Shown: one piece after another, positions 1-64,000 of the stretch | Layout: the number at the start of each line of letters is the position of its first letter | Position numbering within the stretch: position 1 is the stretch's first letter | Assembly (NCBI RefSeq): GCF_013328815.1 | Contig: NZ_JABUHN010000011.1 | Location: forward strand, 1-64,000 | Length of the DNA stretch: 64,000 nt | Origin: Tabrizicola fusiformis | GTDB taxonomy: Bacteria; Pseudomonadota; Alphaproteobacteria; Rhodobacterales; Rhodobacteraceae | Direction of reading: 5' to 3' | Position numbers and translations under genes: made by a program | Notes under the pieces: generated by a model | Told to the model about the DNA's origin: nothing | Database searches by the model: none | The model's input: only the letters and a program-made list of their open reading frames with translations

Positions 1-380
1 TGGTCTGGCAGTATGCCAAGTCGATGCTTCTCGTCGACTGGAGGGCCATGCGGCATAATCCTGATCCCGGCATAATATGGTTTATGCCGAATTCGGCATA
101 AGGCGTAGTCGAAGCCCCAGAGGCCGGTGAGATCGAGGTCTTCCGCGAGGCGCAGCACGAAGTGGATGACCCCTTCGACATCGCCCTGCCCGTCGTCATG
201 GAACCAGAGGACGGAACTGCCCGGGCCATCCGGCAGTGAAAGGGCAAAGCCCGAGAACTCCGGATCGTCCAAGGCCTCGTCTTCCTCGCGCAAGCGCAGG
301 AAGAGATCGAGCGCCGCGAGGGCCTTGTCAGGTGTCCCGACGTCCAGGACGCAGGAGAATTGGGTGAAATAGTCAGCCAC
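1..380 (-). CDS. Conserved plasmid protein, 3' end disrupted at window edge
   Basis: Unknown function. The gene starts with GTG at 380 behind a good ribosome-binding site (AAGGAG at 387-392, minus strand) and stays open to the window edge, about 126 codons. The first ~95 residues read as a compact acidic protein of a type seen in rhodobacterial plasmid backbones, ending in a WGFDYA motif. Right after that motif (about position 101) the frame enters a cluster of GGCATAA repeats and the reading becomes basic and unlike the front. I infer that a mobile element or recombination junction replaced the natural C-terminus. It is probably the last gene of the minus-strand set that starts near 1885. 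Confidence 0.6.
   Translation of the reverse strand, partial: MADYFTQFSCVLDVGTPDKALAALDLFLRLREEDEALDDPEFSGFALSLPDGPGSSVLWFHDDGQGDVEGVIHFVLRLAEDLDLTGLWGFDYALCRIRHKPYYAGIRIMPHGPPVDEKHRLGILPD
52..101. repeat. Cluster of GGCATAA repeats with a 20-bp palindrome
   Basis: Four copies of GGCATAA or its complement lie in 50 bp: 52-58, 69-75, 82-88 (inverted) and 95-101. The last two form a perfect palindrome, TTATGCCGAATTCGGCATAA, at 82-101. The cluster sits exactly where the minus-strand gene loses its expected C-terminus. It could be the end or crossover site of a site-specific recombination element whose body lies left of the window. Confidence 0.5.
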
Positions 381-449
381 GATGGGCTCCTTTCAGAATG
401 AAAACCCGGGCCGCGACGGTCGGGTCAGGTCGGGTTGCGATGGGGGGGA

Positions 450-656
450 TCAGCCCGCTTCCGCGGGCTGGGGGATATTGGATGCGACCTGTGCTGCGGC
501 ATGGGCCTGCAAGAGCTCGCGGTAGTAGCGCTTGCGCGCCTCGCGCCAGCTGCGGACTGCGAGCGTGTCGGGGTGCAACCGCCGGATCGCCGTGCGCAGG
601 ACTGTGAGGGGAGAGGCTTCAGGGGTCAGTCCGAGGTTCTGATAGGCGCGGCTCAT
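450..656 (-). CDS. Small conserved plasmid protein, 68 aa
   Basis: Unknown function. A basic, mostly helical protein of 68 residues with no membrane segment. The start at 656 follows a strong ribosome-binding site (GGAGGT on the minus strand) located inside the end of the upstream gene, from which it is separated by one base. It therefore belongs to the minus-strand operon with the DUF6915 and DUF6878 genes. Proteins of this kind recur next to these two families in rhodobacterial plasmids; this is from memory. Confidence 0.65.
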   Translation of the reverse strand: MSRAYQNLGLTPEASPLTVLRTAIRRLHPDTLAVRSWREARKRYYRELLQAHAAAQVASNIPQPAEAG

Positions 657-657
657 G

Positions 658-1035
658 TCAGCTGACCTCCAGCACCGGCATCACCAGTTGCGGATCGACC
701 TCGGCTTCGATCTCCTGGGTCCGGCCCATCCACGGCTCGGCCCGGATCGAGCGCGCCCAATCGGCAAAGCTGGGGATGAAACCCAGATCCTCGCGGACAT
801 GCTGCTCGCCAACCCAGCGGGTCGGGATCACCCGGCTCGTCGATAGAGTGAGGGTTTTCCCGTGGACCTGCTCCAGCAGGAAAATCCCCTCGGCATGGTG
901 ACGGAGGGCGCGGTGCCGGAAGTCCGCCAGGATGAGCTTTGAGGCATCGAAGAATTCATGACAGGCGAGGTAGTCGTCGACCGTCCCGCCCCACTTTTTC
1001 ACCGAAGACAGGGCGTGGTGATACGGATGTGCCAT
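658..1035 (-). CDS. DUF6915 family protein
   Basis: A 125-residue protein with the N-terminal pattern AHPYHHALSSVKKWGG typical of the DUF6915 family, which is common on alphaproteobacterial plasmids and phages and has no known function. The middle is His-rich (HRALRHHAEGIF), so a metal or nucleic-acid role is possible but unproven. It lies nine bases after the DUF6878 gene and one base before the 68-aa gene, which indicates one transcript. Confidence 0.75.
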   Translation of the reverse strand: MAHPYHHALSSVKKWGGTVDDYLACHEFFDASKLILADFRHRALRHHAEGIFLLEQVHGKTLTLSTSRVIPTRWVGEQHVREDLGFIPSFADWARSIRAEPWMGRTQEIEAEVDPQLVMPVLEVS

Positions 1036-1044
1036 CGCCGCCCC

Positions 1045-1539
1045 TCAGAAGTCGTGGGTGTAGAGTTCGGACGAGGTGAACCGTTCGTTGAACTCGAGGT
1101 GGATGGTCCGGGCGCGGGCATCGATGCAGAACTCGCCATAGGCGCCGTCATTGTCCTGCCAGCCGGAATGCGAATCGGAGAGGAGGTCGTAGACCAGCTC
1201 TTCGACGGCGCCTTCGAGGGTCAGACAGCGCTCGGTGGGTGCCCCGCTCTGCCAGTCGATGCCGGCAAAGGTGATTTGAGCGGCGGGCAGCGTGACGCTT
1301 TGGTCAGCATCATTCCGGGCCTCGATGCTCTCGATCTGCCCGCTGTCGCCTGAGCCATCGAAACTGACCAGGGCATGCGCGATGCCGACAAGGCGCAGCC
1401 CGTCGAACAGTACCTCCTTGTTCCGGGCGTGCAGCGCCACCTCGGCGGCGTCACGCTCGGCCTGCTCGGCCAGGATGCGGGACAGTTCGGATGAGAGTTC
1501 AGGGGCCGGCGCAGCGCGGCCGGGAAGGTGGATGGTCAT
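1045..1539 (-). CDS. DUF6878 family protein
   Basis: A 164-residue protein. The C-terminal half carries the block NDGAYGEFCIDARARTI followed by FNERFTSSE, characteristic of the DUF6878 family of plasmid-borne proteins of unknown function. The N-terminal half includes a charged helix (about residues 15-45). The start at 1539 has a GGAGA ribosome-binding site eight bases upstream. First of three closely packed minus-strand genes (1539 to 450). Confidence 0.75.
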   Translation of the reverse strand: MTIHLPGRAAPAPELSSELSRILAEQAERDAAEVALHARNKEVLFDGLRLVGIAHALVSFDGSGDSGQIESIEARNDADQSVTLPAAQITFAGIDWQSGAPTERCLTLEGAVEELVYDLLSDSHSGWQDNDGAYGEFCIDARARTIHLEFNERFTSSELYTHDF

Positions 1540-1720
1540 TTTGGGATCTCCGGGGAGAGCGGGTTACAGGTGAGCCCGCCGCCGCTCTCTCTGTCTCAGC
1601 GGGCTCGCCCTGCCCGCTCCCGCCTCGACCTCCCCCTGCCGGACCCCTCGGTTCGGTGCCGTGTCCCCGGACGGGCGCGCTGGATGGGCGCGACCCGGGT
1701 GGGTGAGGCGCTTTCGCGCC

Positions 1721-1885
1721 TCATTGCCAGGGATCGATTTCCAGGGCGACGAGCGCCTCGTCGCCATCGTATTCATCAGACGGCATCGCCCCGTGCGTGC
1801 CGTCCCCGGCCTGAAACACGGTGATCGCGACCATCAGCGTGGCGGCGAGGCTGGCGGCGTAAGCGGTGGCATCTTTTTTGGACAT
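1721..1885 (-). CDS. Small plasmid-backbone protein, 54 aa
   Basis: Short protein starting MSKKDATAYAAS, with a hydrophobic helix (about residues 8-24) and an acidic tail ending in DPWQ. The internal ATG at 1885 is chosen because AGGAG lies eight bases upstream. Function unknown. It is separated from the DUF6878 gene by 181 bases in which I see no gene. Confidence 0.5.
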   Translation of the reverse strand: MSKKDATAYAASLAATLMVAITVFQAGDGTHGAMPSDEYDGDEALVALEIDPWQ

Positions 1886-2499
1886 GGGGTCGGCTCCTGT
1901 CTTCTTGGGGGCGGAGGACCATCCCCCGCGCGACAGGCGCCCGAAGTGTCTGACCGGATCTGCAATCACCCTCGTGCGTTCGGCTCGTCCGAATCCGCGA
2001 GGGCGGCACGCTCGCGTAGCCGACCCCTCTGGGGTTGAGTGTCAAAGAGACGGATCAGACCAAGGACAGCGAATGGAAGCGGGGGATGGGGCTTTGACCC
2101 GAGACAGGAGCTCCTGCCCCGTCACAGGATGCCCACCGCTCGCCAGCATTGCCGCCATGCGGGTCGCCAGCGATCAGCTGGTTCAGACCGGGAAGGTAGA
2201 GGGGCAACTTGCCATCGATGAATACGGGCGGGCGGGACCGTCACCTTGGAAACCCCATGGCATCAGGCTGAAACGCCACACCATTCCTGCCGCAGGTCTT
2301 GCTGCATTCTACACGGAGCGACACCTTGCCTGGCTGATACCGAACTGTTCCTGGAATTGTCGCGCACTTGAGATGCGAGATATTCCAGCCTGCCCTTGTG
2401 ACGGATTCTGTACTTCTCCGGAGCCGCTGCGACTTTACAACTGGTCTTTTACGCCATATATGGCAGTTTAAGCTATCATAGACGCCGTATCCGACAGAC
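1886..2499. other. 614-bp stretch without a convincing gene
   Basis: It must hold the promoter for the minus-strand genes and, at its right end, the promoter and operator of hipBA. Several short frames are open here, but none has a good ribosome-binding site or a recognisable product. A minus-strand frame at about 2045-2225 could be the remnant of a lost gene; I cannot support it. Confidence 0.4.
2453..2464. promoter_or_regulatory. Putative HipB operator upstream of hipBA
   Basis: Perfect 12-bp palindrome GCCATATATGGC, followed by AGTTTA, 36 bases before the hipB start. Autoregulation by HipB binding to palindromes before its own gene is known for this family. The match to a second copy behind hipA supports a binding role. 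Confidence 0.5.
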
Positions 2500-2877
2500 A
2501 TGTCAAATCTGAAAGCCCTTCGCTCCCTGACTGACCTTGGCCAGAACCTGCGCCAGGCCCGTCTGTCGCGCCGGTTCTCCATCGCAGAGCTGGCAACGCG
2601 GGCAGATGTGTCCGAGCGTACGCTGATGCGACTGGAAAAGGGCGATCCCGGAGTCGGCGTCGGAAATCTTGCTGCAGTGTTGGCCGCACTGGGAAGCCCC
2701 AAGGGTCTGGCTGATCTCATTTCACCAGAAAATGACCCCGTCGGCCTCTCTCGCGCGCTGGATGCCATTCCCAAACGAGGGCGCAGCTTCAAGCCTGGCA
2801 AGTCCACGAAGGCTGAGGCGAGAGGCGACGAAGCATCCCCTGCCCCGAAGCCTGAGCGCAAAGGGGTCAGTTTCTGA
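2500..2877 (+). CDS. hipB: HipB-like antitoxin, XRE-type helix-turn-helix
   Basis: A 125-residue DNA-binding protein. An XRE/Cro helix-turn-helix occupies about residues 12-65 (FSIAELATRADVSERTLMRLEKG). The rest is a basic, proline- and lysine-rich tail that would contact the toxin or DNA. It overlaps the start of the HipA gene by one base (ATGA type), which fixes the pair as a toxin-antitoxin operon. It probably represses the operon through the palindrome at 2453-2464 and keeps the kinase inactive. No strong ribosome-binding site precedes the ATG. Confidence 0.85.
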   Translation: MSNLKALRSLTDLGQNLRQARLSRRFSIAELATRADVSERTLMRLEKGDPGVGVGNLAAVLAALGSPKGLADLISPENDPVGLSRALDAIPKRGRSFKPGKSTKAEARGDEASPAPKPERKGVSF

Positions 2878-4157
2878 TGGCCGAAGTGGATCGCATTACC
2901 GTCCGCCGCACCCGCTCCGCGCCGGGCAAGCAGGAGGCCGAAGTTCATCTCGGCAATAGTCTCCTGCATGTGGGAAAGCTGCGTTTCGCATTCGACCGGG
3001 GCCGCCAACACTCGGAGTTCAGCTACAGTCAGGGGTGGACCGACGACCCAAAGGGTTTCGCCCTCGCGCCCGATCTTCCTCTTGGACTTGCACCCTTCTT
3101 CGCTTCATCCGGGCGCGGAGGGGATCAGCGCGAGAGTCTGCCCGGTGCGTTTCAGGATGCGGCGCCAGATGCCTGGGGACGGATGCTGATGGAACGGCTG
3201 CACGGGGCAGGCCTAAGCGAGTTCGACATGCTGACGCTGACCGATGATACGACCCGGCAAGGGGCGCTGCGGTTCTGTGACAGTGAAGGGCGTGTGATTA
3301 CTGGCGACACGGCCCCGGTTCCACAGCTGATCGACCTCGAAGACCTGCGCAGCATTGCCGCCACCATCGAACGCCGTGGCGAGGTTTCGAATGCGGCGCT
3401 GCGGCAGATGGCCGGCGCGGGTGGCTCCATCGGTGGAGCCCGGCCCAAGGCCAATGCTCTGGACGGCGGTCAACTCTGGATCGCGAAGTTTTCGTCAGCG
3501 ACAGATGCGAGTCCAGTCGAGCGGATCGAGGTGGCCACGCTGCAACTGGCGCGATCGGTGGGGCTGAACGCCCCCGACGCCAACCTGATGCTGGAGGCAA
3601 CCGACAGTCCGATCGCACTGATCCGCCGGTTTGACCGCGACGGGCCCGCACGCATCCCCTATATCTCCGCCCGCACCGCACTCCAGCGCCGCGGAGCCGA
3701 GCAAGGTGCCTATACCGAAATCGCAGGGTTCATCCAGCAGCACAGCGACAACCCGCAGGCGGACCTGACAGAGCTCTGGCTGCGGATCGTGTTCACCGTC
3801 TTGGTCACCAACACCGACGACCATCTGAAGAACCATGGCTTCGTCTATGCCGGCGATGGCCAGTGGAGCCTCTCTCAGATGTTCGACGTGAATCCGCAGC
3901 CTGAGCGGCATCGGCTGCTCAAGACGGCCATTTTCGAGGGTGCGCCCTTCGAAGCATCGCTTGAGATGGCGATCGAGGCCGCAGAGTTCTTCAGCCTGTC
4001 CCCGTCCGAGGCACGGCAGCGCGCTCGCGTGATGGCGAGGCAGATCCGCGACACCTGGCAGACGATCATGCAGCGTCATGGCGTGACGGGTCGCGATCTT
4101 AGCCAGCTGGCCCCCGCCTTCGAACATCGGGAGATGGAGCTGGCTCTGGCGCTGTGA
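2877..4157 (+). CDS. hipA: HipA-like serine/threonine kinase toxin
   Basis: A 426-residue type II toxin of the HipA kinase family. Enzymes of this family phosphorylate translation targets such as glutamyl-tRNA synthetase and cause growth arrest or persistence; the target here is unknown. Visible motifs are the nucleotide loop GGSIGGARPKA (about residue 181 on), the catalytic loop NTDDHLKNHGF (about residue 313 on) and a following DVNPQP metal-binding segment. Length and domain order are normal, so it looks intact. Together with hipB it probably stabilises the replicon. Confidence 0.9.
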   Translation: MAEVDRITVRRTRSAPGKQEAEVHLGNSLLHVGKLRFAFDRGRQHSEFSYSQGWTDDPKGFALAPDLPLGLAPFFASSGRGGDQRESLPGAFQDAAPDAWGRMLMERLHGAGLSEFDMLTLTDDTTRQGALRFCDSEGRVITGDTAPVPQLIDLEDLRSIAATIERRGEVSNAALRQMAGAGGSIGGARPKANALDGGQLWIAKFSSATDASPVERIEVATLQLARSVGLNAPDANLMLEATDSPIALIRRFDRDGPARIPYISARTALQRRGAEQGAYTEIAGFIQQHSDNPQADLTELWLRIVFTVLVTNTDDHLKNHGFVYAGDGQWSLSQMFDVNPQPERHRLLKTAIFEGAPFEASLEMAIEAAEFFSLSPSEARQRARVMARQIRDTWQTIMQRHGVTGRDLSQLAPAFEHREMELALAL

Positions 4158-4174
4158 AGTGATCTTCACCGCCG

Positions 4175-4213
4175 GATACGGCAGTTTATCACCATATAAG
4201 TGCCATATACGGC
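4175..4213. promoter_or_regulatory. Second HipB-type operator cluster behind hipA
   Basis: Contains GATACGGCAGTTTA (4175-4188), nearly identical to the motif next to the upstream palindrome, and GCCATATACGGC (4202-4213), one base different from the upstream 12-bp palindrome. The hipBA pair is thus bracketed by related sites. No divergent gene needs a promoter here, since the next gene is convergent. Confidence 0.45.
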
Positions 4214-4257
4214 ATGTAATGTGGTACAGCTTGCGATAGAACTAGTGCAAGCACTTC

Positions 4258-4290
4258 GGCCCCGGTCTTTCGACCGGGGCCTTTGCTTTT
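4258..4290 (+). terminator. Rho-independent terminator between hipA and DUF736 gene
   Basis: Perfect 10-bp stem (GGCCCCGGTC, 4258-4267, with GACCGGGGCC, 4272-4281), a TTTC loop and a T-rich tail to 4290. It lies between convergent genes and may serve both. Confidence 0.85.
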
Positions 4291-4294
4291 GCGA

Positions 4295-4618
4295 TCAGTC
4301 GCCGCGGCGGGTGTTGGGGCGGGACCAGATGAGGCTGTAGCCCTCGCCGTCTTCGTCATCGAAGAGGTTGGCGTAGATCGGGGCGGCGAAGCTCGGATCG
4401 TCCAGCTTCAGGCCCAGGTATTCGCGGTTCTCGTTCGATTTCTTCGTCCAGGCGGCGCCGATCTCGGCGCGGCCGACCAGGACCCGGTGGGAGGGGGCGT
4501 TCTCGCCCGAGGCGCGCAGGTCCGGGACGAGGCGCACACCCTTGGCCTGCAGGCTGAGGGTGAAGATTTCGCCGGTGTATTCGGTGCCGGTCTTCTTGAA
4601 GGTGCCGATGGTCGCCAT
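4295..4618 (-). CDS. DUF736 family protein
   Basis: A 107-residue single-domain protein starting MATIGTFKKTGTEYTGEI, the hallmark of DUF736, a family common on alphaproteobacterial plasmids and near conjugation genes, of unknown biochemical function. Conserved blocks NREYLGLKLDDPSF and YSLIWSRP are present. The ATG at 4618 is preferred over the longer frame because GGAGA stands just upstream and because the family starts here. Confidence 0.85.
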   Translation of the reverse strand: MATIGTFKKTGTEYTGEIFTLSLQAKGVRLVPDLRASGENAPSHRVLVGRAEIGAAWTKKSNENREYLGLKLDDPSFAAPIYANLFDDEDGEGYSLIWSRPNTRRGD

Positions 4619-4777
4619 GGTCTTTCTCCGTTTTGCTGTTTCGGGCCCGCGTCCTTGCGGCCTCGATGGCGATCGACAGCCCGGAGGCAACCGCTGGCGG
4701 AGTTGGCCGGGAAGGAGTAAAGGGGGGGAAATGCTGACGGACAGAAGGCCGAAGGGCCCCCTGCCCCGCTGCTGATG

Positions 4778-5977
4778 TCAGCCGACGCGGTCGAGAAGTT
4801 TCTTGGCGCGGCCTTCCATGTCGAGACGCGCATCCTGCTGGGTCTTGTCGCGCGCCAAGCGCGTGATCCCCTGCACGAAGTCGAAGATGCTCTCGGGCGG
4901 GCGGCCCTCTTCCATCAGCACCTTCTCGATGATCTTGCCCGACTCCGACTTCGAGAAGCCGCGCTTCCGCAGGAAATCGTCCCGATCCTCATCCGTCCGC
5001 GCCACGATCTGCTGCCGCGCCGCCTTGATGCCGTTCACGAATCCCTGCGGCGAAGAATTGGCGAAGCGAGTCAGCGCCGGGGCGGCCTCTTGGGCAAAGC
5101 GGGAGGCCGCGTATTTCGAGTGGCGGATGGTGATCTCCTGGAAGTCCTCCACGCCCCAGAGGTTGCGGTTCTGGCACACCGCCCTGAGGTAGAAGCTCGC
5201 CATGCCGAGCGTCTTGGCGCCCACCTCGGAGTTCCAGCAGTAGAAGCCCCGGAAGTAGAGATCGGGGGAGCCGCCCGGCAGGCGACCCGCTTCGATGGGG
5301 TTGCGATCATCGACCAGGAACAGGAAGACGTCGCGGTCAGAGGCGTAAAGGGTCGTCGTGTCGCGGCTGATCTCGACATCGGGGTTGTAGACCCCGGTCG
5401 ACCAGTCGAGCACGCCCGGAACTTTCCAGCGCGTATCGCCGGTGCCATTGCCCGCGATGCGCTGGACCGCCTCGACCAGTTCATGGTCGTGGATGCGGCC
5501 GTAGTCAGGGCCGGTCACGGCGCGCAATTCGGTGCGGCCATCCTCGGTCTCGAACGTCTTCACCTGCTCGGCGCGGTGGTTGCTGAGGCCGTATTGCAGG
5601 TTGATCCCGGCCAAAGGCGCAGGCAACTGCCGCAGGTAGGAGGCCGGGGCACCGACGATGCTGGCCAACTGGCCGAAGGCCCAATGCGTCGGAGCCACGG
5701 GCTCCTTGGCCTTGGGGAGGACCAAGTGCAGCCGCTCGGCGCTGTCGCGCGCAGCTTCGACCCGGATCTGCGCCGTCTCAACGACGCGGGACCGGCTCCG
5801 CTCGGACCGACCCTTCACCGAAGCCCAGAGATCGTCGAGCGAGAGATACCGCTCGTCATCGGGCCGGTTGAACCATTCGGACGACACCCGCCCGTTCCGC
5901 TCGCCCCGGCTCACATCCACCCTGTAGCCGCCCAACCTCACCGACCGCACAGGGTCCATAATTTCCACGTTGCTCAT
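4778..5977 (-). CDS. DUF932 domain protein, phage/plasmid-like
   Basis: A 399-residue protein of the DUF932 family, found on plasmids and phages. Typical segments are PASYLRQLPA (about residue 130), AVTGPDYGRIHDHELVEAV and a charged C-terminal half. Function unknown; some relatives are annotated as plasmid proteins of the YfjQ kind. The start at 5977 has a GGAGAG ribosome-binding site. It follows the DUF736 gene in the same orientation, a pairing seen on many rhodobacterial plasmids. Confidence 0.8.
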   Translation of the reverse strand: MSNVEIMDPVRSVRLGGYRVDVSRGERNGRVSSEWFNRPDDERYLSLDDLWASVKGRSERSRSRVVETAQIRVEAARDSAERLHLVLPKAKEPVAPTHWAFGQLASIVGAPASYLRQLPAPLAGINLQYGLSNHRAEQVKTFETEDGRTELRAVTGPDYGRIHDHELVEAVQRIAGNGTGDTRWKVPGVLDWSTGVYNPDVEISRDTTTLYASDRDVFLFLVDDRNPIEAGRLPGGSPDLYFRGFYCWNSEVGAKTLGMASFYLRAVCQNRNLWGVEDFQEITIRHSKYAASRFAQEAAPALTRFANSSPQGFVNGIKAARQQIVARTDEDRDDFLRKRGFSKSESGKIIEKVLMEEGRPPESIFDFVQGITRLARDKTQQDARLDMEGRAKKLLDRVG

Positions 5978-6136
5978 GGCAGTCTCTCCGTGACGGGCGC
6001 CGGAAGCCTCTCTCCCGGCTATGGCCCGTCACAGGCCAAAAGGCCCACTCTAACTCTTCCCCCTTACCGGTGCACACAATGACACGGAGGCATGAAGTCC
6101 ATTTAACTATTTGATACTACTTATGAAAGCGGCAGA

Positions 6137-6150
6137 TTGCCAATTGGCAA
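6137..6150. repeat. 14-bp palindrome at the rep end of the rep-par module
   Basis: TTGCCAATTGGCAA, a perfect palindrome directly abutting the stop codon of the rep gene. A copy with one mismatch lies two bases after the parB stop codon (10048-10061). Position and symmetry make both candidates for parS (ParB-binding) sites or module borders. Confidence 0.5.
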
Positions 6151-7224
6151 CTATCTGATGGGATTGGCCTCAGCAAACTTCCGGAAGAATGCCAAAAATG
6201 CCCTATCCGGATCGTCCGCAGGGGGCTTTCCGGCTGCCCAAGTGCGCCACTCACCTTCCACGAAATAGATATCGTAGCCTGCATGCCGAAGGCGCGCCGT
6301 CTCGTAGGTTTCTGTCCGCAGTGGCGTACCACGCGACTGGAGCCATGCCGGACGGGGCTTCAACTCGGGGGCCTTCGGCCGCTGATCGGGTGTCGCCTCA
6401 ACAGGAGCGGACGGGACTACCCTGTCCTCGGTGCCGGCAGCCCTAATACGTCGTCCGACTTTGGAAAACTGGAGAGCACGCCCTGCTGCGCCGGTCGCCT
6501 CCTCATCCTTCCGCCACCATTTGAGCTCAACATGTGTGACGCTTCGGCCAGATTTCAGGGGCTCGAACGCCACCATGAAATCGGAAAGGTCATTCACCTC
6601 TGCGACGGCGGGATCGAGAGCTCGAAGCTTGAGGTTTGACCAGGAAGTCAGCTTTCCCTTCGGTACACCAAGGATGCCCCGAAGTGCGTCAAGCGAAAAC
6701 CGCTCTGCTGACCTCCAACGCAAGTTTCCCCGCTTCTGCACCATCTCGTAAAGCGTTAGCGAGTATTTGGATGAAAGCGCGAACATCACCTCGCGCTGAA
6801 GGCGAGCGAAAACAGTTGAGTTCGCGATGATCTTTCGCAATCGCGCGGGTATTTCGTACTCGATCAAACCGTCAGATCGCAGTGCTTCGATGTTCCCTCC
6901 TAGCAACTGTACTCGCTCGATCGCCGGTCCGCCGTCCCAGTTGACAGACACCTTGACGACCGCCGACATCAAGCGCTCCAAGCTTTCGCCAACCCGGTCA
7001 TTCGAGTTGTGTTTGCCTCGCAGTGCCGATTTCGAGATGATGTGGCTCACGGGCTTGTCGATGGCATCCCATGCGTTCTCAAGAAGTTGATTGTAAATTC
7101 TCCGATCGTTGAGGCTCAGGGGTGTTACCTCGATCAGATCAACCAGTTCGCCTGGCTTGATCAGACTGTCGGCACTTGGCCGAGCATCAATGGTGCGATA
7201 GGGTTTTTCAGCCATGGAGCCCAT
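6151..7224 (-). CDS. rep: Replication initiation protein, Rep_3/RepB-like
   Basis: A 357-residue protein that probably binds the adjacent iterons and opens the origin. The N-terminal two thirds carries the tandem winged-helix pattern of the Rep_3 type, with VTPLSLNDRRIYNQLLENAW (about residues 33-52) and SSKYSLTLYEMVQKRGN (about residues 150-166). The C-terminal ~100 residues are proline-rich and less conserved, ending in a WRTWAAGKPP segment seen in rhodobacterial plasmid initiators. It is divergent from parA, with the presumed origin between. Start could be Met1 or Met4; neither has a strong ribosome-binding site. The family is inferred from pattern, so the exact Rep class is uncertain. Confidence 0.75.
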   Translation of the reverse strand: MGSMAEKPYRTIDARPSADSLIKPGELVDLIEVTPLSLNDRRIYNQLLENAWDAIDKPVSHIISKSALRGKHNSNDRVGESLERLMSAVVKVSVNWDGGPAIERVQLLGGNIEALRSDGLIEYEIPARLRKIIANSTVFARLQREVMFALSSKYSLTLYEMVQKRGNLRWRSAERFSLDALRGILGVPKGKLTSWSNLKLRALDPAVAEVNDLSDFMVAFEPLKSGRSVTHVELKWWRKDEEATGAAGRALQFSKVGRRIRAAGTEDRVVPSAPVEATPDQRPKAPELKPRPAWLQSRGTPLRTETYETARLRHAGYDIYFVEGEWRTWAAGKPPADDPDRAFLAFFRKFAEANPIR

Positions 7225-7410
7225 ACATGCTTTGTCTTACTTTTGTAGTTTGAAGTGAGTAAGCGAGCAAGTGTCTGGTAGCGCTCAGATCGGCAGACGT
7301 CGGGCCGGCACCCAATTTGTAAGTTGATCACGCGAGGACGAATCAGGGGCGATTCGCAGGCGATTGAAAGCAAAGAGAAATCTGCAGCCCGACGCCTTGA
7401 GAGGTTGCGT

Positions 7411-7521
7411 CACCCGAAATGTAAGTCTTCGACCAGTTGCAAAAAGTAAGTCGTCCCGCCCCGATTCGTAAGTTCTACACTCCCAGAATGTATGGCTAAG
7501 CACCCAGGAAGTAAGGTAAGG
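7411..7521 (+). repeat. Iteron array with about 22-bp period
   Basis: The core GTAAGT recurs at 7421, 7446 and 7468, with variants GTATGG at 7490 and GTAAGG at 7511, giving spacings of 25, 22, 22 and 21. Most copies follow CCC and an A/T-rich spacer. One more GTAAGT with the same context lies at 7319. Iterons with a helical period of about 22 bp are the classical binding sites of Rep_3 initiators. Confidence 0.6.
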
Positions 7522-7603
7522 CGTGTATTATCTATGCTTTACAGCCGCTTACGGCATGCGAACCCTAGAACCAGAAAGAATCTGAACTCTTAGAGGTTTT
7601 CTT

Positions 7604-7612
7604 TGTGGATAA
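7604..7612 (-). promoter_or_regulatory. DnaA box
   Basis: TTATCCACA on the minus strand (TGTGGATAA on plus) is a perfect consensus DnaA box, next to an A/T-rich run. It fits helper loading by host DnaA at the iteron origin. Confidence 0.6.
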
Positions 7613-7851
7613 TTTTTCAGGAAGAAGGTTGCGCTGACCGCCACCTCTCATTGAAACCCTACTTTTTGGGATGGGGCGACATCGTGACGGGCGCAGACTA
7701 TCGACTTTCTGAGCCACGCCAGCGAAAGAGCGGAAGTCGACGTCAAGTTGCCCGTTTTCCGGAGGATCACCGTCGAGACGGTGATTTCCGAACTTTACCC
7801 TGCGTGGAAGATGCAGCATGATTCGAGCATAACCACAGAAGAGAGCAGTTG

Positions 7852-9054
7852 ATGGACGATACCGTGCTGCCACCGGTCACGCTGAGCGAGCTTACCCTCC
7901 TAACACGTCGCGCGGCGACCGTGATCGAGCGCCTGAGAGAGCGTGTCTTCGCTCCGAATTCCGAGAAGCGCCTGGATATCCGTTTCAACGTCCGGACCGC
8001 CGCTGAGATGGTTGGCCGGACGGAGAAGGCGATCAGAGACGCTGAAGCGGACGGGCGGCTATCTGAACCCGACAAAGACGCGGAGACGGGGCGCCGCACG
8101 GGATACACTCTCGCGCAAGTCAACAAGATGCGAGAGGTCTTCGGTACCTTGCCGCACCGCGGTGCGGATGACCCTCCGCTTGTTCTCGCCGTACAGAATT
8201 TCAAAGGCGGCGTCGGCAAGTCAACCATCGTCAGCCACTTGGCGCAGTTCTTCGCACTAAAGGGCTACCGCGTGTGCGTTATCGACTGCGATAGCCAAGC
8301 GTCTTCAACGGCGATCTTCGGGATGAACCCAGACGTGGACGTGGATGAGGAGGAAGACACGCTATACCCCTTCCTACGCCACGGCGGGCCGAAGTCACTG
8401 CACTACGCTCTGCGGGCGACCTACTGGCCCGGGATTGCCCTGATTCCGGCTAATCTAGGACTCTACGACGCAGAATATGAGTTTGCGGCGAGGATGGCAC
8501 GAGAGCCCACCTTCATCCTTGACCGGTTGCGCGATGGGATTGCGAGCATATCCGACCAGTTCGACGTGGTCCTTTTGGACCCGCCGCCTGCGTTGGGTAT
8601 GATCTCCCTCTCAGTTCTACGGGCCGCCAACGCTCTTCTGATACCGGCGCCACCGAGTAACATCGATTTCGCCTCGACAGCACATTTTCTGAAAATGATG
8701 GAGGCGACGCTAACCGAGCTTTCGAAGTTCGGCGGCGAACGATCGTACAGCTTCGTGAAGATTCTGGCGTCCAAAATGAATGACCAGAAGTCTGCGCATG
8801 TGGCCATCAAACGCATGATGGATGCGGTGTTTCCGCAGGACATGCTTCAGTCGGTCCTGAAAGACAGCGCAGAAATCGACAATGCGACGGCCAACCTTTC
8901 GACAGTTTATGAACTGACCGGACCGAGCACGCGGACCGAAACGCACAAGCGGTGCCGTGCATACCTTGATGCGGTCGGTCGAGAGATTGAGACCTTGGCT
9001 CGTAAGACTTGGCCGAGCCATCATCGTGCGCTTCGCAAGGAGGGAGTGCTGTGA
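7852..9054 (+). CDS. parA: ParA plasmid partition ATPase
   Basis: A 400-residue Walker-type ATPase that positions plasmid copies with ParB. An N-terminal winged-helix/MerR-like DNA-binding region (about residues 40-95, with RTAAEMVGRTEKAIRDAEADG) suggests type Ia ParA, which also represses its own operon. The deviant Walker A motif is FKGGVGKSTIVSHL (about residue 116), followed by CVIDCDSQASST and VLLDPPPALG. ATG at 7852 is chosen; a TTG just before it is an alternative. Its stop overlaps the parB start (GTGA). Confidence 0.92.
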   Translation: MDDTVLPPVTLSELTLLTRRAATVIERLRERVFAPNSEKRLDIRFNVRTAAEMVGRTEKAIRDAEADGRLSEPDKDAETGRRTGYTLAQVNKMREVFGTLPHRGADDPPLVLAVQNFKGGVGKSTIVSHLAQFFALKGYRVCVIDCDSQASSTAIFGMNPDVDVDEEEDTLYPFLRHGGPKSLHYALRATYWPGIALIPANLGLYDAEYEFAARMAREPTFILDRLRDGIASISDQFDVVLLDPPPALGMISLSVLRAANALLIPAPPSNIDFASTAHFLKMMEATLTELSKFGGERSYSFVKILASKMNDQKSAHVAIKRMMDAVFPQDMLQSVLKDSAEIDNATANLSTVYELTGPSTRTETHKRCRAYLDAVGREIETLARKTWPSHHRALRKEGVL

Positions 9055-10046
9055 GCAAGCGTCATGACGCGATCTTCGAGGATGTCCTCAAAGATCTGAA
9101 CAACGAATCTGCTCCAGGGGAAGAAGACCGCGGCGGTACGCGATTTCTCCGCAGGTCAAATGCTCTGGCTGACGTCGGGGAGCGCGAAGAAAAGGTGCTG
9201 CGTTGGGTGGATCCCGCCCTGTGTGTCATGTGGGATCGTCACAACCGCGCCTACGAGCTGCTGAACGAAGACAACTGTCGTGATTTGATCGACTCGATCA
9301 AGTCTCAAGGCCAACAGGAGTTTCCGGCCATCGTTCGCAAACTGCGGAAGGGTCGCGGTGCGGAGTATGAAGTCATCTGTGGGGCGCGGCGCCATTTTGC
9401 GGTCTCGTGGCTTCGTGCGAACAACTACCCGCAGTTCCGCTATCTTATCGAAGTTCGCGATCTTTCCGATGAGGAAGCTTTCCGTCTCGCTGATGTCGAA
9501 AACCGTGATCGCGAGGACATCTCGGACTTCGAACGCGCTCGGGACTATGCTGCGGCGCTTGAGCAGTATTATGGCGGGCGACAAAAGGCGATGGCCGAGC
9601 GGCTTGAGGTTTCGGAGGGGTGGCTGTCGCGCTACCTGAATCTGGCACGGCTTCCCGATCAGGTGGTGGCCGCATACCAATCAATTCGCGAGATCAAGGA
9701 GCTTCACGCGCGCGTCTTGAAGCCGCTACTGGCGGACCCGAAGGTCGCTTCGTCCGTAATACAGGTGGCTCGTGACCTGGCCGAAAGACAGGCTGCTGCG
9801 CGAGCAGGGCAGGGGGCTCCGATTGAGGCTTCTGCAGTGCTTTCATCTCTCAGATCCGCAGCTTCGGGCCCGAAGCGCAAGCGACCTCCGGAGCAGATTT
9901 TTCGGGGCGATGCGGACAGCATTGGGGTGACACTTAGAAAGCGTGGGTCGAATGTTGTTCTGGAGTTCAGCGATAAGCTTTCTGACGCATCGCTGCGGGC
10001 TGCTTTTGAAGCCTATCTCGCAAACAGAAGCGCAGGGCGGAAGTAA
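9051..10046 (+). CDS. parB: ParB centromere-binding protein
   Basis: A 331-residue ParB/RepB-type partition protein. The N-terminal ParB/sulfiredoxin-like fold includes a region around GAEYEVICGARRHFAVSWLR (the CTP-binding GxRR-type motif) and ENRDREDISDFERARDYA. A helix-turn-helix follows (about residues 175-205, QKAMAERLEVSEGWLSRYLNLARLP). GTG start at 9051 overlaps the parA stop, indicating translational coupling. Its binding site may be the 14-bp palindromes at 6137 and 10048. Confidence 0.9.
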   Translation: MSKRHDAIFEDVLKDLNNESAPGEEDRGGTRFLRRSNALADVGEREEKVLRWVDPALCVMWDRHNRAYELLNEDNCRDLIDSIKSQGQQEFPAIVRKLRKGRGAEYEVICGARRHFAVSWLRANNYPQFRYLIEVRDLSDEEAFRLADVENRDREDISDFERARDYAAALEQYYGGRQKAMAERLEVSEGWLSRYLNLARLPDQVVAAYQSIREIKELHARVLKPLLADPKVASSVIQVARDLAERQAAARAGQGAPIEASAVLSSLRSAASGPKRKRPPEQIFRGDADSIGVTLRKRGSNVVLEFSDKLSDASLRAAFEAYLANRSAGRK

Positions 10047-10047
10047 G

Positions 10048-10061
10048 TTACCAATTGGCAA
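10048..10061. repeat. 14-bp palindrome at the parB end of the rep-par module
   Basis: TTACCAATTGGCAA begins two bases after the parB stop and matches the copy at 6137-6150 in 13 of 14 positions. Candidate parS site. Confidence 0.5.
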
Positions 10062-10092
10062 GAAGTGGATTTTTGCACGATGGTACAAATAG

Positions 10093-10989
10093 TTAGACGA
10101 GTTTCGACCCAAACAAACCTAGCCGTTCCGCCCGCTTCAGCAGCATCGCGACGGAAGACGGCTGCCAACTCGTCCGTCCTCGGGGCGTGCGCTCGCGCAT
10201 AGCCTCCAGGCGGCCACAAATGGCCTGCAGCGTGATGTCGGGGTCCGCGCCTTTAATGGCAGCGACGATGGCAGGCAGGCGGTCGTCCATCTCGCGCCGA
10301 CTGGAGCGGCCCAGAACGTTCCCGGGCAGGAAGCCGTCCCGGACATAGGCGTTGACGGCCCGCAGGAGGCGGCCTTGCGTCCACTGGCGCTCGCGGGGCA
10401 GTGGGCCGTTGACGATGCGCAGCACGTCTTCCCACGCCATGTCGGGCCGCAGTCGGCGTACATGGGGCACCCAGTCCTGGGCCGTCTCGTTCAGCCTCTC
10501 CATATAGCCGTCCTGGCGTGCCAGCCGCACCTTGCGCAGTGCCGCCGGATCGCGGGCGCGCAGGCCTGGGTTCCCGCCAACCCGCCCCTTAGTGCGTGCG
10601 CTGGCCAGCCCCGCCTTGGTGCGTTCGCGGATCAGGGCGCGTTCAAACTCGGCCGCGGCACCCAGGACCTGCAGGGTGAACTTGCCCTGAGGGCTGGCCG
10701 TGTCGATCGGGTCCGTGAGCGAGCGGAAGAACGCGCCCTTCGCCTCCAGCCGTTCGATCACCTCGAGGAGATGGGACAGCGACCGCGCCAGGCGGTCAAT
10801 GCGCACGACGACCAGCGTGTCGCCCTTGCCGATCCGCTCCAGCACCCGCGCCAGCACCGGGCGCGCGCGGTTCCCGCCCGAAGCCTGTTCCTCATGGATC
10901 TCGGCGCAGCCCGCGGATTTCAAGGCCTGCAACTGGGGCAGGGTAGTTTGGTCCTCAGTTGAAATGCGCGCGTATCCGATCAGGTGCAC
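10093..10989 (-). CDS. Serine recombinase (resolvase/invertase family)
   Basis: A 298-residue site-specific recombinase. The N-terminal catalytic domain (residues 1-140) has the active serine in GYARISTEDQ (Ser10), the conserved LVVVRIDRLARS block and EFERALIRERTKAGL. The C-terminal ~150 residues are longer than in classical TnpR or Hin (about 185-200 in total), a form common with Tn3-like elements in alphaproteobacteria. It probably resolves cointegrates or multimers. Its recombination site is expected in the 230 bases upstream (10990-11219). Confidence 0.9.
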   Translation of the reverse strand: MHLIGYARISTEDQTTLPQLQALKSAGCAEIHEEQASGGNRARPVLARVLERIGKGDTLVVVRIDRLARSLSHLLEVIERLEAKGAFFRSLTDPIDTASPQGKFTLQVLGAAAEFERALIRERTKAGLASARTKGRVGGNPGLRARDPAALRKVRLARQDGYMERLNETAQDWVPHVRRLRPDMAWEDVLRIVNGPLPRERQWTQGRLLRAVNAYVRDGFLPGNVLGRSSRREMDDRLPAIVAAIKGADPDITLQAICGRLEAMRERTPRGRTSWQPSSVAMLLKRAERLGLFGSKLV

Positions 10990-11036
10990 GGGGCAGGGGG
11001 CCTGTTTTGCAGTTTATGATGTTGCCAATAAACGAC

Positions 11037-11048
11037 CGTTTGTAAACG
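11037..11048. promoter_or_regulatory. Candidate res subsite upstream of the recombinase
   Basis: CGTTTGTAAACG is an inverted repeat of two 5-bp arms around a GT centre, about 50 bp before the recombinase start. Serine resolvases bind dyads of this kind and cut at a central dinucleotide. Only one clear dyad is visible, so this is tentative. Confidence 0.35.
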
Positions 11049-11219
11049 AATGCAAGAGCGTGCTCTGTGGCACTGCTCATCAGAAACCCCTTAGTTTGCA
11101 TAGGCTGAGCGCGATCAGAGAGTTCTGGCAGACCGTGCCGCGCGCATGCAATATAAGGAGCGCGGGCGCATTCCGACAAAACCCTTGGGTAAAAAGCAAA
11201 ATTCCAGTATTTTGCACAT

Positions 11220-12290
11220 ATGAAGCCTCAAGTGCCTGCCTTTCATGATGAATCGGACGCTCTCTTCCTCGACGCTGAGGAGGTGGAACAGTCGTCCGAA
11301 GACGATCTTTGGTTCCTGCCCGGTCCGATGGAAGAGGAGCCGGACTACTTGCCACCAGGACCACGGGCCGAACTGCGTGAAGGCGAGGTCCTCGACGATT
11401 GGCGGAAAGCAGAGGCAGGTCATGCCGCGCGTCTTGCCCGTGTGGCCGGTCGCGTCGGCGCGCTGGACGACCGCCTGAAGCGCAGCCCGGAAGGATGGCG
11501 GCACAGGCTTGCCCTGATCGAGGCTGCCGACCTCAGCTGGTTCGCGGGTGACCGCATTGGCCCGGATCGCATTGCTATTTGGATATCCATGCGCCTGTCA
11601 GGCGTTCAAGAGGACCCCGCAGCACTGGCGCGTGTCGGTTGGGCGGTACGTCGTCTGACAGGGGGACCAGGCCCAGAGGTGGACCTTTCTGCCTTCCTCG
11701 ATCGTCGCGATCCCGAGAACATGGTCGATGACGCCGAGCCTTTCGCGGATCGCGCGGGCGGTTGGCTGAACCTGATGGCGCAAGCCGCCGAGCTGCACCC
11801 GATAACCCGTGCCTGCGCGGGTTATCACCTCTGGAGCCTTGCGGGCCTTGGGCAGCAGGGCGATCGAATGGAAGCGGCAGTCACGGCCGCGCGGATCGCG
11901 GCCAGCGAGGGCAAGGGAGCAGTCTTTGCACCTCTGGCCATGGGTGGGGCAGGGGGGCTGCGCGCTGGCGGCCCACCCGCTGATCGTTTGGCGCGTTGGC
12001 TTGAGGGGATGGAGACGGCATGTCTGACAGCAATGCGGCACCTAGACGATGTCGAAGCATGGTCAGCGCGGGCGGAAGCCGAAATGACACCGCTTTCGGG
12101 CAAGACCCCGCGCGCCTTGCGCGCTGTGCTTACCGAATGGCCCCTTGTCTCTACCCCGATGGGCGAGGTCCTGACCAACGCTAGCCGTGCCGCCGTTCAA
12201 CGCAATATTGCCTGGATGGAAGCGCGAGGCCTGATCCGCGAGGTGACCGGCCAGGGGCGATTCAAGATATGGGTAGCGGCACGATCTTGA
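11220..12290 (+). CDS. DUF1612-like protein with C-terminal helix-turn-helix
   Basis: A 356-residue protein that resembles the DUF1612 (RHE_PE00001-like) family of alphaproteobacterial plasmids. The N-terminus is acidic. The central DDRLKRSPEGWRHRLALIEAADLSW block (about residues 83-107; quoted in part) is the family signature. The C-terminal ~70 residues form a winged-helix-like segment with NASRAAVQRNIAWMEARGL and REVTGQGRFKIW. Function unknown, presumably DNA binding. It is divergent from the serine recombinase. Its 3' end exists twice more in the window, at 15278-15479 and about 18880-19058, at the edges of resistance modules. Family assignment is from memory. Confidence 0.6.
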   Translation: MKPQVPAFHDESDALFLDAEEVEQSSEDDLWFLPGPMEEEPDYLPPGPRAELREGEVLDDWRKAEAGHAARLARVAGRVGALDDRLKRSPEGWRHRLALIEAADLSWFAGDRIGPDRIAIWISMRLSGVQEDPAALARVGWAVRRLTGGPGPEVDLSAFLDRRDPENMVDDAEPFADRAGGWLNLMAQAAELHPITRACAGYHLWSLAGLGQQGDRMEAAVTAARIAASEGKGAVFAPLAMGGAGGLRAGGPPADRLARWLEGMETACLTAMRHLDDVEAWSARAEAEMTPLSGKTPRALRAVLTEWPLVSTPMGEVLTNASRAAVQRNIAWMEARGLIREVTGQGRFKIWVAARS

Positions 12291-12347
12291 ATCTTCCAGT
12301 TCGATGCATGGGAGCTTCAAGAGTTCGGGAAGTTCGTGTCATAGTTT

Positions 12348-12764
12348 TCAGTTTCCAGAAATCGCGTCGAGCACCGGACAGTTGGGGACTTCGGCGCCAG
12401 AACACCTGGATGCCGTTGCAGCGAGGACGGATTCGATCCGCCGGAGATCCGCGATCTTCGCCCGCACGTCCGCAAGGTGACGTTTTGTCCGCTCCTTGAC
12501 CTCGGCGCAGGTCGGCGCGGCACCATCGTCGAGCCCCATCAGCCCGCGAATGTCCTCCATCGAGAACCCGAGCTCGCGGGCGCGCAGGATGAAGCGAAGG
12601 CGCGTGGCGTGTGCGGCGGAATATATCCGGTAGCCTGCGGCGCTGCGCGGCGGGTCGGGCAGCAGGCCGGTTTTCTCGTAATAGCGGATCGTCTCGATGT
12701 TGCATCCGGTCGCCCGGGCCAGGTCGCCGCGTGTTAAGCTGCTCTCGCTTTCGTGATCGATCAT
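12348..12764 (-). CDS. merR: MerR, Hg(II)-responsive transcriptional regulator
   Basis: A 138-residue MerR-family activator-repressor of the mercury operon. The N-terminal winged helix includes CNIETIRYYEKTGLLP. The mercury-binding cysteines typical of MerR are present at about residues 86, 121 and 129 (CAEVKERTKRH, RCSGAEVPNCPVLD). The start at 12764 is chosen by family alignment. It is divergent from merT and controls the promoter at 12778-12808. Confidence 0.93.
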   Translation of the reverse strand: MIDHESESSLTRGDLARATGCNIETIRYYEKTGLLPDPPRSAAGYRIYSAAHATRLRFILRARELGFSMEDIRGLMGLDDGAAPTCAEVKERTKRHLADVRAKIADLRRIESVLAATASRCSGAEVPNCPVLDAISGN

Positions 12765-12777
12765 GGGGGTTTTCCTC

Positions 12778-12808
12778 TTGAGCCTGTAGCTACTACAGAC
12801 CCTACACC
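12778..12808 (+). promoter_or_regulatory. MerR-controlled merT promoter/operator
   Basis: A TTGAGC -35 box at 12778-12783, a perfect dyad CTGTAG-CTA-CTACAG at 12784-12798, and a weak TACACC -10 box at 12803-12808. The 19-bp spacer is the over-long spacing that MerR corrects by untwisting DNA. Confidence 0.8.
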
Positions 12809-12839
12809 CATCGTCAACCACAGACGAAAGGTGCGCGAC

Positions 12840-13229
12840 ATGGCGCTGACAGACGACAGAACTGACACCTCAGCAGCGGATCGCCCCGCCCGAAAGGGCT
12901 GGCTTGCGGCGGGCGGGGTGATGGGCGCCTTTCTCGCCTCGGCCTGCTGTGTCGGACCATTGGTGCTGCTGACCCTCGGTATCTCGGGGGCCTGGATCAG
13001 CAACCTGACGGCGCTGGAGCCCTTCAAGCCGATCTTCGCCGTGATTTCGCTCGGCTTCATCGGGGCGGGATTCCGGCAGGTCTATTTCCGCAAACCGACC
13101 GTCTGCGAGCCCGGTTCCTACTGCGCGCGCCCATCCTCGGCGCGCATCACCAAGTCCGCTCTCTGGACCTCCCTGATCCTCGTCCTCGCTGCACTCACCA
13201 TCGACTGGTGGGCTCCGCTTCTCTACTGA
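12840..13229 (+). CDS. merT: MerT mercuric ion transporter
   Basis: A 129-residue inner-membrane protein with three predicted membrane helices. The paired cysteines in helix 1 (LASACCVGPL, about residue 39) receive Hg(II) from MerP. A second cysteine pair lies in the cytoplasmic loop (CEPGSYC). It passes mercury to MerA for reduction. First structural gene of the mer operon; ATG at 12840 has AAAGG upstream. Confidence 0.93.
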   Translation: MALTDDRTDTSAADRPARKGWLAAGGVMGAFLASACCVGPLVLLTLGISGAWISNLTALEPFKPIFAVISLGFIGAGFRQVYFRKPTVCEPGSYCARPSSARITKSALWTSLILVLAALTIDWWAPLLY

Positions 13230-13247
13230 TCTCGAAAGGACACCCTC

Positions 13248-13553
13248 ATGAAGACGATCCTTGCCCTTGTTCTGTTCGGCCTGACCGCCACAGCACCCAT
13301 CACGGCCATCCCTGCCGTCGCGCAAACCGTCGCCGCCGAGCAGACCCTCACCTTCGCGGTGGACAATATGACCTGTGCGCTGTGTCCGGTCACCGTGAAG
13401 CGCGCGATGGAGGGCGTCGAAGGCGTGCACGCGGTCGAGATCGACTTCGAGGCGCGCACCGCTACTGTCGTCTTCGACACCGCCGCGACCAGCGCAGAGG
13501 CGATCGCCACCGCGTCGGCCAATGCAGGCTACCCGGCGCGCGTCTCGGGTTGA
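13248..13553 (+). CDS. merP: MerP periplasmic mercury-binding protein
   Basis: A 101-residue protein with a cleavable signal peptide (about 1-27) and one heavy-metal-associated domain. The binding loop is NMTCALCPVTVKRAM, a CxxC variant with Leu between the cysteines that is typical of alphaproteobacterial MerP. It captures Hg(II) in the periplasm and hands it to MerT. It lies 18 bases after merT. Confidence 0.92.
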   Translation: MKTILALVLFGLTATAPITAIPAVAQTVAAEQTLTFAVDNMTCALCPVTVKRAMEGVEGVHAVEIDFEARTATVVFDTAATSAEAIATASANAGYPARVSG

Positions 13554-13557
13554 CGGG

Positions 13558-13791
13558 ATGACCGAGCGGACAGACCGCAAGCTGATTGCAACAGGTGTCG
13601 TCGGCACCGTCATCGCAGCGCTCTGCTGCTTCACGCCGATCCTGGTCGTTCTTCTCGGCGCCGTGGGCCTGTCGGCCTGGCTGGGTTGGCTCGACTATGT
13701 GCTGCTGCCCGCGCTGGCGTTTTTAATCGGCCTAACCATCTATGCCGTCTGGCGGCGGCAGCGGCGCAGGGCATCTCAAGAAAATGGATGA
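13558..13791 (+). CDS. merF: MerF-like mercury transporter
   Basis: A 77-residue membrane protein with two predicted helices. The vicinal cysteine pair in helix 1 (AALCCFTPILV, residues 22-23) is the hallmark of MerF. Well-studied MerF has a second cysteine pair near the C-terminus, and here none is visible; the tail is only basic. It may depend on MerT or MerA for the onward transfer. It starts four bases after merP and overlaps or abuts merA. Confidence 0.85.
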   Translation: MTERTDRKLIATGVVGTVIAALCCFTPILVVLLGAVGLSAWLGWLDYVLLPALAFLIGLTIYAVWRRQRRRASQENG

Positions 13792-13795
13792 GTTC

Positions 13796-15220
13796 ATGAA
13801 ATTCGAAACCAAGGCGCCCACGGGCGATTTCGACCTCGCCGTGATCGGCGCCGGATCGGCTGGCTTCTCCGCCGCGATCACCGCCGCCGAGGGCGGCAAG
13901 CGCGTCGCGCTGATCGGGCATGGGACCATCGGCGGCACCTGCGTGAACGTGGGCTGCGTGCCCTCCAAGACGATGATCCGCGCTGCGGAAGCCCTGCACA
14001 GCGCGCAGTCGGCGCATCGTTTCCCGGGCCTCAGCGGAGAGGCGCAGGTCGCCGACTGGTCGGCGCTGGTTGCGGCCAAGGACGATCTTGTCGCTACACT
14101 GCGCCAGAAGAAGTACGCCGATCTGCTGCCGGGCTACGAGGGTGTGACCTATCTCGACGAGGGTCCAGGCCGTCTCGTCCCCGGCGGGGTCGAGGTCGGC
14201 GGGCGCAGGATCACGGCTCCCAAGGTGATCGTCGCCACCGGCGGTCGACCGGCCAGGCCCGACATCCCTGGGGTCCGGGACGTACCAACGCTCGACAGCA
14301 CGTCGCTGCTGGATCTCGACCAGTTGCCCGAAAGCCTGATCTTCCTCGGCGGCGGCTATATCGGCGTGGAGCTGGCGCAGATGATGGCGCGGATGGGCAC
14401 GCGGGTTACCATCGTCTGCCGTTCGCGCCTGTTGCCGCGCACCGAGCCGGAGGTGGCGCAAGCGCTCACCGAGGTCTTGCGCGCCGGGAGTGTCACGGTT
14501 CTTGACGGCGCAACCTATCACGCCGCGCGGCGCGACGGAGACCGTGCGGTGCTGACCGTGACGGTGAATGGCGCGGAGCGCGAACTGACGGCCGACCGCC
14601 TCGTCCTGACGACGGGGCGCGCCGCCAACACCGAGGGGCTGGGCCTCGCGGAGATGGGCGTCGAGACCGACGCACGCGGTGCGATCCGGGTTGGCGACGA
14701 CATGCAGACCACAAAGCCCGGGATCTTTGCCGCGGGTGACGTCACGGACCGCGATCAATTCGTTTATATGGCCGCCTATGGCGCCAAGTTGGCCGCCCGC
14801 AACGCCGTCATGGGCGGGGCCGAACAATACGACAATGCGGCGATGCCCTGGGTGGTGTTCACTGATCCGCAGGTCGCCGGGGTCGGGCTGACTGAGGCGC
14901 AGGCGCGCGCGGCGGGTCATGACGTCAAGACCAGCGTGCTGACCCTCGACAACGTGCCTCGCGCGCTTGCCGCGCGCGATACGCGCGGGCTGATCAAGCT
15001 GGTCGCGGACCGGGCGACAGACCGTCTGCTTGGCGGCGTGATCATGGCGCCGGAGGGGGCAGACAGCGTGCAGACGCTGGTCATGGCGCTTAAGATCGGT
15101 ATGACGACGAAGGCACTCGGCGAGACGATCTTCCCCTATCTGACAACGGTCGAGGGGCTGAAACTCGCCGCGCAGACTTTCGACAAGGATGTCGCGAAGC
15201 TGTCGTGCTGCGCTGGATGA
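13796..15220 (+). CDS. merA: MerA mercuric reductase
   Basis: A cytoplasmic flavoenzyme of 474 residues that reduces Hg(II) to Hg(0) with NADPH. Visible are the FAD-binding fold (DLAVIGAGSAGFSAA), the redox-active disulfide GTCVNVGCVPSKT, an NADPH-binding fold (IFLGGGYIGVELAQ), a second FAD segment (GIFAAGDVTD) and the essential C-terminal cysteine pair LSCCAG. The N-terminal metal-binding NmerA domain is absent, as in many alphaproteobacterial forms. An upstream ATG at 13784 overlapping merF is a possible alternative start. Confidence 0.95.
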   Translation: MKFETKAPTGDFDLAVIGAGSAGFSAAITAAEGGKRVALIGHGTIGGTCVNVGCVPSKTMIRAAEALHSAQSAHRFPGLSGEAQVADWSALVAAKDDLVATLRQKKYADLLPGYEGVTYLDEGPGRLVPGGVEVGGRRITAPKVIVATGGRPARPDIPGVRDVPTLDSTSLLDLDQLPESLIFLGGGYIGVELAQMMARMGTRVTIVCRSRLLPRTEPEVAQALTEVLRAGSVTVLDGATYHAARRDGDRAVLTVTVNGAERELTADRLVLTTGRAANTEGLGLAEMGVETDARGAIRVGDDMQTTKPGIFAAGDVTDRDQFVYMAAYGAKLAARNAVMGGAEQYDNAAMPWVVFTDPQVAGVGLTEAQARAAGHDVKTSVLTLDNVPRALAARDTRGLIKLVADRATDRLLGGVIMAPEGADSVQTLVMALKIGMTTKALGETIFPYLTTVEGLKLAAQTFDKDVAKLSCCAG

Positions 15221-15277
15221 AACGAGCAGATTTATCCAGCTTGGACCCTCAAGCGTGTCTAAGACGAGCAAGGCAGG

Positions 15278-15479
15278 CGAAATGACCCCACTTTCGGGCA
15301 AGACCACGCGCGCCTTGCGCGCCGTGCTTACCGAATGGCCCCTTGTCTCTGCCCCGATGGGCGAGGCCCTGACCAACGCTAGCCGTGCCGCCGTGCAACG
15401 CAATCTCGCCTGGACGCAAGCGCGAGGCCTGATCCGGGAGGTGACGGGGCAGGGGCGGTATCGATTGTGGCGCATGTGA
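15278..15479 (+). pseudogene. Partial copy of the 3' end of the HTH gene at 11220-12290
   Basis: About 190 bp match 12080-12272 at roughly nine bases in ten, and the encoded peptide repeats the C-terminal winged-helix segment (ASRAAVQRNLAWTQARGLI, then REVTGQGRYRLW). It lies 57 bases after merA. The mer operon is therefore flanked by direct repeats of this gene end. It could be translated from ATG 15282 as a 65-residue DNA-binding peptide. Confidence 0.75.
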
Positions 15480-16038
15480 GCAACCAAATGGGCACCACCA
15501 GGAGCGTTTTTGCACAAGTAGAGACAAATGGCAGTAAAGGTTCGCTGAGCACTATTGCACGGGTTGCGGCAAAGTTAAAAAGCGGTGCTTGGGGTAGGTC
15601 AGGGGCGTCCTGATACCGGATGCGAAGGGGTGACAATTAAGCTTATTGTGCAAAACTCGATGGATCTGGGCCTGATGCTGATCACGGACTAGATCCCCAG
15701 CTGCAGGAATATTGACAAGATCTTCGCCAGTCATCTGACCGCACAATACAACAAGGGCCAGTATTCCAACGAATAACCGGTGCGCATGTCAAAATCATGA
15801 GGACCGTGAACGGGATCGGCTACCCGAATGGGTTTTCCGGTGGCATCGATCGATCGGTTGAGAAATAACAGCGTCGATTTTTGCTATGACATTGGTGTAA
15901 TAGACCCACCTGAAAGGCTATCCTTCCTTGACATGATTGCTCCTAAATCAGATAGTTCGCGTATGGGGATTGCGAGCTCCCCACGAGGCGCCAGCCGAAG
16001 ATCGCGTTCCATACCACCCGCAAGACGGAGGAACGCAC
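15480..16038. other. 559-bp stretch without a convincing gene
   Basis: More A/T-rich than its surroundings. The short open frames on both strands have no ribosome-binding sites or recognisable products. It ends with the leader of chrB (GGAGGA before 16039). Probably recombination debris between the mer and chr modules. Confidence 0.4.
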
Positions 16039-16860
16039 ATGCCTGCGCCCAATGCCATTTCGTTCGAAAAGCTTACCCGCATCATCGGAACCCCCCGCGC
16101 ACCGCTCCTGCTCGACGTGCGATCCGAAGAGGATTTTGCCGCTGATCCACGGCTGCTCCCTGGCGCCACCCGGATCGACGATCAGACGCTCGCCGACCTC
16201 GCGCCACAACTCGGCGGCCAGTCGTCGATCGCTGTCTGTCAAGCTGGCCACCGCCGCAGTCAGGGTACCGCCGCCTGGCTGCGCGCCGAGGGTTGCTCCT
16301 CGGAATATCTCGAGGGCGGTTTCGAGGCATGGCGCTCTGCCGGGTTGCCGCTGATTGATCGGGCTAAGTTGCCCGCGCGCGATGCGCAGGGTCGCACCAT
16401 CTGGGTCACGCGCTCGCGGCCCAAGATTGACCGCATCGCGTGTCCCTGGCTGATCCGGCGCTTTCTCGATCCCCGCGCGATCATCCTGTTCGTCGCGCCT
16501 GCCGAGGTGGAGGGCGTCGCCGAACGATACAATGGGTCGCCCTTCGACATCGAAGGTGTGTTCTGGAGCCACCGGGACGACCTCTGCACCTTCGACGTCA
16601 TGCTCGCCGAGTTCGGCCTGACCATTCCTGCCCTCGACCGGCTCGCGACAATCGTGCGCGGCGCTGACACTGCGCGACTCGACCTCGCGCCCGAGGCGGC
16701 CGGCCTGCTTGCCGCATCGCTCGGCCTGTCACGTATGTATTCGGACGATCTGGAGCAGTTAGAGGCCGGAATGTTGCTATACGACGCCTTCTATCGCTGG
16801 GCGCGGGATGCAACTGACGAAACACATAATTGGCCCACCAACAAGCCGAAGGCAGACTGA
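16039..16860 (+). CDS. chrB: ChrB-like chromate resistance protein with rhodanese domain
   Basis: A 273-residue two-domain protein. Residues 1-110 form a rhodanese-like domain with the active-site loop [12 protein letters not shown]. Residues ~120-270 match the ChrB C-terminal domain ([41 protein letters not shown]), implicated in chromate sensing or resistance. A GGAGGA ribosome-binding site supports the start. The stop overlaps the chrA start (TGATG), so the two genes are coupled. Confidence 0.85.
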
Positions 16861-17309
16861 TGCAGGACCGCACATATCCAACGCTGACCGAGGCTACTCG
16901 TATATGGGCCCGTATCGGTCTCTTGAGCTTCGGCGGTCCAGCTGGACAGATCGCGCTTATGCACCGCATCCTGGTCGAGGAGCAACGCTGGCTTGGCGAG
17001 AAGCGGTTCCTCCATGCGCTTAACTATTGCATGTTGTTACCAGGCCCGGAAGCGATGCAACTCGCGGTCTATATTGGCTGGCTGATGCACCGCACGCTCG
17101 GCGGCATCATCGCGGGCGTCCTGTTCGTGCTGCCCGGCGTCATCGCTATCATGGCGCTCAGCTGGATCTATGCGCTCTACGGCAATGTCGGACCGATCGA
17201 GGCACTGTTCTTCGGGCTCAAGGCGGCAGTGCTGGCCATCGTGGTGCAGGCGGTCATCCGTATCGGATCGCGTGCCCTGAAGAACGGCGCGATGGTCGCT
17301 GTCGCGTGA
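16860..17309 (+). pseudogene. chrA: Truncated chrA chromate transporter
   Basis: 149 residues of a ChrA efflux protein, N-terminal half only ([23 protein letters not shown], quoted in part, and [16 protein letters not shown] are the CHR-family signatures). Full-length ChrA has about 400 residues in two CHR domains. The reading frame ends three bases into the inverted repeat of the insertion sequence at 17306, and no 3' half appears beyond it. The single half-domain may still fold, since short CHR pairs exist, but no partner is seen. Confidence 0.85.
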
Positions 17310-18857
17310 GAGCGTTCAATTCCCTGGGGTGCATTGTTTGCCGAAGCGGGCTCTACTCTCTGCCAGTCTTGGCAGAGGAGAGGCAGGATGCGCTGGAAAA
17401 TCAGTATTGAGGGTTCGGACGAAATCACGCGAGGCCACCGGTTCGAGTTTGAGATCGAGAAGAGCCTTGATGATCTGATCGCCGGTAACGTCGGCCTGTC
17501 GATCGATGAAGGCAAAGCTATCATGGCCTCGCTTCAACGGAACATCATCGAGCGGCAGTGCGCCCTCTATGTTCTGTTCCGACGTCATTGCGAGGGATGT
17601 GGCGGAACGCGGCCGGTCAAGGACTATTCGACCAGAACGATCCAGACAGTTTACGGCGCTGTGACCGTGGAGAGCCCGCGGCTGTACCCCTGCCGCAGCT
17701 GCATGCCCGGCGTTGATTTCACAATCACCCCGATTTCCGAGCTCTGCCCTAACCGGGCGACTGCAGAACTGATGACACTTACTGCTAAGCTTGGCGCACT
17801 TATGCCCTACCGGGCAGCGGCGAAAGTTCTGACCGATTTTCTGCCTGGGCAGACACCAACTCGGCACACGACCCTGCGACATCGCACGTTGGCAATTGGC
17901 AAGCGACTGGAAGAAAAGGAAGAACAGCGCATGCTCTTTGAAAAAGTTGACACGCAGGAACGTCATCAACGCGAGCTGCCGCTGCCTGGAGACCCAGAAA
18001 GGGAATTTGTCCTCAGCATCGATACTGCTCATATCCCGCAAGTCCGCGGCCATGAAACGCGAAGTTTCGAAGCGGTCATTTGTCATGCAAGTCGTGGCGG
18101 GGTCGGATCCGACCGAGGAATCTTGTTCGCGTTTTCTGGCACCTCGCGAAAGAGAATGCGCGCGGAAGGGCTACTCGCCCTCAAACGACTTGGATACGAA
18201 GGCAAAGGCGAAATCACTGTGATTTCTGATGCTGAGGACTGTCTGAAACGCCTAAAATCAGCACTACCACAGACAGCCACGCACATCCTCGACTGGTTTC
18301 ACATTGCCATGAAGCTGCGCCCCATCGAGCAGACTGCCGCGTGGTTGGCGCGCCGACTGCCGCCGGACGAGCGGGAGGAGCTTCTGGAGGACATAACAGC
18401 GGTGAGGTGGCGTCTTTGGAATGGTCAAACAGACAGGGCAATTGACCTGATCGGTCGCCTGTTTCACGACCTGAAGGCAGTTGAACAGGGCAGCACCGCG
18501 ATCGTCCCGCTACGAGGCGGTCTGTTGAACTTGCGCACCTACATCGAGCAGAACCGGGGTTCGATCGCCAACTACAGCGCAAGATATCGCGAAGGGAAAC
18601 GGATCGCCTCCACGGCGGCTGAAGCGAGCGTCAACAATCTCGTCGCAAAGCGGATGGTCAAGAAGCAACAGATGCGCTGGTCGGAACGAGGGGCGAACCT
18701 GCTCCTTCAGGTTCGCGTCGCCCTTGCCAATGGCGATCTTGCGGAACGTCTCGCCTACCAGCCGCCCATTCAACCAAGGCAGACCATCATTTCGCCATTC
18801 GTGCCGGTACCGCTCTTTCAGCGTGCCGCATGACCCCAGGTAGTTGAACGGTCCCAC
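17306..18857 (+). mobile_element. ISKra4-family insertion sequence
   Basis: 1552-bp element with 25-bp imperfect terminal inverted repeats at 17306-17330 and 18833-18857, matching in 21 of 25 positions. It carries one transposase gene and interrupts chrA. No direct target duplication is evident, and the sequence to the right is not chrA, so a deletion or rearrangement followed or accompanied insertion. Confidence 0.8.
17388..18833 (+). CDS. ISKra4-family transposase
   Basis: A 481-residue DDE transposase. A zinc-finger-like region (CEGCGGTRPVKDYSTRTI and CRSCMPG) is followed by the catalytic segments FVLSIDTAHIP, VISDAEDCLKRL with ILDWFHIAMKL, and the C-terminal ASTAAEASVNNLVAKRM block carrying the final glutamate. 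Start at 17388 is chosen for the GAGAGGCAGG leader. Length and motifs look intact, so the element may still move. Confidence 0.85.
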   Translation: MRWKISIEGSDEITRGHRFEFEIEKSLDDLIAGNVGLSIDEGKAIMASLQRNIIERQCALYVLFRRHCEGCGGTRPVKDYSTRTIQTVYGAVTVESPRLYPCRSCMPGVDFTITPISELCPNRATAELMTLTAKLGALMPYRAAAKVLTDFLPGQTPTRHTTLRHRTLAIGKRLEEKEEQRMLFEKVDTQERHQRELPLPGDPEREFVLSIDTAHIPQVRGHETRSFEAVICHASRGGVGSDRGILFAFSGTSRKRMRAEGLLALKRLGYEGKGEITVISDAEDCLKRLKSALPQTATHILDWFHIAMKLRPIEQTAAWLARRLPPDEREELLEDITAVRWRLWNGQTDRAIDLIGRLFHDLKAVEQGSTAIVPLRGGLLNLRTYIEQNRGSIANYSARYREGKRIASTAAEASVNNLVAKRMVKKQQMRWSERGANLLLQVRVALANGDLAERLAYQPPIQPRQTIISPFVPVPLFQRAA

Positions 18858-18879
18858 AAACGTCGCTCAACGCGCAGTG

Positions 18880-19058
18880 TGCCGGATTTAAAGGCAACGC
18901 GACAGCCGGTGATCTCGGCTCTGATCGCCGATGTCGTGACGCGCACGAGCCGCGCGGCAGTCCAGCGAAACCTCAGCTGGACAGATGAAAGAGGTTTGAT
19001 CCGCGAAGTGACGGGGCAAGGACGATTTCGGATGTGGCGCGCGTCCTTGCCCCGATGA
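18880..19058 (+). pseudogene. Diverged remnant of the HTH gene 3' end
   Basis: An open frame ending at TGA 19056-19058 encodes TSRAAVQRNLSWTDERGLI followed by REVTGQGRFRMW, clearly homologous to the C-terminus of the protein at 11220-12290 but more diverged than the copy at 15278. No start codon or N-terminal part is present. It marks the border between the chr/IS block and the copper island. Confidence 0.7.
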
Positions 19059-19123
19059 CTATCTCCGTCAAATCAAAACTACCTGCCTGCAGGCAGGAGC
19101 CCGCTTGCAAAGAGAAGCTGGTT

Positions 19124-19297
19124 TCAGCTTCTTGCCGCCCTCCAGACAACTGCGGCGATGGCAAAGAACAGGGCGGCCCCGAAGCCCCACACGCGGGCAT
19201 AGCCAATCATGTCGCCCCATGGGGCCAAGGCATAGCCGATCGCCAAGGCGGTCCAGATGCACGCCACGCCAATCAACAGCCAGATATCTTCTTTCAT
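19124..19297 (-). CDS. Small two-helix membrane protein, 57 aa
   Basis: Short protein with two hydrophobic stretches (about residues 6-24 and 32-52) and a basic end. AGGAGA stands before the ATG at 19297. It lies 25 bases after the oxidase-like subunit I gene in the same direction and may be a small accessory subunit of that complex. A GAAGCTG/CAGCTTC hairpin shortly downstream (about 19110-19127) could end the transcript. Confidence 0.6.
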   Translation of the reverse strand: MKEDIWLLIGVACIWTALAIGYALAPWGDMIGYARVWGFGAALFFAIAAVVWRAARS

Positions 19298-19322
19298 GTC
19301 AGATCTCCTGTGGAATTTCCTG

Positions 19323-20990
19323 TCAGTGACCCATCTCGCCAGTGGCGATGAGGGGAACCGCTTGCAGCAACTCGAACCCAAGGGTGCTGAAGCCATACAT
19401 GGCGACCGCAATCACGAGGATGGACACCGGCCCTGTCCAAGCAGCGTTGCGCCCGACGGGCAAGGCCTCCCATTGGACCGGAGCCCGGTAGGATGCCTCC
19501 GCTGTTTCCGACCGGCCGAACACCGAAGCCAGAGCGATCGCTGCATAGGCAAGGAGGGAGAGCGCCATGACGGTTCCGCCCAAGCCGACAAATCCCATGA
19601 GTGTCGACCAGACCGCAGGCGCTTCGCCGCCGTATGTGACATCCATCACCCGCCGCGGCACGCCCATGTAACCCGCAGCCACGCCCGCGCTGCCAAATAC
19701 CAGAAGCCCTGCCGATGCCACCCACGGCAGCGACCGCAGCAGCCCCGGCGCACGAAGCGGGCGGCCAGTCAACTCTGGCAACAACGCCGTGAGTCCCGCG
19801 AGCAGCGACAGGCTGACGGTTCCCACCGTGAAGAAATGGAAGTACCCCGGAACGAAGAACGTATCCGACAGCAGCGGTGCCAGCTTCTCCTGGATCAGCA
19901 CGAATGCCAGCGAGATGCCGAAGATCATGTTGACCACGGCCATGCTTGCCGCGTTTGTCGCGGGATGCTCCCACGGCAGCTTGCGCAACCAGCCGAACAG
20001 ACCCGTTGCACCCGAGGCTCGCGCGTGAACCTCCAGCGTTGCGACGATCACCAGGAAGGCGGTCAGCGTCGGTACCGAAACGAACAGCGAGAGCGCCGAA
20101 CCCGCCACCTTGACATACTCCGGCAGGCCGGGGTCGAGGAACATGTGGTATAGCGAGGTTGGCGGCACGAAGACGAGATACAGGCTGAAGACCAGCTTCG
20201 AGAATCTGGCACCAAACACCGACTTTGCGCCGGTCAGCACCTGCATCAGGATGTACCAGACAACCACCGTCGCCATGAGCGGCAAGTAATGCAGATTGTG
20301 GAACAGGATGTGCCAGCCTGTCTCCTGGCTTGCCGGAAAGGCGCCCAGTCCGGCGGCCCAGAGCAAGGCCGGCAGGAAGGCGTGAATTGCCGCAAAGCCG
20401 GTGACGATCAGAAAGCCGGCCCATGCCAGAAGGGCAAAGCCAAGCGCGTCCAGAGACCGGCGGCGGCTGCGCCCGAGAGAGGGCAGAAGCGTGGCAATGG
20501 CGGATGCCGGGACCAGGATCAGACCAAGTCCCAGCAAGACATAGCCAAGGCTGAAGACCAGAGCGGTCATCGGTTCATCAACCAGTAGGTCGGCCTTGCC
20601 GTCGTATAGCGGGGGCGAACCCATCACCGAGGCCAGAAGCCCAAGGCCGAACCCCAGCACCATCGCAATGGATCCGGAAAGGGCCAATGGATGCTTGACC
20701 AGTCCGGTCTTCCCCCCGCCGTTCCCGCGCTCGGCGGCAGAAAACCCGAGCAGCAGGGCCGCCTGGGCGAAGTAGAGCCAGTAGAAGAAGGCACTGAGTC
20801 CGTGCACCGAAAGGAAACGGTAGCCGGACTCGGGCAGGACCGGCAGGAACCCGGCCCGGACAAGGGCGGTCAGCAGACCGCCCGCAAGGCCGATGATCAG
20901 CGCCACAAGTGCAGCGACAGCCAGAAAGATGACAATGCGCCGATCCTGACGAGGAAGCGAGCGCAACCGGGAAACGATTGTGTCAGACAT
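19323..20990 (-). CDS. Heme-copper oxidase subunit I-like protein with altered active site
   Basis: A 555-residue membrane protein with about 13 helices, aligning from memory with B-family (ba3-type) oxidase subunit I. Low-spin heme ligands fit: His63 (SVHGLSAFF) and His385 (VPGYFHFF). The CuB ligand His231 and Tyr235 (FHNLHY) also fit. But the paired CuB histidines read Tyr281-His282 (SLYHMFLDPG), and the high-spin heme ligand position is Tyr383 (VPGYFH instead of VPGHFH). Both TAC codons (minus strand, at 20148-20150 and 19842-19844) are clear. Oxygen reduction by the usual mechanism is doubtful; nitric oxide chemistry or simple electron transfer are alternatives. It lies 13 bases after subunit II and has a GGGAGG ribosome-binding site. 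Confidence 0.8.
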   Translation of the reverse strand: MSDTIVSRLRSLPRQDRRIVIFLAVAALVALIIGLAGGLLTALVRAGFLPVLPESGYRFLSVHGLSAFFYWLYFAQAALLLGFSAAERGNGGGKTGLVKHPLALSGSIAMVLGFGLGLLASVMGSPPLYDGKADLLVDEPMTALVFSLGYVLLGLGLILVPASAIATLLPSLGRSRRRSLDALGFALLAWAGFLIVTGFAAIHAFLPALLWAAGLGAFPASQETGWHILFHNLHYLPLMATVVVWYILMQVLTGAKSVFGARFSKLVFSLYLVFVPPTSLYHMFLDPGLPEYVKVAGSALSLFVSVPTLTAFLVIVATLEVHARASGATGLFGWLRKLPWEHPATNAASMAVVNMIFGISLAFVLIQEKLAPLLSDTFFVPGYFHFFTVGTVSLSLLAGLTALLPELTGRPLRAPGLLRSLPWVASAGLLVFGSAGVAAGYMGVPRRVMDVTYGGEAPAVWSTLMGFVGLGGTVMALSLLAYAAIALASVFGRSETAEASYRAPVQWEALPVGRNAAWTGPVSILVIAVAMYGFSTLGFELLQAVPLIATGEMGH

Positions 20991-21003
20991 TGGAACCTCC
21001 CCT

Positions 21004-21675
21004 TCAGACGACGGTAATGCGGGCTTGCATGCCATCATGGCCGGGTCCGCAGTAGGATGTGCAATAGACGAGAAAACTGCCCGGTCGGGTGAACGTCATT
21101 TGCAGTTCCGTCTCGACCCCGGGGCCGAGGCGGATCATCCTGGCGCCTTCTCCGAACTGGATCGACGCGCCGTGGGTGACGTCGGCGGCCAGCATTCGGA
21201 AGCGATAGGGCCGGTCGACCTCCAGCCGGATGTCCGAGGGGTCAAAGTAGAAACGTTCGGCCAGCATGAGCACTTCGACGGGCGTGTCCATTCCTGCATG
21301 ATCCGGCTCGGTGTGTGCTGCTTCCACATCAGAAGCCATCTCCATCCCGTCCATGTTCATGCCGGACATGGCTTCCGGATTGGCGACCGGCCTGGGATAG
21401 ACGGATCCATCCGGCTCGCTGAAGCGGGCGACGAAATCGGCAAGCTCTGTCCGGAAGGCTTCGACATTCGATGTCGAAGCCATTCCGCCGTGACCCTCCA
21501 TTGCCATCGCGGCCATGGGATCAGAATCCGCAGCTGAGGTTTCTGCGTTGCGCAAGAATGCGAAGGGGTTTGGGGCTGCGCCGTAAGCGGCCCAGAGGCC
21601 GTAGAGGCTTACGCCGCCAAAGCCCAACGTGGCGATGAACCCACGTCTTGTGGTGAAGTGTTTGTCGGGTTTCAT
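21004..21675 (-). CDS. Cytochrome oxidase subunit II-like CuA protein
   Basis: A 223-residue periplasmic protein. The N-terminus has a twin-arginine pattern (TTRRGFIATLG) with a hydrophobic segment. A Met/His-rich linker follows (about residues 54-130, with GMNMDGMEM). The C-terminal cupredoxin has a complete CuA set: His168, Cys205, Cys209, His213 and Met216 (CTSYCGPGHDGM). CuA would accept electrons from a cytochrome c or cupredoxin and pass them to subunit I. First oxidase gene of the minus-strand operon headed by the small protein at 21827-22228. Confidence 0.85.
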   Translation of the reverse strand: MKPDKHFTTRRGFIATLGFGGVSLYGLWAAYGAAPNPFAFLRNAETSAADSDPMAAMAMEGHGGMASTSNVEAFRTELADFVARFSEPDGSVYPRPVANPEAMSGMNMDGMEMASDVEAAHTEPDHAGMDTPVEVLMLAERFYFDPSDIRLEVDRPYRFRMLAADVTHGASIQFGEGARMIRLGPGVETELQMTFTRPGSFLVYCTSYCGPGHDGMQARITVV

Positions 21676-21826
21676 GGTTCAATCCATCATGTGGATGATC
21701 GCAGACGCGTGCAGCCGGCGTCTTGGCGTATCGGATCATTGAGGTGCAGCGGGTTCGCGGACGGGCACAGGTCAGAGGTGCCAATGCTCCGCTCAGCTGC
21801 AGCGGCCGGACGTGGAAAACAGCGCC

Positions 21827-22228
21827 CTAGATCGCAATCGGCGGACGATATCCTGGAGACACGGCAACGCCGGAATGGTCTGCTCGGTCGAGGCCCAGGA
21901 TCACGGCAGTCGCGATCGACACCAGAGGCGTCAGAGGATTGCTCTCGCCAAGACTTATCGAAATGCATCCGAGAAGCGGACAGGCCTGAAGGTGCGACGC
22001 ATGTATTCTGGATGCGACGCCTTCCGTCTCGCCAGTACCGATGTGCACCGAGGAGTCAAAGTGCGACGCGATGGTGGTGCATCCAGTTGCAGTCGTGGCA
22101 TCGGAAGCCAAGGACGGCTGCCCGACAAAGCCCAGTACGGCTACGGCAAGGGTAAGAAGCATCCGGAGAAAGATGCCATGCCCGGCTGGGGCATTTCTTT
22201 TTGCGCGGACGTTCCCTTGGTGTTGCAT
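21827..22228 (-). CDS. CutF-like small leader protein (oxidase-like operon)
   Basis: 133 residues: basic N-terminus, one hydrophobic segment (about 19-40), a His-containing region, the cysteine pair CPLLGC (Cys83 and Cys88), a second hydrophobic stretch and a proline-containing end, GYRPPIAI. No enzyme motif. Architecture matches four other small proteins in this window (33975, 48012, 49060 and 58194). It precedes the oxidase-like genes with a 151-base gap and follows an FNR-type site at 22285-22298. By analogy with CutF and CruR it may regulate translation of the downstream genes in response to copper; this is inference. Confidence 0.55.
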   Translation of the reverse strand: MQHQGNVRAKRNAPAGHGIFLRMLLTLAVAVLGFVGQPSLASDATTATGCTTIASHFDSSVHIGTGETEGVASRIHASHLQACPLLGCISISLGESNPLTPLVSIATAVILGLDRADHSGVAVSPGYRPPIAI

Positions 22229-22611
22229 TCTGCGCCTGACCAGTCAGCAATGGCCAATGCTCTCAGGCGAGACCTGACCTCGCCTTGACACAAGTCAAGT
22301 GCCCCGGTTTTTGCAACAATCAAGCGTGATCAGACCCGCATCCCTGTTTTCTAAGGCGCGTCGTCGGGTGATGCGGCGCATTCTGATTTGTCACGGACCG
22401 AAGGGGGCAGGCGTGCCAGCGTCAGGGCAAGACCCAACCATCCGATCAAGCTCGCGTCCGGAACGCGCCCGACGTAGAGCGCGGCGATGTCAGGCGGGAT
22501 GGTGGGAACGGAGCAAGCGGCACCTGCCGCCAGAAAATCCCACTGGTTGCCACGACAGCGGTAACGGCCCGCCCGGCTTGTCGGATCCAAGGAACAGCGG
22601 TCTGCACGAAG
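22229..22611. other. Intergenic stretch upstream of the oxidase-like operon
   Basis: 383 bp. The part near 22285 holds the FNR-type site. The remainder, up to the end of cueR, has only weak open frames, one of about 80 codons on the minus strand (22351-22590) with a hydrophobic patch and no ribosome-binding site. It may be debris of a lost gene. Confidence 0.4.
22285..22298. promoter_or_regulatory. FNR/CRP-type binding site before the oxidase-like operon
   Basis: TTGAC-ACAA-GTCAA, a perfect dyad matching the FNR/FnrL/Dnr consensus TTGAY-N4-RTCAA, centred about 63 bases before the start of the small leader gene. It suggests induction at low oxygen or by nitric oxide. Confidence 0.6.
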
Positions 22612-23082
22612 TCAATGTGTTTGAAGTATGGTCGCCGGACCGGAGCGGATTGCCGCAGACCGGCCGCCTTCGCTGTGGGCGTCGACTTGTTGCGGACCCT
22701 CCAGCAGATCGGCAAGGATCGGACAGTCGGGACGGTGGTCGCCGCAGCATGCGTTAGCCAGGTGACGGAGCGTGTCCATCATCGCCTGCATCTCGCGAAT
22801 ACGAGTCTCAAGACCGGCGATCTGCTCCAGGGCGATCCGCTTCACGTCGGCGCTCTGCCGGGACCGGTCCTGCCAAAGTGCCAACAGTTCCTCGATTTTT
22901 TCGACCGGGAAACCAAGGTCGCGCGCCCTGCGAATGAAGCGCAGAACCTGCACGTCGGTCATTGTGTAGAGGCGGTATCCTGACGTTGTTCGCCCCGCTG
23001 CCGGGATGAGACCGACGGACTCATAGTAGCGGATCATCTTGGCCGACACGCCCGAGGCCTTTGCAGCTTCACCGATATTCAT
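22612..23082 (-). CDS. cueR: CueR, Cu(I)-responsive MerR-family regulator
   Basis: A 156-residue regulator. An N-terminal winged helix (ASGVSAKMIRYYESVGLIP) and long dimerisation helix are followed by the metal loop with Cys112 and Cys120 (ACCGDHRPDCPIL), as in CueR. The third residue ATG (23082) is preferred because GAAGGAGG lies at proper distance. The C-terminus is about 25 residues longer than usual, perhaps from a changed downstream sequence. It is 13 bases after copA in the same direction, so copA-cueR form an operon, and it should act at both promoters in 25607-25705. Confidence 0.9.
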   Translation of the reverse strand: MNIGEAAKASGVSAKMIRYYESVGLIPAAGRTTSGYRLYTMTDVQVLRFIRRARDLGFPVEKIEELLALWQDRSRQSADVKRIALEQIAGLETRIREMQAMMDTLRHLANACCGDHRPDCPILADLLEGPQQVDAHSEGGRSAAIRSGPATILQTH

Positions 23083-23095
23083 GACCATTCCTCCT

Positions 23096-25573
23096 TCAAT
23101 TCAATGTTGCGGGCGCAAAGCGCCGCAGCCGAAGTGCGTTGCTGAGCACGAAGACGGATGAGAGGGCCATGGCGGCGGCGGCGATGATCGGCGACAGAAG
23201 GAGGCCGAAGGCGGGCCACAGCACCCCCGCAGCTACCGGGATCAGCAGCGCGTTGTAGATGAAGGCCCAGAACAGGTTCTGCCGGATGTTGCGCATCGTC
23301 GCTTTCGACAGCGCGATGGCGTCGGACACGGCGGTCAGCCGGCCGGTCATCAGCACCACATCCGCCGCCTCGATGGCGATGTCGGTGCCGGTGCCGACGG
23401 CGAGGCCCACATCCGCCTCGGCCAGCGCCGGGGCGTCGTTGATGCCGTCGCCGACATAGGCAAGCTGGCCGATACCTTTCAGCCGCTTCACCGCATCGAC
23501 CTTGCCGTCGGGCAGCACCTCGGCCACCACCTCGTCGATGCCAAGCTGGCGGGCGATGGCGTTCCCGGTGCGGGCGTTGTCGCCGGTTATCATCGCGACC
23601 TTCAGACCAAGGGCGTGCAGCGCGCGGATCGCCTGTGGCGTGGTTTCCTTGATTGGGTCGGCGACGGCGAGGATCGCTGCCAGCTTCCCGTCGATGGTGG
23701 CATAGAGCGGCGACTTGCCCTGATCACCCATCTGCGCGGCGGCGTCGGCGAATTGGGCCACGTCAAGGCCGAGCTTGGTCATGTAGCGGTCGGCGCCGAC
23801 CTCGATCCTTTGCCCGCCTGCCGTGGCGGTGACGCCAAAGCCGGTGACGGAGTCGAAAGAGGTGACTTCGGCCAGGGTCAGCCCGTCCACACCCGCCGCC
23901 GCGACGATGGCGCGGGCGATCGGGTGTTCCGATTTCGCCTCGACCGCCGCGACGGCGGCGAGGACGGCGGCACGGTCGAAGCCCGGCGCGAGCACGAGGT
24001 CGGTCAGCTTCGGCTTGCCCTCGGTGAGGGTGCCGGTCTTATCCAGCGCCACCACCTTGACGCCTTGCAGCGATTGCAGCGCCTCGCCCTTGCGGAACAG
24101 GACACCGAGTTCCGCGCCGCGCCCGGTGCCGACCATGATCGAGGTCGGCGTGGCCAGCCCCATGGCGCAGGGGCAGGCGATGATCAGCACGGCCACCGCG
24201 TTGACAAGGCCGAAGGTCAGCGCTGGATCGGGGCCGAAGACCAGCCAGACTGCGAAGGTCAGTGCGGCCAGCACCATCACGGCGGGCACGAACCACATCG
24301 TCACCTGATCGACCAGCGCCTGAATCGGGAGTTTCCCGCCCTGCGCCGCCTCGACCATGCGGATGATCTGGGCGAGCATCGTCGCCTCGCCAACCGCCGT
24401 GGCACGGAAGCTGAAGGCGCCGGTCTGGTTGACCGTGCCGCCAGTGACGGCGCTGCCTGCGATCTTTTCCACCGGCAGAGGTTCGCCCGAGATCATGCTT
24501 TCGTCGATCCAGCTATTCCCGTCGGTGACTTCGCCGTCGACCGGCACCTTCTCGCCCGGTCGGACCTCGACCACATCGCCGGGGCGGACCTCGGCAACGG
24601 GCAGTTCTACCGCGACACCGCCCCTGACGACGCGGGCGGTCTTGGCCTGCAACCCCACCAGCCGCTTGATTGCCTCCGATGTGCGGCCCTTGGCGCGGGC
24701 TTCAAGGTAGCGGCCGAGCAGGATCAGCGTCACGATCACTGCGGCCGCCTCGTAGTAGACGTTGATGGTGCCAGGGGGCAGCAGACCGGGGGCAAAGGTC
24801 GCCACCAGCGAATAGGCGTAGGCGGCGGAAGTGCCGACCGCGACCAGGCTGTTCATGTCGGGTGCCAGCCGCGCCAGCGCCGGGAAACCCTTGCGGAAGA
24901 AGCGCAGGCCGGGGCCGAAAAGCACGGCGCTGGCCAGGGCGAACTGGACATACCAGCTTGCCTGGAGGCCGATGCTGTTCACGATCGCCATGTGAATCGG
25001 CATGAACAGATGCCGACCCATCTCCAGCACGAAGACCGGCGCGGTCAGGGCGGCGGCAATCAGCACGTCGCGCTTGAGGCCAGCCTCTTCGGCGGCCTTT
25101 TTCGCCGCCGTCTCGTCCGACACAGCCATCGCCGGGGCGGCGGGACGGGCGTCGTAGCCCGCATCGGCCACCGCGCGCACCAGCGCCGCCGGATCGGCCG
25201 ACCCCGTCACCGTCGCCCGCTCGGTCGCGAGGTTGACGACGGCTGAGGTCACACCCGGCACCGTTTTCAACGCCCGTTCCACGCGCGCAACGCACGAGGC
25301 GCAGGTCATCCCCTCGATCTCCAGATCGACGGGACGCACGGGAACGGCGTAGCCTGCCCCCTCCACCGCCTGCACCAGCGCCGCACGGTCCAGCGACGGG
25401 CCGGTCACTTCGGCGCGCTCGGTCGCCAGGTTGACCGATGCCGCAGCCACCCCCGGCACCGCTTTCAGCGCCCGTTCGACATGTGCCACGCAGGAGGCGC
25501 AGGTCATGCCCTCGACTTCGATCACCATCCGGTCCGTGGCGGATACGGATGGTTGCCTTGCCTGCATGTTCAT
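23096..25573 (-). CDS. copA: CopA Cu(I)-exporting P1B-type ATPase
   Basis: An 825-residue inner-membrane pump exporting Cu(I) from cytoplasm to periplasm. Two N-terminal heavy-metal domains ([15 protein letters not shown] and [15 protein letters not shown]), eight membrane helices with the CPC motif ([12 protein letters not shown]), phosphorylation site [14 protein letters not shown]-binding [11 protein letters not shown] and hinge [16 protein letters not shown] are all present. Length is normal. GGAAGGAG precedes the start. Transcribed from the CueR-type promoter at 25607-25637. Confidence 0.95.
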
Positions 25574-25606
25574 TGCGGGACTCCTTCCAAGGTGCTTCCG
25601 CGAACA

Positions 25607-25637
25607 TAGATAGGGCTTCCCATCATGGGAAGGTCAA
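25607..25637 (-). promoter_or_regulatory. CueR-type promoter of copA-cueR
   Basis: On the minus strand, TTGACC (25632-25637), a 19-bp spacer holding the perfect 17-bp palindrome CTTCCCATCATGGGAAG (25616-25632), and TATCTA (25607-25612). The over-long spacer and CTTCCC dyad are classical for CueR. Confidence 0.9.
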
Positions 25638-25674
25638 GGGCTAGCTTCTATTCCGTCTTCACGGCTTTGTGGGC

Positions 25675-25705
25675 TTGACCTTACAACCGTGGGAAGCCCT
25701 ATCTC
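25675..25705 (+). promoter_or_regulatory. CueR-type promoter of the copZ operon
   Basis: TTGACC (25675-25680), a 19-bp spacer with an imperfect dyad ending GGGAAG, and TATCTC (25700-25705), 35 bases before the copZ start. Divergent from the copA promoter, so one regulator controls both sides. Confidence 0.8.
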
Positions 25706-25740
25706 ACAATGCATGAGGCAAAAACCTGAAGGAGGCACTC

Positions 25741-25929
25741 ATGCAGTTCCATATCGAGAACATGACCTGCGGCGGCTGCGTGCGCAGCGTGACCAAGGCC
25801 ATCCAGTCGGTCGATCCGGCAGCCGAAGTCAGCGCCGATCCCAGCACCCACAAGGTTGAAGTCAGATCGGAGACTCCCCGCGAGCGGCTGGCCGCAGCTC
25901 TGACCGAGGTCGGGTACGCGCCGGCCTGA
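25741..25929 (+). CDS. copZ: CopZ-like copper chaperone
   Basis: A 62-residue single heavy-metal-associated domain with the binding loop NMTCGGCVRSV (Cys10 and Cys13). It presumably carries Cu(I) in the cytoplasm to CopA and buffers it for CueR. GAAGGAGG precedes the start, which lies behind the CueR-type promoter. Followed after 29 bases by the DUF305 gene. Confidence 0.9.
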   Translation: MQFHIENMTCGGCVRSVTKAIQSVDPAAEVSADPSTHKVEVRSETPRERLAAALTEVGYAPA

Positions 25930-25958
25930 CGTAATCCAAGGAGAAAAGGAAAACAGAA

Positions 25959-26375
25959 ATGAAAAAGCGCAGACTTGTGCTATCGGCAGCGGCCATTGCT
26001 CTCTTTGGCGGCCTTGCCATTGCCCAGACCATGGAGGGGATGGACCATTCCAACATGGGCGGAATGGGAGACATGGGCATGATGAGCCACATGTCGCTGA
26101 TCCCGCCGGAACTGGCCGACAATCCGTCCGCACAGGCCTATGCCGCCGCGATGGACAAGATGATGGCCGACATGATGGTGCCCTATACCGGGGACGCGGA
26201 TGTGGACTTCGTGCGCGGCATGATCCCGCATCACGAAGCGGCGGTCGCCATGGCGCAGATCCAGCTTGAGCACGGCAAGGATCCGGAAATCCGCAAGCTC
26301 GCGGAAGCGGTGATCGCGGCTCAGGAGGCCGAGATTACCCAGCTGAAGGCCTGGCTCGCCGCTCGCGGCCTGTAG
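25959..26375 (+). CDS. DUF305 (CopM-like) periplasmic metal-binding protein
   Basis: A 138-residue exported protein with a signal peptide (about 1-22), a Met/His-rich segment (about 24-47) and a DUF305 four-helix domain with the signature GMIPHHEAAVAMA. DUF305 proteins such as cyanobacterial CopM bind copper outside the cytoplasm. It is the last gene of the copZ transcript; a long hairpin follows at 26403-26439. Confidence 0.85.
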   Translation: MKKRRLVLSAAAIALFGGLAIAQTMEGMDHSNMGGMGDMGMMSHMSLIPPELADNPSAQAYAAAMDKMMADMMVPYTGDADVDFVRGMIPHHEAAVAMAQIQLEHGKDPEIRKLAEAVIAAQEAEITQLKAWLAARGL

Positions 26376-26796
26376 GGCACTTCCGCGGCGTGCGGGGTGG
26401 CTTGCTCCCGGCCATCCCGCCGCCCGACGGGCGGGAGCACGGGATGGAAGCCTTCGGTTTCTTTCTTCGGTGCTTCCGGGGGCAGCAACACATCCCGAAT
26501 GCGTTTGATGCAGCAGTGCAGCGGTCATGGCGCCATCCGCTCTCGAAAGCGCGTTCCGCAGGTCTGCTTGCTGCGGTCGAGAGAGAGCCGAGCGGCTCGG
26601 TAATCTCCAGCGGGTTCGTGCGTCGATAGAGGTGGCCTGTATGACGCGGCGAAGTGCAGCGCGTAACAGGACGCTGCGGCATAGGGGGATTGAGATGTTC
26701 GCAACCATTCGGCTTCCCGCTGCCGAAAGTGGTGCGGCGTCCGCCCCAGTTGCCGAGACGATGAAACCTGCACACGAAATGGCTAGGAGCATTGAG
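26376..26796. other. 421-bp gap between the DUF305 gene and the Met-rich protein gene
   Basis: Its left part carries the hairpin at 26403-26439. The rest has weak frames on both strands without credible starts; none is called. Confidence 0.4.
26403..26439 (+). terminator. Long hairpin after the copZ-DUF305 operon
   Basis: Outer arms TGCTCCCG (26403-26410) and CGGGAGCA (26432-26439) are perfectly complementary, and an inner stem CCCGCC/GGCGGG (26416-26421 and 26430-26435) competes with them. There is no T-run, so it may stabilise the transcript end rather than terminate alone. Confidence 0.5.
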
Positions 26797-27342
26797 ATGA
26801 GGGTTTGTAGTGTATCGTCCATCCTGCTGGCAGGTTTTTTGACTATCGGCGCGGCCAGCGGGCAGACCCCTCCGCCGGCGGACGACCCGCATCACCCGGC
26901 AGTCGATGAAGAAACGACCGCCACGGTCGAGGCGGAGGTCGCTCCGCAACCACAGCCTCCGAGCGGCGAAGCCGGAATGGGGGCAATGATGTCTCCCGAA
27001 ATGATGCAGATGATGATGCAGATGATGGCGCAGCACCATCCAGCCGGTCAGATGCCCACGGCGGGAATGGCCGACGGAATGCAGTCCGGTATGGAAAGCG
27101 GATTGAGCCTGGAAGTGATCTTCGGCAAGGCAGCCTCCGCAGCCCCGGAGATGACGCCGGACAAGGTGCAATCCTTGCTTCAGGCTCAGCTTGACCGTCT
27201 GGGCAATCCGCGCCTGGTGCTTGGCGCCATCGGCGAGGCTCCCGATGGCAGCATCATTGCGGAAATCCGTACGGTTGATGGTGCGCTGGTGCAAAAGCTG
27301 GCGTTCAACCGCTTTCCGGGCTTAGTACGCCAGATCGACTGA
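26797..27342 (+). CDS. Exported Met-rich protein of unknown function
   Basis: 181 residues: signal peptide (about 1-25), a proline-rich linker, a very Met-rich stretch (about 60-105 with EMMQMMMQMMAQHH) and a C-terminal 70-residue globular part. Met/His-rich periplasmic segments of this kind often bind Cu(I), and the copper neighbourhood supports it. Start at 26797 has TAGGAG upstream; longer readings lack one. Sixteen bases before the SRPBCC gene. Confidence 0.65.
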   Translation: MRVCSVSSILLAGFLTIGAASGQTPPPADDPHHPAVDEETTATVEAEVAPQPQPPSGEAGMGAMMSPEMMQMMMQMMAQHHPAGQMPTAGMADGMQSGMESGLSLEVIFGKAASAAPEMTPDKVQSLLQAQLDRLGNPRLVLGAIGEAPDGSIIAEIRTVDGALVQKLAFNRFPGLVRQID

Positions 27343-27358
27343 GCGCCGGACGGCGGCG

Positions 27359-27877
27359 ATGGAGAAGCAGAGATGCAAGGAAACCCCCCATCGTTTCGAA
27401 CATTCAGCGACGATCGTTGCGCCGCCGCAGGACGTGTTCGACTTCCTCGACGACCCGGAGCGCATCGGCGCTCACATGTCCGGGGGGTCACCGATGATGC
27501 TGGGCGGCGCCATGCGGTATCGCCTGGATGAAGGCAGGGGCAGGGAGGTCGGATCGGTCATCCGCATTGATGGCCGGATGTTGGGTCTTGCACTGCATGT
27601 GGAAGAAGTGATTGCCGAGCGCGTTCCGCCTGTCCGCAAGATCTGGCAAACCGCCGGATACCAGAAGATGATCGTCATTCAGGACTATCGGATGGGGTTT
27701 GAGACCCATCCGGCCCCGGGCGGAACCGAATTGCGCGGTTTCATCGACTACACGCTGCCGCAGGGTGTGGTCGGCGGCCTGCTCGGGCTCTTGGCTGGGC
27801 CGCTTTATGCACGCTGGTGTGTGACGCGTATCGTCGACGGCACGCGGCAACATTTCGCTGCGCGCCGTCGCGGGTGA
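27359..27877 (+). CDS. SRPBCC-family protein
   Basis: A 172-residue cytoplasmic protein. The opening FEHSATIVAPPQDVFDFLDDPERIGAHM is typical of the START/polyketide-cyclase-like SRPBCC fold (only positions 13-40 quoted in part), a hydrophobic-ligand pocket. Similar proteins often stand beside membrane oxidase genes (CoxG-like). The ligand is unknown. It is convergent with the GAPDH gene; only 23 bases separate their ends. Confidence 0.65.
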   Translation: MEKQRCKETPHRFEHSATIVAPPQDVFDFLDDPERIGAHMSGGSPMMLGGAMRYRLDEGRGREVGSVIRIDGRMLGLALHVEEVIAERVPPVRKIWQTAGYQKMIVIQDYRMGFETHPAPGGTELRGFIDYTLPQGVVGGLLGLLAGPLYARWCVTRIVDGTRQHFAARRRG

Positions 27878-27900
27878 TACTAGCGGCCCTCTGCCGCCGA

Positions 27901-28944
27901 TCACCAGCGGGCAAGCGCACCGATGCCAAGCGCCGCATCGGTCAGGGCCATAGTGGCGAACGCCTCGGTCGCCAATCCCGTCAGCGCCCGGATGGCGTCG
28001 ATCGTCTCAGGGATAACAATGGCCTGGTTGTCCACCATGTAGGCGTAGAACAATTCGTCCCCCTGCACGGTCAGCATGTCCTCCCAGAGCGCGACTTCGT
28101 AGAGGTTGTCGTGCGGGCGGCCCAGATCGGCCATCATCTCCTTCACGGCATTCAGCGCGTCGAGCCCGTCGTCCATGCGGATCAGCGCAATGCGCGACGA
28201 GGCGCGGAAGGCGTCTAGAACCTCCGCCTTGGTCGCGGCGCGGGTCATCTGCACCGACCAGTAATGCAGATGCGCCAGCGTCTCGGGCACCTTCACCGCC
28301 ATCGTCACCACGTCCAGATCGGGATCGACGCTTTGCGCGTCGGGACCCTGGTGGCTGGGAATAGCGGGTTCCGGGACCAGCGTGTTCATGATGCCGCCGA
28401 GATGGCTTTCCCAGGGATCGGTCGCCCGACGGAGCAGCGTACCGCGCGCCCGTGCCAGCAGGCTCGCGCGTTTCAGAGCGTTGAGCGTGCGAACGATGGA
28501 CGTGGTGTTGCAGGACACGACCCGGGTGCTGTCGCGGCCGATGGCACTGGCAAAGCTGGCCTCGGCGACGAAGGAATGGCCGGTGACCGAATGCTTCTCT
28601 CCTCCCTGGAGGATGAAGCGGATGCCACGTTTGCGGTAGGCCTCGACATTTGCTGCCGCGATCCGCTTTGGCGTGCAGTCCACCACCACATCCGCCTGCG
28701 CGAGCAGATCGTCGAGCGTGCCCGAGACGGCAAGATCGACGGCGCGCATCGCCGCCGCGTGATCCGCAGTTGCCCCGAACAGTGCAAAGCCCTTGGCCAA
28801 AGCCATCCGGGGGCGCCAGTCGGCGGATACGTCGCATACCCCGGCGAGCGCCATGTCGGGCTGCAGCACCACCGCATCGGCCACTCGCTTGCCGATGACG
28901 CCATAGCCGTTGACCGCGACGCGGACCTTTTTTGTGATGTTCAT
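27901..28944 (-). CDS. Type II (archaeal-type) glyceraldehyde-3-phosphate dehydrogenase
   Basis: A 347-residue oxidoreductase of the archaeal GAPDH family, EC 1.2.1.59 by family, using NAD or NADP. An N-terminal Rossmann motif VNGYGVIGKRVADAV is followed by CDVSADWRPRMA, and the catalytic cysteine lies in RVVSCNTTSIVRTL. It is unrelated in detail to bacterial GapA. Internal ATG at 28944 is chosen for AGGAGA eight bases upstream. It sits at the end of the ECF/ATPase operon and may open a glycolytic route under copper or hypoxic stress, when the usual Cys enzyme is poisoned; the role is inference. Confidence 0.85.
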   Translation of the reverse strand: MNITKKVRVAVNGYGVIGKRVADAVVLQPDMALAGVCDVSADWRPRMALAKGFALFGATADHAAAMRAVDLAVSGTLDDLLAQADVVVDCTPKRIAAANVEAYRKRGIRFILQGGEKHSVTGHSFVAEASFASAIGRDSTRVVSCNTTSIVRTLNALKRASLLARARGTLLRRATDPWESHLGGIMNTLVPEPAIPSHQGPDAQSVDPDLDVVTMAVKVPETLAHLHYWSVQMTRAATKAEVLDAFRASSRIALIRMDDGLDALNAVKEMMADLGRPHDNLYEVALWEDMLTVQGDELFYAYMVDNQAIVIPETIDAIRALTGLATEAFATMALTDAALGIGALARW

Positions 28945-29266
28945 GCCGATTTCTCCTCTTTCAACCAGGACGGTCGACTGTTGCCACCGTCTCGTGCTTT
29001 CGATGTTGGCCGGCGTCAGCGGCGCGACGTCCCGCAGATGCGCAAGCTTCTTTCGGACCACCATTGTCCGGCCGCCGCGAAAGCCTGCGGCACCGCTGCA
29101 GTTGCTTTGGCCGCCTTTGGTCCTGAGCGGGTCGCCCATGCCCGAGGCCCGATCGCAACCGTTTCTTCAAACGCGTTCGAACAGGTCATTCATTTCGGTT
29201 CCTTCCTGCGTTTCGCGCAGTCTTGAAGAGATGCCAGGGTGCAGAGACGATTGCCGGAGCAACCGG
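28945..29266. other. 322-bp gap upstream of the GAPDH gene
   Basis: Contains an eight-codon mini-ORF on the minus strand starting near 29190 (MNDLFERV then stop) behind a decent ribosome-binding site. It could be the start of a frameshifted gene or a leader peptide. No other feature seen; it may hold a GAPDH promoter. Confidence 0.35.
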
Positions 29267-29770
29267 TCAGTCCCCGGTGGGGGTATAGGTGAATGGGAAC
29301 ACGATACCCTTCGCCCGTCCGGGAAGAATGACATCGAAAGAAAGTTCAAGGGCTTGCCGGCTGGGAAGCTCCGCGAAGGCTCCCCAGGTCACAGTCCCGG
29401 CGATCAACATCGGTTCGAGGTTCAGCCGGGTGTTCCCGATGTGGCCAAGTTCCATGAGCTTGACCGACACGCGCGCCGCTTCGATCCTCGCGCCGGTTGT
29501 GGCATCGAACAGGGCGAGGACGAGATGATATTGATTGCGACCCTCGGGAACGCCGCCATGCATCGTGCCTTCGGAATGGGAGCTTGGATGACCCCGGACG
29601 ATCGCGGCGGGCAAGACACCGAGGTAGGCGAGTACGTCGTCGACGACCATGGAATTGGCGTCGGCGGCATCCTGTGCTGGCGCGGACATGGGCAAGGCAA
29701 GAGCGGCGATTCCTGCACAGGAAAGCGCCAAAAGACTGCGTCGCGACAGCTGAGGCAGCGCGAGGGTCAT
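29267..29770 (-). CDS. Exported protein of unknown function
   Basis: A 167-residue protein with a twin-arginine-like signal peptide ([13 protein letters not shown], cleavage near residue 32). The mature part is mainly beta: [20 protein letters not shown] followed by VTWGAF and LSFDVILP segments, reminiscent of FixH/YtkA-like periplasmic domains, but I am not certain. His-rich patch [15 protein letters not shown] could bind metal. The ATG overlaps the ATPase stop by four bases, so it is translationally coupled to the ATPase and may assist export. Confidence 0.6.
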
Positions 29771-32175
29771 GCCGTGGCTTCCCGCAGGCCTTGGGGCAGC
29801 GGTGCGTTCGGGGAGCGGCGTACCACGCCTTCGAGCCGTGTCCGCTTCAGAAGCAGGGCGTTGACCGCGACCAGGGCCGAACTGCCCGACATCGAGATCG
29901 CGGCAACTTCGGGGCTGATCGTGAAGGGGTAGAACACGCCCGCCGCCACTGGAAACGCCACGACGTTGTAGGCTACCGCCCAGAACAGGTTCTGGTGCAT
30001 CTTTCGCAGGGTCGCGCGCGACAGCACGATCGCGCCCAGCACGTCATAGGGATCGCTCTTCATCAGCACCACGTCGGCGCTTTCCATCGCCACATCGGTG
30101 CCCGCACCAATGGCGAAGCCGACATCGGCCTGGGTCAGCGCCGGGGCGTCGTTGACGCCGTCCCCCACCATGCCGACCTTCTTGCCCTGCGCCTGCAATT
30201 CCTTGACCTTGTCGGCCTTCTGCCCCGGCAGGACATCCGCGAGCACGATGTCAATGCCCAGTTCGCCCGCGATGCGCGCCGCCGTTCCGGCGTTGTCTCC
30301 GGTCAGCATGGCGACCTGGACTCCGCGTTCGCGCAGCTTGGCCACGGTTTCCTTGGCACTGGGGCGCAGCGCGTCGGCAATCGCGATCAGGCCAAGGATG
30401 CGGCCACCCTCGGCGACATGCACCACCGTCCGGCCCGCGCCCTTCAGCGTGTCGGCGCGGTCGGTCAAGGCACCGAGCGACACCTTCTCCTCGTCCATCA
30501 GCCGCCGGTTGCCGACCAGCACCGCCTTGCCCGCCACCTCGGCCTTGGCACCGCGACCGTCGAGGGTCTCGAATGCCGTCATCGCGCCAAGCGTCAGGTT
30601 CTCGGCGCGTTCGACGATGGCAACGGCAAGCGGATGGTCTGAGCCCTTGTCCACCGCCGCCGCCGCCGCCAGAACCTCGTCCTCGGTCCGGCCTTCGGTG
30701 GCCACCACTTCGACGACCTTGGGCTGGCCCATGGTCAGGGTGCCGGTCTTGTCGAAGATCACCACGTCAAGTTTCGTGGCATCCTCCAGGGCGCTGGCAT
30801 TCTTGAACAGGATGCCGTTCATCGCGCCAAGGCCGGTGCCGACCATGACCGCCATCGGCGTCGCCAGCCCCAGGGCATCGGGGCAGGCGATGACGAAGAC
30901 AGTGATCGTCAGCGTCAGCGCGAACAGGAGTTCGGCCCCGATCCAGCCATACCAGACGGCAAAGGTGCCGACGCCGATGACGATGGCGACCAGCACCAGC
31001 CACTGCGAGGCCCGGTCGGCCAGAAGCTGCGCCGGGGCCTTGGAGTTCTGCGCCTCCTGCACCAGCTTGACGATCTGCGCCAGTGCTGTGTCGGCGCCGA
31101 CCTTGGTGGCGGTATAGCGGAAGGTGCCCGACTTGTTGATCGTGGCCCCGATCACCATGCTGCCGACGCCCTTCTGCACCGGCATGGATTCCCCAGTCAG
31201 CATCGACTCGTCGACCAGAGACGTACCCTCGATCACTTCGCCATCAACGGGGATCTTGTTGCCGGGCCGGATCACCACAGTTTCGCCTTGCAGGACCTCG
31301 GCTGTCGGCATTTCGACCTCGCGGCCGTCGCGGATCACCGTCGCCATCGGCGGGGCGAGGTCGAGGAGCGCCCTGATCGCCTCGGACGCCCCGGCGCGGG
31401 CCCGCATCTCGAGCCAGTGGCCGAGCAGGATGAACACCAGAAGGACCGCAACCGCCTCGTAGAACTGCACGCCGGGAAAAAAGAAGGTCGAGCCGACGCT
31501 GAAGGCATATCCTGTGCCAACCGACAGTACGACCAGCACCGCCATGTTCAGGATGCCGTTCCGTAGCGCCCGCCAGGCGGCGACGACAAAGGGCCAGACC
31601 GGCCAGATCACCGCGATGCTCGCCAGGATGAACAGCCAGAGGTCAAGCCGCAGGTCAAAGGGCGGGGCGGGGGGGGTGAACATGCCGCCCATCGGGGAGT
31701 AGATGAAGATCGGGATGGTGAAGACCAGCGCCACCCAGAAGCGGTTGCGCATGTCGCGCACCATCGACTGCATGTCGCCCGACCCGTGGCCCATCTCATG
31801 CGCCATCTCGTCATGGGCGGTGGGGTGGGCGATGGCGGATTTCGCCATGCCGGGCAACATTCCGGGCATCGAAGCCATGTCATGCCCGGCATGCACCGAA
31901 GCTCCGGCCGCCGCCTGGCCCTCATAGCTGCCGTGTTCGGCACAGACATGCCGCGGCAGCACTTCGCCCGCGCAGTGGTAGCCGCAGTCCTCGACAGCCT
32001 GACGCAGCGCTTCCACGCTGGTCCTGCTGTCGTCGAAGGTGACGCTGATCGACAGGCCGACCGGACTGGCAGAGGCAGACAGCACACCCGGCAGTGCGGC
32101 AAGCTGCTTTTCGATGCCGAGATGGCCCAGCCGATCCGCCGAAGCGTTGAAGTCGAGTGTGGCCGTGGTTGTCAT
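29767..32175 (-). CDS. P1B-type heavy-metal ATPase with CPD motif
   Basis: An 802-residue metal pump. The N-terminal domain has a ferredoxin-like outline but no CxxC pair. It is followed by a His/Met-rich linker (about residues 85-135, with HAGHDM and EMAHEMGHG). The membrane motif is Cys431-Pro432-Asp433 ([12 protein letters not shown]) instead of CPC or CPH. Catalytic parts are intact: [22 protein letters not shown] and [16 protein letters not shown]. It resembles CopB-like exporters in the His-rich start, but the CPD site leaves the metal open (copper likely from context). ATG at 32175 follows GAGGG. Confidence 0.9.
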
Positions 32176-32248
32176 TGTACGTCGTCCCTCGTTGGCTGAT
32201 CTGGGCTGCGGCGCGCCGGGCATTGCGGCGCGTCGCAGTGGCGTTCCG

Positions 32249-32455
32249 TCAGGAGCAGCAGCAACCTGAGCCGTGCTTCGCTTTCGGCCTGTCTGCGGAC
32301 GCGTCGGCGCCTGTCGCCTTGGCCCGCTCGACATGCTTGTCGTTTGATGCGCGTTCGGACGATGTGGCGTCAAGGCCATGCTCTCCGTGCGACCCACAGC
32401 AGCCGCCTGCGGCAGATTTCGTCTCTGCTTGCAATCTGGTTTCCGGTTTGGTCAT
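32249..32455 (-). CDS. Cys/His-rich small protein, possible metal sponge
   Basis: A 68-residue hydrophilic protein with cysteine clusters at both ends ([11 protein letters not shown] near residues 17-27 and GSGCCCS at the end) around a charged middle. No signal peptide. It could chelate copper in the cytoplasm like a small metallothionein or deliver it to the adjacent ATPase. A CTGGAGA ribosome-binding site is present, and it lies between the sigma factor and ATPase genes on the same strand. Confidence 0.6.
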
Positions 32456-32545
32456 TCTGGATCTCCAGGGTCAGGGGTTGATCTTTCGGCGGACTGTCCC
32501 GCTCAGGGGACTCGCCGTGGTAAGGACGCGGCGCGTCCGCGACCA

Positions 32546-33211
32546 TTACACCGGCGAACCCTCTGCAGATCCTCCGGAAGTCAGCCTAAGCGTTCGCGCC
32601 CTGTCGCAGGCACAGTCAAGAAAGCCGTGCTCCGGGCAGGTCAGGCACATGGCGACCAGCAGGTCCCGCAGCTTTGCGCGCGCGCGATGCAAACGGACCG
32701 CAAGTGTCGCTTCGCTGATGTTCAGGGCGCGGGCGACTTCCGCTCGCGGCTGCTCGTCAAGATCAATCCGCCAGACAATGTCGGCCGCCGCCGGGGGAAG
32801 AAGGCTGATCACATCCCGCAGGCACGCGCAGACGGCGACATCGACCTCACCGTCGGGACCGGCCGCGGGATCTGCTTCCTCTGACGGAGTGGCGGGCACT
32901 TCCTGACTGCGCCGCCGACTGGAACGCCTATGATGGTCCGCGATAGCAGTCGAGAGCAGGCGGCTCAGCCAGCCACGCACATTTTGCGCGTCGCGCAGAT
33001 CGTCGGCGCGCCTGATCGCTCGCAAAGAAAATTCCTGCATGACGTCGCGTGCTTCATCGGCATTCCTCAACCGATTGACGAGGAATCCGAAGATCCGGCG
33101 ATGGCCCTCGACTAAGGCTGCTTCGACCGCTGCGCGCTGCGCGCTGACTCCGGGATTTGGGTGCTGATCCTGATCGTCACTGACCTTGGCCGTCCTGATA
33201 GTACCCGTCAT
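32546..33211 (-). CDS. ECF sigma factor with Cys-rich C-terminal tail
   Basis: A 221-residue sigma-70 family protein with region 2 (DEARDVMQEFSLRAIRRADDL) and region 4 (EVARALNISEATLAVRLHRARAKLRDL). After region 4 comes a tail with Cys189, Cys192, His195, Cys200 and Cys202 (CLTCPEHGFLDCAC). No anti-sigma gene is adjacent. Cys-rich tails are used by CorE-type sigma factors to sense metals directly, so it may be a copper-responsive activator of this operon. It overlaps the preceding sigma gene by four bases (ATGA). Confidence 0.8.
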   Translation of the reverse strand: MTGTIRTAKVSDDQDQHPNPGVSAQRAAVEAALVEGHRRIFGFLVNRLRNADEARDVMQEFSLRAIRRADDLRDAQNVRGWLSRLLSTAIADHHRRSSRRRSQEVPATPSEEADPAAGPDGEVDVAVCACLRDVISLLPPAAADIVWRIDLDEQPRAEVARALNISEATLAVRLHRARAKLRDLLVAMCLTCPEHGFLDCACDRARTLRLTSGGSAEGSPV

Positions 33212-33882
33212 GCGAAACCTTCTTCTCCTGTTCGGGTAACGTGCGGACCCGGCACCCGGACAGAGAAGCCGGAAAAATCGGGATTGGAGCCCGCAGCTGT
33301 CCCGATTGCGCCAGTGTGGCCGGACGGGCCCGTCAGCGCGTCGCGCAAGGCGCGACGGGCGCGCAGGATACGGACGTTGAGTGTTCCGATCGAGACGTTC
33401 AACTGGCGCGCAAGACTGTCTCTGGTCTGATCACGCAAATAGAGGCCACGGATCAGCTCTGCCTGGTCGGGACGGATGCGCGCCAGGGCCTGCTCAATGT
33501 CCGTCAACTGCCCGTCAGCCGAGTCGGCTTCTGCCAAGTCTGGCTCCATGCCGTCAGATGCGGAAAGCGCGGTAGCATGGATTGCGTAGGTGGCATCGGC
33601 CCGGCGGCGCGCATCACACCGACGGTAATGATCAAAAAGTGTATTGCGCAACACGCGGGATAGCCAAGCTTCGGTGTTGTGAATCGTGCCGGCGCGGCGG
33701 GAAGCCCGAATGACCTTCAGGTTGAAGTCCTGCAGAAGATCTTCCGCAGTGTCCGGGTCGCTCACTCGGCGGCGCAGATAGCTCAGATAGTTACCGCGTC
33801 TGGCGACAATTCTTGTGCACGGGTCGGGCTCAACCGGCTGCGGACGCCGGAGGTCGGACCGAAAGATCTCGGTGTAAAGCAT
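33208..33882 (-). CDS. ECF sigma factor
   Basis: A 224-residue sigma-70 family protein. Region 2 (SDPDTAEDLLQDFNLKVIRASR) and region 4 (RDSLARQLNVSIGTLNVRILRARRALRDAL, cited in part) are clear. It has a Gly/Pro-rich C-terminal tail of ~35 residues without cysteines. It directly precedes and overlaps the second sigma gene; tandem ECF genes without anti-sigma factors are uncommon. Headed by the small CutF-like protein at 33975-34355. Confidence 0.8.
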   Translation of the reverse strand: MLYTEIFRSDLRRPQPVEPDPCTRIVARRGNYLSYLRRRVSDPDTAEDLLQDFNLKVIRASRRAGTIHNTEAWLSRVLRNTLFDHYRRCDARRRADATYAIHATALSASDGMEPDLAEADSADGQLTDIEQALARIRPDQAELIRGLYLRDQTRDSLARQLNVSIGTLNVRILRARRALRDALTGPSGHTGAIGTAAGSNPDFSGFSVRVPGPHVTRTGEEGFA

Positions 33883-33974
33883 GGCGGTTTCCGTTCGCTA
33901 AGTCTCGTGAATGGAACCCGGCTATGACAATGGCGATTGACGGTGATCAGCCAACGGCAGACGGAATTCCGGTT

Positions 33975-34355
33975 TCAGGCGAGTTGCGAAACGGCGTTTG
34001 GTGGACGAAGCAGTCCGCTTGGCCGATGCTGAGTTCGGAACGAGAACTCCAGACGCACCCAGTGGCTTACGAACGCGACGATCGGCACCGGCGCGTTGGC
34101 TGATCCGCTGGCTGAAATGGCATATTGAAGATGGCAATGGCTACCGAGACTGCCAGGCGAAGTGGGGCATTCATGCGGCGGCATTGATGCTACATTCACG
34201 ATGGCAGATCTGTGTTGGTCGCTCTGTCTTGCCTGGTTCGTTTCAATCGGGTCCACGGAACCGACCATTATCGCCAAGCCCAATATTGCGACGAGGAACG
34301 CCATGCAGATTGCATGCGCTTCCCGGCGAAAATCTGATGGGGCATTGGACGTCAT
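33975..34355 (-). CDS. CutF-like small leader protein (sigma/ATPase operon)
   Basis: 126 residues with one hydrophobic segment (about 15-34), cysteines at 63 and 74 (HECPTSPGSLGSHCHLQY), a second hydrophobic region and a basic proline-containing end (LLRPPNAVSQLA). It shares the architecture of the other four small proteins described here. First gene of the minus-strand operon running to 27901, and close to the FNR-type site at 34390. No clear ribosome-binding site. Confidence 0.5.
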   Translation of the reverse strand: MTSNAPSDFRREAHAICMAFLVAILGLAIMVGSVDPIETNQARQSDQHRSAIVNVASMPPHECPTSPGSLGSHCHLQYAISASGSANAPVPIVAFVSHWVRLEFSFRTQHRPSGLLRPPNAVSQLA

Positions 34356-34389
34356 GTAGGCACTCTACGTCGCCTGGACGAGAGCAACA

Positions 34390-34403
34390 TTGACCGAGAT
34401 CAA
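34390..34403. promoter_or_regulatory. FNR/CRP-type site between the two divergent operons
   Basis: TTGAC-CGAG-ATCAA matches TTGAY-N4-RTCAA exactly. It lies 34 bases before the minus-strand leader gene and 125 bases before the plus-strand gene at 34529. It may control both directions, including the arginine deiminase genes, which are classical FNR/Anr targets. Confidence 0.6.
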
Positions 34404-34528
34404 CCCGTGCGAGGTACGTCGAGGGGGGAGCGGATGAACTCAATGTCGCCGAAAGCCTGTAATATCTCGGCAGCGTGAGCGTCTCCTTCCATGCACGGCC
34501 AGCAAATGCGTGACCTTGGAGGCAAGCA

Positions 34529-34846
34529 ATGCATCAGCATGATCAAACACAGAAGCCGGATGACCCCGCAGCGTGGTACAAGACACGCTGGGGATTGGCA
34601 TTGGTTGGGTTCGTTGCGCTGAGCGCGCTGCTCCTCCTTTACGAGCACCGGCTGCACATTCCCTTTGGAAATCTGCTGGTGATATTGCCGCTGTTCGCCT
34701 GCATCGGCCTGCATTCCATGATGCACGGCGGGCACGGAGGCCATGGCGGGCACGGAGGCCACAGCGGTCTTGGCGGCCGGTCGGGCGATGTCACCGGCCC
34801 GGCGACGGAGAAGCCTTCCGAAAAGAGCGAGGGAGGCCCGCGATGA
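34529..34846 (+). CDS. DUF2933-like His-rich membrane protein
   Basis: 105 residues with two hydrophobic segments (about 22-40 and 46-62), a glycine-histidine repeat (HGGHGGHGGHGGHS, about 66-79) and a charged tail. This fits the DUF2933 family, found with copper and heavy-metal genes. The histidines probably bind metal at the membrane face. It overlaps the methyltransferase gene by four bases. Confidence 0.75.
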   Translation: MHQHDQTQKPDDPAAWYKTRWGLALVGFVALSALLLLYEHRLHIPFGNLLVILPLFACIGLHSMMHGGHGGHGGHGGHSGLGGRSGDVTGPATEKPSEKSEGGPR

Positions 34847-35499
34847 CCCCGGATACCGCACCTGCCTACGGGCTATGGCTTCTCGCGTTTGTAAATGCGG
34901 CCGTCTTCATCATGTTTGCCTTGAGTTTTAGCAAGCCGCAGACGCCGAGGGATTGGCGCAGCTTTGGCGCGTTCAGCGCTTTTCTGGTCGCTCTCTTTGC
35001 CGAGATGTACGGCTTTCCGCTGACCATCTATCTGCTTTCTGGCTGGCTTGGCAGTACCTACCCTGGCATCGACTGGTTCTCGCACGACGCGGGCCATCTG
35101 CCCGAGATGATGTTCGGCTGGCGAGGCAGTCCGCATTTTGGCCCGTTCCACCTTCTGAGCTACTTGCTGATCGGGGGAGGTTTCTGGCTGCTCTCGGTCG
35201 CGTGGCCAATACTTTACGCGGCGCAGCGTGCCGGGCGGCTGGCCACGACCGGGCCTTACGCGCGTATCCGACATCCGCAGTATGTAGGCTTTGTGCTGAT
35301 CCTGACGGGGTTTCTGGTGCAATGGCCAACCATCCTGACTCTGGCGATGTATCCGGTGCTTGTCTGGATGTACCTCCGCCTTGCCCGCAGCGAGGAGGCC
35401 GAGGCGCGCGAGCGGTTTGGCGCGGAATATGACGCCTGGGCAAGCCGGGTGCCTGCCTACTTGCCGACAAGCCGTCCCGAAAGCGGGGCGACTTCCTGA
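34843..35499 (+). CDS. Isoprenylcysteine methyltransferase-like membrane protein
   Basis: A 218-residue multi-helix membrane protein. The C-terminal part has the ICMT/PEMT signature LATTGPYARIRHPQYVGFV followed by EEAEARERFGAEYDAWASRVP, which binds S-adenosylmethionine in related enzymes. Substrate unknown. The ATG overlaps the DUF2933 gene, a pairing I remember from other copper or silver islands. Seventy bases before the antiporter gene. Confidence 0.8.
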   Translation: MTPDTAPAYGLWLLAFVNAAVFIMFALSFSKPQTPRDWRSFGAFSAFLVALFAEMYGFPLTIYLLSGWLGSTYPGIDWFSHDAGHLPEMMFGWRGSPHFGPFHLLSYLLIGGGFWLLSVAWPILYAAQRAGRLATTGPYARIRHPQYVGFVLILTGFLVQWPTILTLAMYPVLVWMYLRLARSEEAEARERFGAEYDAWASRVPAYLPTSRPESGATS

Positions 35500-35569
35500 T
35501 CGTCGGCCTCTCCCAACAAGGGCGGCGGCGCAGAGGCTCTGTTCCCGCCCGAGCAGAATGGAACACAGA

Positions 35570-37009
35570 ATGAGCGACATCGACACCAACTCGGGAACCG
35601 ACCGGCTGGCCGACCGCTTTCCGACCGCCTACACGATCCTCTTCGCGCTGATCGTGCTGGTCGCGGGCCTGACCTGGGTCATCCCCGCCGGCCGCTTCGA
35701 CCGGGTGGAGAACGAGGCCGTCGGCCGCGAGATCGCGGTCGCGGGCACCTACAAGACGGTCGAGGCCAACCCGCAGGGGGTCATCGACATCGTGATGGCG
35801 CCGGTGGCGGGCTTCTACGATCCCGACAGCTATGCCGCCAACGCCATCGACGTGGCGCTGTTCGTCCTGCTGTTGGGCGGGTTCCTGGGGGTCGTGAACG
35901 CCACCGGCGCCATCGACACCGGCATCCGCCGGGCGATGTCCGGGCTGAAGGGGCGCGAGATCTGGATGATCCCCTTCCTGATGAGCCTCTTCGCGCTTGG
36001 CGGCACGACCTATGGCATGGCCGAGGAAACGCTGGCCTTCTACGGGCTTCTGGTGCCGGTGATGATCGCGGCGGGCTATGACGCGGTGACCGGTGCGGCG
36101 ATCATCCTGCTGGGGGCCGGGATCGGCACGCTCGGCTCGACGATCAACCCCTTCGCCACGGTGATCGCCTCGAACGCCGCGGGCGTGGCCTTCACCGAGG
36201 GGCTGGCGCTGCGGCTGGTGATCCTGCTGGGCGGGCTGGTCATCTGCATCGCCTATGTCATGCGCTATGCGGCCCGCGTCCAGCGCGATCCGTCACGGTC
36301 ACGGGTGGCCGACCTTGCCGCCGACCACCGCGCCGCCTTTGCCGGATCTGCCGGGAAAAGTGCGGGCGACGTGCTGAGCGGCACCCAGTCGGTAGTGCTG
36401 GTCCTGTTCGCGCTGACCTTCGTCGCGCTGATCTGGGGCGTGTCCTCGCAGGGCTGGTGGATGGCGCAGATGAGCGCGCTGTTCTTCGCCGCCGCCATCG
36501 TCACCGGGCTGGTTGGGCGGCTGGGCGAAAAGCGGCTGACCAGGGCCTTCATCGACGGGGCGCGCGACCTGCTGGGCGTGGCGCTGGTCATCGGGCTGGC
36601 GCGCGGCATCGTCGTGGTGATGGAACAGGGACTGATCGCCGACACCATCCTGAACGCCGCCGCCGGGGCCGTCTCGGGCCTATCGGACCTGGCGTTCATC
36701 AACCTTCTCTACTGGATCCAGGTCGGGATGAGCTTCTTCGTCCCGTCCTCTTCGGGCCTTGCGGTCCTCTCGATGCCGATCCTGGCGCCCTTGTCGGACT
36801 TTGCCGGAGTCGACCGGTCACTGGCCGTCACCGCCTACCAGTCGGCCAACGGGCTGGTGAACCTGATCAACCCGACCTTCGCGGTGGTGATTGGCGGGCT
36901 CGCCATCGCGCGGGTGCCCTACGAGCGCTGGCTGGGGTTTGTATGGCCGCTCCTGCTGATCCTGACTGTCTTCATCATGGCCGCGCTCAGCGTCGCCACC
37001 TATCTCTGA
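35570..37009 (+). CDS. arcD: YfcC-family arginine/ornithine antiporter-like protein
   Basis: A 479-residue membrane protein with about 12 helices of the YfcC/DcuC-like family. Typical parts are [12 protein letters not shown] near the start, [40 protein letters not shown] and [19 protein letters not shown]. Directly before arcA, so exchange of arginine for ornithine is the likely role, although it is not homologous to classical ArcD of the APC family. ATG at 35570 is chosen; 35558 is an alternative. Confidence 0.82.
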
Positions 37010-37022
37010 CCGGAGACTCCCA

Positions 37023-38252
37023 ATGTCCGAACCAACCGTCGGCGTCCATTCCGAGTCCGGCCGACTGCGCCAGGTGATCGTCTGTCGCCCCGGCCTCGCC
37101 CACCGTCGCCTGACGCCGGAAAACTGCGACGATCTTCTGTTCGACGACGTGTTCTGGGTCAAGCAGGCGATCAAGGACCACGCCGTCTTCACCGATCTGA
37201 TGCGCGCCGAAGGCATCGATGTGCTGGACGCGAACGACCTTCTGGCGGAAACGCTGGACATCCCGGCGGGCCGCGCCTTCGTCCTTGACCACCGGATCAC
37301 GCTGACCACCGTGGGCGCGGGCATGGTGGAACCCCTGCGCCTGTGGATGGAGGCACTGCCGGGGGCCGATCTGGCGCGCTGGCTGATCGGCGGGCTGACG
37401 GTGGGCGACCTGCCCTATGCCCCCGAGGGGTTGTTCGGGGCCTGGCTTGGCAAGGCGGGCTTCATCCTGCCACCCTTGCCCAACATGATCTTCACCCGCG
37501 ACAACAGCGCCTTCGTCCACGGCGGCGTGTCGCTGAACCCGATGTTCTGGGCAGCGCGGAAGCCCGAGACGCTGCTCACCACCGCGATCTACCGCCACCA
37601 TCCGAAATTCGCCGGCCGGGTGCGCGAGTTGTTCGGCGATCCCACCCGCGATTTCGGCCCGGCGAGCCTTGAGGGCGGCGACATCATGCCGGTGGGCCGC
37701 GACACCGTGCTGGTCGGCATGGGCGAGCGATCCTCGGCCCAGGGCATCGGGCTTTTCGCGCAGGCTTTGTTCGACCAGGGCGCGGCGTCCCGCGTCGTCG
37801 CCTGTCGCCTGCCGCGCACCCGCTCGGCGATGCATCTCGACACCGTGTTCACCTTCTGCGGCGGCGATGTGGTGACAACGTTCAAGGAGGTCGCCGACGG
37901 CATCACCTGCTTCGACCTGCGCCCCGACGGGCCGGGCAAGCCGTTCCGCGTCACCGAGGACCGCCGCCCGATCTTCGAGGTCGTGGCCGAGATCATCGGT
38001 TACAAGAAGCTCAGGATCGTGCCCACCGGTGGCAGCGACCCGGCCGAGCGCGCCCGCGAACAGTGGAACGACGGCAACAACGTGGTGGCGCTCCGCCCCG
38101 GCGTGATCGTCGGCTACGACCGCAACGACGACACCAACGCCATGCTGCGCGCCGAAGGCATCGACGTGCGCGAGATGCCGGGGGCCGAGCTTGGCCGGGG
38201 CCGGGGTGGCGGCCATTGCATGACATGTCCGACGATCCGCGACCCGGCCTGA
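37023..38252 (+). CDS. arcA: Arginine deiminase
   Basis: A 409-residue enzyme converting arginine to citrulline and ammonia, first step of fermentative arginine use. Conserved motifs are [23 protein letters not shown], the catalytic histidine region MHLDTVFTF and the nucleophile Cys in [14 protein letters not shown]. Full length. Part of arcD-arcA-argF-arcC, giving ATP without respiration and ammonia against acid. Confidence 0.96.
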
Positions 38253-38270
38253 CACCGAAGGAAAAGAACC

Positions 38271-39272
38271 ATGAGCTTCAACCTGCGCAACCGCCATTTC
38301 CTGACCCTGCGGGACTATACCCCGGCGGAAATCGGCTTCCTGCTGAAACTCTCCGCCGACCTCAAGGCCGCCAAATACGCCGGGACCGAACAGCCGCTGC
38401 TGAAGGGCCGCGAGATCGCGCTGATCTTCGAGAAGGATTCCACCCGCACTCGCGTCGGCTTCGAGGTCGCCGCCCATGACCAGGGCGCACATGTCACCTA
38501 TCTCGGTCCCACCGGCAGCCACATCGGCCACAAGGAGAGCGTGAAGGACACTGCCCGCGTCCTGGGCCGGGTCTATGACGCGATCGAATATCGCGGTTTC
38601 GGCCAGGAGATCGTCGAGGAACTGGCCCGGCACGCGGGCGTGCCGGTCTACAACGGCCTGACCGACCAGTTCCACCCGACCCAGGTGCTGGCCGATTTCC
38701 TTACTATGCAGGAACATGCCGAAAAGCCGCTGAGGAAGATCGCCTTCGCCTTCCTTGGCGATGCGGGCAACAACGTCGGCGAAAGCCTGTTGATCGGCGG
38801 GGCCAAGATGGGCATGGACGTGCGGTTGGGCGGGCCCAAGGCCTGCTGGCCGAAGAAACCGGTGATCGACGAGGCCGAGGCCATCGCGAAGGAGACCGGG
38901 GCGCGGATCACCGTGACCAAGGACCCTGACGAGGCGGTGAAGGGGGCCGATTTCCTTTACACCGATGTCTGGCTGTCGATGGGCGAGGCCAAGGAGAAAT
39001 GGGCCGAGCGGATCAAGCTTCTGACCCCCTGGCGGATCGATACCGCGATGATGGCGCGCACCGGCAACCCCCGGGCGCGGTTCATGCATTGCCTGCCCGC
39101 CTTCCACAACACCGAGACGGCGGTGGGCCGCGACATCGCCGAAAAGTTCGGCCTGACCGAGATGGAGGTCAGCGACGAGGTGTTTGAAAGCCCGGCCTCG
39201 GTGGTGTTCGACCAGGCCGAGAACCGGCTGCACACGATCAAGGCGGTGCTGGTCGCCACACTGGGGGGCTGA
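38271..39272 (+). CDS. arcB: Ornithine carbamoyltransferase (catabolic context)
   Basis: A 333-residue cytosolic enzyme. Carbamoyl-phosphate site [13 protein letters not shown], the QQ-type second motif, [10 protein letters not shown] and ornithine site HCLPAFH are all present. In this operon it should work backwards, turning citrulline and phosphate into ornithine and carbamoyl phosphate. The sequence is of the long catabolic type. Lies between arcA and arcC with short gaps. Confidence 0.95.
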
Positions 39273-39277
39273 GGCCG

Positions 39278-40186
39278 ATGTGGGTGGTCGCGGCCCTGGG
39301 CGGCAACGCGCTTCTGCGGCGGGGCGAGCCGCTGACGGCGGAGGTGCAGCGCGCCAATGCGGCGCGGGCAGCCGGGGCCTTGGCCGGGCTGGTGCGGGCG
39401 GGGCACGATCTGGTCGTCACCCACGGCAACGGCCCGCAGGTCGGACTGCTGGCTTTGCAGGGCGCGGCCTACCGGCCCGATGCGCCGGAACCGCTCGACA
39501 TGCTCGGCGCGGAAACCGAGGGCATGATCGGCTATCTGATCGAACAGGAGCTTGAGAATGCCCTCGGCCACGACCGGCCGGTCGCCACGCTGCTGACGCA
39601 GATTCTGGTCGATCCCGCCGACCCCGCCTTTGCCCGCCCGACCAAGCCCGTCGGCCCGGTCTATGCCGAGGCCGAGGCAAAGCGGCTGGCGACCGCGCGC
39701 GGCTGGACCGTCGCCCCGGACGGTGCGGCGTGGCGGCGGGTCGTGCCTTCGCCGAAGCCGGTCGAAATCCCCGACCTGCAGGTGATCCGCCTGCTTCTGG
39801 CGCAGGGCGTGGTGGTGATCTGCGCGGGCGGCGGCGGCATCCCGGTGATCCGGCGCGGTGACGGCAGCCTGACGGGGATTGAAGCGGTGATCGACAAGGA
39901 TCATGCCAGCGCACTGCTGGCGCGGGAGATCGGGGCCGATGCCCTGCTGATGCTGACCGATGTGGACGGGGTGCAGGAGGGTTTCGGCACCCCCACAGCG
40001 CGTCGCATCCCGCGCCTGACCGCTGCCGAAGCGGCGCAGATGACGCTGCCTGCAGGCTCGATGGGGCCGAAGGTTGCCGCCGGGCTGGATTTTGCCGCAC
40101 AGGCTGGCAGACTGGCCGGGATCGGCCGGATGGAAGATGCACTCGCCATTCTGGGCGGAGCAGCCGGGACCGTGATCTCGGGCTAG
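39278..40186 (+). CDS. arcC: Carbamate kinase
   Basis: A 302-residue enzyme making ATP from carbamoyl phosphate and ADP. Motifs ALGGNALLRRGEPLTAEVQ, VVTHGNGPQVGLLALQ, CAGGGGIPVI and ALLMLTDVDGVQ are those of the family. Five bases after arcB. It completes the arginine deiminase pathway. Confidence 0.95.
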   Translation: MWVVAALGGNALLRRGEPLTAEVQRANAARAAGALAGLVRAGHDLVVTHGNGPQVGLLALQGAAYRPDAPEPLDMLGAETEGMIGYLIEQELENALGHDRPVATLLTQILVDPADPAFARPTKPVGPVYAEAEAKRLATARGWTVAPDGAAWRRVVPSPKPVEIPDLQVIRLLLAQGVVVICAGGGGIPVIRRGDGSLTGIEAVIDKDHASALLAREIGADALLMLTDVDGVQEGFGTPTARRIPRLTAAEAAQMTLPAGSMGPKVAAGLDFAAQAGRLAGIGRMEDALAILGGAAGTVISG

Positions 40187-40201
40187 GGAAAGGATGCGAA
40201 C

Positions 40202-40912
40202 ATGTGTCTCTCGGCAACGGTCAGCTTTACCGCCAGCGCCCTGCTGACAGCGGGCGGCGGTGCGATCATCGTCAAGGCGGTGCGTAGCAACTGGCGCTAT
40301 CTTCCGATCGGGCTGATGCCGCTGTTCGCCGGGATCCAGCAGTTCACCGAGGGCCTCGTCTGGGTCGGCGTCAATGGCGGAGACCATGCAACGATGGTCT
40401 GGGGAGCGATGGGCTTCATCTTCATCACCTGGTTCATGTGGCCGTTCTGGATTCCCTTTTCCGTCTTGGTGCTGGAGCCGCCGGACAGCCCCCGCCGCCC
40501 ATGGTTCATGGCGATGACCGCCGTTGGTCTGCTGCTTGGCCTTCTGCTTTACATCCCGCACGGCTTTGGGACCGACTGGCTGGTGGTGACGGTCAACCAG
40601 AACTCGCTGGCCTACGAAAACTCGATGCTGCTTGACCAGTTCCTGCCGCGCTGGATCACCTACACGCTTTATGTCTTCCTGATCGTCGCCCCGCCCGCCC
40701 TGTCGCATTACCGGCACATGCGGCACTTCGCGGTGACAGTCGCGGTGGTGGTGATCCTTGACGTGACACTTCTGCGCTATGCCTACATCTCGTTCTTCTG
40801 CCTTCTGGCGGGGCTCGCGACGCTGCATCTGGCCTGGATCATCCTGACCAACAAATGCGCCGAAGAATGCCCAGAGCTGTTCGGGCACGACGCCGTCCCG
40901 GGCCGACCCTGA
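40202..40912 (+). CDS. DUF6629-like multi-helix membrane protein
   Basis: 236 residues with about seven membrane helices. The start MCLSATVSFTASALLTAGG and GIQQFTEGLVWVG fit the DUF6629 family of unknown function. A cysteine-containing cytoplasmic end (NKCAEECPELFGHD) might bind metal. AAAGGA precedes the ATG; it lies 15 bases after arcC, so it is cotranscribed. Confidence 0.75.
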   Translation: MCLSATVSFTASALLTAGGGAIIVKAVRSNWRYLPIGLMPLFAGIQQFTEGLVWVGVNGGDHATMVWGAMGFIFITWFMWPFWIPFSVLVLEPPDSPRRPWFMAMTAVGLLLGLLLYIPHGFGTDWLVVTVNQNSLAYENSMLLDQFLPRWITYTLYVFLIVAPPALSHYRHMRHFAVTVAVVVILDVTLLRYAYISFFCLLAGLATLHLAWIILTNKCAEECPELFGHDAVPGRP

Positions 40913-41030
40913 CCTGAAAAGCAGCGCGGTCGCCCGGGACGAACGGGAAATGAAGGCCCGTGCAGACGTAATGAAAGGTGAGAGGGTGCGTCTGTTGGAT
41001 CAGGAAGTTCACTTGACCGGAGAGCCCGAA

Positions 41031-41303
41031 ATGACCCGTTCCGACTTCAGACCCTTGTCCATCACGCCCGTCGGCGTCACGCTGTCCGGCTTCTTCGCGG
41101 CTACCTATGTCCTCTGCCTGCTCGCGGCCCTTGTTCTGCCGGTGCAGGGAATGCGCATGATCTTCGAGGCGATCGTTCCAGGCTTTGTCTGGCTGAGTGC
41201 CGGAAGCGCGATCCTCGGGCTGCTCTGGGCGATATTCATCGGCTGGTACATCGCCATCATCTTCGTGCCGATCCGCAACTACGCCTTCCGGCGGTTCGCC
41301 TGA
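41031..41303 (+). CDS. DUF5676-like membrane protein
   Basis: 90 residues with two membrane helices. SGFFAATYVLCLLAAL and WAIFIGWYIAIIFVPIRNYAF match the DUF5676 family of small membrane proteins of unknown function. Internal ATG at 41031 has GGAGAG six bases upstream. Same strand and spacing as its neighbours. Confidence 0.75.
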   Translation: MTRSDFRPLSITPVGVTLSGFFAATYVLCLLAALVLPVQGMRMIFEAIVPGFVWLSAGSAILGLLWAIFIGWYIAIIFVPIRNYAFRRFA

Positions 41304-41326
41304 CGCAGAAAGCAAGGTCCATCAGC

Positions 41327-42229
41327 ATGACCCCGCGTCCCCTGATCCTGCCCATGCCCGGCAACGAGGGCTTTGCGCGTGACCTTGCCGACGCAGGTGG
41401 CGGAGAGATCGGCACCGTCGAGACGCGACGCTTTCCGGACGGCGAGACCTACCTGCGGCTGCTCACTCCTGTGGCAGGGCGCGCGGTCGATCTGGTCGCC
41501 ACGCTGGCCGGGCCGGACCCGGACTTCCTGCGGCTTGCCTTCGCGGCGGATGCGGCGCGGGCGCAGGGGGCGGTACGGGTGCGGCTGGTCGCGCCCTACC
41601 TTGCCTACATGCGCCAGGACAAGGCCTTCCGCCCCGGCGAGGCGGTGACATCGGACAGCTTCGCGCGGCTAATCTCGTCGCTGTTTGACGGGCTGGTGAC
41701 GGTCGATCCGCATCTGCACCGCCGGGCCGCGCTGTCCGAGCTTTACAGCATCCCGGCGGCGGCGGTACAGGCTGCCCCGGCGCTGGCCGACTGGATCACC
41801 GCCGAAGTGCCGCGCCCGCTGCTGATCGGACCGGATTCGGAAAGCGCGCAATGGGTGCAAGCCATCGCCGAACGGATCAGCGCACCCTGGACGGTGATGG
41901 AAAAGACCCGCCGCGGCGATTATGACGTGTCGGTCGAACTGCCGGACCTGTCTGGCCACGCGATTTGTACTCCGGTCCTGATCGACGACATCGCCTCGTC
42001 CGGGCGCACGATGATCGCGGCGGCAAACCTGCTGGCGGCGCGCGGGCTTGCGAGGCCAGTCTGCGCCGTGGTCCATCCGCTGTTCGCCGGAGACGCCTTT
42101 GCGCGGATTCAGGCGGTCGCGGCACGGGTGGTATCCTGCGACAGCGTCCCGCATCCCTCGAACGCCATCCCCCTTGCCCCGCTGGTCGCGGCTGCCCTCA
42201 CGGCGCTGCCCGAGCGGTCCCGGACCTGA
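41327..42229 (+). CDS. Ribose-phosphate pyrophosphokinase-like protein
   Basis: A 300-residue cytosolic enzyme, probably making PRPP from ribose 5-phosphate and ATP. ETRRFPDGETYLRL, APYLAYMRQDKAF and the PRPP loop VLIDDIASSGRTM are present. It is more like the shorter archaeal or second bacterial PRPP synthetases than housekeeping Prs. Next to the phosphorylase at 43598, it suggests a nucleoside/nucleotide ribose salvage route. Confidence 0.88.
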   Translation: MTPRPLILPMPGNEGFARDLADAGGGEIGTVETRRFPDGETYLRLLTPVAGRAVDLVATLAGPDPDFLRLAFAADAARAQGAVRVRLVAPYLAYMRQDKAFRPGEAVTSDSFARLISSLFDGLVTVDPHLHRRAALSELYSIPAAAVQAAPALADWITAEVPRPLLIGPDSESAQWVQAIAERISAPWTVMEKTRRGDYDVSVELPDLSGHAICTPVLIDDIASSGRTMIAAANLLAARGLARPVCAVVHPLFAGDAFARIQAVAARVVSCDSVPHPSNAIPLAPLVAAALTALPERSRT

Positions 42230-42242
42230 CAGGAGAATGTCC

Positions 42243-43601
42243 ATGCTGACCCTCACCACCCACGGTGCCGCCGGAACCGTCACCGGATCGCGCCATCTTC
42301 TGACCCGAGGCAACCAGCGCATCCTGGTCGATTGCGGCATGTTCCAGGGCTTGAAGAACCTGCGCGACCTGAACTGGGAGCCGTTTTCCGTCCAGCCCCG
42401 GTCAATCGGCGCGGTGGTTCTGACCCATGCCCATCTGGACCACTCCGGCTATCTGCCAAAGCTGGTGGCGGACGGCTTTCGCGGACCGATCTACGCCACG
42501 CCCGCCACCCGGGCCGTGGCCGGGCTGATCCTGCGCGACAGCGGCCACCTGCAGGAGAAGGACGCCGAATATGCCAATCGCAAGGGCTATGCCAAGCACA
42601 AGCCCGCAAAGCCGCTTTACGGCGTCAAGGAGGCCGAGCACGCGCTTGAGGCCTTTGTGGACGTCGATTTCCACGCGCCGACGCCGATCCTGGGCGATGC
42701 CGAACTGACCTTCCGCCACGCGGGCCACATCCTGGGTGCTGCGACCGCCGGCATCGACTGGGGCGGGCGCAAGGTGGTGTTCTCGGGCGATCTCGGCCGC
42801 TATGGCGACGAGGTGATGGTCGATCCCGAGCCGGTGGAAGACGCCGACCACATCGTCATCGAATCCACCTACGGCAACCGCAGCCACGAGCAGACCGACC
42901 CGGCCGAGGCGCTGGCCGCGCTGATCTCGCGCACCGCCGCGCGCGGCGGGACCATCGTCATCCCGGCCTTCGCGGTCGGGCGGGCGCAAAGCCTGCTCTA
43001 CTATATCTGGAAGCTGAAAGAGGGCGGGCGGTTCCGCGACCTGCCGGTCTATCTTGACAGCCCGATGGCGATCAACGCGAGCGAACTTCTCTGCACCTAT
43101 CCCGACGACCATCGCCTGTCGCCCGGCATCTGCCGTGATGCCTGCGCCATCGCGACCTATGTGCGCGATGTCGAGGGCTCGAAGGCGATCACCGCAAATA
43201 CCTATCCCAAGATCGTCATCTCGGCCAGCGGCATGGCCACCGGCGGGCGCGTGCTGCACCACATCCGCGCCTTCGCGCCCGACCGGCGCAACCTGATTCT
43301 GTTCTCGGGCTTCCAGGCGGCGGGCACGCGCGGGCGGTCGATGGTCGATGGCGCGACCGAGGTCAAGATGTTCGGCGAATGGGTGCCGGTGCGGGCCGAG
43401 GTCGCCAACCTGCCGATGCTGTCGGCCCATGCCGATGCGAGCGAGCTGCTGCGCTGGCTGGGCGGGTTCCGCGCCGCGCCGCAGCAGGTCACCATCGTCC
43501 ACGGCGAACCCGACGCGTCCGAGGCCCTGCGCGTGAAGATCGGCCGCGAGCTTGGCTGGCGCGCCGCCGCAGCCCGCATGGGGCAGGAGTTCCGCCTGTG
43601 A
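42243..43601 (+). CDS. MBL-fold beta-CASP RNA metallo-hydrolase
   Basis: A 452-residue enzyme of the CPSF73/YSH1-like group. The zinc-binding motif is LTHAHLDHSG. Later metal ligands lie in FRHAGHILGAA, FSGDLGRYGD and SAHADASELLRWL, and ISASGMATGGRVLHH marks the beta-CASP domain. It should cleave RNA. ATG at 42243 has AGGAG at seven bases, better than 42237. It overlaps the phosphorylase gene. Confidence 0.9.
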   Translation: MLTLTTHGAAGTVTGSRHLLTRGNQRILVDCGMFQGLKNLRDLNWEPFSVQPRSIGAVVLTHAHLDHSGYLPKLVADGFRGPIYATPATRAVAGLILRDSGHLQEKDAEYANRKGYAKHKPAKPLYGVKEAEHALEAFVDVDFHAPTPILGDAELTFRHAGHILGAATAGIDWGGRKVVFSGDLGRYGDEVMVDPEPVEDADHIVIESTYGNRSHEQTDPAEALAALISRTAARGGTIVIPAFAVGRAQSLLYYIWKLKEGGRFRDLPVYLDSPMAINASELLCTYPDDHRLSPGICRDACAIATYVRDVEGSKAITANTYPKIVISASGMATGGRVLHHIRAFAPDRRNLILFSGFQAAGTRGRSMVDGATEVKMFGEWVPVRAEVANLPMLSAHADASELLRWLGGFRAAPQQVTIVHGEPDASEALRVKIGRELGWRAAAARMGQEFRL

Positions 43602-45121
43602 CCCTTTCCGGCGATGCCGACCACCCGGTCCCCGCGCCGATGCGGCTGGTCCGGATCGGCCTGCACAGCCAGGGCGAGCCGCTGGCGTTGATGCGCACCG
43701 ATTGCCATGTCTGCCGGTCCGAAGGGCTGCACGCCCGCGCCCGGGTCGAGATCGCCTCGGCTGGGCGACGGGTGACGGCGCGGCTTCTCCAGGTCGAAGC
43801 GGGGCTGCTGAACCCACACGAGATCGGCCTTTCGGAGGATGCCTGGGCCCGCCTTGGTGCCACCGAGGGCGCGGAGGCGACGGTCCGTCCCGCCCCGGTG
43901 GCGGATTCGATGTCGCTGGTGCGGCGCAAACTTTACGGCGGGCGGCTGGACCAGCCGGATTTCGCGGCGATCCTGGACGACGTGCAGGCCGGTCTTCTGA
44001 GCGATGTCGAGCTTGCCGCCTTCCTGTCGGCCGGGGCGGCGCTGCCGCTGGACGACGACGAGGCCACCGCGCTGACCCGTGCCATGGTCGCGGTCGGCGA
44101 CCGGCTGAGCTGGGGTGCGCCGCGTGTCATGGACAAGCACTGCGTCGGCGGGCTGCCGGGCAACCGGACGACGCCGATCGTGGTGGCCATCGTTGCGGCC
44201 TGCGGTCTGGTGATCCCCAAGACCTCGTCGCGCGCCATCACCTCGCCCGCCGGCACCGCCGACACAATGGAAACGCTGGCGCCGGTCGATCTGGACCTGC
44301 CCGCGATCCGCCGCGTAGTCGAGGCGGAGGGCGGCTGCGTGGTCTGGGGCGGGGCGGTGCGGCTCAGCCCGGCGGATGACGCCTTCGTGCGGATCGAGCG
44401 CGAGCTTGACATCGACGCCGAGGGTCAGCTTATCGCCTCGGTCCTGTCGAAGAAGGTCGCCGCCGGATCGACCCATGTCGTCATCGACATCCCGGTCGGC
44501 CCGACCGCCAAGGTGCGGACGCCGGAGGCAGCCCGTTCGCTGGCCGCGCGGCTGTCGCTGGTCGGTGGCAGGCTGGGCCTGAACGTCGCCTGCCTGCTGA
44601 CCGACGGCAGCCAGCCGGTCGGGCGCGGCATCGGCCCGGCCCCGGAGGCGCGGGATGTTCTGGCCGTCCTGCAGGGCGGGCCAAACGCGCCGCAGGACCT
44701 GGCCCTGCGCGCCATTGCCTTGGCGGCAGTGCTTCTGGAAACCGGCGGGGCGGCCAAGCCCGGCAGCGGGGCCGTCCTTGCGCGGGCGGTGCTGGCCGAC
44801 GGTCGCGCTTGGGCCAAATTCGCCGCCATCTGCGAGGCGCAGGGCGGCCTGCGCGAGCCGCCCGAAGCGGCCCAGACCATTGAAGTCACTGCTTACGCCG
44901 CGGGTACGGTTGCCGCCATCGACAACCGCCGCCTGGCGCGGCTGGCCAAGCTGGCCGGGGCACCCGCCAACCCTGCGGCGGGTCTGACACTGGCCGTGAG
45001 CGTTGGTGACGCCGTCACCGCAGGGCAGCCGCTGTTCCGTCTTCACGCCGCCAGTGCCGGGGAAATCGCCTATGCCATCGACTACTGGACTGGTGCACCC
45101 GCCATCACCGTCGGCGGGTGA
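43598..45121 (+). CDS. Thymidine phosphorylase type 2 / AMP phosphorylase-like enzyme
   Basis: A 507-residue enzyme of the thymidine/pyrimidine phosphorylase superfamily with the extra N-terminal domain (~80 residues) found in archaeal AMP phosphorylase and in bacterial type 2 thymidine phosphorylase. The core DKHCVGGLPGNRTTPIVVAI and KTSSRAITSPAGTADTMETL carry the phosphate-binding residues. It would release ribose 1-phosphate, or ribose 1,5-bisphosphate if AMP is the substrate. GTG at 43598 overlaps the previous stop. ATG at 43640 is an alternative start. Confidence 0.88.
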   Translation: MTLSGDADHPVPAPMRLVRIGLHSQGEPLALMRTDCHVCRSEGLHARARVEIASAGRRVTARLLQVEAGLLNPHEIGLSEDAWARLGATEGAEATVRPAPVADSMSLVRRKLYGGRLDQPDFAAILDDVQAGLLSDVELAAFLSAGAALPLDDDEATALTRAMVAVGDRLSWGAPRVMDKHCVGGLPGNRTTPIVVAIVAACGLVIPKTSSRAITSPAGTADTMETLAPVDLDLPAIRRVVEAEGGCVVWGGAVRLSPADDAFVRIERELDIDAEGQLIASVLSKKVAAGSTHVVIDIPVGPTAKVRTPEAARSLAARLSLVGGRLGLNVACLLTDGSQPVGRGIGPAPEARDVLAVLQGGPNAPQDLALRAIALAAVLLETGGAAKPGSGAVLARAVLADGRAWAKFAAICEAQGGLREPPEAAQTIEVTAYAAGTVAAIDNRRLARLAKLAGAPANPAAGLTLAVSVGDAVTAGQPLFRLHAASAGEIAYAIDYWTGAPAITVGG

Positions 45122-46010
45122 CCGGCCCGGCCGAATTGGTCGTGGCACGGTCGCCAGCCTGCTTGTGGTCGCGACGCTGACGGCACTTTGCTACGCGCTT
45201 CTGTCGGTCGGTCTGACCTATGCGCCGCCGGTCCAATTCGCAGCATTGCGCGCCGGGACTACGGGGCTTACGCTGCTGATGCTGGCCCTCTTGCTGCGTC
45301 GCCCCTTTCCCCAGACCCGTGGGTTATGGCTTCGCGTTGCGCTGTCGGGCCTGTCGGCGACGACGATCGGATTCGCCGCAATGTTCGGCGCTGCTGGCCT
45401 GGTCGCGCCGGGCATCGCGACCGTGGTGGCAGGAACACAGCCTATCGTCGCAGCCCTGCTCGCCTTGGCGATGTTCGGCCAGCCCTTCAGGGCGAAGCAG
45501 GCCGCCGGTATGGCCATCGCGCTGGCGGGGATCGCGGCGATGACACTTCAGGACATCGCGGCAAGCGGCTCCACGGCGTCCCTCGGTGTTGTGCTGGTCA
45601 TGCTGGCAACGCTTGGTATCGCCTTCGGCAACGCCCTGACCAAGCGGTTTGCCTCGGATGTGGACCCGATCGCCGCCACGGCGCTTCAGCTTTTGGTTGG
45701 CGCGGTTCCGCTCGCGCTTCTGGTGTTCCTGACCAAAGCTTGGTCTCCGCAGATTCTGACCCCCCGCTTTCTTGCGCTGGTGGCCGCCCTAGGCATTGGG
45801 GGCACATCCGTTACATTCACGATGTGGATTGCGGCTCTGAAGGACTGTCCGCTGAACGCCGCGAACGCTTTCAACTTCCTCGCGCCGGTGCTGGGAGTTG
45901 CGATCAGTGTTGTGTTCTTGGGCGAGGGCCTCACCCCACTTGCAATAGCAGGGATGGCCCTGACGCTCATGGGGATCGCGCTTGCCGTCTCGCGCGGAAA
46001 GATGGGGTAA
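45072..46010 (+). CDS. EamA/DMT-family transporter
   Basis: A 312-residue membrane protein with ten predicted helices in two EamA repeats (GTQPIVAALLALAMFGQPFRAKQ and LAPVLGVAISVVFLGEGLTP, quoted in part). Substrate unknown; relatives export amino acids or nucleotides-related metabolites. The start is uncertain: ATG 45072 overlaps the phosphorylase by 50 bases, and GTG 45165 is the main alternative. Last gene of the long plus-strand run. Confidence 0.8.
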   Translation: MPSTTGLVHPPSPSAGDRPGRIGRGTVASLLVVATLTALCYALLSVGLTYAPPVQFAALRAGTTGLTLLMLALLLRRPFPQTRGLWLRVALSGLSATTIGFAAMFGAAGLVAPGIATVVAGTQPIVAALLALAMFGQPFRAKQAAGMAIALAGIAAMTLQDIAASGSTASLGVVLVMLATLGIAFGNALTKRFASDVDPIAATALQLLVGAVPLALLVFLTKAWSPQILTPRFLALVAALGIGGTSVTFTMWIAALKDCPLNAANAFNFLAPVLGVAISVVFLGEGLTPLAIAGMALTLMGIALAVSRGKMG

Positions 46011-46054
46011 TGGTGGGAGTCCTGGAAAGCGGTCCTCATGGAACAGTTTCCTGT

Positions 46055-46642
46055 TCACCCCATGCCGTGCAAACTGTGCAGACTGCCCGTTAGAAGGATT
46101 GGAACCACCATAGGTGCGGCGACGGCAAGGACCAGCGCGCGCTCCCGCCATCGGCTCAGCCGCGCGCACAGGAGGGCGGTCAATGTCAGCACCAACGCAA
46201 CCTCGAACACGCCGAAGATATCTCCGTAGAACCGCGCGTCCCAATAGCTGACCGGACTGCGGAACACCCAGTCCGAGACGGGCCAGAACTGGCGGCGGGC
46301 GTCATCGTGATGGGTCAGGAAGTCCGCAAGGGCATGCAGGAGACCGGCACCTGCAAAGGCCCGCAGGATGATCTGTCTGCACCAGACAGCCAACCCGAGC
46401 AGCCCTCCCCAGATAAAGAAGCTGTGGTCGATCGCAAAGACCGACTGCCAGGTCTCCGAGAAGAAAAGCGTGCTGAAGACCTCATGTTCTGGCACGCCAA
46501 CAACCCGGGTCGCCCAGAGCACCATCGCAAACATCGGCAGGTCCGGGGCTAGCCCTCCTGCGAGCGCTGCGATCAAGGTTGCCGGTGCTAGTGGCCGCGC
46601 GAAGACGGCAGCCCCGATCAGCATGTGCGACGGCGTGTTCAT
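46055..46642 (-). CDS. YdjM-like membrane-bound hydrolase family protein
   Basis: A 195-residue membrane protein starting MNTPSHMLIGAAVFAR, with several helices and the histidine-aspartate segment HALADFLTHHDDARRQFWP, fitting the metal-dependent membrane hydrolase family DUF457/YdjM. Function unproven. Four bases after the DsbA-like gene, so it is the end of the minus-strand operon headed at 48314. Confidence 0.7.
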   Translation of the reverse strand: MNTPSHMLIGAAVFARPLAPATLIAALAGGLAPDLPMFAMVLWATRVVGVPEHEVFSTLFFSETWQSVFAIDHSFFIWGGLLGLAVWCRQIILRAFAGAGLLHALADFLTHHDDARRQFWPVSDWVFRSPVSYWDARFYGDIFGVFEVALVLTLTALLCARLSRWRERALVLAVAAPMVVPILLTGSLHSLHGMG

Positions 46643-46646
46643 GACC

Positions 46647-47414
46647 TCAGCAGACCGGGTCCGGCATGGATGCTTCGTCCTCTGCAATCCGGCGCAGCAG
46701 CGCATAGGGGATCGCGCCGTTCAGGACGGTCCGTCCCATGACCAAGCCGGGGGTGCCGACAAACCCGAATATGTCGGCAAGTGCCCGCGTCCGGTCGAGG
46801 TCTGCCTGCACTTCCGGGGATGTCATGTCGCGGGCCAGCCGGTCGACGTCGAGACCGACGTCGGCCGCCACGCGCAGAACTGAGGCCTCCTCGGCCACGA
46901 GCGGTGTTCGCATGAAGCGGCGGCGAAGCTCCTGCTGCCTGCCTTGCCGTGCAGCCGCGACCGACGCGCGCGCGGCAAGCTCGGAGGGCGGTCCGAAGAT
47001 GGGGAGTTCATGTTGGACGAGACGGAAGGAAGCAGGAAACTCGGCCAGCAATGTGTCGAGGTCCCGCTCCAGCGCCCGGCAGTAGGGGCAGCGGAACTCG
47101 CTGAAATAGGCAATCGGTACGACTCCCGGCGTCCCGTCGGTGCCAAAAAGGGCAGGGCAGGGGTCGACACGAACAACGTCAGCACGCGCGCGGCGCTGGT
47201 CTGCATCTTCTGACGGCGGATCGAGGCCAACGAATGCCGGCGTTGCTCCGGACGTTTGGCCACTCCCTTCAAGGCGGCGAAACGGCGGCAGATCCGCAAT
47301 GTCGGCATAGCGCGGCCCGCGGCCCGGGAGCCGGTCCCAGGGAAGGGCACGCAGACCATAGATAAGGGCAACGATCCCGCCGAAGACGAGAAGGTCGCGG
47401 CGTCTCACGGTCAC
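46647..47414 (-). CDS. DsbA-family thiol-disulfide oxidoreductase
   Basis: A 255-residue membrane-anchored periplasmic protein. The N-terminus VRRRDLLVFGGIVALIYG is a signal anchor. The thioredoxin fold has the CPYC motif (FSEFRCPYCRALERD) and cis-proline GTPGLVMG. GTG at 47414 overlaps the transpeptidase stop (GTGA). It may oxidise or protect cysteines of periplasmic copper proteins; a second DsbA lies at 55387. Confidence 0.85.
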   Translation of the reverse strand: MTVRRRDLLVFGGIVALIYGLRALPWDRLPGRGPRYADIADLPPFRRLEGSGQTSGATPAFVGLDPPSEDADQRRARADVVRVDPCPALFGTDGTPGVVPIAYFSEFRCPYCRALERDLDTLLAEFPASFRLVQHELPIFGPPSELAARASVAAARQGRQQELRRRFMRTPLVAEEASVLRVAADVGLDVDRLARDMTSPEVQADLDRTRALADIFGFVGTPGLVMGRTVLNGAIPYALLRRIAEDEASMPDPVC

Positions 47415-47974
47415 ACCACAGTCACCGGTGTTCCAACCGGCACCTGTTCGTAGAGCTGGATCACATGCTCGTTTAGCATCCGGATACAACCGTTCGACAC
47501 GGACTGGCCGATGGACCACGGCTCGGTCGTGCCATGGATACGGTAGTAGGTATCGCGCCCTTCCCGGTAAAGGTAGAGCGCGCGCGCCCCAAGGGGGTTG
47601 TTCGGCCCGCCGGGGACACCATCGGCGAACTGGGCATAACGGTCAGGATTGCGGCGGATCATGTCGGTCGTCGGACGCCAAGCAGGCCATTCGGCCTTGC
47701 GCTCGATGATCGCGGACCCCCTGAAGGCAAGTCCGGCCTTGCCGACACCGACACCATAACGGATCGCACGTTCGGTATCGAAGACATGGTAGAGAAAGAA
47801 GCTTCGCGGGAACACGAGGATCTGGCCGGGCGCGTGCTGTTCGCGGACGCGCACCTCGCGGGGCTGGAATTCGTCGGCCAGCACGAATGGCTCTGCGGAA
47901 TGGGCCCGCAGGATGGAGGGCGAGGACAGCGCTGCAAGTGCGGCCCCGCCAATGAGGAAGCGTCGGGAAATCAT
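47411..47974 (-). CDS. L,D-transpeptidase (YkuD family)
   Basis: A 187-residue exported enzyme. Tat-like signal (MISRRFLIGGAALAAL). The YkuD domain ends with YRIHGTTEPWSIGQ and the catalytic SNGCIRM. It forms 3-3 peptidoglycan cross-links or attaches proteins. The catalytic cysteine would be sensitive to copper, but L,D-transpeptidases make copper-tolerant cell walls possible in some bacteria (known for LdtD-related enzymes only in outline). A second paralogue is divergently encoded at 48495. Confidence 0.9.
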   Translation of the reverse strand: MISRRFLIGGAALAALSSPSILRAHSAEPFVLADEFQPREVRVREQHAPGQILVFPRSFFLYHVFDTERAIRYGVGVGKAGLAFRGSAIIERKAEWPAWRPTTDMIRRNPDRYAQFADGVPGGPNNPLGARALYLYREGRDTYYRIHGTTEPWSIGQSVSNGCIRMLNEHVIQLYEQVPVGTPVTVV

Positions 47975-48011
47975 GCTGTCTCCTGAGAGGAACGAGAAGG
48001 ATCGGGTTCGT

Positions 48012-48314
48012 TCAGGACACGTATCGCGGCGGCGGCGTGTGGGGGGCCAAACTGCGGCTGGAGCCCATGACCGGCGTGATCTCGAAATACGACGATCCGG
48101 CCACCGACATCAGAGTGACGAGCACTGGCTCGCCGGGGAAAACAAGCTGACATGTCCCGTGTCCTGATCCCTCGCCGCAGAGAGCGTCCGGTATCAGGGG
48201 TTGAGCGTGAAGTGCGTCACCTTGCGCTCCATACGGCGATCGTTCTGAATGCGCCAGTCCGAAAAGGGTGGCGAGCAGGAGGAAACTGCACAGACAAGCC
48301 ATGATCAACCGCAT
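48012..48314 (-). CDS. CutF-like small leader protein (transpeptidase/DsbA operon)
   Basis: 100 residues: a signal or membrane segment (about 4-21), cysteines 46 and 55 (LCGEGSGHGTCQLVF), a hydrophobic stretch and a proline-rich end (TPPPRYVS). Same plan as the four other small proteins. First gene of the minus-strand operon L,D-transpeptidase, DsbA and YdjM-like; 37 bases before the transpeptidase. Ribosome-binding site weak. Confidence 0.5.
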   Translation of the reverse strand: MRLIMACLCSFLLLATLFGLAHSERSPYGAQGDALHAQPLIPDALCGEGSGHGTCQLVFPGEPVLVTLMSVAGSSYFEITPVMGSSRSLAPHTPPPRYVS

Positions 48315-48443
48315 GGCTGGAGTATAGCCCCTCTCACCTAAGTGCCGACTGATCACATCAAGGTGAGGCGCCAAATTCCTTCCAGGATTGGCGAAAACGC
48401 AACGCATTCACCTGTTTGTGACCCGGTCGCGATGCAAAGCCGT

Positions 48444-48474
48444 TTGACCTTCCCACGTTGGAAGGAAGCAAACC
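48444..48474 (+). promoter_or_regulatory. Possible CueR-type promoter before the second L,D-transpeptidase
   Basis: TTGACC at 48444-48449 followed by CTTCCCACGTTGGAAG (48449-48464), close to the CueR dyad seen at copA. The -10 position (48469-48474, CAAACC) is poor, so this is a candidate only. Confidence 0.4.
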
Positions 48475-48494
48475 TTGTGAAAAAGGAGCAGAAC

Positions 48495-49055
48495 ATGCGA
48501 TTCACTCGACGGCTTTTTATTGCCGGAACACTTGCCGCACCTTTCGTGACCGGTCGCGCCGCCAGCGCGTCGGAAGACACGCAGGGCCCGGTCCGTAACA
48601 ACATCTCGGCTTTTCGTACCCACGAGTGGCAGGATCACTTCGATACTCTTGGAGTTGGGATCATCATCTCCGACACGACGGCCAAAGTCCTCCAGCACTG
48701 GACGAGCGACGGTCAGATGTATCTCTACCCAACCTCGGTACCGCTGTCGGACGAGCTGACCCGCCGGGGCTACACCGAGGTAGTCGAGAAGAAAGTTAAT
48801 CCGAGCTGGGCGCCGACTCCGTCGATGCGGGAACGCAACCCCGAATGGCCGGCCTTCGTGCCCGGCGGCGACCCGGCCAACCCGCTCGGCACCCGCGCCC
48901 TTTACCTGTCGTGGCAATACTACCGCATCCATGGTACACACGACACACGCAAGATCGGCCGCCGCTCGTCGAACGGCTGCATCGGGCTTTACAACGAACA
49001 TATCGAGGAAGTTTTCGACCGGACGCCGGTCGGGACGCAAGTGAAGCTGATCTAG
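48495..49055 (+). CDS. L,D-transpeptidase (YkuD family), second copy
   Basis: A 186-residue exported enzyme with Tat signal FTRRLFIAGTLAAP and catalytic segment YYRIHGTHDTRKIG followed by RSSNGCIGLYNEH. Roughly half identical to the divergent paralogue at 47411. ATG at 48495 has AAGGAG upstream. Two such enzymes back to back suggest that wall cross-linking is changed under the stress that induces this island. Confidence 0.9.
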   Translation: MRFTRRLFIAGTLAAPFVTGRAASASEDTQGPVRNNISAFRTHEWQDHFDTLGVGIIISDTTAKVLQHWTSDGQMYLYPTSVPLSDELTRRGYTEVVEKKVNPSWAPTPSMRERNPEWPAFVPGGDPANPLGTRALYLSWQYYRIHGTHDTRKIGRRSSNGCIGLYNEHIEEVFDRTPVGTQVKLI

Positions 49056-49059
49056 CCGG

Positions 49060-49434
49060 ATGAAACCATCTTCGACCTCACCGAACGCACTCAAGAACCT
49101 GTTTTCGCACAGGTTCTTGCGGTTCGTATCGATGTGGCTGTTGTCCCTGGTCCTGACGCTTGGCCTGGTCCTCGGACAGGCTGTGGAGGCGGGCTCGGTC
49201 GAAGATCATCATCCCGAGACGTCAATCGAGATCGCGAGTAACTTAGGGCAAGAGACCACGCCGGCACCTGCATGCCACCCAGGCCTCGCCTGTTCTGTTT
49301 TCGTGCTGCCCGATGGGCCGGTCACAGCACTGTCGTTGTCAATCGTGATCACTCTGCGACCGGACCTGACACAGTCGCAACGCCGCTTTGGCGGCCCGTC
49401 CGTCACCCTGCCTCCCCCCCGAACCCGGATCTGA
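49060..49434 (+). CDS. CutF-like small leader protein (cytochrome/PBP2 operon)
   Basis: 124 residues: membrane segment (about 22-42), His pair, cysteines 72 and 78 (ACHPGLACSVFV), hydrophobic stretch and proline-rich end (LPPPRTRI). Four bases after the transpeptidase gene and 166 bases before the cytochrome gene, so it may be read with either. The third base composition is like the island. Confidence 0.5.
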   Translation: MKPSSTSPNALKNLFSHRFLRFVSMWLLSLVLTLGLVLGQAVEAGSVEDHHPETSIEIASNLGQETTPAPACHPGLACSVFVLPDGPVTALSLSIVITLRPDLTQSQRRFGGPSVTLPPPRTRI

Positions 49435-49600
49435 CAGTCAGGCCGGACGTGCGTCTGACGGTTCGATAGGCTCTCCGCAGCTCTGTCGACAGTTCAATCT
49501 CTGTCAGCCTGACACCAGACAGTTGTGCAAGCCGCACGATCCGCCGGAAGGGCGGGTCGCGGGATCGGTCAACAACAAGAAACCAAGGGCAGTCAGGCAG

Positions 49601-50245
49601 ATGAAACCACAATGGACAGGCGCTTTGGCGCTTGCCGCTTCCGCAGTTGCGGCAGTGGCGCTGGCACATAACGGGGCGACGGGTGTCGTCCTGGAACGGA
49701 TGAACGGTATGACGGCGATGCGGGACACGGTGGCGGAGCTGGCGCCGATGATGCAAGGCACGATCCCCTACGACACATTCATCGTGTCAGAGGGTGCGAG
49801 TGTCATCGCTGGTCACGCGGGCGAGACGATGCTGTCGCTGTTCCCGGAAGGCAGCCTCGAAGGGGTGACCTATGCCAGGCCGGAGATCTGGTCCGACTGG
49901 CAGGACTTCGCAGCGCTTGCAGGAGAATTGAAGACCTACGCCGACGCTCTCGCCGTGGCGGCTCCGAACGGGCTGGAAAAGGCGCTTCCGCCCGCCGACG
50001 ATATGGCCGGGATGGATCATTCGGCAATGACGATGACCCCGGCTCCGGAAGTCAAGGAGGGTTTCACAGTAGCGGAGCTGATGGGCTACGGCGAAAGAAC
50101 CCAAGAGGTCCAGGTCGCGCGCGGCACATCGGACCCGGCGACGCTGGCGTTCGATCTGACGACGTTGGCCGCTGACGACCTCTTCACCCGGATCAGCGCC
50201 ACCTGTTCGTCCTGCCATTCGCAGTACCGTGCGGGCCGGAACTGA
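49601..50245 (+). CDS. Cytochrome c'-like (c556-type) protein
   Basis: A 214-residue exported protein with a signal peptide (about 1-22) and a single C-terminal heme motif CSSCHSQYR, as in cytochrome c556/c'. A Met-rich insertion (DDMAGMDHSAMTM, about residues 133-145) is unusual for the family and suggests copper contact. Probably a periplasmic electron carrier. Start at 49601; no strong ribosome-binding site. Two bases before the diheme cytochrome gene. Confidence 0.8.
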   Translation: MKPQWTGALALAASAVAAVALAHNGATGVVLERMNGMTAMRDTVAELAPMMQGTIPYDTFIVSEGASVIAGHAGETMLSLFPEGSLEGVTYARPEIWSDWQDFAALAGELKTYADALAVAAPNGLEKALPPADDMAGMDHSAMTMTPAPEVKEGFTVAELMGYGERTQEVQVARGTSDPATLAFDLTTLAADDLFTRISATCSSCHSQYRAGRN

Positions 50246-50247
50246 CC

Positions 50248-51231
50248 ATGCGGGGTTTGATCCGCGCTTCCGTCATTTTCCCGGCCGTGGCGGCGAGCCT
50301 CGGGGCCGGTGTCCTGGCGCTATGGCCCATCGGCGCGCCAGAGCCCGCCGCATTCCCGCCGGGGGATGCGGAACGCGGCGCCTATTTGGCCCGCGCCAGC
50401 GGTTGCGTGTCCTGTCACACCAACGCGACCGCCAAGGGGCTGGCGCTCGCTGGAGGTGCCCCGCTCGACACACCCTTTGGCACTTTCGTGCCCCCGAACA
50501 TCACCCCGCACACCACTGCGGGGATCGGTGCATGGACCATTCAGGATTTCGCCAAGGCTGTTCGCCAGGGAGTCTCTCCGGAGGGTGACCCCTACTATCC
50601 GGTCTTCACCTATTCGTTCTACGCAGGCTTCACCGATCAAGAGATCGCCGACCTGTGGGAAGCGTTCCGCACCGTTCCGCCGGTTGCGGATGCTGCCCCG
50701 GCGCATGATGTCGGGTTTCCGTTCAGCTTCCGCTCGGGCCTGAAGCTCTGGCGCGCTGCCTACCTCGACGCGCCGGAGACGGATGCGCTGATGGGCACAT
50801 CATCGCCGTGGAACCGCGGGCGTTTGCTGGTCGAAGGGGCGGCGCATTGTGCGGCCTGTCATACCGGCCGAACGCTTGCGGGCGGCCTTGACGAATCCGC
50901 CCGGTTCGCTGGAAACGACAGCCTTCCCGGTGGCAGCAAGGCACCGTCGATCCTGACAGCCGATCTTCTGGAAGGCGGCTGGACGGTCGCGAACCTCGCC
51001 TATGCGCTCCAGTCGGGGCTGCTGCCCAACGGGGACGCTTTCGGCGGCAGCATGGCGGAGGTCGTGGCTGAGGGCACCTCGTACCTCACCGACGCCGACC
51101 GCGAGGCCATCGCAACCTACCTGCTCGACCCCGACGGCAGCGGGGACATCCCGGAACCTGCGCCTCCTGCCATGGAGACCCCGATGGCGGGGATGGACCA
51201 CTCGCAAATGGAGATGGGCAATGAGAACTAG
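50248..51231 (+). CDS. Diheme c-type cytochrome
   Basis: A 327-residue membrane-anchored protein with two heme motifs, CVSCH (about residue 53) and CAACH (about residue 203), each in a cytochrome c fold, and a C-terminal Met/His tail (PMAGMDHSQMEMG). It resembles the cytochrome subunits of alcohol or thiosulfate dehydrogenases. Its 3' end overlaps the next gene by 11 bases. Presumably passes electrons between the ferric-reductase-like protein and terminal acceptors in this operon. Confidence 0.85.
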   Translation: MRGLIRASVIFPAVAASLGAGVLALWPIGAPEPAAFPPGDAERGAYLARASGCVSCHTNATAKGLALAGGAPLDTPFGTFVPPNITPHTTAGIGAWTIQDFAKAVRQGVSPEGDPYYPVFTYSFYAGFTDQEIADLWEAFRTVPPVADAAPAHDVGFPFSFRSGLKLWRAAYLDAPETDALMGTSSPWNRGRLLVEGAAHCAACHTGRTLAGGLDESARFAGNDSLPGGSKAPSILTADLLEGGWTVANLAYALQSGLLPNGDAFGGSMAEVVAEGTSYLTDADREAIATYLLDPDGSGDIPEPAPPAMETPMAGMDHSQMEMGNEN

Positions 51232-51649
51232 AGTGCTCGCTGTGACGCTTGCTCTGGGCGTCTTTGCCCTTGTAGCCGCGTTCATCTGGGCGACGGTGGG
51301 CACGCTCGATCCGCGAGACACCGTTGCGGATCGGGACGTGCCGACGGCCGAAGTGTCGGAAGTCCTTCCGGATGGTCGGATCGACGTCCAGGTCTATGCG
51401 CTTGGCAACCGGGATGTCCGTCTCGAGATCCAGTTCGCGCCGGATGCCGATGCCATCGAATCAGCCGCCATGCGGCCGGACGTGAACTTCGCTATGATGG
51501 AGATGCACATGGACGGCTTTGACCCGCCGCTTCAGTTAGTCGAGGCCGGGGTCTGGCGAGCAAACCTGAAGTTGCCGATGGCCGGGCGATGGGTGGTCAG
51601 CGTTGGTTTTGGCGAGGATCGTGCAGAGGTTGAATTTGATGCGGAGTGA
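51221..51649 (+). CDS. FixH/YtkA-like membrane-anchored periplasmic protein
   Basis: 142 residues: one N-terminal membrane helix (about 5-25) and a beta-sandwich-like domain with MEMHMDGFDPPLQLVEAG and GRWVVSVGF, matching the YtkA/FixH type. FixH-like proteins help assemble metal centres of oxidases. Start overlaps the cytochrome gene and its stop overlaps the next gene. Confidence 0.7.
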   Translation: MRTRVLAVTLALGVFALVAAFIWATVGTLDPRDTVADRDVPTAEVSEVLPDGRIDVQVYALGNRDVRLEIQFAPDADAIESAAMRPDVNFAMMEMHMDGFDPPLQLVEAGVWRANLKLPMAGRWVVSVGFGEDRAEVEFDAE

Positions 51650-52130
51650 CGGACTGACACAGCAGGTAAAAGAGGACGATACCCTGCGCAGGGGGCTTCA
51701 CGGCACCGCCGTAGGTGTCGCGCTGTTCGCCGTCCTCGGGACGGTTACCGCAGTCTGGGCGAACCCCCTGTTCGTCCGCATGACCCCGGTTGGTCCGTGG
51801 GAGTTCGGGGCCACTGTCCTGACGGCACTCTTGGCCGGAGTTACCGTCGCGCTTTGGGTTCCCCGATACCGGCTGCGCACATCCGGGGCAGGCGGTCTTG
51901 CGAGCTTCCTCGGGATCGCCTGTCCGACCTGCAACAAGGTGCTGATGCTGATTTTCGGTGGGCCTGCGCTGCTCGCATGGTTCGATCCGGTCCGGCCCTG
52001 GCTCGCGGCAGCCGGGGTCATCGTCATGGGCTATGCTGCCTTTCGCACCTGGCGCGCGTTTCGCGAGTCCCGATCTGACCTTCACATTGTCGGCGGCGTT
52101 GAAACTCCCATGACGGGAGGCCCGCAGTGA
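51639..52130 (+). CDS. Membrane protein with CPTC motif, unknown function
   Basis: 163 residues with four predicted helices. Helix 3 begins IACPTCNKVLMLIFGG, a CxxC at the membrane face that could be redox-active or carry copper. No family is recognised. Overlaps both neighbours, so it is coupled to the FixH-like and ferric-reductase-like genes. Confidence 0.65.
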   Translation: MRSDGLTQQVKEDDTLRRGLHGTAVGVALFAVLGTVTAVWANPLFVRMTPVGPWEFGATVLTALLAGVTVALWVPRYRLRTSGAGGLASFLGIACPTCNKVLMLIFGGPALLAWFDPVRPWLAAAGVIVMGYAAFRTWRAFRESRSDLHIVGGVETPMTGGPQ

Positions 52131-52870
52131 CAGCGTCAACTGGTTTGCGGTCAGCGATGCGTGGGCTGGCCCGGAAAACGCTGGTCCGGCACACGCTCGT
52201 GGCCAGTCTTGCGATGGGGCTCGTGCTGGGCTTTGCGGCGGTTCACGCGCAGTTCAGCCCGATGCATCGCTGGAACCGCGCCTTCGGGGATGCCTCGCTG
52301 GTGCTGATCGCGCTGTCGATGGGGTTGGGGCCGCTGACCCGCTTTCTGCGCGCATCGGTTCCGCTGCTGCCGTTCCGCCGTGAGATGGGAATCTATGCTT
52401 GCCTTCTGGTGATCGTCCACGCGGCGATCGTCCTCGTCGGCTGGGTCGAATGGGATCTGATGCGGCTTTTCGGGTTCGAATGGCATCCCGACCTCTTGGT
52501 CTATGTCATGTTCCAGCATGGTTTCGGACTTGCCAATGCCATCGGGATCGCGGCCCTCGTCCTCGTGGGGCTGCTTGCCGCAACATCGAGCGATTTCGCG
52601 ATGCGGCATCTGGGGCTGTCCGGCTGGAAGTTCTTGCAGATGGGCGTCCTGCCGATGTGGTGGCTGACCGTCGCCCATGTCGCCTACTTCCTCTTCATGC
52701 ATTTCCTGAGCTTCCATCGGGCAACGCCACCGCCGAATCCGCTTCAGCTCTGGTTCGTCGGGCTGGTGGTTCTGGTCCTTGGTCTGCGCGCGGCGGCTTA
52801 CCTGAAGACCATCCGCGCCATGGCCCCGTCCGAACTGCCGGGAGCGGAGGTAAGCCGTGCGTCGATCTGA
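52127..52870 (+). CDS. Ferric reductase-like transmembrane protein (MsrQ-like)
   Basis: 247 residues with six helices of the ferric-reductase transmembrane domain. Heme-ligand histidines are likely in LVIVHAAIVLVGW and VAHVAYFLFMHFLS. No FAD/NAD domain is present, as in MsrQ, which uses quinol or an external partner to supply electrons to the periplasm. GTG at 52127 overlaps the previous stop. Followed by the PBP2 gene with 14 bases of overlap. Confidence 0.75.
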   Translation: MTASTGLRSAMRGLARKTLVRHTLVASLAMGLVLGFAAVHAQFSPMHRWNRAFGDASLVLIALSMGLGPLTRFLRASVPLLPFRREMGIYACLLVIVHAAIVLVGWVEWDLMRLFGFEWHPDLLVYVMFQHGFGLANAIGIAALVLVGLLAATSSDFAMRHLGLSGWKFLQMGVLPMWWLTVAHVAYFLFMHFLSFHRATPPPNPLQLWFVGLVVLVLGLRAAAYLKTIRAMAPSELPGAEVSRASI

Positions 52871-54809
52871 ACGCGATTTCGCGCAGGCGGCAAAGAAGAT
52901 GACCCGGCGATCCCTCCTGCTGGGTGGGGCGATGTCCTCGGTGGTCAGCGTTCTGGGCTTTCGGATGTGGCAACTGGGCGTCCGTGATGCCGAACAATAC
53001 TACCTGCTGGCCGAAGAGAACCGGATCAGCCTGCGGCTGGTACGTCCCGACAGGGGGCGCATCTTTGACCGTGCTGGGAAGGTCATTGCGGATAACGAAC
53101 AGGCCTACCGCATCACGCTCGTGCGGGAGGAAGCACGGGATGTCGAAGATGTCCTCGAGAAGCTGCGTCTACTCCTTGGTTTAGACGAGGAAACACTGAC
53201 CAAGGTCCGCGAGCAGACGGCCCGTGTGCGGGCCTTCGTTCCGATTACGGTAAAGGACCGGGTCACCTGGGACGAGCTTTCCATCGTGGCCTTGAACTCC
53301 CCCGTGCTTCCGGGCGTTCACCCCGAGATGGTCCTGTCCCGTGTTTATCCTTTCGGGCCCGATTTCGCCCATCAGGTCGGCTATGTGGGACCGGTCAGCG
53401 ACAACGATCTGGAAAACGAGGCTGCCGACAATGAGCCACTGCTCCGCCTTCCCGATTTTGAAATCGGGAAGACCGGGGTCGAGCGCAGCCATGAACGCGC
53501 CCTGCGCGGCCTGCCGGGAACTCAGCGGGTTGAGGTCAATGTCTCCGGTCGCACGATGCGCGAGCTGGCGCTCGACCCTGCTACCTCGGGCCCCGACATG
53601 CAGGTCACCCTCGACCACCACCTTCAGAACTTCATGCGCGTCCGCCTTGAAGGGCAAAGTGCCGCCGCGATCGTGATGGACGTGACGAGCGGCGATCTTC
53701 TTGGCTGCACCTCGGCGCCGTCCTTCGATCCGAACCTCTTCGTCCGCGGGATTTCCAGCCGCGACTACGGCGCGCTCCGCGACAGCGAATTCCGCCCGCT
53801 CTCCGACAAGACGGTGCAGGGGGCCTATCCGCCGGGATCGACGATCAAGATGTCGAATGCGCTGGCCGCGCTGGAAACCGGGCTGATGGACCCGGAAGAG
53901 ACTGTCGCCTGCAATGGCTATGTCGAGATCTCCGGCCGCAGGTTCCACTGCTGGAAGCGCGGTGGTCATGGCCGAGTGAACATGGTCGGCGCGCTGCGCG
54001 AGTCCTGCGACGTATACTTCTATGAGGTCGCGCAGCGCATCGGCATCGACGGTATCTTCGCGATGAACGACCGGCTGGGGCTTGGCCAGAAGTACGACCT
54101 TCCGCTGTCCGGCATGGCGCATGGCAACAACCCGTCGCGCGCTTGGAAGCAGGAAAGGTATGGGCAGGACTGGCTGATAGGGGACACCATCAATGCCTCA
54201 ATCGGCCAGGGCTTCACGCTCGCCTCGCCGATCCAGCTTGCTACCATGACGGCGCGACTGGCGTCGGGGACCGCCGTTCTGCCGCGTCTGGTGCGGCCGT
54301 TTGGCGGGCAGGACCAAGACAATCCTGATCCGGCCCCACTCGGTCTGTCGGCCGAAGCACTGGCCATCGTGCGACAGGGCATGTTCGAGGTCTCGAACCA
54401 CGAGCGCGGGACGGCCTATGCCTCGCGCATCGCCGATCCGGCGCAGGCGATGGCGGGCAAGACTGGAACGAGCCAGGTCTTCTCTATCACCGCAGCTGAG
54501 CGGGCCGCAGGCGTCCGTTCGCAGGACGAGCTGCCGTGGAACCGTCGAGATCACGGGCTGTTCGTGGCCTTCGCACCGTATGATGCGCCCCGCTTTGCCG
54601 TCACGGTCGTGGTGGAGCACGGTGGCGGCGGGTCAACGGCCGCCGCGCCAATTGCGCGCGACATCATGCTGTTTGCGCAGCATGGCGGCTTGCCCCCCGA
54701 GGACGCCTATCCGACATCGCAGAGGGCGCGCGTGCGGGAGGACCTGGCTCTCTTGTCCGAACGCATCCTGCCGCCGGACGGCACGACGGCTACGGTGAGC
54801 CGGACATGA
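52857..54809 (+). CDS. mrdA: Penicillin-binding protein 2 paralogue
   Basis: A 650-residue class B transpeptidase of the PBP2/MrdA family. Membrane anchor (about 17-40), PBP dimer domain (RPDRGRIFDRAGKVIADNEQ) and a transpeptidase domain with the active serine in GSTIKM, SCDVYFYE and KTGTSQVF. GTG start with GGAGG upstream. It lies inside an operon of redox proteins and not in the usual mreBCD-mrdAB cluster, so it is probably an extra, stress-linked copy. Confidence 0.9.
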   Translation: MRRSERDFAQAAKKMTRRSLLLGGAMSSVVSVLGFRMWQLGVRDAEQYYLLAEENRISLRLVRPDRGRIFDRAGKVIADNEQAYRITLVREEARDVEDVLEKLRLLLGLDEETLTKVREQTARVRAFVPITVKDRVTWDELSIVALNSPVLPGVHPEMVLSRVYPFGPDFAHQVGYVGPVSDNDLENEAADNEPLLRLPDFEIGKTGVERSHERALRGLPGTQRVEVNVSGRTMRELALDPATSGPDMQVTLDHHLQNFMRVRLEGQSAAAIVMDVTSGDLLGCTSAPSFDPNLFVRGISSRDYGALRDSEFRPLSDKTVQGAYPPGSTIKMSNALAALETGLMDPEETVACNGYVEISGRRFHCWKRGGHGRVNMVGALRESCDVYFYEVAQRIGIDGIFAMNDRLGLGQKYDLPLSGMAHGNNPSRAWKQERYGQDWLIGDTINASIGQGFTLASPIQLATMTARLASGTAVLPRLVRPFGGQDQDNPDPAPLGLSAEALAIVRQGMFEVSNHERGTAYASRIADPAQAMAGKTGTSQVFSITAAERAAGVRSQDELPWNRRDHGLFVAFAPYDAPRFAVTVVVEHGGGGSTAAAPIARDIMLFAQHGGLPPEDAYPTSQRARVREDLALLSERILPPDGTTATVSRT

Positions 54810-55282
54810 TGCACTGGCTCAGAAGGGCGTGCTCCCTTAGCGTTCTCGGAGTCGCCGTCGCCGCAACCCCCTTTGTACTTTCGTCGGTTCCAGCCCGTGC
54901 GTTTTTTCACGACACGCCCGACATCGAAGGTGGGCGTGCCATTTACGCGGCCAGATGCGCCTCCTGCCACGGTGCCAATCTGGAAGGGCAGCCGGACTGG
55001 CAGTCGGCGAGGGAGGACGGCACCTATCCCGCGCCGCCCCACGACGAAACCGGCCACACCTGGCATCATGGGGACGCGATGCTGCGGGACTACATCCGCC
55101 GCGGGGGGCAGGCGGTGCTGGACGATATGGGGGTCGACTTCACCTCCGGCATGCCTGGGTTTGGCGACGAGCTGACCGAAGACGACATCGAAGCCGTCCT
55201 CGCCTATATCCGGTCAACCTGGCCCGACCGCATCCGCGCCGCGCAGGCTGAACGTAGCCAGTTGGAAGCAGGTTCGCCTTGA
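54806..55282 (+). CDS. Monoheme cytochrome c
   Basis: 158 residues: signal peptide (about 1-32), heme motif CASCH (about residue 51) and a C-terminal Met ligand near SGMPGFGDELTEDDIEAVLAYI. Typical class I cytochrome with a His-rich loop (HDETGHTWHHGD). Overlaps the PBP2 stop by four bases and ends the operon. Confidence 0.88.
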   Translation: MMHWLRRACSLSVLGVAVAATPFVLSSVPARAFFHDTPDIEGGRAIYAARCASCHGANLEGQPDWQSAREDGTYPAPPHDETGHTWHHGDAMLRDYIRRGGQAVLDDMGVDFTSGMPGFGDELTEDDIEAVLAYIRSTWPDRIRAAQAERSQLEAGSP

Positions 55283-55318
55283 AGCCGCAAGCAGGTCCGC
55301 CGACCTCCCGATTTCCGC

Positions 55319-55349
55319 TTGCCTCTCTAGGAACTAGAGGGTGCAGACC
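55319..55349 (+). promoter_or_regulatory. MerR-family-type operator before the DsbA gene
   Basis: CTTGCCT followed by the perfect dyad CTCTAG-GAA-CTAGAG (55325-55339). The 6-3-6 geometry is that of MerR-family metal operators and the -35-like TTGCCT is placed correctly, but no good -10 is seen. The regulator could be CueR, MerR or one outside the window. Confidence 0.4.
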
Positions 55350-55386
55350 GCCTGAAACTCTTTATCCGTCACACAAGGCACTTCTC

Positions 55387-56112
55387 ATGCGCGTCACGTC
55401 AATCCTGCTTGCCATCACTCTCGTCTTCGCTCCCGGCCTTTCCCCGGCGCAGGAGATTACCGAGGACCGGATCAGGGAACTGGTCGTCGAAACCTTGCGC
55501 GAGAACCCGGAGCTTGTGCTCGAGGCGCTTCAGACGCTGGAGGCACGCCAAGCAGAGGCCCAGGCCGCCGCTGCCGCCGCGACCCTGGCTGACGAGCGCA
55601 CCCTGCTGGAGCGCGACCCCAACGCGCCGGTCCTCGGCAACCCGGAAGGCGACGTGACGGTGGTGGAGTTCTTCGATTACAACTGTCCCTACTGCAAACG
55701 CGCGATGCCTGAAATCGACGCCCTGCTGGCCGAAGACGGAAACATCCGTCTTGTGCTTCGGGAGTGGCCCATACTCAGCGAAGGGTCAGCGATCGCGGCG
55801 CGGGCCGCTTTGGCCGCGCGGAAGCAGGGCAAGTATGCCGAATTGCACAATGCGTTGATGGGCGCACGCGCCAAGTTGGAGGAACAGTCGGTGCTGCGGA
55901 TCGCGGGCGAGGTCGGGCTCGATGTCGAGCAGCTCAAGGCCGACATGCAATCGCCCGAGGTCGAGGAGCATATCGCCACGTCTATGCGACTGGCCGAGGC
56001 GCTCGGCTTCAACGGCACGCCGTCTTTTGTGGTAGGCGACCAGCTGATCCCCGGTTTCGTCGAGAAGGCGCAGCTTGCCGAAGCGGTGTCAGCGGCACGG
56101 GCTGTCGAATGA
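55387..56112 (+). CDS. DsbA-family protein, second copy
   Basis: A 241-residue exported protein with a signal peptide (1-20), an N-terminal helical segment (RIRELVVETLRENPELVLEAL, as in Com1/ScsC-like proteins; cited in part) and a DsbA domain with CPYC (DYNCPYCKRAM) and cis-proline GTPSFVVG. ScsC-type proteins protect against copper, which fits the location. The stop overlaps the next start by four bases. Confidence 0.9.
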   Translation: MRVTSILLAITLVFAPGLSPAQEITEDRIRELVVETLRENPELVLEALQTLEARQAEAQAAAAAATLADERTLLERDPNAPVLGNPEGDVTVVEFFDYNCPYCKRAMPEIDALLAEDGNIRLVLREWPILSEGSAIAARAALAARKQGKYAELHNALMGARAKLEEQSVLRIAGEVGLDVEQLKADMQSPEVEEHIATSMRLAEALGFNGTPSFVVGDQLIPGFVEKAQLAEAVSAARAVE

Positions 56113-56765
56113 GTGCCCGTATCCCACGCCTTCCTGTTATCCTTCTTTGGCGGCCCTTCCCGGTCAGAGTGACGGTCTTGGGCAGGATCGGAAAATCCGT
56201 CCTCGTGGCCGCGGTGTGGATCGGCCTTGCAGGGTTTGCTTGGGCGCATTCGTTCACCGTGAGCCTTCTGGTCGTCGGCGAGAACGTCGAGGAAAACCTT
56301 GCAGAGGCCGTCCGCGGTTTCCTGCTGGCAGCGGACGAACGGGACGGGCACGCCAACGAAACGTCCGACGGGCATCTCGGCGGGGTTGATGTGCAGATCT
56401 TGCCGCTTCCACGAGATGCAGCCGGGCTGGTCGAAGGCCTGTTCGGCACGCCCGACGAGCCGACCGATGTCGTGATTGTCCTTGGCCTCGAACCTTTGGC
56501 CAGCGATGCCGCGCGTGCGTATCGGTCGGCAACTACGGTCTTGCAGCAGGCCGTTCCGCCGGACGGGTGGGACAGTGACGACGGAACCGACAGTTTCGTG
56601 TCGCGCTATCGGGTCGCTTATGGCGCGACGCCTGGTGTGATGGCGGCAACGGGGTATCATGCGGCTCGCAGGCTCGACGTCGCGATCAGACCTCTGGACG
56701 GTGTGGTCCCGCAAGACGCGCTGGAAGACGGCTGGCGATCAACCGCCTCCGGTCTGCCCTGGTGA
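56109..56765 (+). CDS. Exported protein with periplasmic-binding-like fold, truncated form
   Basis: 218 residues. After a membrane or signal segment (about 28-47), the part AHSFTVSLLVVGENVEEN and VRGFLLAADERDGHAN resembles the start of type I periplasmic binding proteins for amino acids or peptides, and VVIVLGLEPLASDAA a second strand. It is about half the usual length. Function unknown; coupled to DsbA. Confidence 0.6.
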   Translation: MSARIPRLPVILLWRPFPVRVTVLGRIGKSVLVAAVWIGLAGFAWAHSFTVSLLVVGENVEENLAEAVRGFLLAADERDGHANETSDGHLGGVDVQILPLPRDAAGLVEGLFGTPDEPTDVVIVLGLEPLASDAARAYRSATTVLQQAVPPDGWDSDDGTDSFVSRYRVAYGATPGVMAATGYHAARRLDVAIRPLDGVVPQDALEDGWRSTASGLPW

Positions 56766-56778
56766 CCAAAGCACCAAC

Positions 56779-56800
56779 AGTGCCAGGCGTCATTGGCACT
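56779..56800. terminator. Hairpin between convergent genes
   Basis: AGTGCCA (56779-56785) and TGGCACT (56794-56800) pair perfectly around an 8-base loop between the plus-strand DsbA operon and the minus-strand DUF411 gene. No T-run. Confidence 0.5.
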
Positions 56801-56827
56801 GGACAGACCTCAACCGGCTGATCGAGA

Positions 56828-57295
56828 TCAGGCTGCGGCGTAGCTCGTGAAGACACTGCCGCTGCCGTCCGTGCCGACGAGGATGACGTCATAGGCCTCG
56901 CGCTCGGTCTCGGGGCCCATGCCCGGCGACCCGTAGGGCATTCTGGGAACGGAGAGGCCGACGGCAGCAGGGCGTTCAGCCAAAAGCCGCCGGATGTCGG
57001 CAGCGGGCACATGCCCCTCGACCGTGTAGTCGCCGATGGTGGCGGTGTGGCATGAGGCGAGGGTCTCGGGAATGCCGCGCTCGCGCTTGAACGCCTCAAG
57101 CTCCTCGATGCTGCGTTCCTCGAAGGTCACGCGAAAGCCGCTGTCGCGTAGATGTCCGATCCACCCGTTGCAGCAAGGGCAGCCTGGATCCTTGACGACG
57201 TGGATGCTTTCGTCACCCCCGGCAAGGGCCGGGGTTGCCGCAATTGCGGCCAGCCAAGGAACAGCGGCGAGAACCGTGCGCCGGGACAATGTCAT
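56828..57295 (-). CDS. DUF411 metal-binding protein
   Basis: A 155-residue exported protein of the DUF411 family. A Tat-like signal (LSRRTVLAAVPWLAA) is followed by the metal site DPGCPCCNGW and later SCHTATIG and MPYGSPGMG. DUF411 proteins occur beside copper genes and are thought to bind copper in the periplasm. A paralogue with the same motifs lies at 60738-61214. Confidence 0.85.
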   Translation of the reverse strand: MTLSRRTVLAAVPWLAAIAATPALAGGDESIHVVKDPGCPCCNGWIGHLRDSGFRVTFEERSIEELEAFKRERGIPETLASCHTATIGDYTVEGHVPAADIRRLLAERPAAVGLSVPRMPYGSPGMGPETEREAYDVILVGTDGSGSVFTSYAAA

Positions 57296-57393
57296 GATGT
57301 CGGCCTTTCAATGAGACTCTTCTGCAACCATAGCTCCGGGCGCATGAATTCGCGAGCAAAGTCTGGTGAACCCGGCCACCGATCACTGAAATG

Positions 57394-58005
57394 CTACTCT
57401 AGCCGCGGATCCCCGGCCTGGACCAGCAGAACGCCATGGTTCTCGTCGGCGTCATCGTCGGTGATTGTCCGTGTGGCGACGCCAGGCAACTCGGCAAACG
57501 CCTGCATCATCCGCTTCGGATACCAGGTCATCGGCAGACTTTCAAAACCGGGCACGCCGTCGAGCACCCGCGACAGCGCGATGGTGCAGTTCGCCTTCGG
57601 CACCGCGCCATAGGCCATCGCCCGCTGCATGATCAGTGCCGCGACCTCGGGCGAAACCTCGACGGTCTGTTCAACCACGTCGTAGGTCTCGCGGGCGTGG
57701 TAGTCGATGTAGAAATCCACCATCTTCGGGGTGATCCCGTAGTGTACGTCGTTGCGTTCGGGCAGCCGGGGATGCCGCCAGGTGCCAGCCGGATCGAACA
57801 GCACGCGCTGCGATCCGTTGATCAGCAGGCCCGCATGAGCACCCGCTCCGCTGCGTGTCGAGAGTACCGTGTAGAGCGTGACCGAGGTCGGGCCGGGATG
57901 TTCGTAGCGCGCGGCGGCCACGGCCTCATCGGGTGCCCAGATCGGCTCGGCGCCGCAGGACGCCAGGCCAAGGATTGCCGCAAGGGCGAGGAGAAGCTTT
58001 TTCAT
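57394..58005 (-). CDS. Lipoprotein of unknown function
   Basis: 203 residues with a lipobox (LGLASCGAEP, Cys at about residue 17). The mature part has VTLYTVLSTRSGAGAHAGLLING and NCTIALSRVLDGVPGF. It might be a hydrolase-like fold, with Ser/Cys/His in these segments, but no family is certain. It is on the minus strand with its own promoter region before the divergent CutF-like gene. Confidence 0.65.
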   Translation of the reverse strand: MKKLLLALAAILGLASCGAEPIWAPDEAVAAARYEHPGPTSVTLYTVLSTRSGAGAHAGLLINGSQRVLFDPAGTWRHPRLPERNDVHYGITPKMVDFYIDYHARETYDVVEQTVEVSPEVAALIMQRAMAYGAVPKANCTIALSRVLDGVPGFESLPMTWYPKRMMQAFAELPGVATRTITDDDADENHGVLLVQAGDPRLE

Positions 58006-58193
58006 CGAGTCGCTGTCCCGCGTTTTCTTGCAGGTTCCGCGCAATTGCGATGGATACCAGTAAACTCTGCGACAGTGCGACGGAGGATTTGGAAACGCGG
58101 CATTGATGCCGCAGACATTCGAGGCCGGGTGCCGATCAGGGACACCGAACTGTCAGATGACGGGAGCAGCCAATCCTGATAGATACATAAATC

Positions 58194-58550
58194 ATGGCTT
58201 TGTCGTCGTTTCGCATGCGTGTCCTGATCCTCGCCGCATATCTGGTCGCGGCGATCCTGCCCGTACTGGCACTGGGCGAAGGACGGCAGCAGTTCCAGGA
58301 CGACCATGCACAGATGATGGCCATGGCCGGTCATCTTGCGCAGATGCCGGGGATGGGCGGTGCGGACGACGTGACCCAACAGTTGCTCTGTCAGCAACAC
58401 TGCATGTTCGCCGCCGCGGCCTTTCCTGCGCCGGACCGGGTTCCGGAAACTGTCGCGCGGTCTTCCGATGGTGAGGTTGGTATCGTCATGCTTCCCACCT
58501 CGCTGGCCATTCCGCCCCCGGGGCGGCCTCCCAAGATCGCCGTGATCTGA
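58194..58550 (+). CDS. cutF: CutF-like leader protein of the multicopper oxidase operon
   Basis: 118 residues: signal or membrane segment (about 8-27), Met-rich region, CxxxC motif (LCQQHC, Cys66 and Cys70) and a proline-rich end (IPPPGRPPKIAVI). Placed immediately before the multicopper oxidase gene with a 66-base gap containing a stem-loop. This is the order and architecture of cutF-cutO in Rhodobacter capsulatus, where the small protein controls copper-dependent production of the oxidase. Identity with CutF is inferred from layout and motifs only. Start may be 58194 or 58215. Confidence 0.65.
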   Translation: MALSSFRMRVLILAAYLVAAILPVLALGEGRQQFQDDHAQMMAMAGHLAQMPGMGGADDVTQQLLCQQHCMFAAAAFPAPDRVPETVARSSDGEVGIVMLPTSLAIPPPGRPPKIAVI

Positions 58551-58556
58551 GCCTAC

Positions 58557-58579
58557 GGTTCTGGCATTCGCCGGGGACC
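58557..58579 (+). promoter_or_regulatory. Stem-loop between cutF-like and oxidase genes
   Basis: GGTTC-T-GGC (58557-58565) can pair with GCC-GG-GGACC (58570-58579) around an ATTC loop, leaving a small internal bulge and one G-T pair. It lies 37 bases before the oxidase start (ribosome-binding site AGGAG near 58607). A stem-loop in this position is part of the copper-responsive control in Rhodobacter. Confidence 0.4.
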
Positions 58580-58616
58580 ATTTGTCCAATTCACGACACG
58601 ATACAGGAGAATTCGC

Positions 58617-60092
58617 ATGTCGCCCCTTTCTCGCCGCGGCTTTCTGGCCGCTTCTGCGGCCACGGCCGCTTCACTGGTGCTTCCCGCACGGGTCTGGGCC
58701 CAGTCCGGCCGAATGTCGCTGACCGCCACCACCCGCACCATCGACGTGCGGGGGAGAGCCGCAACCGTCTGGGGGCTTCTGGACGGCGCTGGCCGGTCCG
58801 GCCTTGTCCTCGATCCGGGCCAGGCTTTCGCCGTCGATCTGACAAACACGCTTGGCGAGGCGACGATCATCCACTGGCACGGGCAGATTCCGCCGAACGC
58901 GCAGGACGGCGTCCCCGACCTGCCGATGCCGGTCCTTCAACCCGGCGAAACCCGGGCCTACGATTTCGCGGCGCGACCGGGCACGCACTGGATGCATGCC
59001 CACATCCCGGCGCATGAGATGATGCTGCTTGCAGCACCTCTGGTCGTGCGGCGTCCCGAGGACGTTGCTGCCGACCGGCAGGAGGTGACGCTGTTCCTGC
59101 ACGACTTCGCGTTCAAACCGCCCGCCGAGGTCCTGGCAGAGATCACCGGCGGTGCATCCATGGCCGGAATGGACCACGGCCAGATGGGGCAGGGCGGCAT
59201 GGACCATTCCGGAATGGACATGGGTGCGATGGGTCAGGGGGACATGATGGCGATGCCGGGCATGGACGGCATGGCGATGGACCTGAACGACTACAACTTC
59301 GACGCCTATCTCGCCAACGACCGCACACTGGACGACCCCGAAGTGGTTCAGATCGACAAGGGCGGGCGGGTCCTTGTCCGTATCATCAACGCTGCGGCGG
59401 CGACGGTTTTCTGGATCGATACCGGCATCCTGCCGGGGCGGCTGGTAGCGGTCGATGGCGAGCCAGTGCAGCCCCTGCCCGGCAGCCGCTTTGGCGTCGC
59501 AATGGGCCAGCGGCTGGACGTCGAACTGGATGTGCCGAGTGATGGCGGGGCCTTCCCGATCCTTGCCCTGCGCGAAGGTGCCAAGGAAAGGACGGGTGTC
59601 ATCCTTGCCACGCCGGGCGCGGCGGTGACCAGGATCGCCGAGATGTCGGAGGCCGACCATCCCGCCTTCAGCGGCGATCTGGCGCAGGAGGCCGCCCTGC
59701 GCGCCGTCACCCCGTTGCCCGAACGCGCGCCAGCCTCGCAGCCGATGCTGATGTTGGGCGGCTCAATGATGCCCTATATTTGGACGATCAACGGGCAGAC
59801 CTGGGGCACCCACGTTCCCGTCACGGCGAAGACCGGCGACCGGGTCGAGATCATGTTTCACAACATGTCGATGATGGCGCATCCGATGCACCTGCACGGC
59901 CACGCCTTCCAGGTGGTGGGTATCGGCATGGACCGGATCGCGGGGGCGGTGCGCGACACGGTGCATGTGCCGCCGATGGGCATGGTGACGGTTGCGGTGG
60001 ACGCGGGCGAGGTGGCGCGGTGGATGCTGCACTGCCACCACATGCCGCATCTCTCGACCGGCATGATGACCGAGTTCGCGGTGTCGGCCTGA
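58617..60092 (+). CDS. cutO: Multicopper oxidase (CutO/CueO-like)
   Basis: A 491-residue periplasmic enzyme oxidising Cu(I) to Cu(II) with oxygen. Tat signal (LSRRGFLAASAATAAS). Copper ligands: HWHGQ (about residue 87), HWMHAH, HPMHLHGHAF and HCHHMPHLSTGM near the end. A Met-rich loop (about residues 180-225, GMDHGQM, GGMDHSGMDM) would bind substrate Cu(I). AGGAG precedes the ATG. Confidence 0.93.
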   Translation: MSPLSRRGFLAASAATAASLVLPARVWAQSGRMSLTATTRTIDVRGRAATVWGLLDGAGRSGLVLDPGQAFAVDLTNTLGEATIIHWHGQIPPNAQDGVPDLPMPVLQPGETRAYDFAARPGTHWMHAHIPAHEMMLLAAPLVVRRPEDVAADRQEVTLFLHDFAFKPPAEVLAEITGGASMAGMDHGQMGQGGMDHSGMDMGAMGQGDMMAMPGMDGMAMDLNDYNFDAYLANDRTLDDPEVVQIDKGGRVLVRIINAAAATVFWIDTGILPGRLVAVDGEPVQPLPGSRFGVAMGQRLDVELDVPSDGGAFPILALREGAKERTGVILATPGAAVTRIAEMSEADHPAFSGDLAQEAALRAVTPLPERAPASQPMLMLGGSMMPYIWTINGQTWGTHVPVTAKTGDRVEIMFHNMSMMAHPMHLHGHAFQVVGIGMDRIAGAVRDTVHVPPMGMVTVAVDAGEVARWMLHCHHMPHLSTGMMTEFAVSA

Positions 60093-60097
60093 CGCAC

Positions 60098-60138
60098 GCC
60101 CGGACCCGCAGCCTGTATGCGGGTCCGGGCCCTTTCCC
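60098..60138 (+). terminator. 13-bp perfect hairpin after the multicopper oxidase gene
   Basis: GCCCGGACCCGCA (60098-60110) pairs with TGCGGGTCCGGGC (60118-60130) around a 7-base loop, followed by CCTTTCCC. It probably ends most transcripts but may let some reach the TlpA-like gene. Confidence 0.75.
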
Positions 60139-60153
60139 GGAGAGAGCGGACCC

Positions 60154-60675
60154 ATGCCAACACTTATCGGCCGCCGTGCCGTCCTTGGTGCACTCGCCGC
60201 GCCCTTCCTTGCAGGGTCTGCCGAGGCTCGCCCACCCTTCCGGCTGCTCAAGGATCCGCAACCGCTGCTGTCTCCGCCGATCCTTGACGAAGCTGGCACT
60301 ACGCGGAAACTCGACGACTTCGCCGGCCGGGTGATGCTCTTGAACATCTGGGCGACCTGGTGCCCGCCCTGCAGGGAAGAAATGCCGACACTTGACCGGC
60401 TCCAGTCCCGGCTGGGCGGTGCGGATTTCGCGGTGCTGCCGCTGTGCATCGACGACGCGGGGATCGGCAGGGGGCGACGCTTCTACGACGAGATCGGCAT
60501 CGTCGATCTGCCGCTCTATTGGGCCGAAGCCCTTCGGGTTCAGCTAGCCCTTGCCTTCATCGGCCTGCCGACAACCCTTCTGATCGACCGGCAGACCCGG
60601 GAGATCGGACGCCTTCAAGGTCCGTACGCATGGGACAGCGAGGACGCCGTTGACCAGATCGTCGGTGCCCTCTGA
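60154..60675 (+). CDS. TlpA/ResA-like thioredoxin
   Basis: A 173-residue exported thiol-disulfide reductase. Signal (GRRAVLGALAAPFLAGSA) then thioredoxin fold with WATWCPPCREEMP (WCPPC, about residue 69) and cis-proline IGLPTTLL. Proteins of this type reduce Sco and CuA cysteines for copper insertion. It follows the multicopper oxidase behind a strong hairpin. Confidence 0.88.
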   Translation: MPTLIGRRAVLGALAAPFLAGSAEARPPFRLLKDPQPLLSPPILDEAGTTRKLDDFAGRVMLLNIWATWCPPCREEMPTLDRLQSRLGGADFAVLPLCIDDAGIGRGRRFYDEIGIVDLPLYWAEALRVQLALAFIGLPTTLLIDRQTREIGRLQGPYAWDSEDAVDQIVGAL

Positions 60676-60737
60676 GGGATAAGTCGGTGTTGGTCGAAGA
60701 CCGTCTGCCAAAGATCGGACCCCGGGCGGATGTGATT

Positions 60738-61214
60738 TCAGGCCGCAGGATAGCTGGTGAAAATCTCCAGTTCTCCATCGCGCCGGATCAGCAGCACGTC
60801 GTAGGCATCGCGGCTGTCCTCGGACCCCATCCCGGGCGAGCCGTAGGGCATGTCGGGCACCGCAAGTCCGACCGCATCGGGGCGTTCGGCCAGCAGCCGC
60901 CGGATGTCTGCAGCAGGAACATGGCCTTCAAGCGCATAGCCGTCGACCACACCCGTATGGCAGGAGAAGGCCTTCGCCGGGACGCCTTGGTCCATCTTGA
61001 AGCGGATCAGCAGCGTTCCCATCGACACTTCGTCCGTCACGGTGAAGCCTTGCGCGCGCAGGTAATCGACCCAGGCTTCGCAGCATTCACAGCCGCGTCC
61101 CTTGACGACATGGATCGGTGGTTCCGCTTGCGACCAGGCGGCACGCCCTTGGAGCGCGACGCCCGCCGCTGCCGCAAGCATCAGGTTGCGGCGTCCGATG
61201 TGGTGTCCGCTCAT
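60738..61214 (-). CDS. DUF411 metal-binding protein, second copy
   Basis: 158 residues; exported by a Tat-like signal (GRRNLMLAAAAGVAL). Metal motif GRGCECCEAW, then SCHTGVVDGYALEGHVPAADI and MPYGSPGMG. Very similar to the paralogue at 56828 in the latter half. The ATG overlaps the M23 stop by four bases, so these two genes are coupled. Confidence 0.88.
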   Translation of the reverse strand: MSGHHIGRRNLMLAAAAGVALQGRAAWSQAEPPIHVVKGRGCECCEAWVDYLRAQGFTVTDEVSMGTLLIRFKMDQGVPAKAFSCHTGVVDGYALEGHVPAADIRRLLAERPDAVGLAVPDMPYGSPGMGSEDSRDAYDVLLIRRDGELEIFTSYPAA

Positions 61215-62374
61215 CCCTGATCCCCTTCAACCAAAGCTGCAAAGCCCGTCTCGCGGCGCCAGGTCGCCAGCGCATCAAGATCCTGCGCCGAAGCAATCTC
61301 GCGTTCCGGCAGTGCTTCGCGGTCCGTCGGATCGACCGGCCGACCGTCAACGCGCACCTCGTAGTGCAGGTTCGGGCCGCTGACGAGGCCCGTCGCGCCA
61401 ACGGCACCGATGCTGTCACCGGCCTTGACCCGCGTGCCTTCCCGCACATCTTCGGCAATCTCGGACAGATGGGCATAGCGTGTCACAACCCCGCCGCCGT
61501 GGTCGATGTCGATGGTCAGGCCATAGCCCCGGATCGTACCGGCAAAGACGACGCGCCCTGCGCCGGTGGCCGAGACTTCGGTTCCGACCGGAGCGGCATA
61601 GTCGATCCCGGTATGCATCCGCACGCCCCCAAGAACAGGGTGGTTGCGTCGCCCGAAGACGGAAGACAGCCGGGCACCGAGGATCGGCGCGGCGGACCGC
61701 TGCACGGCTTCCCCGTCCTCGAACACGATGACGGGACCTGCTGCATCCGTGGCGACGAGTTCAAGTACCCGGTCTGCAAGTTCCAGTCGCGCATAGTTCA
61801 GCCGTGGCTCGCCCGCGATGCTGCCGTCAGGAAGCTGGTCTTCCTGCCAGACCAGTGCAAAAGTTTCGCCGCCCTGCAAGTCGCGCCGGAAGTCGACCTG
61901 GCCCGCGAGGAGCGCAGTCAGGTCCACGGCGAAGCGTTCCGGCGCGTTGCGCGCAACGAGGGCTTCGTAAAGCGTGCCGTCAAGCACAAGCGTTTCCCGC
62001 CGGTCCGTTTCACGGATTGGCGGATCAAGCCGCGCGGCTCCAACGGGGCCGTCGAAGGTCAGCACAATCTCGACGCCATCTTCCACGAAGAGCGACATGC
62101 GTGTCAGGCTCGCCGGATCGCCCGATGTGGCCGTCCACTCGATGCGATGGCCTGGCCGCAGGTCGGTGAGGTCGTAAACCCCCGCGAGAGCCAAGGCGGC
62201 CTCTGCCCGGATCCCGGCAGGGACACCCGCATGACCGAGCACACTGTCGAGCGTGTCGCCGGAGGCAATCGTCGCTTCGAACACGGCGGGAAGATGCGCG
62301 GTCGGCGTGTCGGCTGCAGCCTGCAACGGCACGAGGGAGGCGGCGGCAAGGACTATGAGGGCAGAGCGGATCAT
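61211..62374 (-). CDS. M23-family peptidoglycan endopeptidase
   Basis: A 387-residue exported protein with a signal peptide (about 1-21), an N-terminal LysM-like/OapA-type region and a C-terminal LytM domain. Zinc ligands and catalytic residues lie in MHTGIDYAAPVGT, TRYAHLSEI and NLHYEVRVDGRPVDP, a complete HxH set, so it is probably active. It cleaves peptide cross-links. Starts at 62374; sits between Sco and DUF411 genes. Confidence 0.9.
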   Translation of the reverse strand: MIRSALIVLAAASLVPLQAAADTPTAHLPAVFEATIASGDTLDSVLGHAGVPAGIRAEAALALAGVYDLTDLRPGHRIEWTATSGDPASLTRMSLFVEDGVEIVLTFDGPVGAARLDPPIRETDRRETLVLDGTLYEALVARNAPERFAVDLTALLAGQVDFRRDLQGGETFALVWQEDQLPDGSIAGEPRLNYARLELADRVLELVATDAAGPVIVFEDGEAVQRSAAPILGARLSSVFGRRNHPVLGGVRMHTGIDYAAPVGTEVSATGAGRVVFAGTIRGYGLTIDIDHGGGVVTRYAHLSEIAEDVREGTRVKAGDSIGAVGATGLVSGPNLHYEVRVDGRPVDPTDREALPEREIASAQDLDALATWRRETGFAALVEGDQG

Positions 62375-62390
62375 CTGGCAGAATGACCTT

Positions 62391-62993
62391 TCAACTGAGG
62401 GTTCGGCGGATCTTCGGAACGGCAAAGCGCCGGTCCTCGTGGAAGTCGATGATGCTGGCAAAGCGTCCGTCCGGGTGGAACAGGAACACACCGGCGGTGT
62501 GGTCCATCGTGTAGTCACCATCGTCCCGCGGCACGCGCGCGTATTTCACCCGGAAATCGGCGGCAGCTTTCTCGACCTGTTCGGCGGACCCTGTCAACCC
62601 GATGATGCGCGGATCGAAGTTGCTCACGTAGTCGGCGAGGGCCTCCGGCGTATCGCGGTCGGGGTCGACCGTGATCAGGGCCACGACCAGCCGGTCGGCG
62701 TCGGGCCCCAGTTCCTCAAGCCAGAGCGAGATGTCGCTTAGTGTCGTCGGACAGACATCCGGGCACCAAGTGAAGCCGAAGAAGGCCATGACCGGGCGAC
62801 CGACCCAGTCCAAAGGCCTGACGGGTTGTCCGCGGTGGTCAGTGAGATCCCAGTCCATGTCACCGACAGGCAGGGGCAACAAGGCGTTCCCGCGCTGCCG
62901 GTCACGTGTCCGCCACGCGCCAACCCCCAGCATGAAGGCGACAGCCGCGCCTGTGGCCCCCAGGCCTAGGATCACTGCCCGGCGTCGCTGCAA
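62391..62993 (-). CDS. SCO1/SenC-family copper chaperone
   Basis: A 200-residue protein with an N-terminal membrane anchor (about 7-27) and a thioredoxin fold. The copper site is CPDVCP (FTWCPDVCPTTLSD) with the distal histidine in YTMDHTAG. Delivers copper to CuA of oxidases. Overlaps the PCuAC gene by 22 bases. Confidence 0.92.
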   Translation of the reverse strand: MQRRRAVILGLGATGAAVAFMLGVGAWRTRDRQRGNALLPLPVGDMDWDLTDHRGQPVRPLDWVGRPVMAFFGFTWCPDVCPTTLSDISLWLEELGPDADRLVVALITVDPDRDTPEALADYVSNFDPRIIGLTGSAEQVEKAAADFRVKYARVPRDDGDYTMDHTAGVFLFHPDGRFASIIDFHEDRRFAVPKIRRTLS

Positions 62994-63445
62994 TCCGGAC
63001 CCTCCGCGCGCAGGGACAGCACGTCGGCATCGACCGTCACGTCGCCCGCATTCTCGAAGGTCAGGGTGACGGGGAACCGGTCACCCTCCTTCAGCGCTGT
63101 GGCCAGACCCATCAGCATGCCGTGGTAGGCGCCGGGGGACAGCGCCACGGTCTCGCCCGCCGGAACCGGGATCGACATCGCGTGCGGCATTGAAGCGATG
63201 CCGTCGGTGACGACGGTCTCGTGAAGCATCGGCATGGTCGCGGCCGGCGTCGTGATGCCGATAAGGGCGTCGTCTGTGCTACCTCCGTTCGTGATCTCGA
63301 CATAGAACACCGCCGGGCGATCCGCGCCAATGGTCGCCTTGGACCAGGCGTGTTCTATGGTGAGGTCGCCGACCGTAAACGTCCCGCAGGCGAAGGCGGC
63401 AGGGGCGGCGAGGAGCAGGGCCGTGGAAAGGAACAATGATTTCAT
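62972..63445 (-). CDS. PCuAC copper chaperone
   Basis: A 157-residue periplasmic protein. Signal peptide (about 1-19). Cu(I) ligands lie in MLHETVVTDGIASMPHAM and GAYHGMLMGL, fitting H(M)x10Mx21HxM. It hands copper to Sco and CuA or to cbb3-type oxidases. Three bases separate it from the second Sco gene. Confidence 0.92.
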   Translation of the reverse strand: MKSLFLSTALLLAAPAAFACGTFTVGDLTIEHAWSKATIGADRPAVFYVEITNGGSTDDALIGITTPAATMPMLHETVVTDGIASMPHAMSIPVPAGETVALSPGAYHGMLMGLATALKEGDRFPVTLTFENAGDVTVDADVLSLRAEGPDCSDAGQ

Positions 63446-63448
63446 TTG

Positions 63449-64000
63449 TCAGAATCTCGATCTGAGGTCGGAAAGGATTTCGGCGGCTGGCGTGCCGTAG
63501 GCGAACTGCCTCAGCCATACGCCGTCAGGGCCGATCAGGAACAGGCCGGGACTGTGCGACATGGTGTAGCCGTCCGCGACCGCTGCGTCGGCCTCACGGG
63601 CGAAGTAGATCTTGAAGCTCTCGGCCGCAGCCTCCGTGTCCGCATCAGTGCCCGCAAGCCCGAGGATCGCCGGGTGAAACGCCTCGGTATACTCCCGAAG
63701 GCCGAGCCGCCGGTCCCGCACCGGGTCGATGGAAACGAAGATGGGCTGCACCTTCGCCGCATCTGGCCCGAGATCGTCCATCACCTGCGCGACCTCGGAT
63801 AGGGTGGTGGGGCACACGTCCGGGCAATTGGTGAAGCCGAAGAAGACCAGCAGGAACTTGCCACGAAACTCTTCCGATGTCCGCTGCGTCCCCTCGCTGT
63901 CCGCAAGCGAGAAGGACGGGGAAAAGGCCGCGTCCGCAACGTCTTGCATCCCGGCAGATGACCAGCGCAGCGCGAAGAACGCCACGGTCGCCACAATGGC
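63449..64000 (-). CDS. SCO1/SenC-family protein, second copy, 5' end outside window
   Basis: At least 182 residues. The beginning lies beyond the window; the first visible residues are the membrane anchor (ATVAFFALRWSS). Copper site TNCPDVCPTTLSEV and distal histidine YTMSHSPG are present. It is upstream of the PCuAC and Sco genes in one minus-strand operon with M23 and DUF411. Confidence 0.9.
   Translation of the reverse strand, partial: AIVATVAFFALRWSSAGMQDVADAAFSPSFSLADSEGTQRTSEEFRGKFLLVFFGFTNCPDVCPTTLSEVAQVMDDLGPDAAKVQPIFVSIDPVRDRRLGLREYTEAFHPAILGLAGTDADTEAAAESFKIYFAREADAAVADGYTMSHSPGLFLIGPDGVWLRQFAYGTPAAEILSDLRSRF

Follow-up and report, generated by a model that had tools for sequence, protein, structure and literature searches.

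Heme-copper oxidase homologues with tyrosine in place of two active-site histidines: a family with a CuA subunit and a possible link to copper and low oxygen

The stretch of Tabrizicola fusiformis DNA analysed here (64,000 nucleotides, referred to as the window) carries a short operon on the minus strand. The central gene (19323..20990) encodes subunit I, a B-family-like heme-copper oxidase homologue of 555 residues marked by Tyr281, Tyr383 and His234. The longest open reading frame begins further upstream, at 21038, and the start at 20990 was chosen. A gap of 13 bases separates subunit I from subunit II (21004..21675, minus strand), a 223-residue protein with a cupredoxin domain and complete CuA ligands; both frames run uninterrupted over their full length. 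On the other side lies a third subunit (19124..19297, minus strand) of 57 residues and two likely membrane helices. It has no match over a cut-off in Pfam; in 81 of the 83 homologous loci assembled in this work, subunit I is followed by a homologue with two such helices. Upstream of subunit II, a gene for a small, probably secreted protein of 133 residues (21827..22228, minus strand) is likely the first of the operon in the window. This protein also finds no match in Pfam and has homologues in six of the 83 loci. Approximately 60 bases upstream of its gene, and directly preceding the operon, is the FNR/FnrL/FixK-type palindrome TTGACTTGTGTCAA (22285..22298, minus strand). Further upstream, and reading in the same direction as the operon, are genes for a MerR-family regulator (22612..23088, minus strand) and a copper P1B-type ATPase with two HMA domains (23096..25573, minus strand).

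Subunit I matches the Pfam family COX1 (PF00115) with an E-value of 2.9e-34 and 119.1 bits against a cut-off of 34.8, and by both profile and fold it belongs to the heme-copper oxidase superfamily. Superposition of an AlphaFold model onto the Thermus thermophilus ba3 oxidase (PDB code 1ehk) with VIA-align gives a Z-score of 34.2 over 468 of the 555 residues with 24% identity, and a structure search with the same model returned Z-scores of 32.8 to 35 among the matches listed (50 chains). A phmmer comparison with ba3 (E approximately 1e-27, covering residues 186-498) pairs His231 and Tyr235 with His233 and Tyr237 of ba3, Tyr281-His282 with His282-His283, Tyr383 with His384 and His385 with His386. 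A full-length, ba3-like subunit with Tyr281-His282 and Tyr383 is thus as originally predicted. Three of the four residues proposed as anchors of that alignment (His231, Tyr235 and His385) are placed by phmmer; the fourth, His63, falls outside the significant stretch and is assigned by its match to the low-spin heme histidine of the outgroup rows. The codons of Tyr281 and Tyr383 are both TAC, in agreement with the claim that they are unambiguous.

Both tyrosines are present in all 83 homologous loci and in the window's own copy (84 of 84 rows), which supplies the count of homologues that had been suggested as a check. His231, Tyr235, His282 and His385 are similarly invariant, and the ligands of the low-spin heme are retained, His385 in 84 rows and His63 in 82, the remaining two being truncated. 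All 38 outgroup proteins keep the histidines at both of the substituted positions. The contig scan used six peptide patterns, one of which includes Tyr383, and 80 of 93 relatives were listed. Profile searches, which are free of the bias of that pattern and score only some candidates per genome, gave six family members other than the window's own, all with both tyrosines; two of these are identical to known loci (L117 to L038, L118 to L054) so that only four are new. Related loci are not independent, the 83 forming 61, 38 or 21 groups at 90, 80 or 70% identity, respectively. Alignments with the outgroup and ba3, and the inspection of histidine columns, leave out L002, L003, L078, L081, L083 and the window's own copy (L087), and add L116-L120. 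In a tree with 29 family rows, for which rows longer than 600 residues were cut to the last 560, the double-tyrosine proteins form one clade with an SH-aLRT value of 100.

The family is found across alpha-, beta- and gammaproteobacteria. Ten pairs give dN/dS values of 0.085-0.275, indicative of purifying selection, with the caveat that dS exceeds 1 in four pairs and is only 0.004 in one. The presence of both tyrosines in 83 of 83 loci together with these ratios excludes chance or sequencing error, and invariance over three proteobacterial classes under purifying selection argues against decay, as had been surmised. Misassembly is rejected on the same two grounds. The probability of a pseudogene or an error in the sequence is practically nil; the frames are intact and nothing was found in its favour. 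These proteins are derived from the B-family side of the superfamily and very probably constitute a distinct family in which the active site has been remodelled, rather than oxygen reductases of the standard kind. Among the papers listed by the literature searches none describes such a family; the work defining sNOR, gNOR, nNOR and eNOR lay outside these listings and might mention it. The 'atypical' oxidase of Melioribacter is a different enzyme judging from the passages of PMC5492636 that deal with it. A search of PHROGs gave no match.

Comparison with ba3 informs on what has been kept and what has changed. The two have in common the fold of subunit I, the low-spin heme ligands, the PRR motif, a CuA subunit II and the equivalents of His233, Tyr237 and His283. 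The family differs in an additional histidine, His234 (82 of 83 rows), in a Tat-like subunit II with a linker, and in a two-helix third protein, where ba3 has the one-helix subunit IIa. Positions that are fixed within the family and deviate from ba3 are concentrated around the binuclear centre. One of the three CuB histidines (His282 of ba3) and the proximal heme a3 ligand (His384) are tyrosine in 84 of 84 rows, while the residues of a putative His-Tyr pair, His231 and Tyr235, are retained in the same number. Around heme a3 the changes are His376 to Ser, Asn377 to Asp and Asp372 to Ala, with Thr302 to Ser and Asn366 to Leu in addition. Three glycines on helix IX are replaced, Gly362 by Phe or Leu and Gly363 by Ala or Ser in 83 of 83 rows, and Gly360 by Ile, Leu or Met in 56. 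In ba3, His376 and Asp372 are associated with propionate A of heme a3, and His282 with Thr302, according to sections of PMC10766771; sections of PMC3141039 describe the K path and place Arg449 and Arg450 at the heme b propionates. The heme b ligands and the corresponding arginines, Arg446 and Arg447, are invariant in the family. The coordinated changes beyond the two tyrosines had not been noticed originally, nor had His234, the third subunit, the small secreted protein, the FNR-type and CopR-like boxes or the copper genes around the operon.

An ordinary oxygen reductase, in which tyrosine is able to replace both histidines, would agree with the conserved fold, the His231/Tyr235 pair, His282 and the low-spin heme ligands. 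The proton pathway speaks against it. The K path of ba3 (Thr312, Tyr244, Ser309, Tyr237) is not preserved as a set; position 308 is Thr and 235 is Tyr in 83 of 83 rows, but Thr312 has become Ala, Val or Leu (position 311) and Tyr244 Val, Ala or Leu (position 242), neither original residue being kept in any row. The proton-loading residues His376 and Asp372 are also lost in 83 of 83 rows, and we regard oxygen reduction of the usual kind as very improbable. Ser298 and Ser301, considered as K-path residues, were rejected since Ser301 corresponds to Thr302 and the true K-path residues, Thr312 and Tyr244, are those lost (the relevant parts of PMC3141039 and PMC10766771).

Could other histidines occupy the vacated positions? 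With all alignment columns checked, no conserved substitute for the heme a3 ligand was found. On the CuB side the sequences offer only His234 as a possible replacement for the missing third histidine. The helix-IX replacements may mean that the protein no longer binds heme a3. Such a loss underlies an alternative in which CuA and heme b remain as an electron conduit, and the former binuclear site holds a single metal (with ligands drawn from, for example, His231, His282, Tyr281, Tyr383 and His234) or none; electrons would pass between a periplasmic donor and a partner such as quinone or copper ions. The changes at residues specific to heme a3 (His384, His376, Asp372, Asn366 and the three enlarged glycines) and the invariance of the heme b ligands and their arginines fit this. 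In the predicted model, the region of helices VI-IX has the lowest confidence, with pLDDT values of 59-75 at residues 271-310, 73-74 at 221-240 and 70 at 361-370, compared to over 90 in many other helices, if the C-terminal 65 residues and the loop 171-180 are set aside. However, the block that holds Tyr383 is modelled with a pLDDT of 89, low values elsewhere may be usual for ba3, and neither Tyr383 nor the residues on the CuB side would be expected to stay invariant in an abandoned site. We consider a conduit or merged metal site rather unlikely.

A further alternative is a variant nitric oxide reductase, another CuA-containing enzyme related to the B family. By profile score, the nearest other homologues of the family form a group, here termed the Gln group, in which the active-site tyrosine is replaced by glutamine. 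Passages of PMC6431628 describe 'degenerate B family' oxidases, which have no catalytic tyrosine and may, it is suggested there, act on nitric oxide. The Gln group resembles these, an assignment of our own in which the identity as nitric oxide reductases is assumed, and it may include the proposed families sNOR and eNOR. The double-tyrosine family joins the Gln group in the tree (SH-aLRT 90, with long branches), eight fixed positions are common to both against ba3 (for example Trp71, Pro207, Trp226 and Val242) and, like the family, two plasmid examples of the Gln group (L132 and L134) have the CuA motif. Against this, eleven fixed positions, Tyr235 and Tyr129 included, are common to the family and ba3 but not the Gln group. 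In their ligands the two are the reverse of each other. The Gln group keeps three CuB histidines and the heme histidine in 27 of 27 rows, with Gln at the position of Tyr235 in all of them, whereas the family has lost one histidine from each centre and retains Tyr235 in 84 of 84 rows. The bNOR of Bacillus azotoformans, formerly called CuA-NOR, is likewise related to the B family, but it is a characterized nitric oxide reductase from Bacillota and the likeness is by description only (parts of PMC11388526). On balance nitric oxide reduction appears improbable.

The route by which electrons would enter is well preserved. A CuA subunit lies beside subunit I in all 83 loci and the motif CxxxCxxxHxxM is present in 82, the exception (L002) appearing frame-shifted. 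The upstream CuA histidine lies in an HGAS motif of the subunit II consensus and completes the ligand set, so the expectation of an intact CuA subunit holds for the window and for nearly all its relatives. Subunit II scores against the CoxB model TIGR02866 with an E-value of 1.5e-7 and 31.2 bits, below the equivalog cut-off of 147.7. Its N-terminus is twin-arginine-like (TTRRGF) and is followed by a linker containing Met and His. Eight of the 83 rows, lacking a recognizable N-terminal or CuA motif, were omitted from the motif analysis, and the second arginine is absent in two of the remaining 75. The Met and His content of subunit II has a median of 9.2% (range 5.3-17.8, n = 76) compared to 4.9-7.7% in eight other CuA subunits, a modest excess with overlapping ranges. 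A local set of CuA assembly proteins had also been proposed, which the data do not bear out. In the window SCO1/SenC and PCuAC, identified by Pfam, and a second Sco and TlpA, recognized by eye, lie approximately 40 kb from the operon, and none of the 83 homologous loci, with flanks mostly up to 6 kb, has a match to Sco or PCuAC.

Genes of a different kind are found nearby. Copper or heavy-metal genes, putative Cus/Czc-like pumps among them, occur in 39 of the 59 loci of at least 11 kb; with the queries used, no copper gene was detected in the other 20. Putative copper pumps of the P1B type are present in 21 of the 59 (13 of 30 groups at 80% identity), against a background of 12 over the cut-off in the 4.4-Mb genome of the organism itself, or approximately 0.04 per locus, and on these gene counts copper ATPases are over-represented near the family. 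From a cluster of 12 response regulators, five were tested and all score over the cut-off as CopR/CzcR type (TIGR01387); both kinases tested, from a cluster of eight, are TIGR01386. Assignments made by eye include DUF411, Spy-like, mercury and chromate genes and the arginine deiminase pathway. Such company, with copper and heavy-metal regulators, ATPases, CusF-like and Met-rich proteins close by, would suit a copper device with no enzymatic function, the fold being reused as a sensor, chaperone or transporter. The retained CuA and bis-His heme sites argue instead for electron transfer, and we consider a device quite improbable. Multicopper oxidases are found near six of the 59 loci. Those of the CueO/CopA type share with the family this genomic company and possibly a job, dealing with periplasmic Cu(I), but not a fold. 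They need O2, whereas the family operon often carries control sites of the low-oxygen type.

These sites were sought with an FNR-type consensus taken from parts of PMC4634722. The genome of the organism contains 26 exact sites, compared to three for the reversed control pattern. Predicted boxes (TGA-N6-TCAA type) lie upstream in 36 of 80 loci where 0.84 are expected, and show a peak in position. They are present in 11 of 37 groups at 80% identity and not in the other 26, within 700 bases; an exact box is absent within 1 kb in 43 of 83 loci, three of which have little upstream sequence. In an unbiased palindrome scan, TTGAT-N4-ATCAA comes out on top (20 of 78 loci, 0.27 expected), followed by a CGCCA-N2 palindrome (11, 0.27 expected) and TTGAC-N4-GTCAA (8, 0.09 expected). 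CopR-like boxes lie 75-108 bases upstream in three loci (L015, L022 and L026) other than those with FNR-type boxes. The 38 loci without an FNR-type box gave no CueR- or NnrR-type box. Eight Azospirillum-type loci have a CueR-like palindrome, to which we give little weight because it is enriched no more than unnamed palindromes of the same scan. Since nitric oxide regulators of the same protein family also read FNR-type boxes, the nitric oxide alternative draws some support here. A role of the family connected with copper and low oxygen is, in our judgement, reasonably probable.

The double tyrosine substitution, the retained CuA and the copper-resistance and low-oxygen context together point to a redox enzyme, probably, and not a broken oxidase. 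As a whole we favour, tentatively and at somewhat under even chances, a low-oxygen, copper-linked membrane redox enzyme that is fed through CuA and is not an ordinary oxygen reductase. The half for electron input, CuA followed by the bis-His low-spin heme, would be kept and the catalytic half rebuilt. The complex would be made at low oxygen, under copper stress, or both. The electrons would be supplied by a reduced donor in the periplasm, possibly Cu(I) on the Met/His-containing linker of subunit II, and travel through CuA and heme b. They would arrive at a metal coordinated by His231, His234, Tyr281 and His282 and, should the protein still bind a high-spin heme, also at a heme with Tyr383 as its ligand. 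A heme with a phenolate ligand favours Fe(III) and would suit peroxide reduction over O2 binding to Fe(II); for this reason we propose removal of an oxidant, most likely H2O2, by periplasmic electrons without oxygen reduction of the ba3 type. Peroxide as substrate is a guess on our part, and an unlikely one, which fails if heme a3 is not bound. A precedent for the use of peroxide at low oxygen is that FnrL directly activates cytochrome-c peroxidases in Rhodobacter (passages of PMC4634722). A more specific form, in which phenolate-ligated centres replace the chemistry of both heme a3 and CuB in a membrane cuprous peroxidase or similar enzyme, supplied with Cu(I) via CuA at low oxygen, is distinctly doubtful. 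It might comprise a Tyr383-held heme and a His/Tyr metal, or one merged site of two His and two Tyr with the His-Tyr pair adjacent, comparable to galactose oxidase.

The known O2- and NO-reducing members of the superfamily are built on histidine ligands of the high-spin heme and CuB. That one ligand of each is tyrosine in all rows seen, in a family maintained by selection, suggests that this fold can take on a new role with a different metal centre, and the family offers a concrete test of what the heme a3 and CuB histidines are for. Since the Pfam COX1 profile accepts the family as an oxidase subunit, counts of terminal oxidases in genomes may wrongly include it. If the link to copper and low oxygen is true, the family would represent bacterial copper handling under conditions where the O2-dependent copper oxidases fail.

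The window, part of a 112-kb contig, carries four minus-strand genes that share one direction: those for a small, probably secreted protein of 133 aa (22228-21827), the 223-aa CuA subunit II (21675-21004), the 555-aa subunit I (20990-19323) and a 57-aa protein likely to have two membrane helices (19297-19124). Genes for a MerR regulator (23088-22612) and a copper P1B ATPase (25573-23096), read the same way, lie upstream of them. Three more COX1-family genes over the cut-off occur elsewhere in the genome, hence this subunit I is not the sole one. The Tabrizicola soli protein differs from it by one amino acid.

Subunit I matches Pfam COX1 (E 2.9e-34), the best PDB sequence match is the Thermus thermophilus ba3 oxidase, and the AlphaFold model (mean pLDDT 83) has the heme-copper oxidase fold, with a top Z of 35.0 (7deg) and 34.2 across 468 residues for 1ehk. 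As originally predicted, His63, His231/Tyr235 and His385 line up with the ba3-type ligands and two active-site histidines are replaced by tyrosine. His63 and His385 occupy the low-spin heme ligand positions and the CuB side retains His231/Tyr235 and His282; Tyr281 replaces the other CuB histidine and Tyr383 stands at the heme a3 ligand position. For much of helices VI-IX the model has low pLDDT (59-75 at residues 271-310), which may be usual, and the block holding Tyr383 reaches 89.

Scanning a single genome for each species yielded 80 relatives (of 93) with identities of 46-100%, which their record titles assign to alpha-, beta- and gammaproteobacteria; Azospirillum plasmids add three to make 83 loci. 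Across these and the window copy His231, Tyr235, Tyr281, His282, Tyr383 and His385 are invariant, and His63 is present in 82 of 84 rows, the remaining two being truncated. Since one search pattern of the scan included Tyr383, a profile search was also run. At the cut-offs used, matches occurred in 3 of 196 genomes from the order (the window copy, one member, one outgroup protein), 9 of 385 from the class (the window copy, five members, three outgroup) and 26 of 398 from the phylum (the window copy and 25 outgroup proteins). All six additional members, two identical to earlier rows and four new, carry both tyrosines. E values jump from 1e-104 or better to 1e-53, and no score falls in the gap, so the family, although rare in the sampled genomes, has a sharp boundary. 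Values of dN/dS are 0.085-0.275 (ten pairs).

The nearest relatives are a group with Gln at position 235 (27 rows: L090-L106, L109-L112, L115, L122-L124, L132 and L134), in which helix VI mostly reads G-H-S-S-Q-Q, and ordinary ba3 proteins (11 rows). Each of these 38 rows carries His at 231, 281, 282, 383 and 385. The Gln group may be one of the NO reductase families that have been proposed. A quick tree unites the Tyr/Tyr family in a single clade (SH-aLRT 100) whose stem is very long and which joins the Gln group with support of 90; the program flags long branches in this analysis. Fixed positions are divided, eight common to the family and the Gln group, eleven to the family and ba3. 'Degenerate B family oxidases', as described in PMC6431628, lose the catalytic tyrosine; the present family is the opposite case. 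No description of a Tyr/Tyr family came up among the open-access papers listed in literature searches.

Family-fixed positions that differ from ba3 cluster at the binuclear site. Besides the two tyrosines they comprise (ba3 numbering) H376 to S, N377 to D, D372 to A, T302 to S and N366 to L, then Y244 to V/A/L, T312 to A/V/L, G362 to F/L and G363 to A/S; G360 is altered in 56 of 83 rows. In ba3, according to PMC10766771, His376 and Asp372 form the proton-loading network with heme a3 propionate A, and His282 is hydrogen bonded to Thr302. PMC3141039 has Thr312, Tyr244, Ser309 and Tyr237 lining the K path and Arg449/Arg450 serving the heme b propionates. By these roles the heme b side is retained, and the changes fall on the heme a3 side and the proton paths. 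Beside Tyr235, 82 of 83 rows have gained His234, a position that is Val in 11/11 ba3 and Gln in 27/27 Gln group sequences, so that a metal site could comprise His231, His234 and His282 with Tyr281.

Subunit II accompanies subunit I at all 83 loci and its CuA motif is present in 82, in keeping with the intact CuA centre first proposed. The frame of Azospirillum brasilense MTCC4039 plasmid p1 (L002) lacks the CuA end, probably through a sequencing frameshift; two sister plasmids are intact. A twin-arginine start is found in 73 of 75 usable rows, and the linker has a median of 12.4% His+Met; compared over the whole chain, the enrichment relative to other CuA subunits is modest. At 81 of 83 loci subunit I is followed by a small third protein; of the two exceptions, one is at a contig end and the other (L036) has the gene further on. 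In seven gammaproteobacterial MAG loci (L048, L049, L053, L059, L060, L066 and L068) this two-helix protein is duplicated and fused, at about 120-130 aa. Homologues of the 133-aa gene occur in six loci; elsewhere, by eye, small Cys/His-rich, Met-rich or DUF411-like genes take its place.

Of the 59 loci that span 11 kb or more, 39 carry copper or heavy-metal genes and none were seen in the other 20. P1B ATPases occur in 21 of the 59 (13 of 30 groups at 80% identity) and Cus/Czc-like pump parts in 19; about two loci with P1B ATPases would be expected at the copper P1B density of the T. fusiformis genome (12 over cut-off), a single, metal-rich yardstick. Among the 12 response regulators in their cluster, the five that were tested are all CopR/CzcR type; among eight kinases, both of those tested are CopS/CzcS type. 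Neither Sco nor PCuAC was seen in any of the 83 loci, with flanks mostly up to 6 kb, and the suggested local supply for CuA assembly is thus not borne out across the family.

Within the window, mercury-resistance genes, a chromate-resistance gene with a short transporter frame and a transposase adjoin the operon (12348-18833, by eye). The metal-resistance island includes a glyceraldehyde-3-phosphate-dehydrogenase-like protein (27901-29139; Pfam Gp_dh_C and DapB_N). Another copper-type P1B ATPase (29767-32397, over the TIGR01511 cut-off) has, by eye, the membrane motif CPD, where CPC is usual. At 35360-45121, also by eye, arginine deiminase pathway genes (antiporter, deiminase, carbamoyltransferase, carbamate kinase) are followed by ribose-phosphate pyrophosphokinase, a metallo-beta-lactamase-type RNase and a thymidine-phosphorylase-like gene, which looks like an anaerobic-survival cassette adjoining the copper island.

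In 36 of 80 loci, against 0.84 expected, the 700 bases upstream of subunit II contain an FNR/FnrL-type palindrome, TTGAY-N4-RTCAA, and 11 of 37 groups at 80% identity have it; its position peaks at 400-800 bases upstream and it ranks first in an unbiased palindrome scan. L015, L022 and L026, loci without it, have TTACA-N4-TGTAA, which we take to be a CopR-like site, 75-108 bases upstream. Eight Azospirillum-type loci carry a CueR-like palindrome in addition to the FNR-type box, to which we give little weight because they are closely related. The T. fusiformis site (22285-22298) is one of 26 in the 4.4-Mb genome; the only other exact copy in the window (34390-34403) has a sigma-factor pair and a methyltransferase-like gene nearby. 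Another COX1 gene, on contig C23, has two of the 26 a short way upstream, resembling the FnrL sites at ccoN in Rhodobacter (PMC4634722).

That the electron-input ligands and the metal-side residues are conserved speaks for an enzyme. What speaks against oxygen reduction of the ba3 type is that the heme a3 histidine, one CuB histidine, two residues of the K path and the proton-loading residues are lost. A conduit, or a merged metal site with heme a3 absent, is nearly as likely as the reading preferred here, a redox enzyme. Phenolate-held hemes prefer Fe(III). For this reason, and because FnrL controls the Rhodobacter cytochrome-c peroxidases (PMC4634722), our guess is that the oxidant would be peroxide. 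Given its links to copper and low oxygen, the family protein is most economically read as a redox enzyme that faces the periplasm and serves under copper stress when oxygen is low.
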